Virus record (IMG/VR): IMGVR_UViG_3300009702_000042
Span: 1 to 43,392 of that record
Strand: one strand, 5' to 3'
Source: a virus
Length of the DNA stretch: 43,392 nt
Below, piece by piece: positions 1 to 43,392 of this stretch. The notes under the pieces were generated by a model, which saw only the letters and a program-made list of their open reading frames with translations, was not told the origin of the DNA and made no database searches. A program made the position numbers and the translations under genes. Position 1 is the first letter of the stretch. Every line of letters starts with the position of its first letter.

Positions 1-628
1 CGATCTCCTGCGCCTGGGCCTGTTCCGGGGCCTGCGCCTGGGCCTGTTCCGGGGCCTGCGCCTGGGGCTGTGCTGGTGCCTGCGCCTGGGCCTGTTCCGG
101 GGCCTGCGCCTGGGCCTGTTCCGGGGCCTGCGCCTGCGCCTGCGCCTGGGGCTGTGCTGGTGCCTGCACTGGGGCTTGCTCCGGGGCCTGCGCCTGGGGC
201 TGTGCTGGTGCCTGCACTGGCGCTGGTGCCGCAGAGGCCAACAGATTCCGCATTACTTGGTCCACGATTTCCTTGGGGACCCCGCGTTTCAGGCGCCAGC
301 GGCCGTCTGCATTTTTCTTTCGTGTTCGTGCGTGGATCCTCGGATCCCATGGAATCCCGTCAGCGTCTACTTCGGTGTTCGCGCTCTGGTCAGCCGACGG
401 CCCGAGTTCTTCCTCCAGGGGTTTGTGTTCCGACTCATCCCCGAAATCGATTGATGTGTCCTCCGACTCATCCCCGAAATCGATGGACGTGTCCTCTGGT
501 GGGAGTTTTTCGGGCGTCAACCCAGTTTCCTGTTCCGATTCAGTTTTCCTGAGGTAAACCGAGTTTATGGCATTACCCAGGTCGTCGATTGCGAGCGCAA
601 GATTATCGATACTTTTCTCAAGTGACAT
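1..628 (-). CDS. N-terminal part of a phage protein with a Gln/Ala/Pro repeat (split by contig ends)
   Basis: This is the 5' part of a gene that continues at 43260-43082 when the contig is circularised. Codon phase is preserved across the joint, giving about 268 residues. The start is ATG at 628, read leftward. The N-terminus is acidic, with a duplicated short stretch reading DTSIDFGDESE. It is followed by a motif common in phage early proteins, DGIPWDPRIHAR...DGRWRLKRG, around residues 90-120, whose function is unknown. After this comes a low-complexity segment built from AQAQAPEQ-type octapeptides encoded by a 24-bp minisatellite. The gene lies between the RHH gene and the DUF2800 nuclease gene in the leftward operon. 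Its neighbours suggest a role in DNA metabolism, but no catalytic motif is visible. Confidence 0.8.
   Translation of the reverse strand, partial: MSLEKSIDNLALAIDDLGNAINSVYLRKTESEQETGLTPEKLPPEDTSIDFGDESEDTSIDFGDESEHKPLEEELGPSADQSANTEVDADGIPWDPRIHARTRKKNADGRWRLKRGVPKEIVDQVMRNLLASAAPAPVQAPAQPQAQAPEQAPVQAPAQPQAQAQAQAPEQAQAQAPEQAQAQAPAQPQAQAPEQAQAQAPEQAQAQEI
11..230. repeat. 24-bp coding minisatellite (long allele)
   Basis: There are about eight imperfect 24-bp units of the type cgcctgggcctgttccgggg plus cctg. Read on the minus strand, each encodes an octapeptide of Gln, Ala, Pro and Glu. Two unit variants alternate: one with ...gttccgggg..., one with ...gtgctggtg.... The same array is present at 43271-43360 but 132 bp shorter. 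Because unit changes are multiples of three, both lengths keep the frame. Confidence 0.9.
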
Positions 629-631
629 TTC

Positions 632-799
632 TCATCCCTCCCGTTCTGCGGTGAATCGGATTTTCCCACGTACGAATTCAAGCATCAGACGGCGCATTAT
701 CTGTGATGCTGACATCCCCTCCCGGGAAGCTGCGGCCTTGAACCTGGCACGCTCTTCGGGGGTGCATCGAATGTTTATTTTCACGATCTTTGCTGACAT
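632..799 (-). CDS. Small ribbon-helix-helix (CopG/Arc-like) protein
   Basis: The protein has 55 residues from ATG at 799. The pattern is a short beta strand with alternating residues (KIVKINIRCT), then helix one (PEERARFKAAASREG) and helix two (SASQIMRRLMLEFV), as in CopG/Arc DNA-binding proteins. Such proteins bind short palindromes as dimers of dimers and commonly act as repressors. It is the only clear DNA-binding regulator I see in the genome. It is therefore a candidate ligand of the inverted repeats on the early promoters, but this is inference. An upstream GTG at 841 would add 14 unlikely residues; the ribosome site for ATG 799 is weak, so the start is uncertain. Confidence 0.7.
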   Translation of the reverse strand: MSAKIVKINIRCTPEERARFKAAASREGMSASQIMRRLMLEFVRGKIRFTAEREG

Positions 800-862
800 T
801 TTCTCTGACCAATTTGTTATGAGAGGGGGTGACAATAGCACCCCCTGCCATACTCTGTCAAT

Positions 863-1216
863 TCATCTGTTCGCGGATTTCGGGAGCCGTTTCAGCGCTG
901 TGACGATCCTACCCTTGCGCCGCTCAAACGCGGCACGGGCTGCGGCTTCTGGTCCGATCGTCTTGACTTCCCGTTTCCGGATCCTTTGCTCTTTTACGTA
1001 TCCCGGGGCGGTGAAATTCGGTTCTCTTTTCGGGGAGTCGTCGTAGTCCTCGATTGCCCGGGTATACGCCGTGACCCCTCGCATTCCGAATTCGAACCGG
1101 GTGGTCCCGCTGGGCCGCCGCCATTCGATCAAAGTCCGCTCCCCGAACCGCAACGCCTTGACCGCATCAATCACTTCGTCCCGGGTCTCACAAATCGCTA
1201 ACGTTCTACTTGTCAT
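863..1216 (-). CDS. Unknown early protein, 117 residues
   Basis: The start is ATG 1216, with a GAGAGGA ribosome site just upstream. The protein is strongly basic in its C-terminal half (many Arg/Lys, residues 60-117). Its N-terminal half looks like a compact alpha/beta unit (TLAICETRDEVIDAVKALR...RTLIEWRR). No family is recognised. It sits in a tightly packed row of small leftward genes between an 82-residue unknown protein and the RHH protein. The basic tail would suit nucleic-acid contact, but nothing in the sequence proves it. Confidence 0.75.
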   Translation of the reverse strand: MTSRTLAICETRDEVIDAVKALRFGERTLIEWRRPSGTTRFEFGMRGVTAYTRAIEDYDDSPKREPNFTAPGYVKEQRIRKREVKTIGPEAAARAAFERRKGRIVTALKRLPKSANR

Positions 1217-1228
1217 TGTCTTTTCCTC

Positions 1229-1477
1229 TCAGGTTTCGATTTCGTCTACTCGGTGAAGAGGGAGCCTTTCCAGGTCACCCGTATTCCTATTCCTGACCAC
1301 CAGTCGGACCTGCATCGAATAATCGAGGACATCGGCTTCTACAAGGCGCGATCCGTTCCTGTACCAGATTCGAGATCCTTTGGGTATGGTCTTTCTCAGT
1401 TGATCATCGATATGTTTCTTGTAATCGAGGATCTCCAGACATATTGTGTAAAGTTCAAAATCGATCTGTCGTTTCAT
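1229..1477 (-). CDS. Unknown early protein, 82 residues
   Basis: The start is ATG 1477, preceded by a strong GGAGGGTGAC ribosome site that overlaps the end of the upstream gene. The N-terminal third is helical (FELYTICLEILDYKKHIDDQL). It is followed by a segment with SH3/KOW-like character (GSRIWYRNGSRLVEADVLDY...VRLVVRNRNTGDLERLPLHRVDEIE). That alternating beta pattern is typical of small barrel domains, but I cannot name a family. Translation is probably coupled to the upstream 70-residue gene. Confidence 0.7.
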   Translation of the reverse strand: MKRQIDFELYTICLEILDYKKHIDDQLRKTIPKGSRIWYRNGSRLVEADVLDYSMQVRLVVRNRNTGDLERLPLHRVDEIET

Positions 1478-1478
1478 G

Positions 1479-1691
1479 TCACCCTCCGGTCAGTAATATG
1501 GGCGCGTCATCCCCGAACCGCCCCCGGATATACCTGATCGCGGCTTCCTCGGACGTGAAGTTCTCGGGGTAGGTGAGGGCGGATTCCCGCCCTCCCGATG
1601 CTGAGATTTTCTCGTCGATCATCCAAACGGTAATTGGGCCGTTCAGCACATTCACTCGGCGGACCCGGAACTTCCACAAATTCTTGCTCAT
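1479..1691 (-). CDS. Unknown early protein, 70 residues
   Basis: ATG 1691 shares its first base with the TGA stop of the upstream gene (TGATG), a classic translational coupling. A GTG at 1694 would add one residue. The sequence is a small alpha/beta protein (WKFRVRRVNVLNGPITVWMI...FTSEEAAIRYIRGRFGDDAPILLTGG). No family is recognised. It is part of the leftward run of small early genes, a typical place for host-modifying or anti-defence proteins in phages, but no specific role can be read. Confidence 0.65.
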   Translation of the reverse strand: MSKNLWKFRVRRVNVLNGPITVWMIDEKISASGGRESALTYPENFTSEEAAIRYIRGRFGDDAPILLTGG

Positions 1692-1993
1692 CACGCGGCC
1701 TCCATTTTCTTGGCACTGATACGTACGCTCACCACCTCGCGGTAGTTCGTGTGCGCACGGATCAATTGCCGACTAGGTTTCAACCGCTCCGCAATCGTCT
1801 TCCAGTACACCGATTTCCGGATAGACTTGATCAGATTGACCTGGAAGAACGTACCCTTGGCCTCCGTCTCACTGGCGTCTTCCAGCAGTTTTTCGATATC
1901 CCCCGCCAAGTCTTTTTCCCGTGCCCGCAAGTCAGCGATCTTTGCACGAATCATCCCAAGTTCATCAATTTTGCTCGTCAGTTCATTTACCAT
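1691..1993 (-). CDS. Unknown early protein with N-terminal coiled coil, 100 residues
   Basis: ATG 1993 has a GGAG ribosome site seven bases upstream and overlaps the stop of the preceding gene by a few bases. Residues 1-45 form a charged heptad-like helix (VNELTSKIDELGMIRAKI followed by ADLRAREKDLAGDIEKLL) that suggests a coiled coil. The C-terminal half is basic (SIRKSVYWKTIAERLKPSRQ). No enzyme motif is seen. A longer frame to 2062 exists but lacks a ribosome site and overlaps the upstream gene extensively, so I prefer 1993. Confidence 0.7.
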   Translation of the reverse strand: MVNELTSKIDELGMIRAKIADLRAREKDLAGDIEKLLEDASETEAKGTFFQVNLIKSIRKSVYWKTIAERLKPSRQLIRAHTNYREVVSVRISAKKMEAA

Positions 1994-2595
1994 GCTTCTT
2001 CTCCATCCAGATCCAAACCAAATACTCTTGCGAGTTCCTGGTACGTAGTGTCGTAACACCACATCCCGCCTTGCTTGACAGCTTCCCGTGCGGCTCCGAG
2101 ATCACCCACCTCAAGAGCTTTTCGACATTCCTCTATCGATCTCTTTGCTCCCCTGACCGCCGTGGAAACGTACTCCGAGTATCTCCCCGCACGCTCCCGG
2201 GCATTCGACCAATTTGGCCCGTCGGGGATGCCCTTCGCCCAATCCGGGCCCCGGGTCGTTGTCGCTTCTTGCTCGTCGTCAGACTCCCAGAACATCGTCC
2301 AATTGAATTCGTAATCGTCCGGAATCGCCACGAGGGCTTCCGCGATCACCGTCTCCCGACATGTCTTTTCGATCTCATCGATTACTTGACGGCTATCCGA
2401 AATTGGGTCCAAGCCCCACTTGGCGCATAGCTCCCGGGCGAGGTCCTGGGTGGTAACCGTCGCTCCCCGAAGGGCCGTGTCGAGCACGGTGTCGTAATCG
2501 TCCCACCCGTTTACGATTTCTTTCGCCAGTTTCACGGTATCCATTTCTTTTAGTTTGTCCAACTCGGTTATCAGATTCTTGGCTTCCGCAGTCAT
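1987..2595 (-). CDS. Unknown early protein, 202 residues
   Basis: Start ATG 2595 has a GGAGGT ribosome site inside the duplicated promoter-leader cassette. The frame stays open upstream through the promoter itself, so the upstream TTG is rejected. The protein is acidic and mostly helical, with Trp-rich stretches in the middle (FNWTMFWESDDEQE, GPNWSN) and no recognised domain. It is the first gene after promoter 2630-2658, and the following small genes are probably co-transcribed. Confidence 0.7.
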   Translation of the reverse strand: MTAEAKNLITELDKLKEMDTVKLAKEIVNGWDDYDTVLDTALRGATVTTQDLARELCAKWGLDPISDSRQVIDEIEKTCRETVIAEALVAIPDDYEFNWTMFWESDDEQEATTTRGPDWAKGIPDGPNWSNARERAGRYSEYVSTAVRGAKRSIEECRKALEVGDLGAAREAVKQGGMWCYDTTYQELARVFGLDLDGEEAW

Positions 2596-2667
2596 CTTTC
2601 TACCTCCGTTTTTCTCAATCCACGCCCCCATCTTACCGTGGATGGGGGACGTTGTCAACCCCTTTAG
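2592..2667. repeat. 76-bp promoter-leader direct repeat, copy 1
   Basis: This is identical base for base to 3158-3233. Each copy contains a full promoter (-35, 17-base spacer, -10), an 8-bp inverted repeat around the -10, the leader and the ribosome site up to and including the ATG of a downstream gene. It appears to be a duplicated regulatory cassette that gives two early genes identical control. Confidence 0.9.
2630..2658 (-). promoter_or_regulatory. Leftward sigma70-type promoter, family member 1
   Basis: The -35 TTGACA is at 2658-2653, the spacer is 17 bases and the -10 TAAGAT is at 2635-2630. The -35 lies in GTTGACAAC, itself a 9-base palindrome with a central A. CCCCCATC and GATGGGGG form a perfect 8-bp inverted repeat with an 8-base loop spanning the -10 and spacer, so it could be an operator or a hairpin. 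Confidence 0.75.
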
Positions 2668-3161
2668 AGCAATTCTTTCTCAGCAAACGACACATGGTCG
2701 GCGCCCCCGATGACAATATGATCCAGGACTCGAATACCGACGAGGACCAGTGCACTCTTGAGGCGTGAGGTGATTTTCATATCAGCGTTACTCGGTGTCG
2801 GGTCCCCAGACGGGTGGTTGTGCGCCAGGATCACCGCTGCGGCGTTGCTCTCCAAAGCCTCCACGACCACCTCCCGGGGCGATACCTGCGCACTATCGAT
2901 AGTGCCACGGAATAGTTCTTTGTACTCGATGAGCCGGTGCTGGTTGTCCAACATCAAGCAAACGAATTTTTCGTGTTTCGCATCTTGCAGCTTGGTACGC
3001 AAAAAGAGTTTTGCCGCGTCCGGTGTGGTCAGCTTCACCCCGGGTTGACGTAATCGGCTATCCAGGATCTGCATTGCTTTCTCGATGATCTGATCATCCG
3101 TGAGCCGGGCGAACGGGTCACTTCCGTATTCCGGGATATCCTCTGACTTTACTTTGTTCAT
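2664..3161 (-). CDS. radC: RadC-type JAB/MPN domain protein
   Basis: The protein has 165 residues from ATG 3161, in a promoter cassette with a GGAGGT ribosome site. The JAB motif is complete: Glu in the IEYKELFRGT segment (about residues 79-87), then HNHPSGD at 114-120 and Asp at 127. Full-length chromosomal RadC has an N-terminal helix-hairpin-helix part that is missing here. Phage and integrative-element versions of this short form are common. Despite the name, RadC has no proven repair function; the fold is that of a Zn-dependent isopeptidase-like enzyme. It is the second gene of the early block, with its own promoter. Confidence 0.85.
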   Translation of the reverse strand: MNKVKSEDIPEYGSDPFARLTDDQIIEKAMQILDSRLRQPGVKLTTPDAAKLFLRTKLQDAKHEKFVCLMLDNQHRLIEYKELFRGTIDSAQVSPREVVVEALESNAAAVILAHNHPSGDPTPSNADMKITSRLKSALVLVGIRVLDHIVIGGADHVSFAEKELL

Positions 3162-3233
3162 CTTTCTACCTCCGTTTTTCTCAATCCACGCCCCCATCTT
3201 ACCGTGGATGGGGGACGTTGTCAACCCCTTTAG
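3158..3233. repeat. 76-bp promoter-leader direct repeat, copy 2
   Basis: This is identical to 2592-2667 and carries the promoter and ribosome site of the RadC-type gene. Perfect identity over non-coding sequence suggests a recent duplication, gene conversion, or strong selection on the whole cassette. Confidence 0.9.
3196..3224 (-). promoter_or_regulatory. Leftward sigma70-type promoter, family member 2
   Basis: The -35 TTGACA is at 3224-3219, the spacer is 17 bases and the -10 TAAGAT is at 3201-3196, with the same 8-bp inverted repeat over the -10 as copy 1. The predicted transcript begins near 3189 and leads straight into the RadC-type gene. Confidence 0.75.
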
Positions 3234-3637
3234 TCGATAGTCGATCCGATGTATCTGTAGGGCTTGTCCCACCGGCCGATTTGAATGCTTATGTACCACC
3301 CTACGTCGAAATAGTCAGTCATCGAGTCGCTCCGGTCCCAGTTACCGATATCAGCGCCCCGGCCGTCCATCGCATTCTGGAGTTCTTCCAGGAATTGGAC
3401 CATGATCCCGGGGAAATCCCTGCTGATGTAGTATTGATTCACTTGAACGTAACCCCCTGTTTCTTGTCCAGTTTTTCTTTCATAACCGGAGATCAGATCG
3501 AGGTTCCCTTCCCTCAACGTCACCACAAGCTCTGAGTGGTGCTTTACAGCGATGGACCCCTTTATGCCATACTTTTTCAGGACCGCTTTGATGCCAGGAG
3601 CTAATTTTTTCTTCATGTCTTGATTTATGTAAGCCAT
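3230..3637 (-). CDS. Conserved early protein of unknown function, 135 residues
   Basis: ATG 3637 follows a GAGGT ribosome site seven bases upstream. The protein opens with MAYINQDMKKKLAPGIKAVL, a basic helix. It ends with a dense aromatic/acidic signature (DSMTDYFDVGWYISI and IGRWDKPYRY), which I recall from unannotated proteins on phages and mobile elements. Function is unknown. It is the first gene of the leftward early unit, directly behind promoter 3671-3699, so it is probably among the first proteins made after infection. That position is often held by host-takeover or anti-defence proteins. Confidence 0.8.
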   Translation of the reverse strand: MAYINQDMKKKLAPGIKAVLKKYGIKGSIAVKHHSELVVTLREGNLDLISGYERKTGQETGGYVQVNQYYISRDFPGIMVQFLEELQNAMDGRGADIGNWDRSDSMTDYFDVGWYISIQIGRWDKPYRYIGSTID

Positions 3638-3670
3638 TGTTCTACCTCGTTTCTCTCAGTTGACGCCTAC

Positions 3671-3699
3671 AGTTTACCCATAATGGTGTACGTTGTCAA
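3671..3699 (-). promoter_or_regulatory. Leftward sigma70-type promoter, family member 3
   Basis: The -35 TTGACA is at 3699-3694, the spacer is 17 bases and the -10 TAAACT is at 3676-3671. It shares the GTTGACAACGT block with the other members. TACA and TGTA arms flank the spacer and -10. It is the most upstream promoter of the leftward early operon. Confidence 0.75.
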
Positions 3700-3710
3700 C
3701 CCCCTATGTG

Positions 3711-3738
3711 AAAAAAAAACCCGGCCAGGGCGGCCGGG
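3711..3738 (-). terminator. Intrinsic terminator, leftward
   Basis: The stem CCCGGCC/GGCCGGG (3738-3732 with 3726-3720 on the minus strand) has a 5-base loop and is followed by nine T. It is only effective leftward. It ends transcripts just before promoter 3671-3699, although no leftward protein gene lies immediately upstream. Confidence 0.85.
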
Positions 3739-3828
3739 AAAGGCATGGTCCGAGGATCTTGCCGGAGAAGAGCAAGCGGAGGTTGAACCACAGAAACTAA
3801 ATTGGACCACGGAACCATTTAGAGATTC
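3711..3828 (-). ncRNA. Candidate short leftward RNA
   Basis: An extended -10 (TGCTATCAT; hexamer TATCAT at 3840-3835) precedes about 117 bases ending in the perfect terminator at 3711-3738. No plausible protein is encoded: the only frame from an ATG runs through the terminator. The terminator needs a transcript to act on, and this is the nearest possible source. There is no clear -35, so the call is weak. The alternative is that the terminator only shields the early promoter from antisense transcription. Confidence 0.3.
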
Positions 3829-3865
3829 CGATATATGATAGCAGAAATTTTATCAATCGTAGTGG

Positions 3866-3894
3866 TGGACATTGGCCGCTCGCACGGGCAGAAT
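3866..3894 (+). promoter_or_regulatory. Possible rightward promoter for the primase gene
   Basis: TGGACA (3866-3871), a 17-base spacer and CAGAAT (3889-3894) match the sigma70 boxes in 5/6 and 4/6 positions. The transcript would start near 3900 at a hairpin leader, followed by the strong ribosome site of the primase gene. Confidence 0.4.
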
Positions 3895-3899
3895 AAAAT

Positions 3900-3925
3900 G
3901 CCCCGGGTGTCTACACACCCAGGGC
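3900..3925 (+). promoter_or_regulatory. Leader hairpin upstream of the primase gene
   Basis: GCCC-c-GGGTGT / ACACCC-a-GGGC is a near-perfect stem with a CTAC loop, 37 bases before the primase start codon. No T run follows on the plus strand, so it more likely stabilises the mRNA 5' end. On the minus strand ATTTTATT follows, so weak leftward termination is possible. Confidence 0.5.
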
Positions 3926-3961
3926 AAACCTTCACCGTAGAGAAAGGGAGAGGAGACTCAC

Positions 3962-6193
3962 GTGACCCAGGTAAACGTAGGACCACATATGAATTTTACC
4001 ATTAAACTCACAGAGTTAAACAATTTTTCACTTCGGGACGCTGCGATCGCGTATGCCCGAGCCGGATTTCGAGTATTCCCATTGCAGGCCGGGAGCAAAC
4101 TCCCCCGCCCAGGCTGGTCATGGAAACGGATGGCCACCTCCGACGTCGACGCGATTGCGGACTGGTGGCGGATCTGGCCGGAGGCCAACATCGGCCTGGC
4201 ACTCGGGCCAGGATCCGGTGCCATCGCCCTGGACATCGACATGAAAGGCGGTCAGGATGGCCTCCGCAGCTATCGTGCGATCACCCAAGACTGCTACACG
4301 GGGCCGGTCCAGCAAACGCCTACCGGGGGGCAGCACTTGTTGTTCCGGCCCATCGAGGGGCTCGTCAATTTCGCGCACCGGGGGCACCTCGGTGGGCTGG
4401 ACATGCGCACCGAGGGCGGGTATATCGTCGCAGCGCCGAGCGTCACCCAGGACGGGCACTATCGATGGATCCAAGACGGGCCTATCCCAGCAATGCCGGA
4501 CGCGCTTCGCGTGGCCTGTCAGCAATGGTCGACCCAATCGAATACCTGTACAGTAGACGTTCCCGACATCCCCGCTGACCTTCCCGACTATCATCACCTC
4601 TCCCCGCCACTTCCCCCTCAATATATCGACTACCTCGACCACGGCGAGACGGCACCCTGGGATCACGATGAGTCCCGAGCTATTTTTGCCGTTGCGGGGG
4701 CCCTTGCGCGGCGATTCCCGGACCGGGGGGTCGTCATGGGGATCCTGGCCGCTAATCCGTACGCTTGGGCGTGTGCTCAGCGTCACCGCCAGGTAGGGGA
4801 TCCTGCGCAATGGCTGTGGAAATACGGAGTGGGAAAAATGGTGCAACACGTCGAAGTATCCCGAGCCCCCGCGACAGATGTGTTTTCACGTGTGGATCAC
4901 GGGGGCGTGTCCGCGAATATGTCCACCGCAGGGGCTGCCCATCAGCAGTCCCCTGGGGGCGTCGTACCGTTCCCTAGTCCCCCCGATTCGCCCTCACCAC
5001 AGGACGATCGGCCCCGCCTGACTGCGGTTCCGCCCTCGCTGAATGTCCCTGTCCGCCCGCCCCAGCATGTCATCGACCCGCTGTTACCCCGGGGCGTGGT
5101 GACGTTGCTCGGTGGGCACGGTGGCGCGGGCAAGTCCCAGTTGGCCCTGGTGCTGGCGGCCCATGCGGCATGCGGCCGGGCCTGGGGTGGCTTTGCCGTG
5201 GCGCCATGTAAGAGTTTGTATGTGTCCCATGAAGACCCAGTGGATCTTGCCCGATTGCGGCTGCAAAAGATCGTTCGAGAGTATGATTTGCCTGCGGATC
5301 AAGTCGAGGCCGGGGTTCGCCTGGTCGATGCCACCGAGGCGGTGTTGGCGACCGAGTTTGTCGAAGCCGGTCTTCGTCGCCTGGTGTTGACCCCAGCGTA
5401 TGAGGATCTGCGGGCCCTGGTCGCGGAACACAAGCCAGGTTTGATATTCGTGGACAATGCCTCGGACGCCTATGACGGCCCAGAGAACGATAGGCGTATG
5501 GTGCGGGGATTCGTGCGGGCCCTGGCACGGATCGCCCGGGACAACGACGCGGCCATGGTGCTGCTGGCACATGTGGATAAAGTCGCCGCCCGATACGGTG
5601 GGGCGGGAAATTCTTATTCTGGATCAACGGCTTGGCACAACAGCGCCCGGTCTCGAATAGCGCTGATAGAGGTCGAGGGCGAGATCCAGCTTCACCATGA
5701 GAAGGCCAATTTCACTCAGCGAGCGACGCCAATACCGCTCGACTGGTCCGCCGACGGGGTGCTTGTCCCAGCGAGCAAAGAGGCCGGGCGCACCGCCCAG
5801 GATGTCGAAGACGACAAAGGGGTGCTACAGGCGCTCAGAGAGGCCGTCGCAGCCGGGGAAGCACCCCCGGCTACTCGCACCGGGGGGCGGACCGCATTCC
5901 ACGTGCTCAGTTGCTATCCGAGTTTCCCAGAGGACCTCGCGAGCGCAGGCAAGACAGACGGACGTCGACGATTCTGGGCGGCCATGGACCGACTCACAGA
6001 CGCGGGGCGGATCTGCATCGAGGAATATGTGAACGACTGGAGAAAGGTCAGGTCGAGGTACGTGCCGGTCGACAGCGACCCAGGGCCAACACCACAGGCC
6101 CCACCGTCCGAGACGTCACCATCGGGGCCGGAAATTTCCGAAAATAACGAAAATATCGAAAATAACGAAGAACTCCCGCCGTGGTTGCTGTAA
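3962..6193 (+). CDS. Primase-polymerase fused to a RecA-like ATPase (replication protein)
   Basis: The protein has 743 residues from GTG 3962, with an AGAGGAGA ribosome site. Residues about 25-200 match the bifunctional primase/polymerase (prim-pol) N-terminal family: AYARAGFRVFPL, the metal-binding pair D91-x-D93 in ALDIDMKGG, and TPTGGQHLLF with H125. A Pro/Ser-rich linker (about 320-360) leads to a RepA/AAA_25-type ATPase: Walker A GGHGGAGKS near 383-391, Walker B LIFVDNAS near 493, then AMVLLAHVDK. It should make primers and unwind or load at the origin, which probably lies just downstream. It is the only clear rightward gene between the early operon and the late genes. The C-terminal tail is Asn/Glu-rich and probably disordered. 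Confidence 0.9.
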   Translation: MTQVNVGPHMNFTIKLTELNNFSLRDAAIAYARAGFRVFPLQAGSKLPRPGWSWKRMATSDVDAIADWWRIWPEANIGLALGPGSGAIALDIDMKGGQDGLRSYRAITQDCYTGPVQQTPTGGQHLLFRPIEGLVNFAHRGHLGGLDMRTEGGYIVAAPSVTQDGHYRWIQDGPIPAMPDALRVACQQWSTQSNTCTVDVPDIPADLPDYHHLSPPLPPQYIDYLDHGETAPWDHDESRAIFAVAGALARRFPDRGVVMGILAANPYAWACAQRHRQVGDPAQWLWKYGVGKMVQHVEVSRAPATDVFSRVDHGGVSANMSTAGAAHQQSPGGVVPFPSPPDSPSPQDDRPRLTAVPPSLNVPVRPPQHVIDPLLPRGVVTLLGGHGGAGKSQLALVLAAHAACGRAWGGFAVAPCKSLYVSHEDPVDLARLRLQKIVREYDLPADQVEAGVRLVDATEAVLATEFVEAGLRRLVLTPAYEDLRALVAEHKPGLIFVDNASDAYDGPENDRRMVRGFVRALARIARDNDAAMVLLAHVDKVAARYGGAGNSYSGSTAWHNSARSRIALIEVEGEIQLHHEKANFTQRATPIPLDWSADGVLVPASKEAGRTAQDVEDDKGVLQALREAVAAGEAPPATRTGGRTAFHVLSCYPSFPEDLASAGKTDGRRRFWAAMDRLTDAGRICIEEYVNDWRKVRSRYVPVDSDPGPTPQAPPSETSPSGPEISENNENIENNEELPPWLL

Positions 6194-6815
6194 ATTATCG
6201 ATAAATTTTCGATAAATTTTCGATAAATTATCGATAATTATCGATAAATTAGGTGGATCGCTTGGGTGGACAATGGCTACCCTGCCTTTTCGAGGCCAAA
6301 ATGTTGCGCCAATGGTACGTTGTCCATACCTTTTTCGGGGGTGAAATCCCTCGGTCGGAACCTCTGCAGCCCGCATGGTTCCTCGTTGCGCCAATGCGCG
6401 CCAATGGACAATGTCCATTCGGCGCACTTTCCATAATTCCGCGAAAATTATCGAAAATTATCGAAAAATTGTTGAATATTTATCAACAGTCTAGGCGGAT
6501 TCGTGGTTAATGGTTCCTAACTGTTAACAATAAACGCAAAATTTTCGATAATTTTCGATAATTTTTCGATAATTTTAAAAGTGCGCCAATGCGCCAATGG
6601 GCCCATGGTGGCCATTGTCCATTGGCGCAAGCGGTTTTACGTGAAATTTCGCGCCAATGGACAATGGCCACCCTGGTGTCAAAATGGATCACCACCACGC
6701 CGGAGCCCGCTCTGGGCACGGTTTGCGCCAATGCGCCAATGGGTAAAATTCTGATTGGCGCGCATTGGCGCAAACCGCCCGAAACGAGCTTTCCGCGACC
6801 GGGCGTGGGGTGGCC

Positions 6816-6862
6816 GCGCCAATAGGCCCCCCCCCCCCCTTTAGGGGGGGGGCCATTGGCGC
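6816..6862. repeat. Long inverted repeat with C13/G9 tracts
   Basis: GCGCCAAT (6816-6823) pairs with ATTGGCGC (6855-6862), GGCC with GGCC, and a run of 13 C (6827-6839) faces a run of 9 G (6844-6852) across a TTTA loop. This gives a stem of about 21 bp with one bulged A. The homopolymer lengths may be inexact. It could extrude as a cruciform in supercoiled DNA, or the G run could fold on itself. Confidence 0.7.
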
Positions 6863-7148
6863 AACCCTCGCCCGGGAGTGCTCGTCGAGGGGGGTGCGCC
6901 AATCAGAATTTCTCGCCCCTCATCGGCGAAATCGATAATTTTCGAAAATTTTTCCGGGAGCGAAAAATCGCTATGGTGACGGTGAAATTCTCCCTACCCG
7001 GGGGCGTATCCGATGGTGATGACCCCATCAGGCCGACGGAGGCCGCGAATGCGCCGCGAAACAGGGGGACCTAGTACCCTGGATAGGGTTTTGGGAAAAA
7101 GCGCCTCAGATCGGCTCTCAGGAGGTTCGGTGTGGGTGGGATTTTGGG

Positions 7149-7257
7149 GGATGAACCACGATAATTTTCGATAATTTTTTCGTAAATTTCGGGTTTGCAA
7201 ATTTTATCGATAATTTTTCGTAAATTTTGTGTTCGCAAATTTTATCGATAATTTTAA
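7149..7257. repeat. 38-bp AT-rich tandem repeat
   Basis: Units beginning gcaaattttatcgataattt start at 7197 and 7235 (38-bp period). A degenerate unit precedes them from about 7149, and the last unit is cut short by the terminator. Each unit contains the ATCGATAAT core found elsewhere in the putative origin. Confidence 0.75.
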
Positions 7258-7293
7258 CGAAAAAAAAAACCGCCCGGAATTCTCCGAGCGGTT
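7258..7293 (-). terminator. Intrinsic terminator of the small leftward gene 7309-7590
   Basis: The outer stem AACCGC/GCGGTT (7268-7273, 7288-7293) and inner stem CGGA/TCCG are followed leftward by about ten T. It lies 16 bases after the stop codon of the gene at 7309-7590. Confidence 0.85.
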
Positions 7294-7308
7294 CGTTAAT
7301 TTTATTGA

Positions 7309-7590
7309 TTAACGTTTCGCTAATTCTAATTGTTTGAGGGCCACCCATTCCCTTGCTTTATCGAGTAGTTGTCCGAATTTGGATCTCGGGCCGTCGAATC
7401 TTGAGTCCCCTTCGCCGAAGTATTTCTTTTTCAGATTAGGGCAGCGGGAACTCCCGATAGAATTTAACGTTCTGAACCGCTGAAGTTCTTCCTCGGGTCC
7501 GTAGATCACATAGACAGCGGTTCTCCTGCCCCACTTCCAGGAACGCTGTTTGCGGGCGGGGGTATAGATCATTGCGATGTTTTTGCTCAT
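7309..7590 (-). CDS. Small basic protein of unknown function, 93 residues
   Basis: ATG 7590 has a GGAGAT ribosome site. The protein is rich in Lys/Arg/Trp at the N-terminus (RKQRSWKWGRRTAVYVIYG) and helical at the C-terminus (FGQLLDKAREWVALKQLELAKR). No family is recognised. It is a single-gene unit: it has its own member of the TTGACA promoter family and its own terminator, and stands between the putative origin and the late operon. Sharing the early promoter type suggests early expression. A basic protein beside the origin could bind DNA, but that is only inferred. Confidence 0.7.
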   Translation of the reverse strand: MSKNIAMIYTPARKQRSWKWGRRTAVYVIYGPEEELQRFRTLNSIGSSRCPNLKKKYFGEGDSRFDGPRSKFGQLLDKAREWVALKQLELAKR

Positions 7591-7630
7591 TGTTGGATCT
7601 CCATCGGTGTTGTTGTTGATCACGGTAGGT

Positions 7631-7659
7631 ATACTACCGGTCCGGGCGCACGTTGTCAA
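7631..7659 (-). promoter_or_regulatory. Leftward sigma70-type promoter, family member 4
   Basis: The -35 TTGACA is at 7659-7654 within GTTGACAACGT, the spacer is 17 bases and the -10 TAGTAT is at 7636-7631. GGTAG and CTACC arms enclose GTATA and overlap the -10, as in the other family members, although the arm sequence differs. Confidence 0.7.
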
Positions 7660-7713
7660 CCCTTTTCTCGAAAAAATTTTTATTTTTTGGAATATCTGAT
7701 AAGAATCAAGGGA

Positions 7714-7742
7714 TTGCGTTTATTCCGGGCCTTGGCTATCCT
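7714..7742 (+). promoter_or_regulatory. Possible rightward late promoter
   Basis: TTGCGT (7714-7719), a 17-base spacer and TATCCT (7737-7742) lie just upstream of the terminase small-subunit start, behind an A/T tract (7669-7689) that could act as an UP element. The -35 is poor, so it may need an activator. I see no better late promoter. Confidence 0.35.
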
Positions 7743-7770
7743 GAACTATGGAGTGTTTGATGGGGTGAGT

Positions 7771-8358
7771 ATGGCGAACGATAACCCACGGATCATGACC
7801 TACGTGGGAACCGAGCTCAAGAAGGTGGAACGTAAACGTGTGGGTAAGCGGACCCCTGAGCGCGCGGTAGCTTTTCTCGCAGCCCTGGCGGAATCTGGTC
7901 AGGTGAAGAAGGCCGCCGAAGCCGTGGGTGTCAGCGCACCGTTCTTATATAAATGGAGAGATGAGGATCCATCTTTCGCGGAAGCCTGGGACCGGGCGAT
8001 CCAGGTGGCGGTGGCAGGGATGGAAGACGAAGCCCGGCGGCGTGCGGTGGATGGATACGATGAACTGGTGATCCACCAGGGCCGCGTATCGTACGAAATG
8101 GAGCCGGTCAAAGACGACGAGGGCCGGGTCGTACTCGACGAGCAGGGCAACATGATGATGAGGCCTAGACTCGACGAGCACGGCAATCCAGTCCCACTCA
8201 CCATAAAAAGATATTCAGATCAATTACTTACCTTCCTTCTCAGAGCACACGCCCCCGAAAAATACAGAGAAAGGTCAGAGATCCGCCACGAAGTCGGCGA
8301 TTCGCTTGCCGACGCGATGAGAGCCGCCCGTGAGCGCTTGCGAAGCGGATCTGATTGA
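7771..8358 (+). CDS. terS: Terminase small subunit
   Basis: The protein has 195 residues from ATG 7771 with a TGGGGTG ribosome site. A helix-turn-helix is visible (FLAALAESGQVKKAAEAVGV, then SAPFLYKWRDEDPSFAEAWD, about residues 30-70). This is typical of small terminase subunits, which bind the packaging site and deliver DNA to the large subunit. A less common insert follows (about 95-130, YEMEPVKDDEGRVVLDEQGN), then a conserved YSDQLLTFLLRAHAPEKYRE segment seen in this class. The gene overlaps the large-subunit gene by 29 bases. It opens the late operon. Confidence 0.85.
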   Translation: MANDNPRIMTYVGTELKKVERKRVGKRTPERAVAFLAALAESGQVKKAAEAVGVSAPFLYKWRDEDPSFAEAWDRAIQVAVAGMEDEARRRAVDGYDELVIHQGRVSYEMEPVKDDEGRVVLDEQGNMMMRPRLDEHGNPVPLTIKRYSDQLLTFLLRAHAPEKYRERSEIRHEVGDSLADAMRAARERLRSGSD

Positions 8359-9847
8359 GTACGCCAGGACCGCCCTGGTGGAGGACATGGCCCGGCTTCG
8401 GCACGACCCCCTGGGGTTCGTAAGGTATTCATTTCCTTGGGGTTCTGGCGTTCTTAAGGGAGAGAAAATCAGGGAGTGGCAAGCCGATGTACTCAGAGAG
8501 ATTGGGGTGGCCCTCCGGGTAGGTGAAGCCACGGCGACGGAAGCGGTACAGCTTGCGGTTGCTTCTGGGCATGGGATCGGCAAGTCGGCCCTGGTGGCGT
8601 GGATCATACTGTGGGCGATGTCGACGTTTGAGGATTGCCGAGGTGTCGTCACCGCCAACACAGAAAACCAGCTAAAAACAAAGACTTGGTCGGAGTTGGC
8701 GAAATGGTATCGCATGAGCATGACCCAGAGTTGGTTCAAGTTCACCGCGACGGCGCTATTCTCGGTGGATCCGGCACACGAGAAGACCTGGCGGGTGGAT
8801 ATGGTGCCGTGGTCTGAGTCCAACACCGAAGCGTTCGCTGGACTGCACAACCAGGGCAAGCGGGTCATCGTGATATACGACGAAGGGTCAGCAATCCCCG
8901 ACCCGATTTGGGAAGTCACGGAGGGTGCGCTGACCGACGAAGACACGGAAATCGTCTGGGCCGTGTTCGGGAATCCCACACGCAACCAGGGACGATTCTT
9001 CCGTGCATTCAATGACTTAGCGCATCGGTGGCGGACCCGGCAGATCGACAGCAGAACGGTTCCCGGGACGAATAAACGTCAGATCAACCAGTGGGTCGAA
9101 GATCACGGCGAAAACAGCGATTTTGTGCGCGTTCGCGTCCGTGGGCAGTTCCCCTCCGCTGCCGCCCAACAACTCATCCCAATGGATTTGATTGACGGCG
9201 CGATGCGTCGGGAACAGCCGTATGCTCGGCCGAGCGTAGCGATCCTCGGGGTCGATGTGGCGCGGGGCGGGGGCGATAGTACCGTGATCCGTATCCGCCT
9301 GGGCCGCGATGCCCGGCAGTTCCCACCGATCCGGATGAAAGGGGCTTCGACTACCTCAATCGCGACCGTGGTCATCGAACAGATCGATATGTTGCGCGGG
9401 ATGGGTCTGCGATGCGTGGTAATGGTAGACGGGACAGGGGGTTACGGCGGAAATGTGGTGGACAAACTCAGGGAATTGGGCTATGAAGTTATAGAAGTCA
9501 TGTTCAGTGCCAACGCAGATAACCCTCGGAAATACTTCAACAAAAGGACCGAGATGTACTGTCGGCTCAGGGAATGGCTTAAAGTTGGGTATTTGGACCC
9601 TGATGATCAGCAACTCAAGACAGAATTGACCGCGATTTCATATATGTTTCACAAAGACAAGCTAGCGCTCGAACCTAAGGAAGTGATCAAGGACACCCTG
9701 GGGTTCAGCCCGGACGACGCGGACGCGCTGGCGATCACATTCGCTTATCCTGTCGAAGAGATGCTACCCCAGGACCCACTTCGGTCGAGGGGCCCGATGA
9801 ACGCAGCCAAAGCACGACGAGAATACAACCCATTTGGAGGTGGTTAA
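8330..9847 (+). CDS. terL: Terminase large subunit
   Basis: The protein has 505 residues from GTG 8330, overlapping terS. The ATPase has Walker A GHGIGKS at residues 80-86 and Walker B VIVIYDEGS near 180-187. The RNase H-like nuclease follows: GVDVARGGGDST near 306-317, VMVDGTGGYGG near 366, and the final Asp in SPDDADALAI near 465. The enzyme pumps DNA into the prohead and cuts it. With no cos-like element apparent and the genome assembling as a circle, headful cutting is likely but not shown. Confidence 0.93.
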   Translation: MSACEADLIEYARTALVEDMARLRHDPLGFVRYSFPWGSGVLKGEKIREWQADVLREIGVALRVGEATATEAVQLAVASGHGIGKSALVAWIILWAMSTFEDCRGVVTANTENQLKTKTWSELAKWYRMSMTQSWFKFTATALFSVDPAHEKTWRVDMVPWSESNTEAFAGLHNQGKRVIVIYDEGSAIPDPIWEVTEGALTDEDTEIVWAVFGNPTRNQGRFFRAFNDLAHRWRTRQIDSRTVPGTNKRQINQWVEDHGENSDFVRVRVRGQFPSAAAQQLIPMDLIDGAMRREQPYARPSVAILGVDVARGGGDSTVIRIRLGRDARQFPPIRMKGASTTSIATVVIEQIDMLRGMGLRCVVMVDGTGGYGGNVVDKLRELGYEVIEVMFSANADNPRKYFNKRTEMYCRLREWLKVGYLDPDDQQLKTELTAISYMFHKDKLALEPKEVIKDTLGFSPDDADALAITFAYPVEEMLPQDPLRSRGPMNAAKARREYNPFGGG

Positions 9848-9848
9848 G

Positions 9849-10145
9849 ATGTGCGAACCTACACTGATCTTAGCAGCTGCGGTGGCAGCATCCGCAGCGA
9901 CTAGCGCTATTTCGGCGAGCAAACAGAATGACATTCAAAAGAAAGCGCTCAAGCAAGCCGAGAGGAAATCCCCGCAGCTCCAGCCGAGCAGGGCCCCGAC
10001 CGTCGCAGCCCGGGATAGCAAGTTCGGCGCCACTGGGGACAGTGGGTTCGGCTTCGGGTCGGTCGGGAATACATTGCTCACCGGGCCCCAGGGGGCGAGT
10101 CCGAACCATTCCCTGCTGGGGAGCACTTCACTCTTAGGGGGATAG
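9849..10145 (+). CDS. Small virion-type protein, 98 residues
   Basis: ATG 9849 lies one base after the terL stop and has a GGAGGTGG ribosome site inside the end of terL. The N-terminus MCEPTLILAAAVAASAATSA is an Ala-rich hydrophobic helix, followed by a basic helix and a Gly/Ser/Pro-rich C-terminus (GATGDSGFGFGSVGNTLL). Its opening resembles that of the internal virion protein at 20953-21429 (MCNPAAASLATTAAGSAASA). Such small MC-P proteins sit between terminase and portal in related podoviruses and are thought to be virion components, but the role is unproven. Confidence 0.7.
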   Translation: MCEPTLILAAAVAASAATSAISASKQNDIQKKALKQAERKSPQLQPSRAPTVAARDSKFGATGDSGFGFGSVGNTLLTGPQGASPNHSLLGSTSLLGG

Positions 10146-10148
10146 ATC

Positions 10149-11861
10149 GTGCCGGACGTTGCTCGCCAGCAGATCAAGCTTCCCGCGTATGAAAAGTACA
10201 TGCGCCGAAAAAAGGCGCTGTGGGCCGAGCGCGCAAGTTGGGATTCGCATTGGCGGGAGATTTCGGAGGTGCTGCTGCCCAGGGCCGGGCGGTTCGACAT
10301 CTGGAGGAAAAACAAAGGGGACAAGCGGCACGGGCATATCGTCGATTCGACGGCCACCAAGGCGTTGCGCACTCTGGCGGCGGGCCTGATGGCGGGGATG
10401 ACGAGCCCCGAAAGGCCGTGGTTCCGGCTCACCACCCCGGACCCGGATCTGGCGGAGTCCCCTCGGGTGAAGGTGTGGCTGGAGGATGTGACCCGCCAGC
10501 TCCGATTGGTGTTTGATAGATCAAATACTTATCGGGCGCTTCATACGATATACGAAGAACTCGGGGCGTTCGGCACCGCAGCGACGATCGTCGAGCCGGA
10601 CTTCGACCATGTAATCCACCATTTTCCCTTGACGATCGGTGAGTATGCGGTCGCAACGGACCGCAGGGGCGTGGTGAATACCCTGGCGAGGGAGTTCATG
10701 ATTCCCGTGGGCGCCATGGTGACGGAGTTTGGGCTGGAGAATTGCAGCGAAACGGTCCGTTATCTTTGGTACAACCAAAATCTCGACGCCGAAATTCCAA
10801 TTTGCCATCTCATCTATCCCCGGGCCTATTACGAGCGAGACGCGAGTAAGCGAGACGCTAAGAATATGCCCTACGCAAGTGTCTACTTCGAAAGCGCGCG
10901 CGGGGGTGTGCGGGGGTATGTCAGGCCGGATAAGGTATTACGGGAATCTGGCTACCGGACCTTTCCGGCCCTGGTGCCCCGTTGGTCTGCTGTCGGTGGG
11001 GACGTGTACGGCAGCGGGCCGGGGATGGATGCGCTGGGGGACATCAAGCAACTTCAGCACGATCAGATCCGGAAGGCCGAAGCAATCGACTATCAGACCA
11101 AGCCGCCATTGCAGGTGCCCACGGCGTACAAGGGACAGGAACAAGATTTCCTTCCCGGCGGCGTGTCCTACGTCGATGTCACAGGACCGAGCGGGGGAAT
11201 ACGGTCCGCGTTCGATGTGCGACTGGATCTCAACGCCCTTCTGGCGGACATCCAGGACTGCCGAACGCGGATCAGCAAAGCATTTTACGCTGATCTGTTT
11301 TTGATGTTGGCGTCATTGGACCGCAGGCAGATCACCGCCCGGGAGGTGGCGGAACGGCACGAAGAGAAATTGCTCATGCTGGGCCCTGTACTGGAGCGGC
11401 TGCACAACGAACTGCTGGCGCCGAAGATCGATATTACATTCGAGCAAGTTTTGCAGGCGGGCCTGGTCCCGGAACCCCCGGTCGATCTGCAAGGGACGGA
11501 TCTGAAAGTGGAGTTCGTATCCATGCTTGCGCAGGCGCAGAGAGCCGTTGGCCTCGGTGCCGTGGATCGGCTTCTGGGGACCGTTGGGGCCGTGGCGCAG
11601 CTCCACCCGCAGGTGCTGGACAAGATAAATTTCGATCAAACGATCGATGCGTACTCCGACATGCTCGGAGTGGATCCGGATCTGATCGTGGCGGACGAAA
11701 ATGTGGCCATTATCCGACAGCAACGGGCACAACAGGCCATGGCCCAGCAACAGATGGCAGCGGCACCTGTGGTCGCTGATACTGCGAAGAAACTGTCCGA
11801 AGCGGATACCGAAGGGAAGAACGCACTGACCGACGCGCTACGCGCGGCCAGAGGGCCCTAA
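10149..11861 (+). CDS. Portal (head-to-tail connector) protein
   Basis: The protein has 570 residues from GTG 10149. It matches the podovirus head-tail connector family: an early RASWDSHWREISEVLLPRAGRF segment, then LRTLAAGLMAGMTSPERPWF near residues 76-95, and a long stem region (KQLQHDQIRKAEAIDYQTKPPL, near 300). The C-terminus is Gln/Ala-rich (QQRAQQAMAQQQMAAAPVV), as in T7-like connectors. It forms the dodecameric ring through which DNA enters and leaves. Position right after terminase supports the call. Confidence 0.92.
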   Translation: MPDVARQQIKLPAYEKYMRRKKALWAERASWDSHWREISEVLLPRAGRFDIWRKNKGDKRHGHIVDSTATKALRTLAAGLMAGMTSPERPWFRLTTPDPDLAESPRVKVWLEDVTRQLRLVFDRSNTYRALHTIYEELGAFGTAATIVEPDFDHVIHHFPLTIGEYAVATDRRGVVNTLAREFMIPVGAMVTEFGLENCSETVRYLWYNQNLDAEIPICHLIYPRAYYERDASKRDAKNMPYASVYFESARGGVRGYVRPDKVLRESGYRTFPALVPRWSAVGGDVYGSGPGMDALGDIKQLQHDQIRKAEAIDYQTKPPLQVPTAYKGQEQDFLPGGVSYVDVTGPSGGIRSAFDVRLDLNALLADIQDCRTRISKAFYADLFLMLASLDRRQITAREVAERHEEKLLMLGPVLERLHNELLAPKIDITFEQVLQAGLVPEPPVDLQGTDLKVEFVSMLAQAQRAVGLGAVDRLLGTVGAVAQLHPQVLDKINFDQTIDAYSDMLGVDPDLIVADENVAIIRQQRAQQAMAQQQMAAAPVVADTAKKLSEADTEGKNALTDALRAARGP

Positions 11862-11876
11862 TGACGGAGGTGTAAT

Positions 11877-12515
11877 GTGAGTGTACCCACCAGGAGATTT
11901 GTAAACGTAGGCATACCGCCGGTGAGTTTTATTCCGGGCGAGAGTGTCGGCAACGAATCGATCGATGATCAGGGGACCTTATACCAGTGGTACGGGCCCA
12001 CGCGGGGCTGGGTGATATCTGGGGGCAACGGCGCGACGTTGGTGACCGATGCGGCACCGAAGGTCCAGGTTACACCGACCATCGGCAGCGTAACCACGGG
12101 CAATATTTTCGTTGATCTTTCGACAACCGCACAGATCGTCGGGATGAAAGCGACGATCAACCCGGGGGACCCGGTTATCGCAGCGAATCGATTGGCGCTT
12201 GGGTATCCGGATACAGTTTTCATCTCAGCGGATGAAACCCAGGAAATTCTATCCGAGTCGGCGGTCACGAACGTGACGTTGGCCGTGCTCACAAATATAG
12301 CCGTCACCGAGACGGCGTACGACCCGGTGACGAAAACCGCGACCGGGACTATTTACAGCAATACGACTGCGGCATCGTTCAACACGGTGATGGTGCAGTT
12401 TGACTTCTCCCTCGGTGATGACGTGAGGAAGGTTGTCATGTCACTGAAAACGATGTCGGACGGGACGACCAGCGGTAACCTTGGGATCATCAATATCGCG
12501 GGGTACTCGGCATGA
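11877..12515 (+). CDS. Probable virion protein of unknown function, 212 residues
   Basis: GTG 11877 follows a GGAGGTG ribosome site. The protein is Thr/Val/Gly-rich and strongly beta-predicted throughout (VTTGNIFVDLSTTAQIVGMK, VTNVTLAVLTNIAVTETAYD). An N-terminal stretch, FIPGESVGNESIDDQGTLYQ, precedes WYGPTRGWVISGG. The absence of Cys and of catalytic motifs suggests a structural protein such as a decoration or fibre part. It sits between portal and scaffold, where related phages carry variable genes. Its stop overlaps the next start by four bases (ATGA). Confidence 0.6.
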   Translation: MSVPTRRFVNVGIPPVSFIPGESVGNESIDDQGTLYQWYGPTRGWVISGGNGATLVTDAAPKVQVTPTIGSVTTGNIFVDLSTTAQIVGMKATINPGDPVIAANRLALGYPDTVFISADETQEILSESAVTNVTLAVLTNIAVTETAYDPVTKTATGTIYSNTTAASFNTVMVQFDFSLGDDVRKVVMSLKTMSDGTTSGNLGIINIAGYSA

Positions 12516-13312
12516 AAAATAGGATTGTAACCGGAATTCGCCCACGATCTCAGATCACACTTTCACAAAATACTCCCCATTTTCGTGTAAAGATGCACGA
12601 ATTAGCAGGATCGACTACAGTTTCTTACACCGGGCGGGATAGCAATGGGACTGAACTTTCCGGGGGTATTAACGTAGCAGGTACAACGACGTCGATTTTT
12701 TCCAATTTTGGCGAATTTACTTCAGCAGGAGACAATGGGACGTTGTTGCCTTCTGGGCTTCATTCGTTGTTCCAAGACCTGTTCCGTACAGATACCTTGG
12801 TAGGTACCGTTCTTGTGCTTTTTAACTGTTCTCGTGGAACGACAACAAGTGACGGAGCCTTCTTTTCACTTGGGTATCTGTTTTCACCGAATGGAATTGG
12901 AATTAAGTACTTAACGGGTCCTGGTTATGTGCAATTGGTATACAGTGATGGAGCGAATGGTATCAATGTATTCCCCACAACAAGCTTGGATACGTCAAAT
13001 ACAGACCTTCCTGTTGCGTTCTTGATCCATTCTGATGGGCAGACGATTACTGTATCGGCTGCTGTTTCTGGTGTAGTAGAGAAGACCAAGACCACTACAA
13101 CTACTATAGATGGGTCGGAAAGTGGAAGTGCGTTGTTCGGTGCTTCAAATGCAGCAGGAACGCTCTCGAATAATATGTTGAATTCTGGTGTGCGGATGCG
13201 TGATTTGTTGATTCTGCGAAGTAAGGATGATCTTCGTCCAGATTTTGCAAAACTGGCAACCGCGTATAAGAATTCAAATGGTGACCTGCCATGGGAATTT
13301 AACGGGCTCTGA
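12512..13312 (+). CDS. Beta-rich surface-type protein of unknown function, 266 residues
   Basis: ATG 12512 is in an ATGA overlap with the preceding stop. The protein is rich in Ser, Thr, Gly and Asn with short alternating strands (FFSLGYLFSPNGIGIKYLTG; VAFLIHSDGQTITVSAAVSG), a pattern resembling jelly-roll/lectin-like proteins. This is an impression, not a family match. DNA here is clearly more AT-rich than in the flanking structural genes and has more A/T third positions, so the gene was probably acquired together with the phosphoesterase behind it. A carbohydrate-binding partner of that enzyme is one possible role. Confidence 0.55.
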   Translation: MKNRIVTGIRPRSQITLSQNTPHFRVKMHELAGSTTVSYTGRDSNGTELSGGINVAGTTTSIFSNFGEFTSAGDNGTLLPSGLHSLFQDLFRTDTLVGTVLVLFNCSRGTTTSDGAFFSLGYLFSPNGIGIKYLTGPGYVQLVYSDGANGINVFPTTSLDTSNTDLPVAFLIHSDGQTITVSAAVSGVVEKTKTTTTTIDGSESGSALFGASNAAGTLSNNMLNSGVRMRDLLILRSKDDLRPDFAKLATAYKNSNGDLPWEFNGL

Positions 13313-13314
13313 TT

Positions 13315-14703
13315 ATGGACGTATACCACGGAATGCCTTATGGCAATATTGTCCCAGTGCTTATTCGTTCTACGGCAGTCGGAACCGTGTCGGTGACTGT
13401 GAACTGCAATACCTTTTCTGCGACTGCCGATCCATCAGTGGATGACGGCCTGGTTCTTGTGAATGTCACGGGCCTTGCCCCAGATCGCGAGTATACGGCG
13501 GCCATAACGACGCCTAATGATAGCGATACAATTACATTACGGACACTGCCGGAACAGGGGGAAGTACGTTTTGGGTTTTATTCATGTGACACAAATAATA
13601 CAAACAGCAAAGGCACGATGTGGCAGTTGTTGAAAAGAGACGTGCATTGTTTAGTGAATATCGGGGATGAAGGGTATTTTGAGGCGGCAAATACAGCGTT
13701 TGGTTTGTCAACAGTGGACTGTACTGCTGATTACGCCACCGCTGCTGACATGAGAAATTGGTACGACAGATATATCCAAGCGCGTCGACTTCCAGAATTG
13801 GCAGCACTTATCCGTTCTCGCGGATATGCTCATATGGTGGATGACCATGAATACGCCATAAATAATTTGATGTGGAAATTATCCGATTTTCAGATATCAG
13901 CGCCTTGGGCTGTTTCAACCGCAGACATGCAGATGGTTGTCGATAATGCGAATTTGGCACATATTACTTACAGTCAAATAAATCCGCCAAACAACGATTC
14001 AGGAATAGATACAGGAGCGTTTTATACGAGGTTCACGGTTGGGCCGCACATGGAAGTGTTTATGATAACCAGCGTTTGTGCAGGAAATGATCCAAGCGAC
14101 CCAACTCGCTTAGTGAGGCCCCCTACTGGCAATATGCTGACAGCAAAGGAAGAAACATGGTTGTTGAACGCGCTGGCGACTAGCGATAGGACGTTTAAAT
14201 GTATCGCTTCACCAAAGATGACGTTTGAGGCGGAATTTGGACAGGACAGCTTTAATAGTAGTGGGTGGGTTGTTCAACGTGATCGAATATTGCAGGCAAT
14301 ACATGATAATTCCCCAAATTGGAATGTGCCTGGCGGATGTTTTTGGGTAAGTGGCGATTTTCACACTCCGTCTGTACATGCTTCGTATGCCGGGGTTAAT
14401 GGAGCAACATTTGACCATGTAAACGTATGCGCTTGTCCTTCCGGAGAGGATTTTAACGGGGTGAGAAATTCTGGAAATTTTGGTGCCTATACTCGTAAAT
14501 GTTTCAATGATGGGACTGGTATAGGAGGCGTATCGAACGGCTTTGGAAAAGATTTACGTAATGTTGGCATAGTCACTGTTCCCGGGAGCGGTGAATACGT
14601 TGAAATAGAAATTGTTTTGGCAAACGGGCGCACATGGTGGAATGGTCGCGTATACGCAGGAGAAAACAAATTGTCGTATAGGGCAAACAGAATCGCAGTA
14701 TGA
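13315..14703 (+). CDS. PhoD-like metallophosphoesterase
   Basis: The protein has 462 residues from ATG 13315, two bases after the previous stop. Residues 1-80 form an Ig/FnIII-like N-terminal domain as in PhoD. The metallophosphoesterase motifs follow in order: FYSCD with D92, NIGDEGY with D118, MVDDHEYAINN with D176-D177-H178 and N183/N184, and VSGDFHTPSVHA with D348 and H350. PhoD enzymes cleave phosphodiesters and phosphomonoesters (teichoic acid, nucleic acid, phospholipid). No signal peptide is seen, so it is probably carried on the virion or acts in the cytoplasm. The gene lies inside the head module in AT-richer DNA, a sign of recent acquisition. Its substrate cannot be read from sequence. 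Confidence 0.85.
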   Translation: MDVYHGMPYGNIVPVLIRSTAVGTVSVTVNCNTFSATADPSVDDGLVLVNVTGLAPDREYTAAITTPNDSDTITLRTLPEQGEVRFGFYSCDTNNTNSKGTMWQLLKRDVHCLVNIGDEGYFEAANTAFGLSTVDCTADYATAADMRNWYDRYIQARRLPELAALIRSRGYAHMVDDHEYAINNLMWKLSDFQISAPWAVSTADMQMVVDNANLAHITYSQINPPNNDSGIDTGAFYTRFTVGPHMEVFMITSVCAGNDPSDPTRLVRPPTGNMLTAKEETWLLNALATSDRTFKCIASPKMTFEAEFGQDSFNSSGWVVQRDRILQAIHDNSPNWNVPGGCFWVSGDFHTPSVHASYAGVNGATFDHVNVCACPSGEDFNGVRNSGNFGAYTRKCFNDGTGIGGVSNGFGKDLRNVGIVTVPGSGEYVEIEIVLANGRTWWNGRVYAGENKLSYRANRIAV

Positions 14704-14753
14704 TTAACCGATCATGCTAGAAACACCACCACCAAAGCTGGGGGGAATCGGCT

Positions 14754-15062
14754 ATGCTTAACTATGATCCCTTTGATATAGCGGGTCAGCAGAAACGGCG
14801 GGAAGACCGGGGAAACCGATCCGCCCTTCAACGGAAGACCGACGAAGAAGATATCCGCTGGTTAATGGGACAGAAACAAGGCAGACGAATCGTTGCTCGT
14901 TTGCTTTCGATGACCGGAGTTTACCGGACCAGTTTTACCGGAAACTCCGAGACGTTCTTTCGGGAAGGAATGAGGAATATCGGTTTGATTTTATTATCGG
15001 ATATTCATAATCTCTGCCCCGAGGAGTTTGTATCAATGCTCAAGGAGCAAAAAGATGCCTGA
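14754..15062 (+). CDS. Bbp19-family phage protein
   Basis: The protein has 102 residues from ATG 14754. It carries the conserved pattern of this small family: EEDIRWLMGQKQGRRIVARL, then TGVYRTSFTGNSETFFREGM and RNIGLILLSDI. The family is named after a Bordetella phage BPP-1 gene and regularly stands just upstream of scaffold and capsid genes. Its molecular role is unknown, but it is presumed to serve head assembly. The 3' end overlaps the scaffold gene by eight bases. GC content returns to the genome level here, marking the end of the AT-richer insert. Confidence 0.8.
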   Translation: MLNYDPFDIAGQQKRREDRGNRSALQRKTDEEDIRWLMGQKQGRRIVARLLSMTGVYRTSFTGNSETFFREGMRNIGLILLSDIHNLCPEEFVSMLKEQKDA

Positions 15063-15708
15063 TCAAGCGACAGAGACAACCGGACAAAGTAACACCGAAC
15101 CGAGTGGTCAGCAGATGTCGCCTCCCGGCGGTACCGGGGAAACGACGGAGCAGGACCCCCAGGAACTAGATACCGGTCAGACTGGTGATGGCCAGTCCGA
15201 CACCGGGCAGCAGGATGCGTCGTCGGAGGGGGACCAGCAGAAGACCGGCGAGGTTGAGATCCAGGATTTCAAGATGCCCGAGGGCATCGAGGTGGATACT
15301 GAACTTGCCGGGGAACTGAAGACCTTTGCGAAGGAAAACGGACTCACCCAAGAGCAAGCGCAGCAGATCGCCGACTTGGGTGTGAAGATGCAGCAAAAAC
15401 AGTTGACCACTATCGCGGAGACCGTGAAATCGTGGGCTGAAACAGCAAAGACAGACAAAGAGTATGGTGGTGAAGCGTTCGATGCCAATCTCGCTCAGGC
15501 GAATAAAGCGTTGGCGCAATTTGCTACCCCGGAGTTTTTGCAGTTTTTGCAAGAATCTGGCCTTGGAAATCATCCAGAGATGATCCGAACCTGGTACCGC
15601 GTCAGCAAAACCGTATCCGAAGATCGGCTCGTCACCGGAAGCAGAACGTCTTCGTCCGGTGGAAAGTCGCTCGAAGAACGGTTGTATCCTAATATGATGA
15701 ACCCCTGA
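15055..15708 (+). CDS. Capsid scaffolding protein
   Basis: The protein has 217 residues from ATG 15055, with an AAGGAG ribosome site inside the upstream gene. The N-terminal 70 residues are disordered and Gln/Thr/Gly/Asp-rich (TGETTEQDPQELDTGQTGD). The middle is helical (LAGELKTFAKENGLTQEQAQ, then a Gln-rich helix), and the C-terminus is short and basic/Ser-rich (VTGSRTSSSGGKSLEERLYP). This acidic, helical, low-complexity profile immediately before the major capsid gene is typical of podovirus scaffolds, which shape the prohead and then leave. Confidence 0.8.
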   Translation: MPDQATETTGQSNTEPSGQQMSPPGGTGETTEQDPQELDTGQTGDGQSDTGQQDASSEGDQQKTGEVEIQDFKMPEGIEVDTELAGELKTFAKENGLTQEQAQQIADLGVKMQQKQLTTIAETVKSWAETAKTDKEYGGEAFDANLAQANKALAQFATPEFLQFLQESGLGNHPEMIRTWYRVSKTVSEDRLVTGSRTSSSGGKSLEERLYPNMMNP

Positions 15709-15726
15709 TGATAGGAGGCCTTTGAA

Positions 15727-16722
15727 ATGCCAACCCTCGCTACTACTCACCCAACGCTTCTGGATGTCTCCAAGCGTCTCGATCCCGATGGCAAAATCGA
15801 TGCAATTGCGGAGATTCTCTCCCAGACCAATGAAATCCTGGATGATGCAGTTTGGCTGGAGGGCAATCTGCCTACCGGTCACCGGCATACCATCCGATCC
15901 GGGCTCCCGGCTCCGACTTGGCGCAAGCTCTACGGTGGTGTTCAGCCGACCAAAAGCCGGACGGTACAGGTCACTGACAGCGTGGGCATGTTGGAAGACT
16001 ACGCGGAAGTGGACAAGGCCCTAGCCGACTTGAACGGTAACACCGCAGCGTTTCGGCTATCGGAAGACCGTGCCCACATCGAGGGCATGAACCAGGAAGC
16101 AGCAGGATCCCTGATCTATGCCTCCGAGGCTACCGCCCCAGAAGAGATCACCGGGCTTGCTCCCAGGTTCAATTCTCTCGCCGCCGATAACGCCGAGAAC
16201 ATTATCCTATCTGGTACCACCCCGAACCATTCTCTGTGGTTAGTGGTGTGGGATCCAAATACGGTGTTCTGTATGTACCCGAAAGGCTCGACTGCTGGTC
16301 TACAGATGAACGACAAGGGCCAGGTCACGATCGAAAATGTGGATGGCGCTGGCGGCAGGATGGAGGCTTACCGGACTCATTACCGTTGGGATCTTGGGAT
16401 GTGTGTCCGAGACTGGCGGTACATCGTCCGGTGCCAGGTCGACTGGAGCGAATTGGTCAAAGACGCGTCAACCGGCCCGGATCTGATCGACCTCATGGTC
16501 CAAATGATCGAGCGTCTGCCCAGTGGGGCCACATCGATGGGTCGGCCCGCGTTCTATGTAGGCCGCAGTGTGCGCGCTTTCCTCCGGCGTCAGATGGTGG
16601 CCAAGGTGGCTTCCTCCACGTTGACGATGGAAGAAGTCGCCGGAAAGAAGGTGATCACATTCGATGGTATTCCGGTCCGACGTGTGGATGCGATCCATTA
16701 TCAAGAGTCCACGATCGTCTAA
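15727..16722 (+). CDS. Major capsid protein (Bbp17-like)
   Basis: The protein has 331 residues from ATG 15727, with one of the strongest ribosome sites in the genome (ATAGGAGGCC). The opening MPTLATTHPTLLDVSKRLDP and the following EILSQTNEILDDAVWLEGNL are hallmarks of capsid proteins of the BPP-1 and related podovirus group. A central ...HSLWLVVWDPNTVFCMYPKG segment and a final ITFDGIPVRRVDAIHYQEST also fit. The HK97 fold is expected. It is flanked by scaffold and cement genes. Confidence 0.9.
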   Translation: MPTLATTHPTLLDVSKRLDPDGKIDAIAEILSQTNEILDDAVWLEGNLPTGHRHTIRSGLPAPTWRKLYGGVQPTKSRTVQVTDSVGMLEDYAEVDKALADLNGNTAAFRLSEDRAHIEGMNQEAAGSLIYASEATAPEEITGLAPRFNSLAADNAENIILSGTTPNHSLWLVVWDPNTVFCMYPKGSTAGLQMNDKGQVTIENVDGAGGRMEAYRTHYRWDLGMCVRDWRYIVRCQVDWSELVKDASTGPDLIDLMVQMIERLPSGATSMGRPAFYVGRSVRAFLRRQMVAKVASSTLTMEEVAGKKVITFDGIPVRRVDAIHYQESTIV

Positions 16723-16747
16723 CCCAGGTAGTTTACGGAGAAGTGAA

Positions 16748-17230
16748 ATGATTCTTGACGAACGTAATGAATTTGCGGATGCAGTATCGGTCGCCGGTGC
16801 TGCGGGGTCGGCGGTCCTGGGTGACGTGATCGACACCGGGGGCGACGGCCTGGAAGGTAACTCGGAGGAAGTGTACCTTGTCATCCAGACTGATACCGAG
16901 GTGGTCACCGGCGGGGCTGCTGGTACTATTCAGTTTGATTTGGTATCGGATTCCCTGGCCACCTTGGGCGGGGGTGTAGTTGGTAATTGCACCCTGCACT
17001 TCAGCACCGGGGCGATCACCACCGGGGCTGCGGGGAGTAATGACCCTCGTCTGAACGCGGGGGAGAATATCGCGGTCGTGGAGTTGCCCAGGGGGACCTA
17101 TGAGCGATACCTGGGCGTCATTTACACGATTGGCACCACGGCGACTACCGCAGGCGCGGTCAACGCTTTCTTGACCAACAATCCTCCGTCGTGGAAGGCA
17201 ACGCCTGAAAACATCCCGACTCCGGTGTAA
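16748..17230 (+). CDS. Bbp16-type capsid cement protein
   Basis: The protein has 160 residues from ATG 16748 with an ACGGAGAAG ribosome site. The start MILDERNEFADAVSV and the beta-rich body (VYLVIQTDTEVVTGG, IQFDLVSDSLATL, IAVVELPRGTYERYLGVIYT) match the small proteins that follow the capsid gene in BPP-1-like phages. There they decorate and stabilise the shell. Equal transcription with the capsid gene and a separate strong ribosome site suit an abundant structural protein. Confidence 0.82.
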   Translation: MILDERNEFADAVSVAGAAGSAVLGDVIDTGGDGLEGNSEEVYLVIQTDTEVVTGGAAGTIQFDLVSDSLATLGGGVVGNCTLHFSTGAITTGAAGSNDPRLNAGENIAVVELPRGTYERYLGVIYTIGTTATTAGAVNAFLTNNPPSWKATPENIPTPV

Positions 17231-17240
17231 GAGGTAACCC

Positions 17241-17510
17241 ATGAGAGTGCGAGCCCTGAAAGAATGTTTCCACCACGGTCGCCGCCGTAAGGGCGAGGTG
17301 TTCGAATACGAACCGCCTGAAGGGGGGAAATTCCCGGATTGGCTGGAGGAAGTTCCCGACACCACGCCGGAGGGGCGGCCTGGGCCCGTACCCGAGCCTC
17401 CGGAGCCGCAGGTAGCGTTGAGCGAAATGACCAGGCAATTGTCGTCCAGCGATCCTACGGGATCGTCCGAGGACGCAGACCCGGGCATCGAGCACGAGTT
17501 TCTCCGGTAA
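17241..17510 (+). CDS. Small structural-module protein of unknown function, 89 residues
   Basis: ATG 17241 has an AAGAGGTAA ribosome site. The first 35 residues resemble a small barrel (VRALKECFHHGRRRKGEVFE...), similar to short head-module proteins in other phages. The rest is Pro/Glu/Asp-rich and probably disordered. No firm family can be given. Its place between cement and tail tubular A suggests a head or neck role. Confidence 0.65.
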   Translation: MRVRALKECFHHGRRRKGEVFEYEPPEGGKFPDWLEEVPDTTPEGRPGPVPEPPEPQVALSEMTRQLSSSDPTGSSEDADPGIEHEFLR

Positions 17511-17524
17511 CGGGGGCAATCGGA

Positions 17525-17542
17525 CGGGGGCGGAAGCCCCCG
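17525..17542 (+). promoter_or_regulatory. Perfect GC hairpin with GGAA loop after the capsid module
   Basis: CGGGGGC-GGAA-GCCCCCG has a seven-bp stem closed by a GNRA-type tetraloop, followed by ATCCTTTGATCTT. The T tract is too weak for a good terminator. It more likely acts as a partial terminator, or as an RNA 3'-end block that keeps upstream capsid mRNA more stable than downstream tail mRNA. Confidence 0.5.
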
Positions 17543-17567
17543 ATCCTTTGATCTTAGGGGGGCATAG

Positions 17568-18182
17568 ATGGCGTCCGAGGTAAGTATCTGTAACCTGGCG
17601 CTCGCAAATATCGGGGACGCCGGGGTCGTCACGTCGATCTCTCCGCCCGATGGCTCTGCACAGGCCGCCAGGTGTGAGGTTTATTTTCCCCATGCGCTCC
17701 GTGTCGTGACAGAAGCGCGGGATTGGGCCTTTGCAACCCGGCGCATCGCGCTCGCGGACCTGAACAATCCTACTGGGACCTGGTTGTTCAGGTATGCGTG
17801 GCCCAATAACTGTGCCCGGGTGTTGAAGATCCTACCGCCAGGATCCACCAACGCGAGCGAACCTACGGAGGATTTCATCGTTGAAGTGGATTCATCCGTA
17901 GGGGACCGGACCATCTTGACCAATACGCCCACGGCCACTGCGGTGTACGTGGAGTATGTCACTGATCCAACACGGTTTTCGGAATCTTTCGTAACCTGTT
18001 TGGTGTCATTGTTATCGTCCTTTTTAGCGGGGCCGCTAATTAAGGGCGTCGCAGGGATCAAGGTAGGGGAGTTTTGGTATAAGCGGTATTTAATGGATCT
18101 TACCGTCGCTGGCGCGGTCGATGGATCTCAACATAAGCCCCAGGACGGGTACACTCCGGCCTCGGTGCTCGCTCGCAGATGA
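17568..18182 (+). CDS. Tail tubular protein A-like (head-to-tail adaptor)
   Basis: The protein has 204 residues from ATG 17568, with a GGGGGG ribosome site. The opening ICNLALANIGDAGVVTSISP and following AARCEVYFPHALRVVTEARD, WAFATRRIAL are the signature of T7 gp11-type tail tubular A proteins. These form the ring between portal and nozzle. The stop overlaps the next start as ATGA, showing coupling to tail tubular B. Confidence 0.88.
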   Translation: MASEVSICNLALANIGDAGVVTSISPPDGSAQAARCEVYFPHALRVVTEARDWAFATRRIALADLNNPTGTWLFRYAWPNNCARVLKILPPGSTNASEPTEDFIVEVDSSVGDRTILTNTPTATAVYVEYVTDPTRFSESFVTCLVSLLSSFLAGPLIKGVAGIKVGEFWYKRYLMDLTVAGAVDGSQHKPQDGYTPASVLARR

Positions 18183-20476
18183 CCGTCGTTCGTACATTAA
18201 CTCGGTCATTCGCTGGAGGTGAGATCACCCCGGAGCTATTCGGCAGGATAGATCTCGACAAGTTCCAGACCGGTCTGAAGCGATGCGAGAATATGATCGT
18301 TCTCCCTCATGGGCCGGTAACGAAACGGCCGGGGTTCGAGTACATTCTCCAGACGAAATACGGGCCTTTGGACCCAGACAATGCGGTCCGTTTGATCCCG
18401 TTCCAGTTCAATGTGGCGCAGTCATACGTCCTGGAGTTCGGGCACTATTACGTGCGGGTGCACACCCAGGGCGCCACGATCCTCAATCCCGCCCAAACCC
18501 TGGTGTCGATCAGTAATACCAACCCCGCAGTGGTGACCTACACGGGCGTCGACCCGGCAAATGGGGATTGGGTATATATCACCGGTGTCACAGGGATGAC
18601 GGAGATGAACGGTCGGTTCGTAAAAGTAGCCAATGTGAATACGACGGCCAAGACCTTCGTCGCGGAGGACCTCCAAACCGGGGCCATCGATGCCACGACC
18701 TGGCTTCCCGGCACGGGGGGTACCATGGCCTCCGTGTATGAACTCTCCAGCCCTTACGCCGCAAGTGATCTGGCGTTGGTCAAGTACGAACAAAACGCGG
18801 ATGTTCTGTCGCTGGCGCACCCGAACTATGCGCTACGTACACTCAGTAGGACCAGCGGGACCACGTTCGCGTTTGGTATGCCGACCACCGACCCCTCGAT
18901 CTCTCCCCCGACAGCACCCAGCGTCTCGGCTACGGGGAGCGGGGGGAGCCCATCGCAGCATACGTACTACGTCACCTCGGTGACTGCGGACGGGGAGGAA
19001 TCCCTGGCGTTACTTTGCGGATCCGCGAACCTGGATCTCGCTATCGCGGGGAATCGCATCACGGTGAGTTGGACTGCGGCAACAGGCGCCGCGTATTGTA
19101 ACGTATACAAGAAGACGGGCGGGGCCACCGGGTACATAGGGCGAGCGGCCCCCGGGGGACCGTTTGTCGATGACAATATTGATCCCGACTACACAAAGAT
19201 CTATCCAGTATCCGACCCCACGTTATCCACCGCAGGGTATTACCCCGGGGTGGTCAGCTACTACGAGCAACGGAAAATGGTAGGTGGATCCCTGAATCTG
19301 CCGAACGCCTTTTTCGCTTCCGTGCTCGGCACTGAGTACAATTTCACCAAGCGAGACGTGCCCCAGGACGATGATCGCATCAAGGTTCGCCTGGTGGCCC
19401 GCCAGGTAAACGAGATCCGGCATTTTGTCCCGGTAGCGGATCTGATTCTCCTGACCTCTGGCGGGGAATGGGCGGTGACCTCCGCCTCCGGCAGCGGGAT
19501 CACCCCGACCACCATACAGGTGAAGCCTCAGTCGTACCATGGGTGTTCTCATGTGCGTCCCGTGGTGACAGGGAATTCTGTCCTCTACGTACAGGCCAGT
19601 GGGCGAAGATTGATGACGATCGCTTACTCATACAATGTGAGAGCCTATACATCCACCGATGTGTCGCGCATGGCGCCCCACCTGTTGGACGGATGGGAGA
19701 TCATGGATCTTGCGTACACTGTGTCCCCGGACCAGATTATCTGGGTTGTTCGTAATGACGGAAAACTGTTGGGCTTAACTTTTGTTCCGGAGCAAAAAGT
19801 TCTTGCGTGGCACCAGCATTCCACGGCTGGGGGGATCGAGACTATCGCCGTTACGCAAGAGGGTGCCGAGTATGTGCTCTACGCAACGGTGTCCCGGACA
19901 ATAGGAGGGCGGCAGGTCCGTTGCCTGGAGCGGATGCGCTCCCGGTTGTTTGTCGAAGGGAAAGACTGGTACGGCGTCGATTGTGGGAAGACCTACTCCG
20001 GCGCCCCGGCCACGACGATTTCTGGGTTATGGCATCTGGAAGGTCAGGAAGTAGCTATTCTTGCGGATGGGGCGACCGTGGGGAACCAAATAGTTACCAA
20101 TGGGCAGATCAGCTTGGGGGTGCCTGCGTCCGTGGTGCACATCGGGCTGTCGTATAACGCGGCCGTGGAGACCCTTCCCCTTTCCCATGAGAAGCTGGAC
20201 GCGGGTGGGGTCGGCCAGGTAAAGAATGTCTCAAGGATCCATTTACGGGTCAATCGGTCCAGTGGTCTACTCGCCGGAGCCGATTCGGCGCACACACGAG
20301 TCTACCCACAGCGCACGACAGAGCCCTACGGGACCCCACCCAAGCTTATCTCGGGGGAGATCGAGATCCCGGTGGAGGGTACCTGGGACCCGGAAGGGGG
20401 CATGTTTATCTCGAACACAAGTACCCTGCCCCTGACGCTTACGGCCCTTTCCGCAGAGGTGGAAATCGGTGGCTAG
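18179..20476 (+). CDS. Tail tubular protein B-like (tail nozzle)
   Basis: The protein has 765 residues from ATG 18179. The N-terminal stretch TRSFAGGEITPELFGRIDLD, then FQTGLKRCENMIVLPHGPVT and KRPGFEYI, is diagnostic of podovirus nozzle proteins. A fibronectin-like segment (about residues 240-330, SPPTAPSVSATGSG and SQHTYYVTSVTADGEESLAL) is inserted, as in several relatives. RKMVGGSLNLPNAFFASVLG is another conserved block (about 360-385). The protein forms the hexameric nozzle that anchors the fibres. Confidence 0.88.
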   Translation: MTVVRTLTRSFAGGEITPELFGRIDLDKFQTGLKRCENMIVLPHGPVTKRPGFEYILQTKYGPLDPDNAVRLIPFQFNVAQSYVLEFGHYYVRVHTQGATILNPAQTLVSISNTNPAVVTYTGVDPANGDWVYITGVTGMTEMNGRFVKVANVNTTAKTFVAEDLQTGAIDATTWLPGTGGTMASVYELSSPYAASDLALVKYEQNADVLSLAHPNYALRTLSRTSGTTFAFGMPTTDPSISPPTAPSVSATGSGGSPSQHTYYVTSVTADGEESLALLCGSANLDLAIAGNRITVSWTAATGAAYCNVYKKTGGATGYIGRAAPGGPFVDDNIDPDYTKIYPVSDPTLSTAGYYPGVVSYYEQRKMVGGSLNLPNAFFASVLGTEYNFTKRDVPQDDDRIKVRLVARQVNEIRHFVPVADLILLTSGGEWAVTSASGSGITPTTIQVKPQSYHGCSHVRPVVTGNSVLYVQASGRRLMTIAYSYNVRAYTSTDVSRMAPHLLDGWEIMDLAYTVSPDQIIWVVRNDGKLLGLTFVPEQKVLAWHQHSTAGGIETIAVTQEGAEYVLYATVSRTIGGRQVRCLERMRSRLFVEGKDWYGVDCGKTYSGAPATTISGLWHLEGQEVAILADGATVGNQIVTNGQISLGVPASVVHIGLSYNAAVETLPLSHEKLDAGGVGQVKNVSRIHLRVNRSSGLLAGADSAHTRVYPQRTTEPYGTPPKLISGEIEIPVEGTWDPEGGMFISNTSTLPLTLTALSAEVEIGG

Positions 20477-20960
20477 TCTCAAGATCAGGGAAGCCCGTGC
20501 CTCCGACGCGGATAAACTTGCCCCGAGTCTCAGAGAAGTAGATCGAGAAGAACTCGAAGCAGCCGAAGGTCGCGGGTGTGATATAGGGCATATACTCCGT
20601 ACCGCTGTGAGAATTTCCGACATGTGTTGGGCGGCGGAAGAAGAAGATGGCGAGGTGATCGCGCTGTTTGGTGTTGCAGGGGCCAGCCTGCTGGGGGAAC
20701 ACGGCCCGGTGGGAAGTCCATGGTTGCTGGGTTCTGATAAGCTCGACAGACATGCGAAAACCTTGGTAAGGGCGGGGAAGAAATATGTTGGTTTGATCCA
20801 CGAAAAGTATCCATACCTGGCGAACTATGTGGACAAGAGAAATACGATATCGAAACGCTGGCTACGCAGACTTGGTTTCACCATACACCCACCGATACCC
20901 AGGGGGCCCATGGGGATGATGTTTCATCGGTTCGATAAATTGCAGGCGCAGGATGTGTAA
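20469..20960 (+). CDS. Internal virion protein with GNAT-like fold (T7 gp13 type)
   Basis: The protein has 163 residues from GTG 20469, overlapping the nozzle gene by eight bases. The sequence resembles the GNAT-like proteins that follow the nozzle gene in T7-like and related phages. IREARASDADKLAPSLREVD is the N-terminal strand-helix, DGEVIALFGVAGASL the central strands, and RWLRRLGFTIHPPIPRGPMG the C-terminal strands. The last segment is typical of acetyltransferases (the position after the cofactor site). Catalytic activity is doubtful; a virion assembly role is more likely. Confidence 0.78.
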   Translation: MASLKIREARASDADKLAPSLREVDREELEAAEGRGCDIGHILRTAVRISDMCWAAEEEDGEVIALFGVAGASLLGEHGPVGSPWLLGSDKLDRHAKTLVRAGKKYVGLIHEKYPYLANYVDKRNTISKRWLRRLGFTIHPPIPRGPMGMMFHRFDKLQAQDV

Positions 20961-21429
20961 TCCAGCAGCGGCTTCATTGGCAACGACTGCCGCAGGGTCG
21001 GCGGCCAGCGCCTATGGTTCCTATCAGGCCGCAAAGGCAAAGGCAGAGGCGGCTAAATTCAACGCCAAGGTAGGCGAACGGCAAGCGCAGGATGCCTTGG
21101 TGCGTGGGAATATACGGGCCGCGCGGATAGAGGCCAAAGGAACCCGGGTCAAGGCGTCCCAGAAAGCGGCATTGGCCGCGAACGGGGTGGACGTCGGGTT
21201 CGGCACCGCGCTCGATATTCTGACGGGTACTGACATCCAGGTCGAGACGGATGCCGCGCTCGCCCGGTATAACGCGGAGCGGGAGGCGTATGGATATCGT
21301 ACCCAAGCCGCATTGGATCGATTCAGGGCCGGTAGCCAGCACCCGCTGCTGGCGGGGACGACCACTTTACTCAACGGTGTACCGAAAGTGGCAAGAAGTT
21401 ACTATCAGTATCAACAAACGAGGAAGTAA
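20953..21429 (+). CDS. Internal virion protein (T7 gp14-like position), 158 residues
   Basis: ATG 20953 overlaps the preceding stop by eight bases. The opening MCNPAAASLATTAAGSAASA is a hydrophobic Ala-rich helix followed by a long basic helix (YQAAKAKAEAAKFNAKVGER...). A conserved core reads KASQKAALAANGVDVGFGTA, LDILTGTDIQ, then AALARYNAEREAYGYRTQA. This is the usual look of podovirus internal proteins that are ejected and form part of the channel across the cell envelope. Its order (GNAT-like, this, long internal protein, giant protein) fits the ejection-protein module. Confidence 0.8.
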   Translation: MCNPAAASLATTAAGSAASAYGSYQAAKAKAEAAKFNAKVGERQAQDALVRGNIRAARIEAKGTRVKASQKAALAANGVDVGFGTALDILTGTDIQVETDAALARYNAEREAYGYRTQAALDRFRAGSQHPLLAGTTTLLNGVPKVARSYYQYQQTRK

Positions 21430-21466
21430 GTCTTAGAGGGGAATCTCGCTAAGGATCAACAGAACA

Positions 21467-23242
21467 ATGCCAACCGTACCCGAATATTCCCGACAAGTTA
21501 ACTCGATAACGGCGCTCAGGCCAGCGAGGGCTAATCCTTCGGATCTTGCGGCTCCAGGGCAGCAGATAGCCCGCCTCGGTGAGTCACTGGCGAAGGCGGG
21601 CGTATCCCTCGGTGATGTCTTGCAGAAAAAGCAAGAGCAAGAGAATGTCGATGCGGTAATGCAGGCGGAATCCAAGCTCAAGACGTGGGAATCCGAATAC
21701 CATTACTCGATAAGAGAACGGCGGGGCAGGAATGCCGAAGGGATCACGAAGGAAACGGTCAAGGCGTGGGATAAACAGGCCCAGGAGATCGGGGGATCTC
21801 TCCAAAACGAGGCCCAGCGGCGGGCGTTCAACCGGATCTTGTTGGAACGGCGGGCCGCGTCACTCGATTTCGTGTCCCGTCACCAGGCGGCGGAACTCCG
21901 CGAAGCTCGCATCCAGGGTGCTGAGGCTGATATCGAAGCAACTATTCAGGCGGGGATCGCCAACCCGGGCGCCGCAGGCTTGAATGAGCAGACGATCTCC
22001 CGAGTCTATCATGCCCTGGGAAAGACCGAGGGGTTGGACCCGGACTATGTAACGAACAAGATCCGGGCCGCTACCACTGCGATGCACAAGGGGGCGATCG
22101 GCGCCATGGTCGAAACCGATCCTTTGGCGGCGAAGGCCTATTACGCCGCGCACAAGGACGCCATAACCCCGGTAGAGAGAAAGTCGATCGAGGATGCCCT
22201 CCGTCGCGGAGGACTGAAAGAATTCAGCCAGAGGAAATCCGACGAATTGGTGAGCAAATACGGGGAGAACTTCGGGGCCGCGCTCGCCGACGCCCGTGCG
22301 CATATCAAGGACCCTGAACGCCGGGATGCCACGGTGGCCCGGATCAAGGCCCGGTACGCGGAATTTACGACACTCAAGAGGGACCGGGAGAAAGGCGCCT
22401 ATGAAAAGGCATTGGGGCTCGCCATCCGTGGTGAGATCGGCTCTATCGACGATATCCCGCAAGAGGTGATGACCGACCTCAACCCTACGGATCTTATGAG
22501 GATCAAATCGTATCTCGACAAGAAAGCGGAAGCTGCGATCAAGCCACCATCGGTTGACGACCCGAAGGTACTTTACGAAGCGCAGGACCTGATCGAACAA
22601 GGGGAGATCTACGACGAAAAGCAACTCCGACAGTATGATCCCTTCCTGACCAATCAGGGGAGACGGATGCTGCGAACGATGCTGGCCAAACAGAATGACA
22701 TTTCCGCAGCTGCGGTCAGGCAGGAATTCGAAACGAGGATCGGGAAGACTCGGGCCAAGTTCTTGGCGTCCGAAGAGGATCGTAAATTGTGGGAAGCGTT
22801 CCAGACGTATATCTACGACAGAATCAAGGGGCCCGCACGCCCACAAGACCTACAAACCCTTGCCGATGATTTTTTCCTGAAGGTGTATCGCCCCGGATCC
22901 GGCATCGCGGGATTCTTTCGGGACACCACGACATTGGGCGAAGCTCAGGTGTCGGGCAAGGGGCAAGAGTTCGTGGCGGAGATCCCCGAGACCGACAAAG
23001 GGCGGCTCGACCAGTCGCTCACAACGCTGAAGGGGGTTGGGGTTCAGGTGCCCGAAACCAAGACCGAAAAGGGTGCGTATTACGTACAGACCTATCTCCC
23101 CGCCGTGCGGCACCTACAGCGCATGAAGGTCGCCGTCACCGGGGATACGGTCGCGGCGTATCTAATCATGAAGGCGAACAAGATCAAGATCACTCCAGAA
23201 ACCATAGGCACTGTAGTGGAGCGTATGCACCGTGCCCAATGA
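21467..23242 (+). CDS. Internal virion/ejection protein, 591 residues
   Basis: The start is ATG 21467, with an AAGGA ribosome site. The protein is almost entirely helical and charged. A conserved-looking N-terminus (PEYSRQVNSITALRPARANP) leads to LAAPGQQIARLGESLAKAGV, then long helical repeats (EAKAYYAAHKDAIT-type units, KSIEDALRRGG). No membrane segment is visible. Length, helicity and place directly before the giant protein match T7 gp15-type proteins, which form the periplasmic part of the ejection channel. The 3' end overlaps the giant gene by 11 bases. Confidence 0.78.
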   Translation: MPTVPEYSRQVNSITALRPARANPSDLAAPGQQIARLGESLAKAGVSLGDVLQKKQEQENVDAVMQAESKLKTWESEYHYSIRERRGRNAEGITKETVKAWDKQAQEIGGSLQNEAQRRAFNRILLERRAASLDFVSRHQAAELREARIQGAEADIEATIQAGIANPGAAGLNEQTISRVYHALGKTEGLDPDYVTNKIRAATTAMHKGAIGAMVETDPLAAKAYYAAHKDAITPVERKSIEDALRRGGLKEFSQRKSDELVSKYGENFGAALADARAHIKDPERRDATVARIKARYAEFTTLKRDREKGAYEKALGLAIRGEIGSIDDIPQEVMTDLNPTDLMRIKSYLDKKAEAAIKPPSVDDPKVLYEAQDLIEQGEIYDEKQLRQYDPFLTNQGRRMLRTMLAKQNDISAAAVRQEFETRIGKTRAKFLASEEDRKLWEAFQTYIYDRIKGPARPQDLQTLADDFFLKVYRPGSGIAGFFRDTTTLGEAQVSGKGQEFVAEIPETDKGRLDQSLTTLKGVGVQVPETKTEKGAYYVQTYLPAVRHLQRMKVAVTGDTVAAYLIMKANKIKITPETIGTVVERMHRAQ

Positions 23243-26200
23243 GATAGACCTCTCCGGACTTCCCCTGGTGGGCCAGGACACCACCCTCGGGGACACGTTG
23301 ACCACGGAGCCGCGGAAGTCGACCAAGGCGCTACTCGAAGGTCTCCCCCGGGAAACGCCGGAAGTGTTGAGCCAGCAGTATCGCACGCTCAAGTCATCCC
23401 CGGCGGAAGACGCCAAGGTGGCGAACCTAAGCGAGCGGACGGGGATTCCGGATACCGTGGTGGAAAACCGGATCCGGGACGTCGAGCGTCTCGCAAACGA
23501 ACCCGACTGGAAGTCGTTCGAAAGGACCGCGCCCAAAAGCGCGGAGCTCATGGCCAAGGATCCCGTTCTGTTCCGCCTGGCCCGGGGGTCCACCGACGAG
23601 ATGTCCCGTCTTGAGCAATTGGCAAGCGAGTTCAAGGCGGGGTATTTCCAGTCGAAGGCAAGCGGCCGAGTCGCGAGCGTTGTCCAGGCCAATGAACTGG
23701 GGTATCTCGACAACGCCCCCCGCCCCCTGACCAAACCCCTCGAACTTCTCCCGATCAAGGATAATCGTCCCCGGCCCCGCCCTACGCTCGACCAGCTCGT
23801 CAAGACGTATGGGGCCCCAATTGCGGATTCGGTCCTCAGCGCGATACGCGACGGGGGCAATAGGATCTCCACCCGGTTTGCAGGGTTTGCCGACCCCAAT
23901 TACCCAGAGGTGGCGGCGTACAACCGCCTTATTGCGGAGCAAAAGATCCGGGAAGCGGGTAAGTTCCAGGCGTTGGCGAACCTTCAGTTTCAGTCCCCGG
24001 AAGTAAAGAGATTCCTCGAATCGAAGAGTCTCGGGGGAGCGCTATCCACCCTGGCGGAATCCCCAGCGACGATCACCACGGATATCATCGCGCAAAGCGG
24101 ATACCCTGTGTTGCAGTCTATCGCGGGTGCGACGGTAGGGGGGCTTCTCGGTCCGGTCGGTAGGGTCCTGGGGAGTTTCGCGACAAGTTATGACGTGAAC
24201 TACAACTCCAGGCTCACCGAGGCGCTGACCGAGGAAGGCGTGAACGTTTCGGATCCCGCAGCGGTCATGTCGGCGCTGAACAATCCGGAACTGATCGCCC
24301 GGGTGTCGTCGCGGGCCGCCAATTATGCGGGCCCCATTGCTGCGTTCGACTCTTTGGCCACAATCACTGCGGGCGTCAGGTTGTCACCGAGTGTTCTCCG
24401 TAACTCCATTGGGCAAACTGCGTCCCAGGCTCTGTTTGGAGGACTCGGTGAGGCCTCGGGGCAGATATCTGAACAAGGGAAAGTTACCAGCTGGCCCGAT
24501 GTCATCGCCGAGGGGGTGGCAGAGCTGCCTGGTGGGATCATCGAGCCCGCAGCCTATCATATCGTGGATCTTTTTCGGAACGGGGAACGGGCCGCCAACG
24601 CTCAAGTCTTCAAGGATCAGATCGATAAATTCGTGGGCCTGGCCAAGACGGGTAAGCTCAGAAACGATTCCCCGAAAAAGTTCGAGGAAGTCATCGACCG
24701 TCTTCTCCAGGATAACCCTGACGCGGATGTCTACGTCAACGCGAACGAATTCACCAAGTTCTTTCAGTCGAAGGGTGTCAACCCGATGGAGATCGCCGGG
24801 CAGCTCAGTGGGGTGGCGGCCCAGCTCCCGGAAGCGGCAGCCCGGAATGGGAATCTCAAGATCAAGGCAAGCGAACTCATCACCCGGCTGGGGCCGACCG
24901 AGTATTACTCCGGACTGAGTGAGATCCTACGCGCCCAGCCGAACGCGATGTCTGCCAAGGACGCAGCGGAGTGGCAGGCAGCCAAGCAGGAAGAATTGCA
25001 GACCCTGGTGGCGAAGCTGGATAAGGAACGGGCGAATGACACGGAGTGGAACGAATCGGCCCGCAGGGTCGAAGATTTTGTCCGAGAGCAAATTGTGGCC
25101 ACGGGCAGATTCTCCCGTGAGGTCGCGGCGAAGGATGCCGCCCTTCACGGGAAGATGGCCAAAGTCCTTGCGTCACGACTCGGAATCAAACCCCACGAAG
25201 TATATGAAAAATTTGGTCTGCGCGTAGCAGGGAGTCCCATCGCCCCCGGGGGCCTGCAATACGATCAGAATACCGGGGATCTGGTCGCCGAGAGCCCAGA
25301 GTTCCGTAGGAAATTTCAGGGATCCGTCGTGGTGAACGACAAAGGGGACCCCTTGTTGGTGCGGGGTGAGGGGGGTGTCTACACCCCGGGGGCGAGCCTT
25401 GGCGATCCTGGGGCCGCGTATCTCATGATCAAGGACCCGGCGGTCCTCGATGTAGAAACGCCCATCGAGGGAGGGGTCCCCCTTCGCTCCATTCCCCCGG
25501 CAATCACGGCCAACATCGACCCGAACGTCATCCAGGATGGGCGGGCCCCCTTGGGGGAAGTCCTCCGCGCTGCGGTGGACTCGGGGCATGACGGCCTGGT
25601 GATCCGGCAAGGCCCGGAGACGCGGTTCGTCCCGGCCCAGGGAGATCAGATCGCGCCTGCGATGAACCCTGGAGGAAGTCGTCTGTTTCAAGCGTTGAGC
25701 ACTCGAGTGCCTACTGCGGTCGCGGCGAAAGAAGATCCGTTTTCGGATTTGCTCAAGGCGGACTATGACCTGATCCTTACGGATGAGAAGACGCTCGGCA
25801 AAACCGCAGAGACACTCCGGCAGTTCAACTTCATGCGTCCGACGAAAACCAGCCTGAAGTCGGATAAGGCTGCGGTAGAACAATACATAGACCACGCAAA
25901 GAGAAATCTCCTGTTTCTATACGATCTGGTGCCCAAGGAGGTACGAGAGAGAGCAAGTCTTTGGTACGACGGCGCCCATCGTATCGCCAAGACATGGGCG
26001 GACCGGTACGGGATCTCCGAGATGCAAGCCGCTGCGGTAATTGCGGTCCTGTCCCCCCAAAAAGATTGGTTCCAGAATATAAGTTCCACGGAACGAATAG
26101 CGGATATCGCGTTCGGAATGCAGGATTTTCGATGGGACCAGGCGATGACCGAGACGGCGCGAAACATCCTTGGTGATAAATCCGACCCCAAGATGGAGTT

Positions 26201-29200
26201 GGTTGTAGGTAAAACCCTCGGGGAAGTTCTCGACCAGCCGGACCTGGCGGCACGATGGGTCCGTGTGTTCGACCAGACGCACAACGACCGTGGCTATGTC
26301 GTGACCACCCCGGAAGGGGGCGTTACGGGAGTCTCGCGTGGGAAATCTGGTGAGCCCAACACCTTGGCGTGGGGTAGCTATCAGGAGATTGGTAAAGCGA
26401 TCTCCATTCTCACGGATGGGCGGGTGGAAAACATATTCCATCAGCTTGGCTATAACCATAAGGTTCGGAACTTCTATGACAATATCTACGACCCAAACCA
26501 CCCCGCAGGGTTTGTCACTATTGACACGCATGCAGTAGCCGCGGAATTACTTCGCCCAGTCGGGGGGGATTCGCGGGAAGTAAGGTTGAATTTCGGGACC
26601 GGTAAGGGGGCGACTACGTCCTCGGTCACCGGGATCCGTGGCTTGTATCCCATCAATGCCGAGGCATACCGGAGGGCCGCCCAGGAAAGGGGGATATTGC
26701 CCCGGCAAATGCAATCGATCGTCTGGGAGGCTGCCAGAGGGCTATTTTCCTCGGCGAAGAAAAAGCACCAGTTGGCGGACGTGGATAAGATCTGGGAAAA
26801 GTACCAGAAAGGGCGGATCTCGCTCAAGGAAGCCCAGGAGCAAATAGTTCGCCAGGTAGGCCCTATCTCTCGCCCTGAGTGGGCGTCATTCCCCTTCGAC
26901 GACCAGCCCCGCCCCACCTATACGGGGATGTCTCGGGATGCCATGACCGAAATGACCGCCCCAGGCTCCGAGGCACCCCCGACCCCTAACATACTGTTCG
27001 AAGTGGCACCGGATCCGAATGACAAGGCGCTGACCGCCCGCTGGGACGCGCTGCCATTGTCCGAACGGAGCCGGATAAGTTTGCGGGTAGCAAACGAGAT
27101 CGTACCTGAAGTGCTCAAGGAATTCTCCATCACCGGAGAGGTCCAGCCTTCCCTGGGAGGGTACAACGGCGCCACGAATCCATCCTTGGCGCTCGTTACC
27201 CCCAAGTCCGCACTCACTAGCCAGCTCAGTAAGGCACTTGGGTATATCTTGGCGCAAGACAGTGTGGCGGTTGTCTCTGAGCATCCTTTCGCTGGCAGTG
27301 ATCGATTGTCCGCAGTGACCATCGAGCTTCCCGAGGGGGCAGGGGAGGCCCAGGTCGAGGCACTGTATGACCAGCTTTGGCAGCTGGTGGACGATAACGG
27401 GAACCATTTGGTCGGCGGGTACTCTGTCATGGACGATCAGATGGTGATCTTGAATTTCAGCGGGGTGGACGACGCCCAGTTCGCCCAGATGATTGACACC
27501 ACACTCCAGGGGGAGTACCGTGTCAATCTCGACCAAGTACATTCAACCCTTATAGAAAAAGAGGAATACGGTTATGGCGGTAATCGATCGCAGAGGCAAG
27601 CCTCTACCAGAAAACCATCCGTTGAAACGCGGCACCTGGATATTCTTCGGGAGAGGGCCCTACAGCTCCGGGACGAAGAAATCGCCCGGGCAGAAGCTCG
27701 AGCCGGGGGCACCTTCTACCAAGGCGGGCTCAGCCAAAAGGCAACTAACCCTCCAGGAAGCGGTGGACGAAATAAGCAAGGAACTGAGGGAGTCAGTACC
27801 CCGCCAATTCGGGAAGACGGACGGGTAGAACTGGTTCACTGGGGTCGGCTCGGAGGCTTAAACGAGCTCGACCCCGAAAAGCACGGCACCGGAATCTCCG
27901 GTGCCGAAAGCCGACGCAAAGCAAACAACCCCGGAATCTGGGTCAATCGGACCTATTACGGGATCGCGGTAGGACAGGAAGGCGGGTATCGAAAAGAGCG
28001 CACACTGGGCCCCCACCGATACGTTACCAGTATCGACCCTGGGGATCTGTACGACTTCAGGAAGGACCCGGACGGTCTGTATGACGGGGACCCGACCCGA
28101 TACGAAAGGGCGATCCACGACGCCGGGTACTCGGGGTATTGGGTAAAAGATGTCCGACTCGGTATGGTGGCGGCGGTATTCAAGCCGTTACCAATCGAGT
28201 CCTACGTCAACGAGCGGCCGGTCAGATACGGGCAAGACCCGATCGAGGCGCCGCTAACCATTCCAGACGAAGACCCTATCCTTCGGGAAACACTAGATCT
28301 CCCGGGCAGAGAAGACTTGCGGGCTCGGATACTCAATGATGTCCTGAAAGATGCCCGTCCAGTCGAGGGTCGAAAGCCTATCGCCTGGGTCATGGGCGGC
28401 GGTGGTGCTGCGGGTAAGGGAACCCTACTGGCGGCGATGAAAGCAAGCGGGGCCATCCCCTCCGAGGGAGTGGTCCATATCGATCCGGATGAAATCAAGC
28501 AAAAAATCCCGGAATATCAAGAGATTATAGCCCGTGGGGATTCACGTGCCGCCTCCGTGGTGCATGAAGAATCCAGCCTTTTGCGGAAAATGGCGGAACA
28601 AGCGACCATCGACCTCGGGGCCGACATGGTGTTGGACATCACCATGGGGAACCCCGACAAAGGCAAGGCATTGATCCGCCAGCTTAAGGACGCTGGGTAT
28701 GAGGTCCACCTGGTGGGGGCGACCGTTCCTGTAGATGTCGCAATCACAAGAGCCTCATTGCGCGGAAAGCGGACGGGACGGTACGTGAACCTGGACGCCC
28801 TGGTGCAGGCGCACCAAGGGTTCTCTGCTGGGTTCGAGGACTACGCGAAACTGGCGGACTCCGCGATTCTGTATGACAACACCGGGGAAAAACCGGCCCT
28901 GGTATTCGACAAGGGCGACGTTGTAAACCCAGTGTTGTATAATGAATTCCGTAAGAGATCGAATGGGGAGAACCCAAATGCGACCAGAAGATTACGACCT
29001 GGTGAACAAGGTAGTAGCCCGGATCAAAAAAGAGGGCCTGAAGCCAAACCGAACGCCAGCGCCGCCGATTCAACCGGAAATCTCCCGGGAACTGTTCCAG
29101 CGAGTGCTGAAGGAACAACAGGCGGAGGAGGAAGCCAACCGGTTACCCCACCCGGTAATCTTTCCGCTGGACGATTAACCCAACAGGCGCGGGGGTCCAT

Positions 29201-32200
29201 CGAATTCCCCGCCGACATCACCCAGGCCCCGAGTGTAATAAACCTACTCGAAGGGGCTGACCTCTCCACCTTCCTTCACGAGACCGGGCACTTTTTCTTC
29301 GAAGTGTACCGGGCTATCGCATCCCAGCCCGACGCCCCGGAAGTCATCGTCTCCGATATGCAGGCCCTGCTGGAGTTCATCGGGGTCAAGGATCTGGACA
29401 CCTGGAACAAAATGTCCCCCGAGCAGAGGCGCAAAGGCCACGAAAAAGTGGCCCGGGCGTTCGAAGCGTACCTATTCGAGGGCAAAGCCCCGAGTCCAGA
29501 TCTCCAGGATCTGTTTCGCACGTTCCGCCAGTGGTTGATAGAAGTCTATAAGTCCTTGATAAATCTGAACGTGAAACTGACTTCTGAAGTCAGGGGCGTG
29601 TTCTCTCGGATGCTGGCCACCGAGGAGGAGATCCGCGCGGTAGAAGCGCTTCGGCAGTATGAGCCTCTATTCGAATCCCTGGAGCAATCCGGCATGTCCC
29701 CGGGGGATTGGGCGGAGTATCAAAAAAGTCTCAGAGAAGCCACGGATGCTGCGAATGAGGAGCTGCAGACCCGCAGTCTCCGGGACATGAAATGGTTGTC
29801 CCGGGCCAAGTCCCGGGAGATCAAGCGGCTCCAGAAAGACGCGGCCGCCAAGCGAAAAGCCGTCCGGGCCGAAGCGGAGGCAGAAGTCTACGCGACACCG
29901 TTGTACGCCGCTCGTAGGTTCCTCACCCATGGTGACGTCGACCTCCCTACTCCGAATCAAAAATCCCGCAGGCTGGCGGAAGAAATCTCGCTGGGTCCGC
30001 ATAAACTATCGAAGACGGCCCTGGTGGAGATGTATGGTAACGGCCCAGCGGCCCCCTGGCGGTATCTGTCGACCGGCAAGTATGGTCTGATGGCCAAGGA
30101 AGGTCTCCACCCGAATGAATTGGCCGATCTGTTCGGGTTCGATTCCGGGGATGCCTTGGTCCGCCACCTACTGGAAGCCCCGAGCCCCGAGACCGTCATC
30201 GAAGAGCTCACCGACAAGATGATGCTCGAACGGTATGGTGACATTACCAGTCCCGAGGTGCTCGACCAGATGGCAGACGAGGCGATCCACAATGAAGCCC
30301 GGATCCGGGCCTTGAGGACCGAGCTGCGGGCGCTCGACCGGATCGTGAACGCCCGAGGGGACACTGGGCTCACCGACGCACGCGGCCGAAAGATTACATT
30401 CAACATCTTCGACAAAGCCGCCCGGGAATTCGTCGCGCGAGCTATCGGGAGAAAGAAGGTCAGGGATGCCGGTCTGACCGGAGAGTATTCGGTAGCCGAG
30501 ACCCGGGCTGGCAAGGCAGTGTTCGATGCTTTGAAGAAAGGAGACCTGGTGGCTGCTGCGGATAACAAACGGGCCCAGGTGTTGAATGCGTATTTCTTCA
30601 GAGCCGCGACCAAAGCAAAGTCCGAGATCGACCGGACCTTGAGGTATCTCAAGAAATTCGATAACCCCGGTACACGAAAGAATCTCAGTGCGGATTACCT
30701 CGATCAGATCGATCAATTGCTCGAACGGGTCGACTTGCGCAAGGCGACCCGTAAGGATGTCGAACGGCGCAAAAGTCTGGCGGAATGGATAGCGGCTCAA
30801 GAGGAAATGGGATTCACCCCCGCGATTCCCCCGGAACTCGTCGAGGAGACGAAAAAGACTCACTACACCGATCTGACGCTTGAGGAATTCCGGGGGTTAC
30901 GTGATGCGGTAAAGAGCATCGAACACCTTGGCAGGCTGAAAAAGAAACTTCTCACCGCAGCGGACAAGCGGGAATTCGATGCCGCGATCGACTCGGCCGT
31001 GGCCAGTATAGCGGAGAACGCCAAGAAGGTACGTCCACAGGAGATCGAGACCGACACACCGAAGGGGCGTCTGCGTCGTGGCGTTGAGCAATTCATCGCT
31101 ATGCACCGCAAGTTGTCGGAGATACTTCGCCAGATGGACGGCGAGAAAGACGGCGGGGAAATGTGGTCTTTGCTCATGCTCCCCTTGAACAAAGCCATGG
31201 ACCACGAAGCGGTGATGCGAGAAGAGGCCACGATCAAGGTGAACAAACTATTCACGGATCTGAAAAAACGCGGCCGCCTGTACCAAAAGGAATACATCCC
31301 CGAGATCAACGCCAGCCTGTCCAAGATGGGAAGGATCATGGTGGCGCTGAACCTCGGCAATGACACCAACCGGGCCAGGCTGACCCAAGGATATGGATGG
31401 TCTCCCAAACAGATCGAAGCGATCACCCGCCCGCTCACCAAGGAGGATTGGGACTTCGTCCAGGGGATATGGGACCTACTCGAATCCTACTGGCCTGAGA
31501 TCGTGGCAAAAGAGAAACGAGTCAGTGGTGTCGCCCCGGAGAAGGTGCAAGCCACCCCTGTAGTGACCCCGTATGGTGAATACCGGGGAGGGTATTTTCC
31601 GATCAAATACGACATCAACCAGTCCCCCAAAGCCCACCAGGACGCTACCGCAGAAGCGGCGAAACAGGCCATGCGGGGCGCCTACGCCAGAGCCACCACC
31701 AGGCGAGGGCACCTCAAGAGCCGGGTAGACGAGGTACACCGTCCGATTAAGCTATCCTTTTCTGTGATCTTCGAGCATCTTGGTCAGGTGATCCATGATC
31801 TCGCGTTGCATGAGTATCTGATCGATCAGGCCCGTATTCTGAACGATTCGAGGATGAAAGATGCAATCGTTACCCATTATGGGCCCGAGATCTACCGGCA
31901 GATCACCGACACGATGACCGCCGTGGCGGCGGGTGACGTACCGGTCACCCAGGTCCACGAGCGCGTGGCAAACTGGTTGCGGGCAGGATCTAGTATTGCA
32001 GCGATGGGATGGAAGCTCAGCACCGCTATGCTGCAACCTGTCGGCATTACTCAGTCGATCCAGCGGATCGGGGCGAAGTGGGTATTCCGTGGGGTCAAGC
32101 ATGCGCTGACCGATGCCGCCCACCTGGAGAATACCTACGCCTGGATCTCGGGGAAGTCGGACATGATGAGGCTGCGAGGGAAAACCATGCAGCGCGAGAT

Positions 32201-33023
32201 CAACGAGATCCGGAACAAGATCGAGAAGGAGGGCTGGTTCCAGGATCAATTGGACCGAGCCGCGCGGGCCCTTGGCGCGGAACACGCACCCGACATCAAG
32301 GAAAGCTATTTCTGGCTTCTCGTCAAGATGCAGCTGGTCACCGTGGACATCCCCACCTGGCTGGGCGCGTATGAAAAAGCCATGTCTGCCGGAGAAAGCG
32401 ATGCCCGTGCGGTCGCCATAGCGGACCAGGCGGTACTCGACGCCCAAGGTGGTGGGCAGATCAAGGATTTGGCGGCCGTTCAGCGGGGGAGCCCTTGGTG
32501 GAAACTATGGACCAATTTTTACAGTTTCTTCAACACTTCGTTCAATCGGTTATATAACTCCGCAGCCAGAGCCGATCTGAAACGCCCGGCATCGATCGGC
32601 AGACTTGCGGTCGATGTGTTCCTGGTGCTCACCTTGCCCTCGGCGCTGTCTACACTCCTACATGAGATGTGGCGGAATGAGTGCGACGGTGAAGACGAGT
32701 GCATCGCCAAAAAGATCGCCAAAGATCAAGTCAGCTATGCCCTCGGGATCTTCGTCGGGCTCAGGGAGATCGAGGCAGCGTTCCAACCGTATGGGTACCA
32801 GGGGCCCGCTGGGGCGAGGATCATTTCCGAGGTGTCGAACCTCGGTCGTCAGGCGGCCCAGGGTGAACTGGATGAAGCGCTTCTCCGCGCCGCAAACAAA
32901 TCGGGCGGAATCCTGTTTCATTATCCTGCCGGGCAGATCGATGCCACGGTGCGCGGGATCGAATCGATTGCCACTGGTAAGACTGATAATTTACGTGCCG
33001 TCCTATTCGGGCCCCCCAAGTGA
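23232..33023 (+). CDS. Giant polyvalent internal virion protein, 3263 residues
   Basis: The start is GTG 23232, overlapping the previous stop. From sequence I read: hydrophobic segments near residues 290-320 and 366-385; an ADP-ribosyltransferase-like domain (690-820, ending AVDSGHDGLVIRQG...); and a domain at 835-1216 with AAVIAVLSPQKDW, HKVRNFYDN and TIDTHA that resembles endonuclease III. An unknown domain follows (1250-1435, GEVQPSLGGYNGATNPSLAL). Next is a polyvalent-type domain (1530-1650, VHWGRLGGLNELDPEKHGTG). Then come a zeta-toxin kinase (Walker A GGGGAAGKGT near 1722), a zincin peptidase (HETGH at 2016-2020 and HEKVARAFEAYL near 2070), long helical parts, and a hydrophobic stretch near 3122. 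Giant multi-domain proteins in this position are known in Bcep22-like phages and are injected with the DNA. The domain set suggests host takeover or defence against host immunity. Individual domain calls vary in certainty. Confidence 0.85.
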   Translation: MPNEIDLSGLPLVGQDTTLGDTLTTEPRKSTKALLEGLPRETPEVLSQQYRTLKSSPAEDAKVANLSERTGIPDTVVENRIRDVERLANEPDWKSFERTAPKSAELMAKDPVLFRLARGSTDEMSRLEQLASEFKAGYFQSKASGRVASVVQANELGYLDNAPRPLTKPLELLPIKDNRPRPRPTLDQLVKTYGAPIADSVLSAIRDGGNRISTRFAGFADPNYPEVAAYNRLIAEQKIREAGKFQALANLQFQSPEVKRFLESKSLGGALSTLAESPATITTDIIAQSGYPVLQSIAGATVGGLLGPVGRVLGSFATSYDVNYNSRLTEALTEEGVNVSDPAAVMSALNNPELIARVSSRAANYAGPIAAFDSLATITAGVRLSPSVLRNSIGQTASQALFGGLGEASGQISEQGKVTSWPDVIAEGVAELPGGIIEPAAYHIVDLFRNGERAANAQVFKDQIDKFVGLAKTGKLRNDSPKKFEEVIDRLLQDNPDADVYVNANEFTKFFQSKGVNPMEIAGQLSGVAAQLPEAAARNGNLKIKASELITRLGPTEYYSGLSEILRAQPNAMSAKDAAEWQAAKQEELQTLVAKLDKERANDTEWNESARRVEDFVREQIVATGRFSREVAAKDAALHGKMAKVLASRLGIKPHEVYEKFGLRVAGSPIAPGGLQYDQNTGDLVAESPEFRRKFQGSVVVNDKGDPLLVRGEGGVYTPGASLGDPGAAYLMIKDPAVLDVETPIEGGVPLRSIPPAITANIDPNVIQDGRAPLGEVLRAAVDSGHDGLVIRQGPETRFVPAQGDQIAPAMNPGGSRLFQALSTRVPTAVAAKEDPFSDLLKADYDLILTDEKTLGKTAETLRQFNFMRPTKTSLKSDKAAVEQYIDHAKRNLLFLYDLVPKEVRERASLWYDGAHRIAKTWADRYGISEMQAAAVIAVLSPQKDWFQNISSTERIADIAFGMQDFRWDQAMTETARNILGDKSDPKMELVVGKTLGEVLDQPDLAARWVRVFDQTHNDRGYVVTTPEGGVTGVSRGKSGEPNTLAWGSYQEIGKAISILTDGRVENIFHQLGYNHKVRNFYDNIYDPNHPAGFVTIDTHAVAAELLRPVGGDSREVRLNFGTGKGATTSSVTGIRGLYPINAEAYRRAAQERGILPRQMQSIVWEAARGLFSSAKKKHQLADVDKIWEKYQKGRISLKEAQEQIVRQVGPISRPEWASFPFDDQPRPTYTGMSRDAMTEMTAPGSEAPPTPNILFEVAPDPNDKALTARWDALPLSERSRISLRVANEIVPEVLKEFSITGEVQPSLGGYNGATNPSLALVTPKSALTSQLSKALGYILAQDSVAVVSEHPFAGSDRLSAVTIELPEGAGEAQVEALYDQLWQLVDDNGNHLVGGYSVMDDQMVILNFSGVDDAQFAQMIDTTLQGEYRVNLDQVHSTLIEKEEYGYGGNRSQRQASTRKPSVETRHLDILRERALQLRDEEIARAEARAGGTFYQGGLSQKATNPPGSGGRNKQGTEGVSTPPIREDGRVELVHWGRLGGLNELDPEKHGTGISGAESRRKANNPGIWVNRTYYGIAVGQEGGYRKERTLGPHRYVTSIDPGDLYDFRKDPDGLYDGDPTRYERAIHDAGYSGYWVKDVRLGMVAAVFKPLPIESYVNERPVRYGQDPIEAPLTIPDEDPILRETLDLPGREDLRARILNDVLKDARPVEGRKPIAWVMGGGGAAGKGTLLAAMKASGAIPSEGVVHIDPDEIKQKIPEYQEIIARGDSRAASVVHEESSLLRKMAEQATIDLGADMVLDITMGNPDKGKALIRQLKDAGYEVHLVGATVPVDVAITRASLRGKRTGRYVNLDALVQAHQGFSAGFEDYAKLADSAILYDNTGEKPALVFDKGDVVNPVLYNEFRKRSNGENPNATRRLRPGEQGSSPDQKRGPEAKPNASAADSTGNLPGTVPASAEGTTGGGGSQPVTPPGNLSAGRLTQQARGSIEFPADITQAPSVINLLEGADLSTFLHETGHFFFEVYRAIASQPDAPEVIVSDMQALLEFIGVKDLDTWNKMSPEQRRKGHEKVARAFEAYLFEGKAPSPDLQDLFRTFRQWLIEVYKSLINLNVKLTSEVRGVFSRMLATEEEIRAVEALRQYEPLFESLEQSGMSPGDWAEYQKSLREATDAANEELQTRSLRDMKWLSRAKSREIKRLQKDAAAKRKAVRAEAEAEVYATPLYAARRFLTHGDVDLPTPNQKSRRLAEEISLGPHKLSKTALVEMYGNGPAAPWRYLSTGKYGLMAKEGLHPNELADLFGFDSGDALVRHLLEAPSPETVIEELTDKMMLERYGDITSPEVLDQMADEAIHNEARIRALRTELRALDRIVNARGDTGLTDARGRKITFNIFDKAAREFVARAIGRKKVRDAGLTGEYSVAETRAGKAVFDALKKGDLVAAADNKRAQVLNAYFFRAATKAKSEIDRTLRYLKKFDNPGTRKNLSADYLDQIDQLLERVDLRKATRKDVERRKSLAEWIAAQEEMGFTPAIPPELVEETKKTHYTDLTLEEFRGLRDAVKSIEHLGRLKKKLLTAADKREFDAAIDSAVASIAENAKKVRPQEIETDTPKGRLRRGVEQFIAMHRKLSEILRQMDGEKDGGEMWSLLMLPLNKAMDHEAVMREEATIKVNKLFTDLKKRGRLYQKEYIPEINASLSKMGRIMVALNLGNDTNRARLTQGYGWSPKQIEAITRPLTKEDWDFVQGIWDLLESYWPEIVAKEKRVSGVAPEKVQATPVVTPYGEYRGGYFPIKYDINQSPKAHQDATAEAAKQAMRGAYARATTRRGHLKSRVDEVHRPIKLSFSVIFEHLGQVIHDLALHEYLIDQARILNDSRMKDAIVTHYGPEIYRQITDTMTAVAAGDVPVTQVHERVANWLRAGSSIAAMGWKLSTAMLQPVGITQSIQRIGAKWVFRGVKHALTDAAHLENTYAWISGKSDMMRLRGKTMQREINEIRNKIEKEGWFQDQLDRAARALGAEHAPDIKESYFWLLVKMQLVTVDIPTWLGAYEKAMSAGESDARAVAIADQAVLDAQGGGQIKDLAAVQRGSPWWKLWTNFYSFFNTSFNRLYNSAARADLKRPASIGRLAVDVFLVLTLPSALSTLLHEMWRNECDGEDECIAKKIAKDQVSYALGIFVGLREIEAAFQPYGYQGPAGARIISEVSNLGRQAAQGELDEALLRAANKSGGILFHYPAGQIDATVRGIESIATGKTDNLRAVLFGPPK
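27574..27828 (+). CDS. Possible nested gene in another frame of the giant gene, 84 residues
   Basis: ATG 27574 has an AAAGAGGA site eight to nine bases upstream, all within the giant gene but out of frame. The C-terminal half (SAKRQLTLQEAVDEISKELR, then ESVPRQFGKTDG) looks like a real amphipathic helix. The giant protein frame there reads as a Gly/Asn/Pro linker. The N-terminal half is less convincing because the giant frame also looks protein-like there. It stops where the next conserved domain of the giant protein begins. Confidence 0.35.
   Translation: MAVIDRRGKPLPENHPLKRGTWIFFGRGPYSSGTKKSPGQKLEPGAPSTKAGSAKRQLTLQEAVDEISKELRESVPRQFGKTDG
28978..29178 (+). CDS. Probable nested gene in another frame of the giant gene, 66 residues
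   Basis: ATG 28978 is preceded by GGGGAG with seven bases spacing, out of frame with the giant gene. The product (MRPEDYDLVNKVVARIKKEG, then ...EISRELFQRVLKEQQAEEEA) has normal protein composition with two amphipathic helices around a Pro-rich turn. The giant frame over the same bases is a low-complexity Ser/Gly/Pro/Thr linker between its zeta-toxin and peptidase domains. That is the pattern expected when the nested frame is the constrained one. Its place directly after the zeta kinase domain makes an antitoxin-like role conceivable, but no epsilon-family similarity is evident. Confidence 0.5.
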   Translation: MRPEDYDLVNKVVARIKKEGLKPNRTPAPPIQPEISRELFQRVLKEQQAEEEANRLPHPVIFPLDD

Positions 33024-33042
33024 TCGCGTAAGGTAACTAGAT

Positions 33043-34299
33043 ATGACAATCAGCTCTGAAATCTCCAAAACTCTCCCCGTAGTGGGGAATGGCGTCACCA
33101 CGGTCTTTCCATTCAGCTTCAAGATATTTCAGACTTCGGACGTGGAAGTGGTGCTCGCGGAGTTGGCCACCGGGATCGAGACTGTCTTGGTCGAGGGATC
33201 GGATTACACCGTTACCATGAACACCGACCAGATAAACAACCCCGGAGGGTCCGTGACTTACCCCGTATCCGGGGCACCAATGGCGAGTACACACTCCCTC
33301 ACCTTGGTCAGAAACGTCCCATACACCCAGGGGCTCGACTTGACCCTTGGGGGGTCGTTCGACCCGGACAACATCGAGACGGCTCTTGACCGCATTGTTA
33401 CACTGACACAACAGAACAAGGAAGCCGTCGACCGTTCGGTAAAGGTCCAGGTCTCCGCTGGCCAGACACCGGACGATGTTTTCGTTGATGCTGTTCTCAA
33501 CGCAAAGTCGAACGCGGACTCCGCCTCCGCATCCGCTGCCGCCGCTGCCGCATCGGAGAGTAATGCAGGGCTATCCGCCAGTGCCGCAGCAACCTCCGAA
33601 GCCAACGCCCTGGCCTACCTGCAGGATTTCCTGTCGCGGTACGTGGGTGCTTCAGCCACCGATCCGACTACGGACGGGAACGGGGGCCCTTTGACCGATG
33701 GGGATTTGTACTGGAACACCACGGCCAGCGAGTTCCGTGTCTATAACGCGGGCGGCTGGGCATCATTCTTCGCGCCCGGCACGCTTCTTGTGTCCGCATT
33801 CATGTTGACCATGCTCGATGATCCGGATGCGTCCACCGCCCTCTCTACGTTGGGGGTGTCTGCCTACATGAAGACCTTGCTCGATGATCCGGATTCCGCA
33901 ACAGCCCTGGCTACCTTAGGCGCGGGAAATACGATCTGGCATTCCGGTAATGACGGCCTTGGTAGTGGGCTGGACGCGGATTTGCTGGATGGATTGGATT
34001 CGACGGTATTCTGGAAAAATTCGGATGCACCGAATTCATTGCTTACCAACGGGTACCAGCAGCTCCCTAATGGGTTGATCATCCAATGGGGACAGGTCTA
34101 CGTACCATCCAATTCTAGCGTTACTTTCACGTTCCCCATAGCATTTCCCACGGGGTGCCTGATCGCGGTGGCGGAGTCCAACGCCACTGGGGGAGGAGGG
34201 CTAGGGGCGATTGAACTTTGGACTGCGACTCAAGTGTCACTCAATAAAAACTCACTACTAATCTCGGGCTACGCTTCCCTCATCGCAATTGGATATTGA
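33043..34299 (+). CDS. Tail fibre protein with T7-type N-terminal anchor
   Basis: The protein has 418 residues from ATG 33043, with a TAAGGT ribosome site. Residues 1-130 match the T7 gp17-type anchor domain that docks on the nozzle (LPVVGNGVTTVFPFSFKIF, then DYTVTMNTDQINNPGGSVTY). An Ala/Ser-rich coiled shaft follows (SASAAAAAASESNAGLSASA). Next come two copies of a short fibre repeat (LDDPDASTALSTLGV / LDDPDSATALATLGA). The C-terminal WGQVYVPSNSSVTFTFPIAF domain is of the gp53-like receptor-binding type. The compact length suggests a short fibre, and the C-terminal part should set host range. Confidence 0.87.
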   Translation: MTISSEISKTLPVVGNGVTTVFPFSFKIFQTSDVEVVLAELATGIETVLVEGSDYTVTMNTDQINNPGGSVTYPVSGAPMASTHSLTLVRNVPYTQGLDLTLGGSFDPDNIETALDRIVTLTQQNKEAVDRSVKVQVSAGQTPDDVFVDAVLNAKSNADSASASAAAAAASESNAGLSASAAATSEANALAYLQDFLSRYVGASATDPTTDGNGGPLTDGDLYWNTTASEFRVYNAGGWASFFAPGTLLVSAFMLTMLDDPDASTALSTLGVSAYMKTLLDDPDSATALATLGAGNTIWHSGNDGLGSGLDADLLDGLDSTVFWKNSDAPNSLLTNGYQQLPNGLIIQWGQVYVPSNSSVTFTFPIAFPTGCLIAVAESNATGGGGLGAIELWTATQVSLNKNSLLISGYASLIAIGY

Positions 34300-34302
34300 C
34301 CT

Positions 34303-34899
34303 ATGAAAGCAGCAAGACTTGACCAAAATGGGGTACCCGTGGCTTTTTTCACGCAAGAGATCCACCCCGGGTTTCTCCCCGACGGATCCATTGACCCCGC
34401 AGGCCCGCTTGCGGATTGCGTTTTGATATCGGAGCAAGATTGGCAGGCGCATATCAATGGATCTTTCCGCCGATACGACATTGCCACGGCTACCTGGGTA
34501 CCGTATACCCCACCCCCACCGCCCTTGGCCGATGTGAAAGCGGGGGCAAAATCCGCCATCGACGCGGCTGCGGGGGAGGCTCGCAAACGCTACATCACTA
34601 CCTCGCCCGGGCAGGAAGCGACCTATTTGCTCAAGGAAAGGCAGGCCCGGGAATACATTGCGGCGGGGTATCCCGCCACCCCTGTACCGGTGCTCGTGCA
34701 GGCAGAAGCGGACGCGTTGGGTGTAACCCCCCAGCAAGCCGCCGATAGTATCGTCACCAAGGCGGATACCTGGATATCACTCGCCGCAACGATTGAACGG
34801 ATCCGTAGGGGTAACAACGTTGCTATCGACAATGCCACGGATGCCGCCTCGGTAACATCCCTGCGCGACTCCGCGATCACCGCGCTGGCGGCGGTGTAA
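34303..34899 (+). CDS. Tail fibre assembly chaperone-like protein
   Basis: The protein has 198 residues from ATG 34303, three bases after the fibre gene. The N-terminal part (ARLDQNGVPVAFFTQEIHP and CVLISEQDWQAHINGSFRRY) followed by a Pro-rich hinge (YTPPPPPLADVK) is the usual shape of fibre assembly proteins. The C-terminus contains a helical DUF4376-like part (YLLKERQAREYIAAGYPATP). Such proteins help fibres fold or stay attached to the tip. Position directly behind the fibre gene supports this. Confidence 0.72.
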   Translation: MKAARLDQNGVPVAFFTQEIHPGFLPDGSIDPAGPLADCVLISEQDWQAHINGSFRRYDIATATWVPYTPPPPPLADVKAGAKSAIDAAAGEARKRYITTSPGQEATYLLKERQAREYIAAGYPATPVPVLVQAEADALGVTPQQAADSIVTKADTWISLAATIERIRRGNNVAIDNATDAASVTSLRDSAITALAAV

Positions 34900-35048
34900 T
34901 CGTCTTAACCAGACTATACTATCTCCCAGGGATTTGGTGATCGTCCCGTTGTGTGCTCTTGCCCACAAAATAGATTTCTTTCCCAGACGATACTTCTGAG
35001 AATTTACTGTGAGTCTATCCCCTTCTTACCCAAACGCCAGAGGTCCTG

Positions 35049-35327
35049 ATGGAGATCGAATCCGTGGATGATCGATTGTCGAGACTGGAGGCCGAGATGG
35101 ATTCCGTCGTAGGTCGAGTGAACGACAGCGCCCTTCATTTACAAGCATTAGACCGCAAATTGGATCAAATTCATGATGATCTGTTGGAGTTAATAAGCCT
35201 GTGGCGTTCTGCCAAAGGGTTCGCCCGGATCGTCAAATGGACCGGTATCGCGGTGAGATGGGCAGTGGGCATCGGGGCCACCATTGGCTTGGCCTGGGCA
35301 ACTTTCTCCAAGGGAGCGAAATTTTGA
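35049..35327 (+). CDS. Small coiled-coil membrane protein, possible holin
   Basis: The protein has 92 residues from ATG 35049, with an AGAGGT site seven bases upstream. The first 50 residues form a heptad coiled coil (DRLSRLEAEMDSVVGRVNDS). A C-terminal membrane segment follows (WTGIAVRWAVGIGATIGLAW). This resembles XhlA-type haemolysin/holin accessory proteins. It is the first gene of the lysis cassette. About 150 bases without a gene precede it (34900-35048); I see no convincing promoter or hairpin there. Confidence 0.65.
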   Translation: MEIESVDDRLSRLEAEMDSVVGRVNDSALHLQALDRKLDQIHDDLLELISLWRSAKGFARIVKWTGIAVRWAVGIGATIGLAWATFSKGAKF

Positions 35328-35342
35328 TTGGAGGATTTACGT

Positions 35343-35876
35343 ATGAATTGGGGTGACGTTGGAAATTGGATCAAAGAGAACGCGGGCACGGGTGCCGCGC
35401 TGGTCGGTTCACTTTTGACGGGCAATATCCCTGGTGCCGTGGCGGCGGGGGTGTCTCTTGTGTCCAGCGCCACGGGAACCGATGACCCGGAAAAGGCGAT
35501 GGCGGAACTCAAAGCCAATCCAGAGACATTGGTTGCCTTACGCAAACTCGCTCATGAAGAGCAGGACAGTATCCGCAGGCATTTGCAGGAGATGACCCGC
35601 CTCAAGCTGGAAGACGAGCAGAAAGCCCACGAAACCACGCAAGAGACCATCCGGGCCGGTGACCGGGCGGAAGACAGATTCATTCGATGGTCGCGTCCAG
35701 GGCAATCCTGGGCCAGTTTACTCTCCTGTTTCGCTTACATCAGCGTCTCTCATTCCCCGAACGTCGAGATAGTCATCGCCCTTCTCACCTTGCCCTGGGC
35801 CTACGCTGGCCTAAGGCAGATCGGTAAGGGGGTGGATTCCCTTTCGGGGGCGATGGTGAAAGTTAAGGGTAAGTGA
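35343..35876 (+). CDS. Holin candidate (3TM-type), 177 residues
   Basis: ATG 35343 has a GGAGG site eight bases upstream. An N-terminal hydrophobic region (TGAALVGSLLTGNIPGAVAA) is followed by a charged helical middle. Two C-terminal membrane segments follow (WASLLSCFAYISVS and VEIVIALLTLPWAYAGLRQI). This order, with a WSRP motif before the second segment, matches the three-transmembrane phage holin family. It would form the membrane lesion that releases the lysozyme. The gene overlaps the lysozyme gene by four bases (GTGA). Confidence 0.72.
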   Translation: MNWGDVGNWIKENAGTGAALVGSLLTGNIPGAVAAGVSLVSSATGTDDPEKAMAELKANPETLVALRKLAHEEQDSIRRHLQEMTRLKLEDEQKAHETTQETIRAGDRAEDRFIRWSRPGQSWASLLSCFAYISVSHSPNVEIVIALLTLPWAYAGLRQIGKGVDSLSGAMVKVKGK

Positions 35877-36304
35877 GCCTAGCCATGGATAGGCATGATT
35901 TTGAGCAAATGCTGATTCGGCATGAGGGCACACGGCTTAAGCCGTATATCGATTCCGTTGGAAAGATCACCATTGGGTTCGGGACCAATCTGGAAGACGG
36001 GATTACACGGGAGGAAGCGCTGTGGTTGATGCGTTCCCGGGTCGCCACGATCGAAAGGGAAATGATATCCAGGTTCCCGGTCTACAAGACACTGGACCCG
36101 GTACGTCAATATGTATTGCTGGACATGGCGTATAACATGGGAGTCCCCACCTTGGCCAAGTTCAAGCGAATGTGGGCCGCCCTGGAGGACGGGAACTATG
36201 ATCTAGCCTCCGAAGAAATGCTCAACTCTCGCTGGGCTTGGCAGGTCGGGTCTCGGGCCAGAGAATTGGCCCGTATGATGGCCTCGGGAAAGGAACACCC
36301 GTAA
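35873..36304 (+). CDS. Endolysin, T4-type lysozyme (GH24)
   Basis: GTG 35873 overlaps the holin stop as GTGA. ATG 35885 is an alternative start that aligns better with T4 lysozyme. Counting from ATG, catalytic residues fall at E14, D23 and T29, the same 9 and 6 spacing as E11/D20/T26 of T4 lysozyme (IRHEG, YID, ITIGFG). At 139-143 residues it is slightly shorter than T4 lysozyme. There is no signal peptide or SAR segment, so it depends on the holin. No spanin gene is visible nearby. It is the last gene of the rightward late operon. Confidence 0.9.
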   Translation: MSLAMDRHDFEQMLIRHEGTRLKPYIDSVGKITIGFGTNLEDGITREEALWLMRSRVATIEREMISRFPVYKTLDPVRQYVLLDMAYNMGVPTLAKFKRMWAALEDGNYDLASEEMLNSRWAWQVGSRARELARMMASGKEHP

Positions 36305-36334
36305 AAAAGCCCGGGGGCACTTTCGGCCCCGGGC
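36303..36334 (-). terminator. Intrinsic terminator ending the leftward operon
   Basis: GCCCGGGG/CCCCGGGC (36309-36316 with 36327-36334) is an eight-bp stem, followed leftward by six T (36308-36303). It lies between the convergent late and early operons. Rightward there is no T run, so the hairpin would at best stabilise the late mRNA end. It lies 31 bases beyond the downstream stop of the interrupted RyR frame, which supports that frame as the real gene end. Confidence 0.85.
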
Positions 36335-36364
36335 CGTGCCTGTGATGAGCCTACCCGAAGGTCA

Positions 36365-37045
36365 TCATAGGTCTTCACTTATCAATTTTACCACCGTCCA
36401 GAATATAACATCCTTGTATTGTTGTTCCGGGGGCAAATCCCGGAAGGGCATCAGACACGGGTGGGTTTTGGCTTCCGGATCCCGGGTCGCACCGTATCGC
36501 TATCCATCCTGGATTTTTTCCTCCACCCAATTGTCATGGATATCCGAGAAAGTTGCGTGAGGATGGTCCAAAAGGAACTCGACGCCATGGATGGCGGTGT
36601 CCCGTTCCCACTTCGCGGCGTGGTTCCACGGAGGCCTTTTGTCCAACGACATGATATCGTGATAATACCTAACAATTTCGTAGGCGACTTGGGCAATTTG
36701 CCTGATTTCGGTTGATGTCATCGGGGATTTCTCCGTAAGTAAATGATTCCCTGGTGGTGTTTCTACATCACGATCCCGGAAGATGCCTCGACGAGGAATC
36801 AGTTCCGGGTGGGAACTAACCCAGTCCCGTAGCGGGACCATCTCGTCTTTGGTCACATCTATCCTTCCTTCCAAAACCGCCAGTAGTTTTGCAGCTCGTC
36901 TACGACATAGGCGATGAGTGATCGCCAAATCTTGTTGGATCCGCATGGTTTCCTCGGTCATTCGTATGATTTCTTTCGTAAGTCTCACGACGTCTTCGGT
37001 AAGTAGCACGATTCCCCCAACGGGGTCCCTGTCGTAGTTACTCAT
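36365..37045 (-). pseudogene. RyR-domain protein gene with an in-frame TAG (36500-36502)
   Basis: ATG 37045 has a GGGGG ribosome site. The frame is open for 181 codons to TAG at 36502-36500, then continues another 44 codons to TGA at 36365. Residues 1-105 are helical and unknown. From about 110 a RyR domain is seen (RQIAQVAYEIVRYYHDIMSL, WNHAAKWERDTAIHGVEFLL, NWVEEKIQDG). The continuation after the TAG, RYGATRDPEAKTHPCLMPF and RDLPPEQQYKDVIFWTVV, is exactly the rest of that domain. The stop stands where the family has Trp (TGG to TAG is one base). It is either a point-mutated gene, an assembly error, or a gene using readthrough. RyR domains in phages and bacteria are proposed nucleotide-ligand sensors in conflict systems. 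It is the last gene of the leftward operon. Confidence 0.75.
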
Positions 37046-37063
37046 GTAAATGCCCCCTCGGGG

Positions 37064-37216
37064 TCAATCGGCCTTACTTAGCGTTATGACTATAACGGTG
37101 ATAGCGATTACATAGACGGATAAGTATGCAATGGCTATGACTAAGCCTTTCAGTACGGTGTGCATCCAGCACTTCGATTTGCTTGTGTCTCGGAAAATAT
37201 CTCTGTCATCTCGCAC
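37064..37216 (-). CDS. Small single-pass membrane protein, 50 residues
   Basis: GTG 37216 overlaps the helicase 3' end by 11 bases and has GGAG eight bases upstream. Residues 1-18 are charged (RDDRDIFRDTSKSKCW), followed by a clean hydrophobic span (LKGLVIAIAYLSVYVIAITV, then IVITL) and a short SKAD end. The frame fills the gap between helicase and RyR gene, ending 18 bases before the next ATG. No family is recognised. Small membrane proteins in phage early operons are often superinfection-exclusion or host-modifying factors, but this is only context. Confidence 0.6.
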   Translation of the reverse strand: MRDDRDIFRDTSKSKCWMHTVLKGLVIAIAYLSVYVIAITVIVITLSKAD

Positions 37217-38606
37217 TGTATTTTCTCCGATAGTCGTTGATGGTAGTCTTTAGGTCCATCTGTTCGTCATTCTTCCTTTCCAACGCCATCAGCTGGGCTT
37301 CGTCCACGGTGTTACGGGCCAGAATCCGATGGAAAACCGGCACCTGGGTCTGCCCTTGCCTTGCCAGTCGACCAATAAGCTGCAAATACAGTCCCAGGCT
37401 CCAAGTGAGCCCGAACCACACGCCGATATGACCCCCGTGTTGGAGGTTCAGCCCATGCCCCATCGATGCCGGGTGCCCCACCAACAGGGGGATCTGCCCC
37501 GAATCCCATTTCCTCTGTATCTCGATTTCTTGTTCCGGAGTCATGGCCCCTCCCAGGTGCACCGCGCCGGGGAACCACTCCATGATCCGTTCACAGTCCG
37601 CAACAAATTCATAGGCAACCAACACCGGCTGGCCATTCGATTCGCTGATGATCTCCCCCAGTACGTTTAGCTTCGCATCGTGCAGCGCGTACCATTCCTG
37701 GCTCCCGGCTTCCTTGTAAGGCTGACCATTGGCAATCTGAAGACATTTGTTGAGCATGGATCCCTCGTTGGCCACCTCCAGCGATCCGCCAGCGTCCAAT
37801 TCGGCAAATAACTCCCTTTCCAGTTCGTCGTATACTCGGCGGACGCCTGGGGGAAGATCCACCCATACGTCGTTGAACACCGGGGTATGTTGTCCTGGGA
37901 GGTATTCGCTGGCAGTCATCGATATGGTGATGTCCGCAACATGAGATTTTATCTCGTCTTCAGCACCTTGGCGAAGGATGTGTCTATACCCATACTGTTC
38001 GAAATACTGGTCCAGGTAGTGGTTTCGATTCGTTCCCAGCCGGTCACCGCCGTCTACCACGAGATATTCTCCCCACAGATCGATATACCCATTCCCGGCT
38101 GGGGTGCCGGTCATCCCGATCCGGTACGGGAAGTAGGGGAGTATCCGCTGTAACGCCCGGGATCGGACCCCGGTGCCGTTTTTCAGCATGTCGACTTCAT
38201 CATAGACGATCGCCCGCCAAGGAAAGTACTCACCTTCCCGAAGCCAAGTAGCAATCAGGTAATCCGCCAGCCATGGGAGGTTTTCATAATTGATCAGATG
38301 CACATCAGCGTGGTTCCGGAGTGCATAGGCCCTTTGCGTTGCGTTCCCGGACACCAGGGAGAATGTCAACCCAGCGGTGTGGGTCCACCTGGCCGCCTCC
38401 TGCCTCCAGACCATTGAGCACACCCGTTTCGGGGCGACCACCAAGGTGTTCAAGCATTCCAATCGGTCTACTCGCTCCGCGATAGCCGTCAGGGCGATGA
38501 TGGTCTTTCCGAGACCGACGTCTAGCAACACCATCGATTGCGGTCGGGATAGGATCTCAGCGACTGCAGTCCTCTGATAGTCGTGAAGGTCACTCGGTGT
38601 TCTCAT
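37206..38606 (-). CDS. SNF2/DEAD-type superfamily 2 helicase
   Basis: The protein has 466 residues from ATG 38606, in an ATGA overlap with the VRR-NUC stop. Motifs: LHDYQRTAV (Q-motif-like), Walker A LLDVGLGKT near 28-36, VVAPKRVCSMVW (Ia), YDEVD near 140 (Walker B), GMTGTPAGN (III). The C-terminal lobe has PASMGHGLNLQHGGH (V) and LIGRLARQGQ (VI). Compact SNF2-type proteins of this length next to VRR-NUC and family A polymerase are a recurring phage replication module. It may remodel or unwind DNA at forks. No accessory domain is visible. Confidence 0.9.
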   Translation of the reverse strand: MRTPSDLHDYQRTAVAEILSRPQSMVLLDVGLGKTIIALTAIAERVDRLECLNTLVVAPKRVCSMVWRQEAARWTHTAGLTFSLVSGNATQRAYALRNHADVHLINYENLPWLADYLIATWLREGEYFPWRAIVYDEVDMLKNGTGVRSRALQRILPYFPYRIGMTGTPAGNGYIDLWGEYLVVDGGDRLGTNRNHYLDQYFEQYGYRHILRQGAEDEIKSHVADITISMTASEYLPGQHTPVFNDVWVDLPPGVRRVYDELERELFAELDAGGSLEVANEGSMLNKCLQIANGQPYKEAGSQEWYALHDAKLNVLGEIISESNGQPVLVAYEFVADCERIMEWFPGAVHLGGAMTPEQEIEIQRKWDSGQIPLLVGHPASMGHGLNLQHGGHIGVWFGLTWSLGLYLQLIGRLARQGQTQVPVFHRILARNTVDEAQLMALERKNDEQMDLKTTINDYRRKYSAR

Positions 38607-38944
38607 TTGTGTATCGCCTCCATCACATCAATCAGCAGCTTCCCGTATTCCACCGAGTCCGCGACGAATACCCAATCCCCCCGCGCGATTCGCCTCTCAT
38701 GGTCTTTCGCTTGTTTCACAGTGGGTCTTTTCCCTAACTGTTTGAATTCAATGAAGAAATGCCTACTCATCCCCAGGTAGAAAATGCGATCGGGAACACT
38801 CCGTTTCGCTGGTGACGTAAATTTCTCGTTGGGGAGTCCTTTCCGTTCCGCGTATTGACAGACCTTCCGTTCGATGTCTCGCTCCAGGGGCCCTTCCCGG
38901 CGTTTCCGGGAGAGTCGTTTCACGTCGATTGGTGGCAGGGTCAA
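38603..38944 (-). CDS. VRR-NUC domain nuclease
   Basis: The protein has 113 residues from TTG 38944 in a TTGA overlap with the polymerase stop; a GAGGT lies 11 bases upstream. The VRR-NUC signature is complete: GPLERDIERKVCQYAERKG, then SVPDRIFYLGMSRHFFIEFK with the PD...(D/E)xK-type residues, and PTVKQAKDHERRI. Such small nucleases can cut branched DNA such as Holliday junctions or flaps. It lies between polymerase and helicase in overlapping genes, so the three proteins are probably made together. Confidence 0.9.
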   Translation of the reverse strand: MTLPPIDVKRLSRKRREGPLERDIERKVCQYAERKGLPNEKFTSPAKRSVPDRIFYLGMSRHFFIEFKQLGKRPTVKQAKDHERRIARGDWVFVADSVEYGKLLIDVMEAIHK

Positions 38945-40989
38945 TCTTTGGTGTACCTCTTTGTGACGAATCCGCTAGTCCCCAGCCACATATCGGGGCA
39001 CCAGGGCGGGGCCTGGGTCATCGCCGCCTGCAGCACCTGGAGGTCTTTCTCTGCGGTTTCCTCCGGGACTTCGCACACAATCTCGTCGTGTACGTGCAGG
39101 ACGACTTTCAGCCAGGAGGCCTCTGCGTTCCGTATACCGTTCCATAAAAGGTCCCCCGCAATGGATTGGACCAGGTTCTCGGTGAGGCCCCCTTTGTGTG
39201 CGTGGATCCTGCCCCATCGATTACTCGTATCCCTGCCCATATAGGAGAAATTGGAGATCTCATCCGGAGGGAGCATCAGCCCGGACTCGATCAATTGGGC
39301 GTCGGTCCAATTGGCAGCGTGATATTGTTCCCGCGTATGCGTGGCCTTGGTGGTCATTACATATTCGGCCCAGGGTGCGGCATGGGTGTCGATGCTGGGC
39401 AGGTAGTAGCTCAGATATCGGCCCGAGGGGACACGGATCCGCAAGAAATATTCGTGACGTTCCACGTGGAACCTATATCCTTCGACCGGGTATTTCGACC
39501 ATACGACTTCCCGGACGGCGTTATCGATCCAATCCCAGAACTGGACAATCTCCGGGTACATGCCCCGGAAGGTGTCTACGGCTCGCCGGGCTTCGTCCTC
39601 GGTCATGCCGACCCCCATACTTTCCGCATACTTGATCAGGCCGCGCCAGCCAAGCATGTAGCCACACCCCAGGACTGCGGGCTTGCTGAAGGTTCTCTGT
39701 TTCTTGGTGACGTCACCGTAGGGGATGTGGTAATACTCGGAAGCAAACACCTTGTAGGTGTCCATTCCTTCCCGGAAAATCTGGTCTATCGCCCGACAAT
39801 TGGCTAGCCACCCAAGAACCACGGACTCGATCGATGCAAAGTCCGCGACCACGAGCGATTTTCCTTCCGGAGCACATATCGCGTGCCTGACCGCGCAACC
39901 GATAACCTCGGAGACGGGCTCGTCGTAGAGGGCCCGCAGTAGCGCTGGATCACCCGTCCGGATCAGGTCCGCGACCGTGTTCGCGTCATCTGGGGTTTTT
40001 GCCATCGGCCGCTTCAGGTTCTGTACCTGCACCCGTCGGCCCCCAACGCGGTCGGTCCGGGATGCGCCTTTGTACTGAAACATGCCGCGCACCCGGCCGT
40101 CTTTCTCGACACCGTTCAGCATTGCGGTGTATTTCGCCACCGCTTTCGCTTCCCTCAGTTGCCACAGGTCAACGGCCTGGCGGATCGTTGGGTCGGTTAT
40201 GTCGAGCGCCTGCAAGGTGTCTTTCCTGAGATCTGGTACGTCGACCCAGTTACTTTTCAGCCAGTTCATGAATGGGCCACGGGTCACTTTCGGGAGTCCG
40301 GTCAGATTCTGGAGATCTTCACTCAATCGCTCCCGTTCACGTGACCACAGTTCCACGGCTCCCTGGGCCATTCCCACATCCAGAGGAACACCTCGGTCGT
40401 TTATTCGCTGGTCCAGGAGCCATTGCTCCCAGTCCCACGTTTCCACCGCCGGGAACTTCTCGAAGAACGCCACGAGCTCACGCTCCACTTCGACATCGCG
40501 CAGGCAGTACGCGCAAAAGTCCTCCCAGTCACTCGGTCGGTTCTGCCATGTATACCGGCCCGCCTTGTGGTTCTTGGGTGCCGGTTTGCTGAATAGTTGC
40601 ACCAGGCGGCCGCCACGGGGGTCTTTGCCCCGGATCCCTATTTGCTCGCAAACGTCATCCAGTCCGCCGGAGTACCCTAAGTAATACGCCATCACCATCG
40701 CGCACCGCCACCGGTTCAGTGGGACGTCGATCCCAAGAACGTACCGGGTGACCAGTCGCTCGAATTGTGCATTAAAAGCGATCAACGTGACGGTGGGATC
40801 GAGGAACGCATCCCTCAATTCAGAGGGCATCGGTCCTTTGCGGGGCTGCCACAGCTGCGGGTCTTCGTCGTCGATCGCCCAGCCTAGCATCAGGACCTCG
40901 GTCGACGGATCCTTGGTGTATTTGTGTGCGCCAGCGCGTTTGATGTCGACCTCGGAGTAGGTCTCGTAGTCCAGGTGAAGTATTGTCAC
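38941..40989 (-). CDS. Family A DNA polymerase with 3'-5' exonuclease
   Basis: The protein has 682 residues from GTG 40989. Exo I is LDYETYSEV with D7 and E9, which rules out later starts; Exo II FNAQFER and Exo III YCLRDVEVE follow. Polymerase motif A is VVADFASIE, motif B KKQRTFSKPAVLGCGYM, and motif C HVHDEIVCEV near residue 637. It has proofreading but no 5' nuclease domain. It is the replicative polymerase, working with the primase-polymerase at 3962-6193 and the SSB-like protein upstream. The ribosome site is weak, and an intrinsic hairpin precedes the gene, so it is probably made at lower level than the SSB-like protein. Confidence 0.95.
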   Translation of the reverse strand: MTILHLDYETYSEVDIKRAGAHKYTKDPSTEVLMLGWAIDDEDPQLWQPRKGPMPSELRDAFLDPTVTLIAFNAQFERLVTRYVLGIDVPLNRWRCAMVMAYYLGYSGGLDDVCEQIGIRGKDPRGGRLVQLFSKPAPKNHKAGRYTWQNRPSDWEDFCAYCLRDVEVERELVAFFEKFPAVETWDWEQWLLDQRINDRGVPLDVGMAQGAVELWSRERERLSEDLQNLTGLPKVTRGPFMNWLKSNWVDVPDLRKDTLQALDITDPTIRQAVDLWQLREAKAVAKYTAMLNGVEKDGRVRGMFQYKGASRTDRVGGRRVQVQNLKRPMAKTPDDANTVADLIRTGDPALLRALYDEPVSEVIGCAVRHAICAPEGKSLVVADFASIESVVLGWLANCRAIDQIFREGMDTYKVFASEYYHIPYGDVTKKQRTFSKPAVLGCGYMLGWRGLIKYAESMGVGMTEDEARRAVDTFRGMYPEIVQFWDWIDNAVREVVWSKYPVEGYRFHVERHEYFLRIRVPSGRYLSYYLPSIDTHAAPWAEYVMTTKATHTREQYHAANWTDAQLIESGLMLPPDEISNFSYMGRDTSNRWGRIHAHKGGLTENLVQSIAGDLLWNGIRNAEASWLKVVLHVHDEIVCEVPEETAEKDLQVLQAAMTQAPPWCPDMWLGTSGFVTKRYTKD

Positions 40990-41009
40990 GGTCGGTTCTT
41001 GTTATAGTT

Positions 41010-41039
41010 GGAAAAGAACGCCCGGCCCCGTAGGGCCGG
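41010..41039 (-). terminator. Partial terminator/attenuator between SSB-like and polymerase genes
   Basis: CCGGCCC-CGTA-GGGCCGG (41022-41039) is a perfect seven-bp stem, followed leftward by GCGTTCTTTTCC. The T tract is broken, so it should release only part of the transcripts. That would give more SSB-like mRNA than polymerase mRNA. Confidence 0.6.
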
Positions 41040-41050
41040 ACACATCGTCG

Positions 41051-41857
41051 TTACATATCCCAGGGGGGAGCTATTCCGTCAACCGGTGCCGGTTCGGTCG
41101 GTTGCTCCTGGGTGGGCTGGGGCGCTCCTGGCGGGGGCGGTGCGGGTGCCCGGGGTGTCTGGGCCGGTCCAGATTGAACCGGGCCCGGTTGCACCGGTCC
41201 AGGTTGAGCCGGGCCCGTGGGTGCCGGTCCAGATTGAACCGGGCCCGGTTGCACCGGTCCAGGTTGAGCCGGGCCCGTGGGTGCCGGTCCAGGTTGAACC
41301 GGGCCCAGTTGCACCGGTCCAGGTTGAGCCGGGCTGGAATAGGCAGTTGGCGAGAGCTGAGCCGGGGCGCCCTCCACCGGTTGAAAGACGGATTTCGCGT
41401 CCTTCTGACTGTCCAGCCGCTTTACGTTGACATTATCCAGCAATTGAACGTTATTCAGGCCGACGCCTACACCCCGGTTCCCTGCCGTGTTGTATCCGAA
41501 GAACCGGACGTGCATCCTGACCTTACACCCGGAAAAGATCTGTGAAGCATCCAGCAGGGGTTGTACCTGCTGATCCACTACTCCGGGGGCCCTGTCGCTG
41601 TAGGCATTCAGTTTCCATTGTCCGGGGAATCCATCATCTTCCGCGGATTTCAGCGGTGTGCGTAGATCCTGGGGGATTCCCTTTGGGAACCGGTTCCGGG
41701 CCGCTTCCTGAATCGCCGCGTCAACTTCCTGCCAATTCGTGGACGGGTCCAGGATCAAGCTGGCTGAGTATTTCGGATCACCCCGGCCATTGATCTGCCG
41801 GGGGACGAACAAGTTGGGGTAGTTGATAACTCCAGTTAAAACAATATCTTGGGCCAT
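41051..41857 (-). CDS. DUF2815-family SSB-like protein with repeat tail
   Basis: The protein has 268 residues from ATG 41857 with GGAG seven bases upstream. Residues 1-150 match DUF2815 (VLTGVINYPNLFVPRQING, YSASLILDPSTNWQEVDAAI, and RVGVGLNNVQLL-like part), proteins that bind single-stranded DNA in phage replication modules. Residues about 165-245 are a Pro/Gly/Gln/Ala tail encoded by three 60-bp repeats. The very end (PVDGIAPPWDM) is a short acidic/hydrophobic tip reminiscent of the protein-docking tip of bacterial SSB, but this is only analogy. It lies between the DUF2800 nuclease and the polymerase genes. Confidence 0.85.
   Translation of the reverse strand: MAQDIVLTGVINYPNLFVPRQINGRGDPKYSASLILDPSTNWQEVDAAIQEAARNRFPKGIPQDLRTPLKSAEDDGFPGQWKLNAYSDRAPGVVDQQVQPLLDASQIFSGCKVRMHVRFFGYNTAGNRGVGVGLNNVQLLDNVNVKRLDSQKDAKSVFQPVEGAPAQLSPTAYSSPAQPGPVQLGPVQPGPAPTGPAQPGPVQPGPVQSGPAPTGPAQPGPVQPGPVQSGPAQTPRAPAPPPPGAPQPTQEQPTEPAPVDGIAPPWDM
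41161..41340. repeat. Three 60-bp tandem repeats inside the SSB-like gene
   Basis: The units start at 41161, 41221 and 41281. The first two differ at the first bases only, and the third has a few changes plus a diverged end. Each 60-bp unit is itself two related 30-bp halves. They encode the PGPVQPGPAPTG-type tail and keep the frame at any copy number. Confidence 0.92.
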
Positions 41858-41858
41858 T

Positions 41859-43085
41859 TCAATTCTCCGTTTCGTATGGTGAAAATACCTCGGCTGCGTT
41901 TCCCAACGCGGGCCTCGGATCGGTTTCGGGGGCCAGAGTAGGCGCCCCTGGGGGCTTTGTGATTAACGCATGGACTTTCCCCCACGTGTTTACGTCCATG
42001 TTCGGTCTCAGCCGTTTTTCGGCTTGCGCCGGACTGAGTAATTTCTTGACCGTAATCATGTCTTCGCTGACCTTTTCTCCATCCTTCGTGGATAGCTCGG
42101 TTAAATACCTCACGATGTCACTATCCGACACTTTCCATTTGCGCATGGATCTTCCCGCAACTACTTTGTACCCCTTCGTAGGATGGGATAGCGCGTACCT
42201 CCGCACCGAGGTCAGCCAGCCTTCGATAAGATCCATGTGACGCAAGATGAAGCGGATCTGGTCCTCGCTCAGAGTGGCAGGGTCCATCGTCAACCGCTGT
42301 GCGAGGGTATCGTCTTTCTCCGGTACAGGGACCGGGGTAAACACCCCTTGTGCGGCGGACATCGCCGCCGAAGCAAGCTCCGGGCAGGTGTATCTCGCCC
42401 GGCAGAATCCCTCACGGCAATGGTCACCTGGGTGAGCCGGGGCGTCTGGGGCATCGGTCCTCGCCGCTGCCGCCCGGACCTCCTGCAGACCCCAGGTGAT
42501 CAATTGTTCAGCAGAGATGGTCGTGGATCGAATAGGATCCTCCCCTGGGTACCGAGGCTGCACAATGGTCAGCACCACATCGATGTCCGGTACGTTTTCC
42601 GGGACGCCGGGGTAGTGCTCCCCCAATTTTCCCAGCGCGTATAGCTTCAGCTGGGGGTCGTCTGGGTGGCAGAGCACGCCCTTGCCCGATTTCAAATCGA
42701 CGATCTCCAGTCGTCCATGACTCAGGATCGTGATGTCCACGGTACCCCAGCAGTCGTCCCGTACGATCAGCACGCCGGGGTTGCTGGGACTTTCCGCAAC
42801 TACGGATCCCTCCAGGATCGCATAGTCGTAGGCCACCGCCGCAGTCCTGCGCATCTCGTCTTGTTCTTCGAGATCGAAGTCCAGGATCCCCTCGATCCCC
42901 GTGACATCGACGTCCATGGGGTGGATTTGTCTCAGTAACGCCCGCTCCAAGATTGCGTGGCAGACTGTACCCCACCAGGCGACGCCTGACTGCGGTTCGT
43001 CCGGGAGCGCTTCCGCACGGGAGATAGACGCCGCACAGTTCATCCATACCTTCGCCTTACTCGGGGCGAGGCGGGCATGACTCAA
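41859..43085 (-). CDS. DUF2800-family PD-(D/E)XK nuclease (Cas4/RecB-like)
   Basis: The protein has 408 residues from TTG 43085 in a TTGA overlap with the preceding gene, with an AGGGGGTG ribosome site. The N-terminus LAPSKAKVWMNCAASISRAE and GTVCHAILERALL are typical of DUF2800. The nuclease core has LEIVDLKSGKG (D...ExK-type) and LKLYALGKLG. CREGFCRARYTC holds cysteines placed like the Fe-S or Zn ligands of Cas4-like nucleases. It is usually paired with DUF2815 and is thought to process DNA ends in phage recombination and replication. Confidence 0.88.
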   Translation of the reverse strand: MSHARLAPSKAKVWMNCAASISRAEALPDEPQSGVAWWGTVCHAILERALLRQIHPMDVDVTGIEGILDFDLEEQDEMRRTAAVAYDYAILEGSVVAESPSNPGVLIVRDDCWGTVDITILSHGRLEIVDLKSGKGVLCHPDDPQLKLYALGKLGEHYPGVPENVPDIDVVLTIVQPRYPGEDPIRSTTISAEQLITWGLQEVRAAAARTDAPDAPAHPGDHCREGFCRARYTCPELASAAMSAAQGVFTPVPVPEKDDTLAQRLTMDPATLSEDQIRFILRHMDLIEGWLTSVRRYALSHPTKGYKVVAGRSMRKWKVSDSDIVRYLTELSTKDGEKVSEDMITVKKLLSPAQAEKRLRPNMDVNTWGKVHALITKPPGAPTLAPETDPRPALGNAAEVFSPYETEN

Positions 43086-43392
43086 GGTTCACCCCCTTGT
43101 TCTATCCGATTGAGCCCCTCCATGAAATCGACGTAGAACTCGGGCGGCAGTGCGGATAGTCTATCCACACCGAACCGGGATAAGAGGTCGATTATCTTAC
43201 CCGCCTGGGGGCCCAGCACCCGGGCCACTTCAGACGCCCGGGCCCTTATTCTTTCCATCACGATCTCCTGCGCCTGGGCCTGTTCCGGGGCCTGCGCCTG
43301 GGCCTGTTCCGGGGCCTGCGCCTGGGGCTGTGCTGGTGCCTGCACTGGCGCTGGTGCCGCAGAGGCCAACAGATTCCGCATTACTTGGTCCA
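43082..43392 (-). CDS. C-terminal part of the Gln/Ala/Pro-repeat protein (split by contig ends)
   Basis: This is the 3' part of the gene starting at 628; the frame is open to the window end and matches its other half in phase. After the repeat segment the C-terminal domain reads VMERIRARASEVARVLGPQA, then GKIIDLLSRFGVDRLSALPP and FYVDFMEGLNRIEQ. It is a compact helical part of unknown function. The last 132 bases duplicate the window start with fewer repeat units. The TGA stop overlaps the DUF2800 start (TTGA). Confidence 0.8.
   Translation of the reverse strand, partial: DQVMRNLLASAAPAPVQAPAQPQAQAPEQAQAQAPEQAQAQEIVMERIRARASEVARVLGPQAGKIIDLLSRFGVDRLSALPPEFYVDFMEGLNRIEQGGEP
43261..43392. repeat. 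Terminal overlap with the window start (short minisatellite allele)
   Basis: These 132 bases equal positions 1-82 plus 215-264; that is, the start without 132 bp of repeat units. This shows the contig is circular and that the repeat array was resolved at two different lengths. Confidence 0.95.

Follow-up and report, generated by a model that had tools for sequence, protein, structure and literature searches.

Why does a phage gene encoding an RyR domain stop at an amber codon when the remainder of the domain follows directly in the same frame? The gene lies on the minus strand of the window, by which we mean the whole stretch of DNA analysed here, 43,392 bases that make up one IMG/VR virus record. 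As it stands, the reading frame encodes approximately 104 N-terminal residues followed by an RyR domain as far as its third helix. Translation of positions 36365-37045 yields 181 residues ending in HDNWVEEKIQDG, the TAG at 36502-36500, and then RYGATRDPEAKTHPCLMPFRDLPPEQQYKDVIFWTVVKLISEDL. A TGA at 36367-36365 closes the read-through frame, and a second TGA follows at 36364. The features referred to below are collected in Table 1.

Table 1. Positions in the window of the interrupted RyR gene, its neighbours and the tail gene used for comparison.
Feature	Position	Strand	Remarks
ORF as it stands	36500..37045	-	181 codons; ATG at 37045, TAG end
TAG, codon position 182	36500..36502	-	at the family-invariant GW.YG Trp (RyDEP W87)
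44 in-frame codons and TGA past the TAG	36365..36499	-	rest of the RyR domain; carries H195 (RyDEP H100), D212 (RyDEP D117) and helix alpha-4
RyR-domain module from internal ATG (M109)	36365..36721	-	possible alternative start
Intrinsic-terminator-like hairpin with T run	36314..36330	-	just 3' of the RyR gene
Small ORF, 50 aa	37064-37216	-	its GTG start overlaps the end of the helicase gene; probable transmembrane helix; next to the RyR gene on the upstream side
SNF2-type DNA helicase	37206..38606	-	upstream in the operon of the RyR gene
Tail gene	18179..20476	+	TAG end at 20474-20476; internal control

The 181-residue form returned no Pfam match, PF02026 included. Read through, the 226-residue protein scored 44.6 bits against PF02026 (RyR), above the Pfam curated cut-off of 27.4, the match across the one internal TAG having an E-value of 1.1e-11. 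Against phrog_5154 the truncated form reached 57 bits and the read-through form 129 bits. Taken alone, the 44 post-stop residues scored 70 bits (E 5e-18 at Z=1e6) against an HMM built from the corresponding segment of relatives. The continuation of the frame past the TAG is real and well above chance, which bears out the preliminary description, where these 44 codons had been read as the end of an RyR domain split by an amber codon at its conserved Trp. The domain may also have its own start. An internal ATG at 36721 is preceded by GGAG at 36734-36731, with a spacing of 9 nt, and is a possible alternative start because most phage relatives begin near there; the RyR module may originally have started at this ATG.

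Relatives of the RyR domain were found in 287 phage records. A 2026 preprint reports that phage RyR proteins degrade or sequester the Thoeris signals 2'/3'cADPR, and that some phage members bind these signals without cleaving them, acting as sponges (PMC13232231). The biochemically characterised member is RyDEP of phage DyoEdafos (gp78), in a family with glycosidase or sponge activity against Thoeris cADPR signals; it forms a four-helix pocket and dimerises through alpha-1 and alpha-4 (PMC13232231). In our alignment to RyDEP, residues H170, W173, W182, H195 and D212 of the window protein, W182 being the interrupted position, correspond to H75, W78, W87, H100 and D117. The RyDEP catalytic and ligand residues H75, W78, H100 and D117 are all present in the read-through sequence, and the equivalents of H100 and D117 fall past the TAG. 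The interrupted residue is the Trp of the GW.YG motif, and the adenine-stacking Trp (RyDEP W78, here W173) is intact upstream of the stop. The best explanation of these correspondences is that the window gene is a putative member of the phage RyR-domain (PF02026, RyDEP-type) immune-evasion family, whose intact ancestor would have had an anti-Thoeris role, as either an enzyme or a sponge. The RyDEP work also lends substance to the earlier suggestion of a link to nucleotide immune signals and of a possible sponge. PADLOC defence-gene models gave no match to the RyR protein.

Modelled in its read-through form, the protein has four helices in the RyR domain, with a pLDDT of ~97 across the domain. 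Helices 111-132, 145-160 and 166-179 precede the TAG and helix 206-225 follows it, while a long N-terminal helix is predicted with moderate confidence. The truncated 181-residue product retains the helices ahead of the stop, together with H170, the catalytic His, and W173, the adenine-stacking Trp. Missing from it are helix alpha-4 and both the phosphate-binding His and the catalytic Asp, and loss of function is therefore expected. With these parts gone, the truncated product should not fold properly, dimerise or bind ligand. It could instead be functional, either through its N-terminal helical extension or as a half-domain, and in favour of this a good Shine-Dalgarno sequence (AGGGGG) stands ahead of the 181-codon ORF and the N-terminal helix is itself predicted. 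Nevertheless, we consider a functional short form very unlikely: no relative of the N-terminal 104 residues could be detected in phages, truncation costs the four-helix pocket its fourth helix and two ligand residues (PMC13232231), and no other RyR frame was found to end at codon 182.

Comparison with relatives places the stop at a nearly invariant position. Codon 182 encodes Trp in 84 of 84 aligned relatives, which had been fetched with a pattern that itself demanded Trp at this position. When the codon was left free and only the flanking motifs were required, 118 distinct sequences gave 117 W, one F and no stop. A tight RyR pattern carrying TGG at codon 182 was matched at least 120 times in viral contigs; the same pattern carrying TAG, or carrying TAA or TGA, was matched in none of ~2.9 million viral contigs, and an exact DNA pattern detected no TAG at codon 182 of an RyR frame in 85,000 genomes. 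All of these stop-codon scans used exact patterns, so that divergent relatives fall outside their scope, and records very close to the window may be absent from the collections; within that reach the stop is private to the window sequence. The position is almost always W in relatives, in agreement with the conserved Trp of the preliminary description.

Several further candidates for interrupted RyR genes were considered. A looser TAG pattern produced one viral and four genome matches, which are chance matches without an RyR reading frame around them. In Arthrobacter phage Lewando the RyR match touches two annotated genes; it simply starts ahead of the annotated start of gene 74, and a split gene was rejected. 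An apparent internal TAG at another locus is probably the natural end of its ORF, which the profile match would overrun. The RyR gene of a different viral contig (L085, at about 310-640) has a frameshift just before the catalytic Asp motif (KD) and carries on in another frame past it. This gene is probably an independent breakage in the family, one further case among the loci examined, and is subject to the same ambiguity between mutation and error.

That ambiguity defines the main rival to a genuine mutation, in which the phage really carries TGG, the TAG results from an assembly or consensus error or from DNA damage, and the gene is an intact, ordinary RyR immune-evasion gene. Such an error would require a single G-to-A transition in the coding strand (C to T in the plus strand) in a record that is a single virus contig, and would account for the absence of a stop at codon 182 from every relative found and for the lack of decay beyond it. 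On the other hand, the other conserved genes of the contig are unbroken when compared with two relatives, which indicates that the contig is not generally error-rich, and substitution errors are in our judgement rare in well-covered short-read assemblies. An error is for us the less probable account, yet one that carries real weight.

The state of the sequence past the stop bears on the age of the mutation. All 13 near-invariant positions past the TAG are kept. In simulations of unconstrained decay, the probability of keeping all 13 without acquiring a new stop was ~0.5 at 2% divergence, 0.2 at 5% and 0.03 at 10%. Given the low odds of survival at 10% neutral divergence, the stop should be young. 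More strictly, one of three statements holds: the stop is young, the downstream sequence is still under selection, or the stop is not real. Selection that continued through readthrough would also keep the remainder intact, and this counts against a recent loss of function.

Readthrough or suppression, in which UAG is decoded in some translations owing to an amber-suppressing host or to natural leakiness, would yield both truncated and full-length RyR proteins. Consistent with this, the 44 post-stop codons are intact, H195 and D212 included, the C-terminal part has diverged from the family no more than the N-terminal part, and coding bias per codon is alike past the stop (0.104) and ahead of it (0.111). 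The same intactness is equally explained by a young mutation, however, and the signs of a regulated event are missing. RNA folding past the TAG is no stronger than that of shuffled sequence (z-score +0.26), with no stem-loop, and the phage has no tRNA gene. Under programmed readthrough a conserved stop with selection beyond it would be expected; by exact patterns no relative has the stop, which argues against such an event.

The use of TAG elsewhere in the phage points the same way. The last residue of the homologous tail proteins of two relatives coincides with the TAG of the tail gene at 20474-20476. Because these proteins end where the TAG of this phage lies, the standard code applies. A TAG also stands at 10143-10145, and TAG terminates three of ~38 predicted genes, the interrupted RyR gene included. 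With TAG in use as a terminator and no tRNA in the phage, the data do not support reassignment of the codon, and the earlier statement that there is no whole-genome recoding stands. We regard occasional decoding of the amber codon as improbable. A narrower version, which we hold to be very unlikely, is that the natural host suppresses amber, so that the phage would produce its RyDEP-type sponge or enzyme at a low level or solely in suppressing hosts, as a host-gated counter-defence. The proposal that readthrough switches the protein on or off was not upheld, given the lack of the stop in relatives, of structure past the TAG and of a phage tRNA, together with the TAG that ends the tail gene.

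The reading that we favour, with moderate confidence, is a recent and private loss-of-function stop in an accessory anti-Thoeris gene. The ancestor would have been an intact RyDEP-type immune-evasion gene fused to a helical N-terminal extension, inactivated by a single stop in place of the invariant Trp of GW.YG. The mutation would be recent, or merely segregating in the population, because everything past the stop is still intact. Of the options raised by the preliminary description, recent breakage is the one that best agrees with a private stop and an intact downstream remainder. The best explanation calls for no new mechanism: an ordinary stop, real or miscalled, in a known kind of immune-evasion gene.

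The setting of the gene is compatible with an accessory role. It is the last gene of a minus-strand replication operon that encodes, upstream of it, a PD-(D/E)XK exonuclease, an Enc34-type SSB, a family A DNA polymerase, an endonuclease, the SNF2 helicase and a small possible membrane protein, and the end of an operon, here against a terminator-like hairpin, is a usual place for accessory genes. The portal protein of the phage is 57-58% identical to those of Limnohabitans phage DC33, Bordetella phage BPP-1 and uncultured freshwater podoviruses. PF02026 had no match in two structural relatives, DC33 and the closest uncultured relative, MW202722, which is consistent with an optional gene and leaves no syntenic intact copy for comparison. 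No close relative of the RyR protein or of the helicase was found among viral contigs, megablast of 20-43 kb against phages gave no match, and the searches yielded no close relative of the phage with an intact sibling allele.

Other parts of the window show features of their own. The last 85 bases (43308-43392) are identical to positions 180-264, inside a gene of 12-base PAQ repeats, and a minus-strand ORF at the right end remains open in the same frame when joined to the left end, even though no end repeat had been flagged. The identity and the continuity of the ORF across the ends suggest that the genome is probably complete, circular or circularly permuted, and broken in the repeat. Positions 6190-7260 contain no predicted gene, adjoin the primase/helicase gene and hold 14 of the 15 copies of ATTGGCGC that the window carries (1.6 expected), as well as 13 copies of AATTATCGA (0.4 expected); by its repeats this region looks like a replication-origin iteron region. 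Four copies of GGGTTGACAACGT occur at 2630-2661, 3196-3227, 3671-3702 and 7650-7662. Three of them are promoter-like minus-strand sites with a 17-base spacer, two being identical over the whole promoter, and the copies may represent a repeated promoter cassette. Positions 23232-33023 encode a 3263-residue polyvalent protein with LPD22, DUF7178 and Zeta-toxin-type (residues 1707-1877) domains, which is perhaps injected along with the DNA.

If the mutation is real, the window carries a naturally occurring null allele in a recently described class of Thoeris-evasion genes. This would indicate that environmental phages lose genes of this class, presumably where they do not meet the matching defence, and the truncated form would serve as a ready-made control in tests of which part of the RyR domain is required.

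The best solved-structure matches, by sequence and fold, are the putative ryanodine receptor of Bacteroides thetaiotaomicron (PDB 3NRT, 6UAG) and animal RyR Repeat12. Both are cellular proteins, and in animals the domain occurs as a tandem repeat within a calcium channel. Among phages, the sponge-type RyDEP homologues of PMC13232231 are homologue 4, from a Ruegeria phage, and homologue 7, from a Pectobacterium phage. As stand-ins, which may not be the exact phages tested, we compared Ruegeria phage vB_RpoP-V12 and Pectobacterium phage vB_PatP_CB4. Their RyR proteins share the RyR core with its GW.YG, HP and KD motifs at 32-35% identity and, unlike the window gene, are uninterrupted. RyDEP of Mycobacterium phage DyoEdafos (MN234187.1) has the PF02026 domain in common with the window protein, and the catalytic and binding residues of the two align without gaps, with 48% identity over residues 170-215. 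DyoEdafos gp78 contains no internal stop, whereas the window gene is interrupted by its TAG. The DyoEdafos gene lies between phosphoribosyl pyrophosphate transferase and nicotinate ribosyltransferase genes of NAD synthesis, while the window gene has an N-terminal extension and is placed after replication genes.
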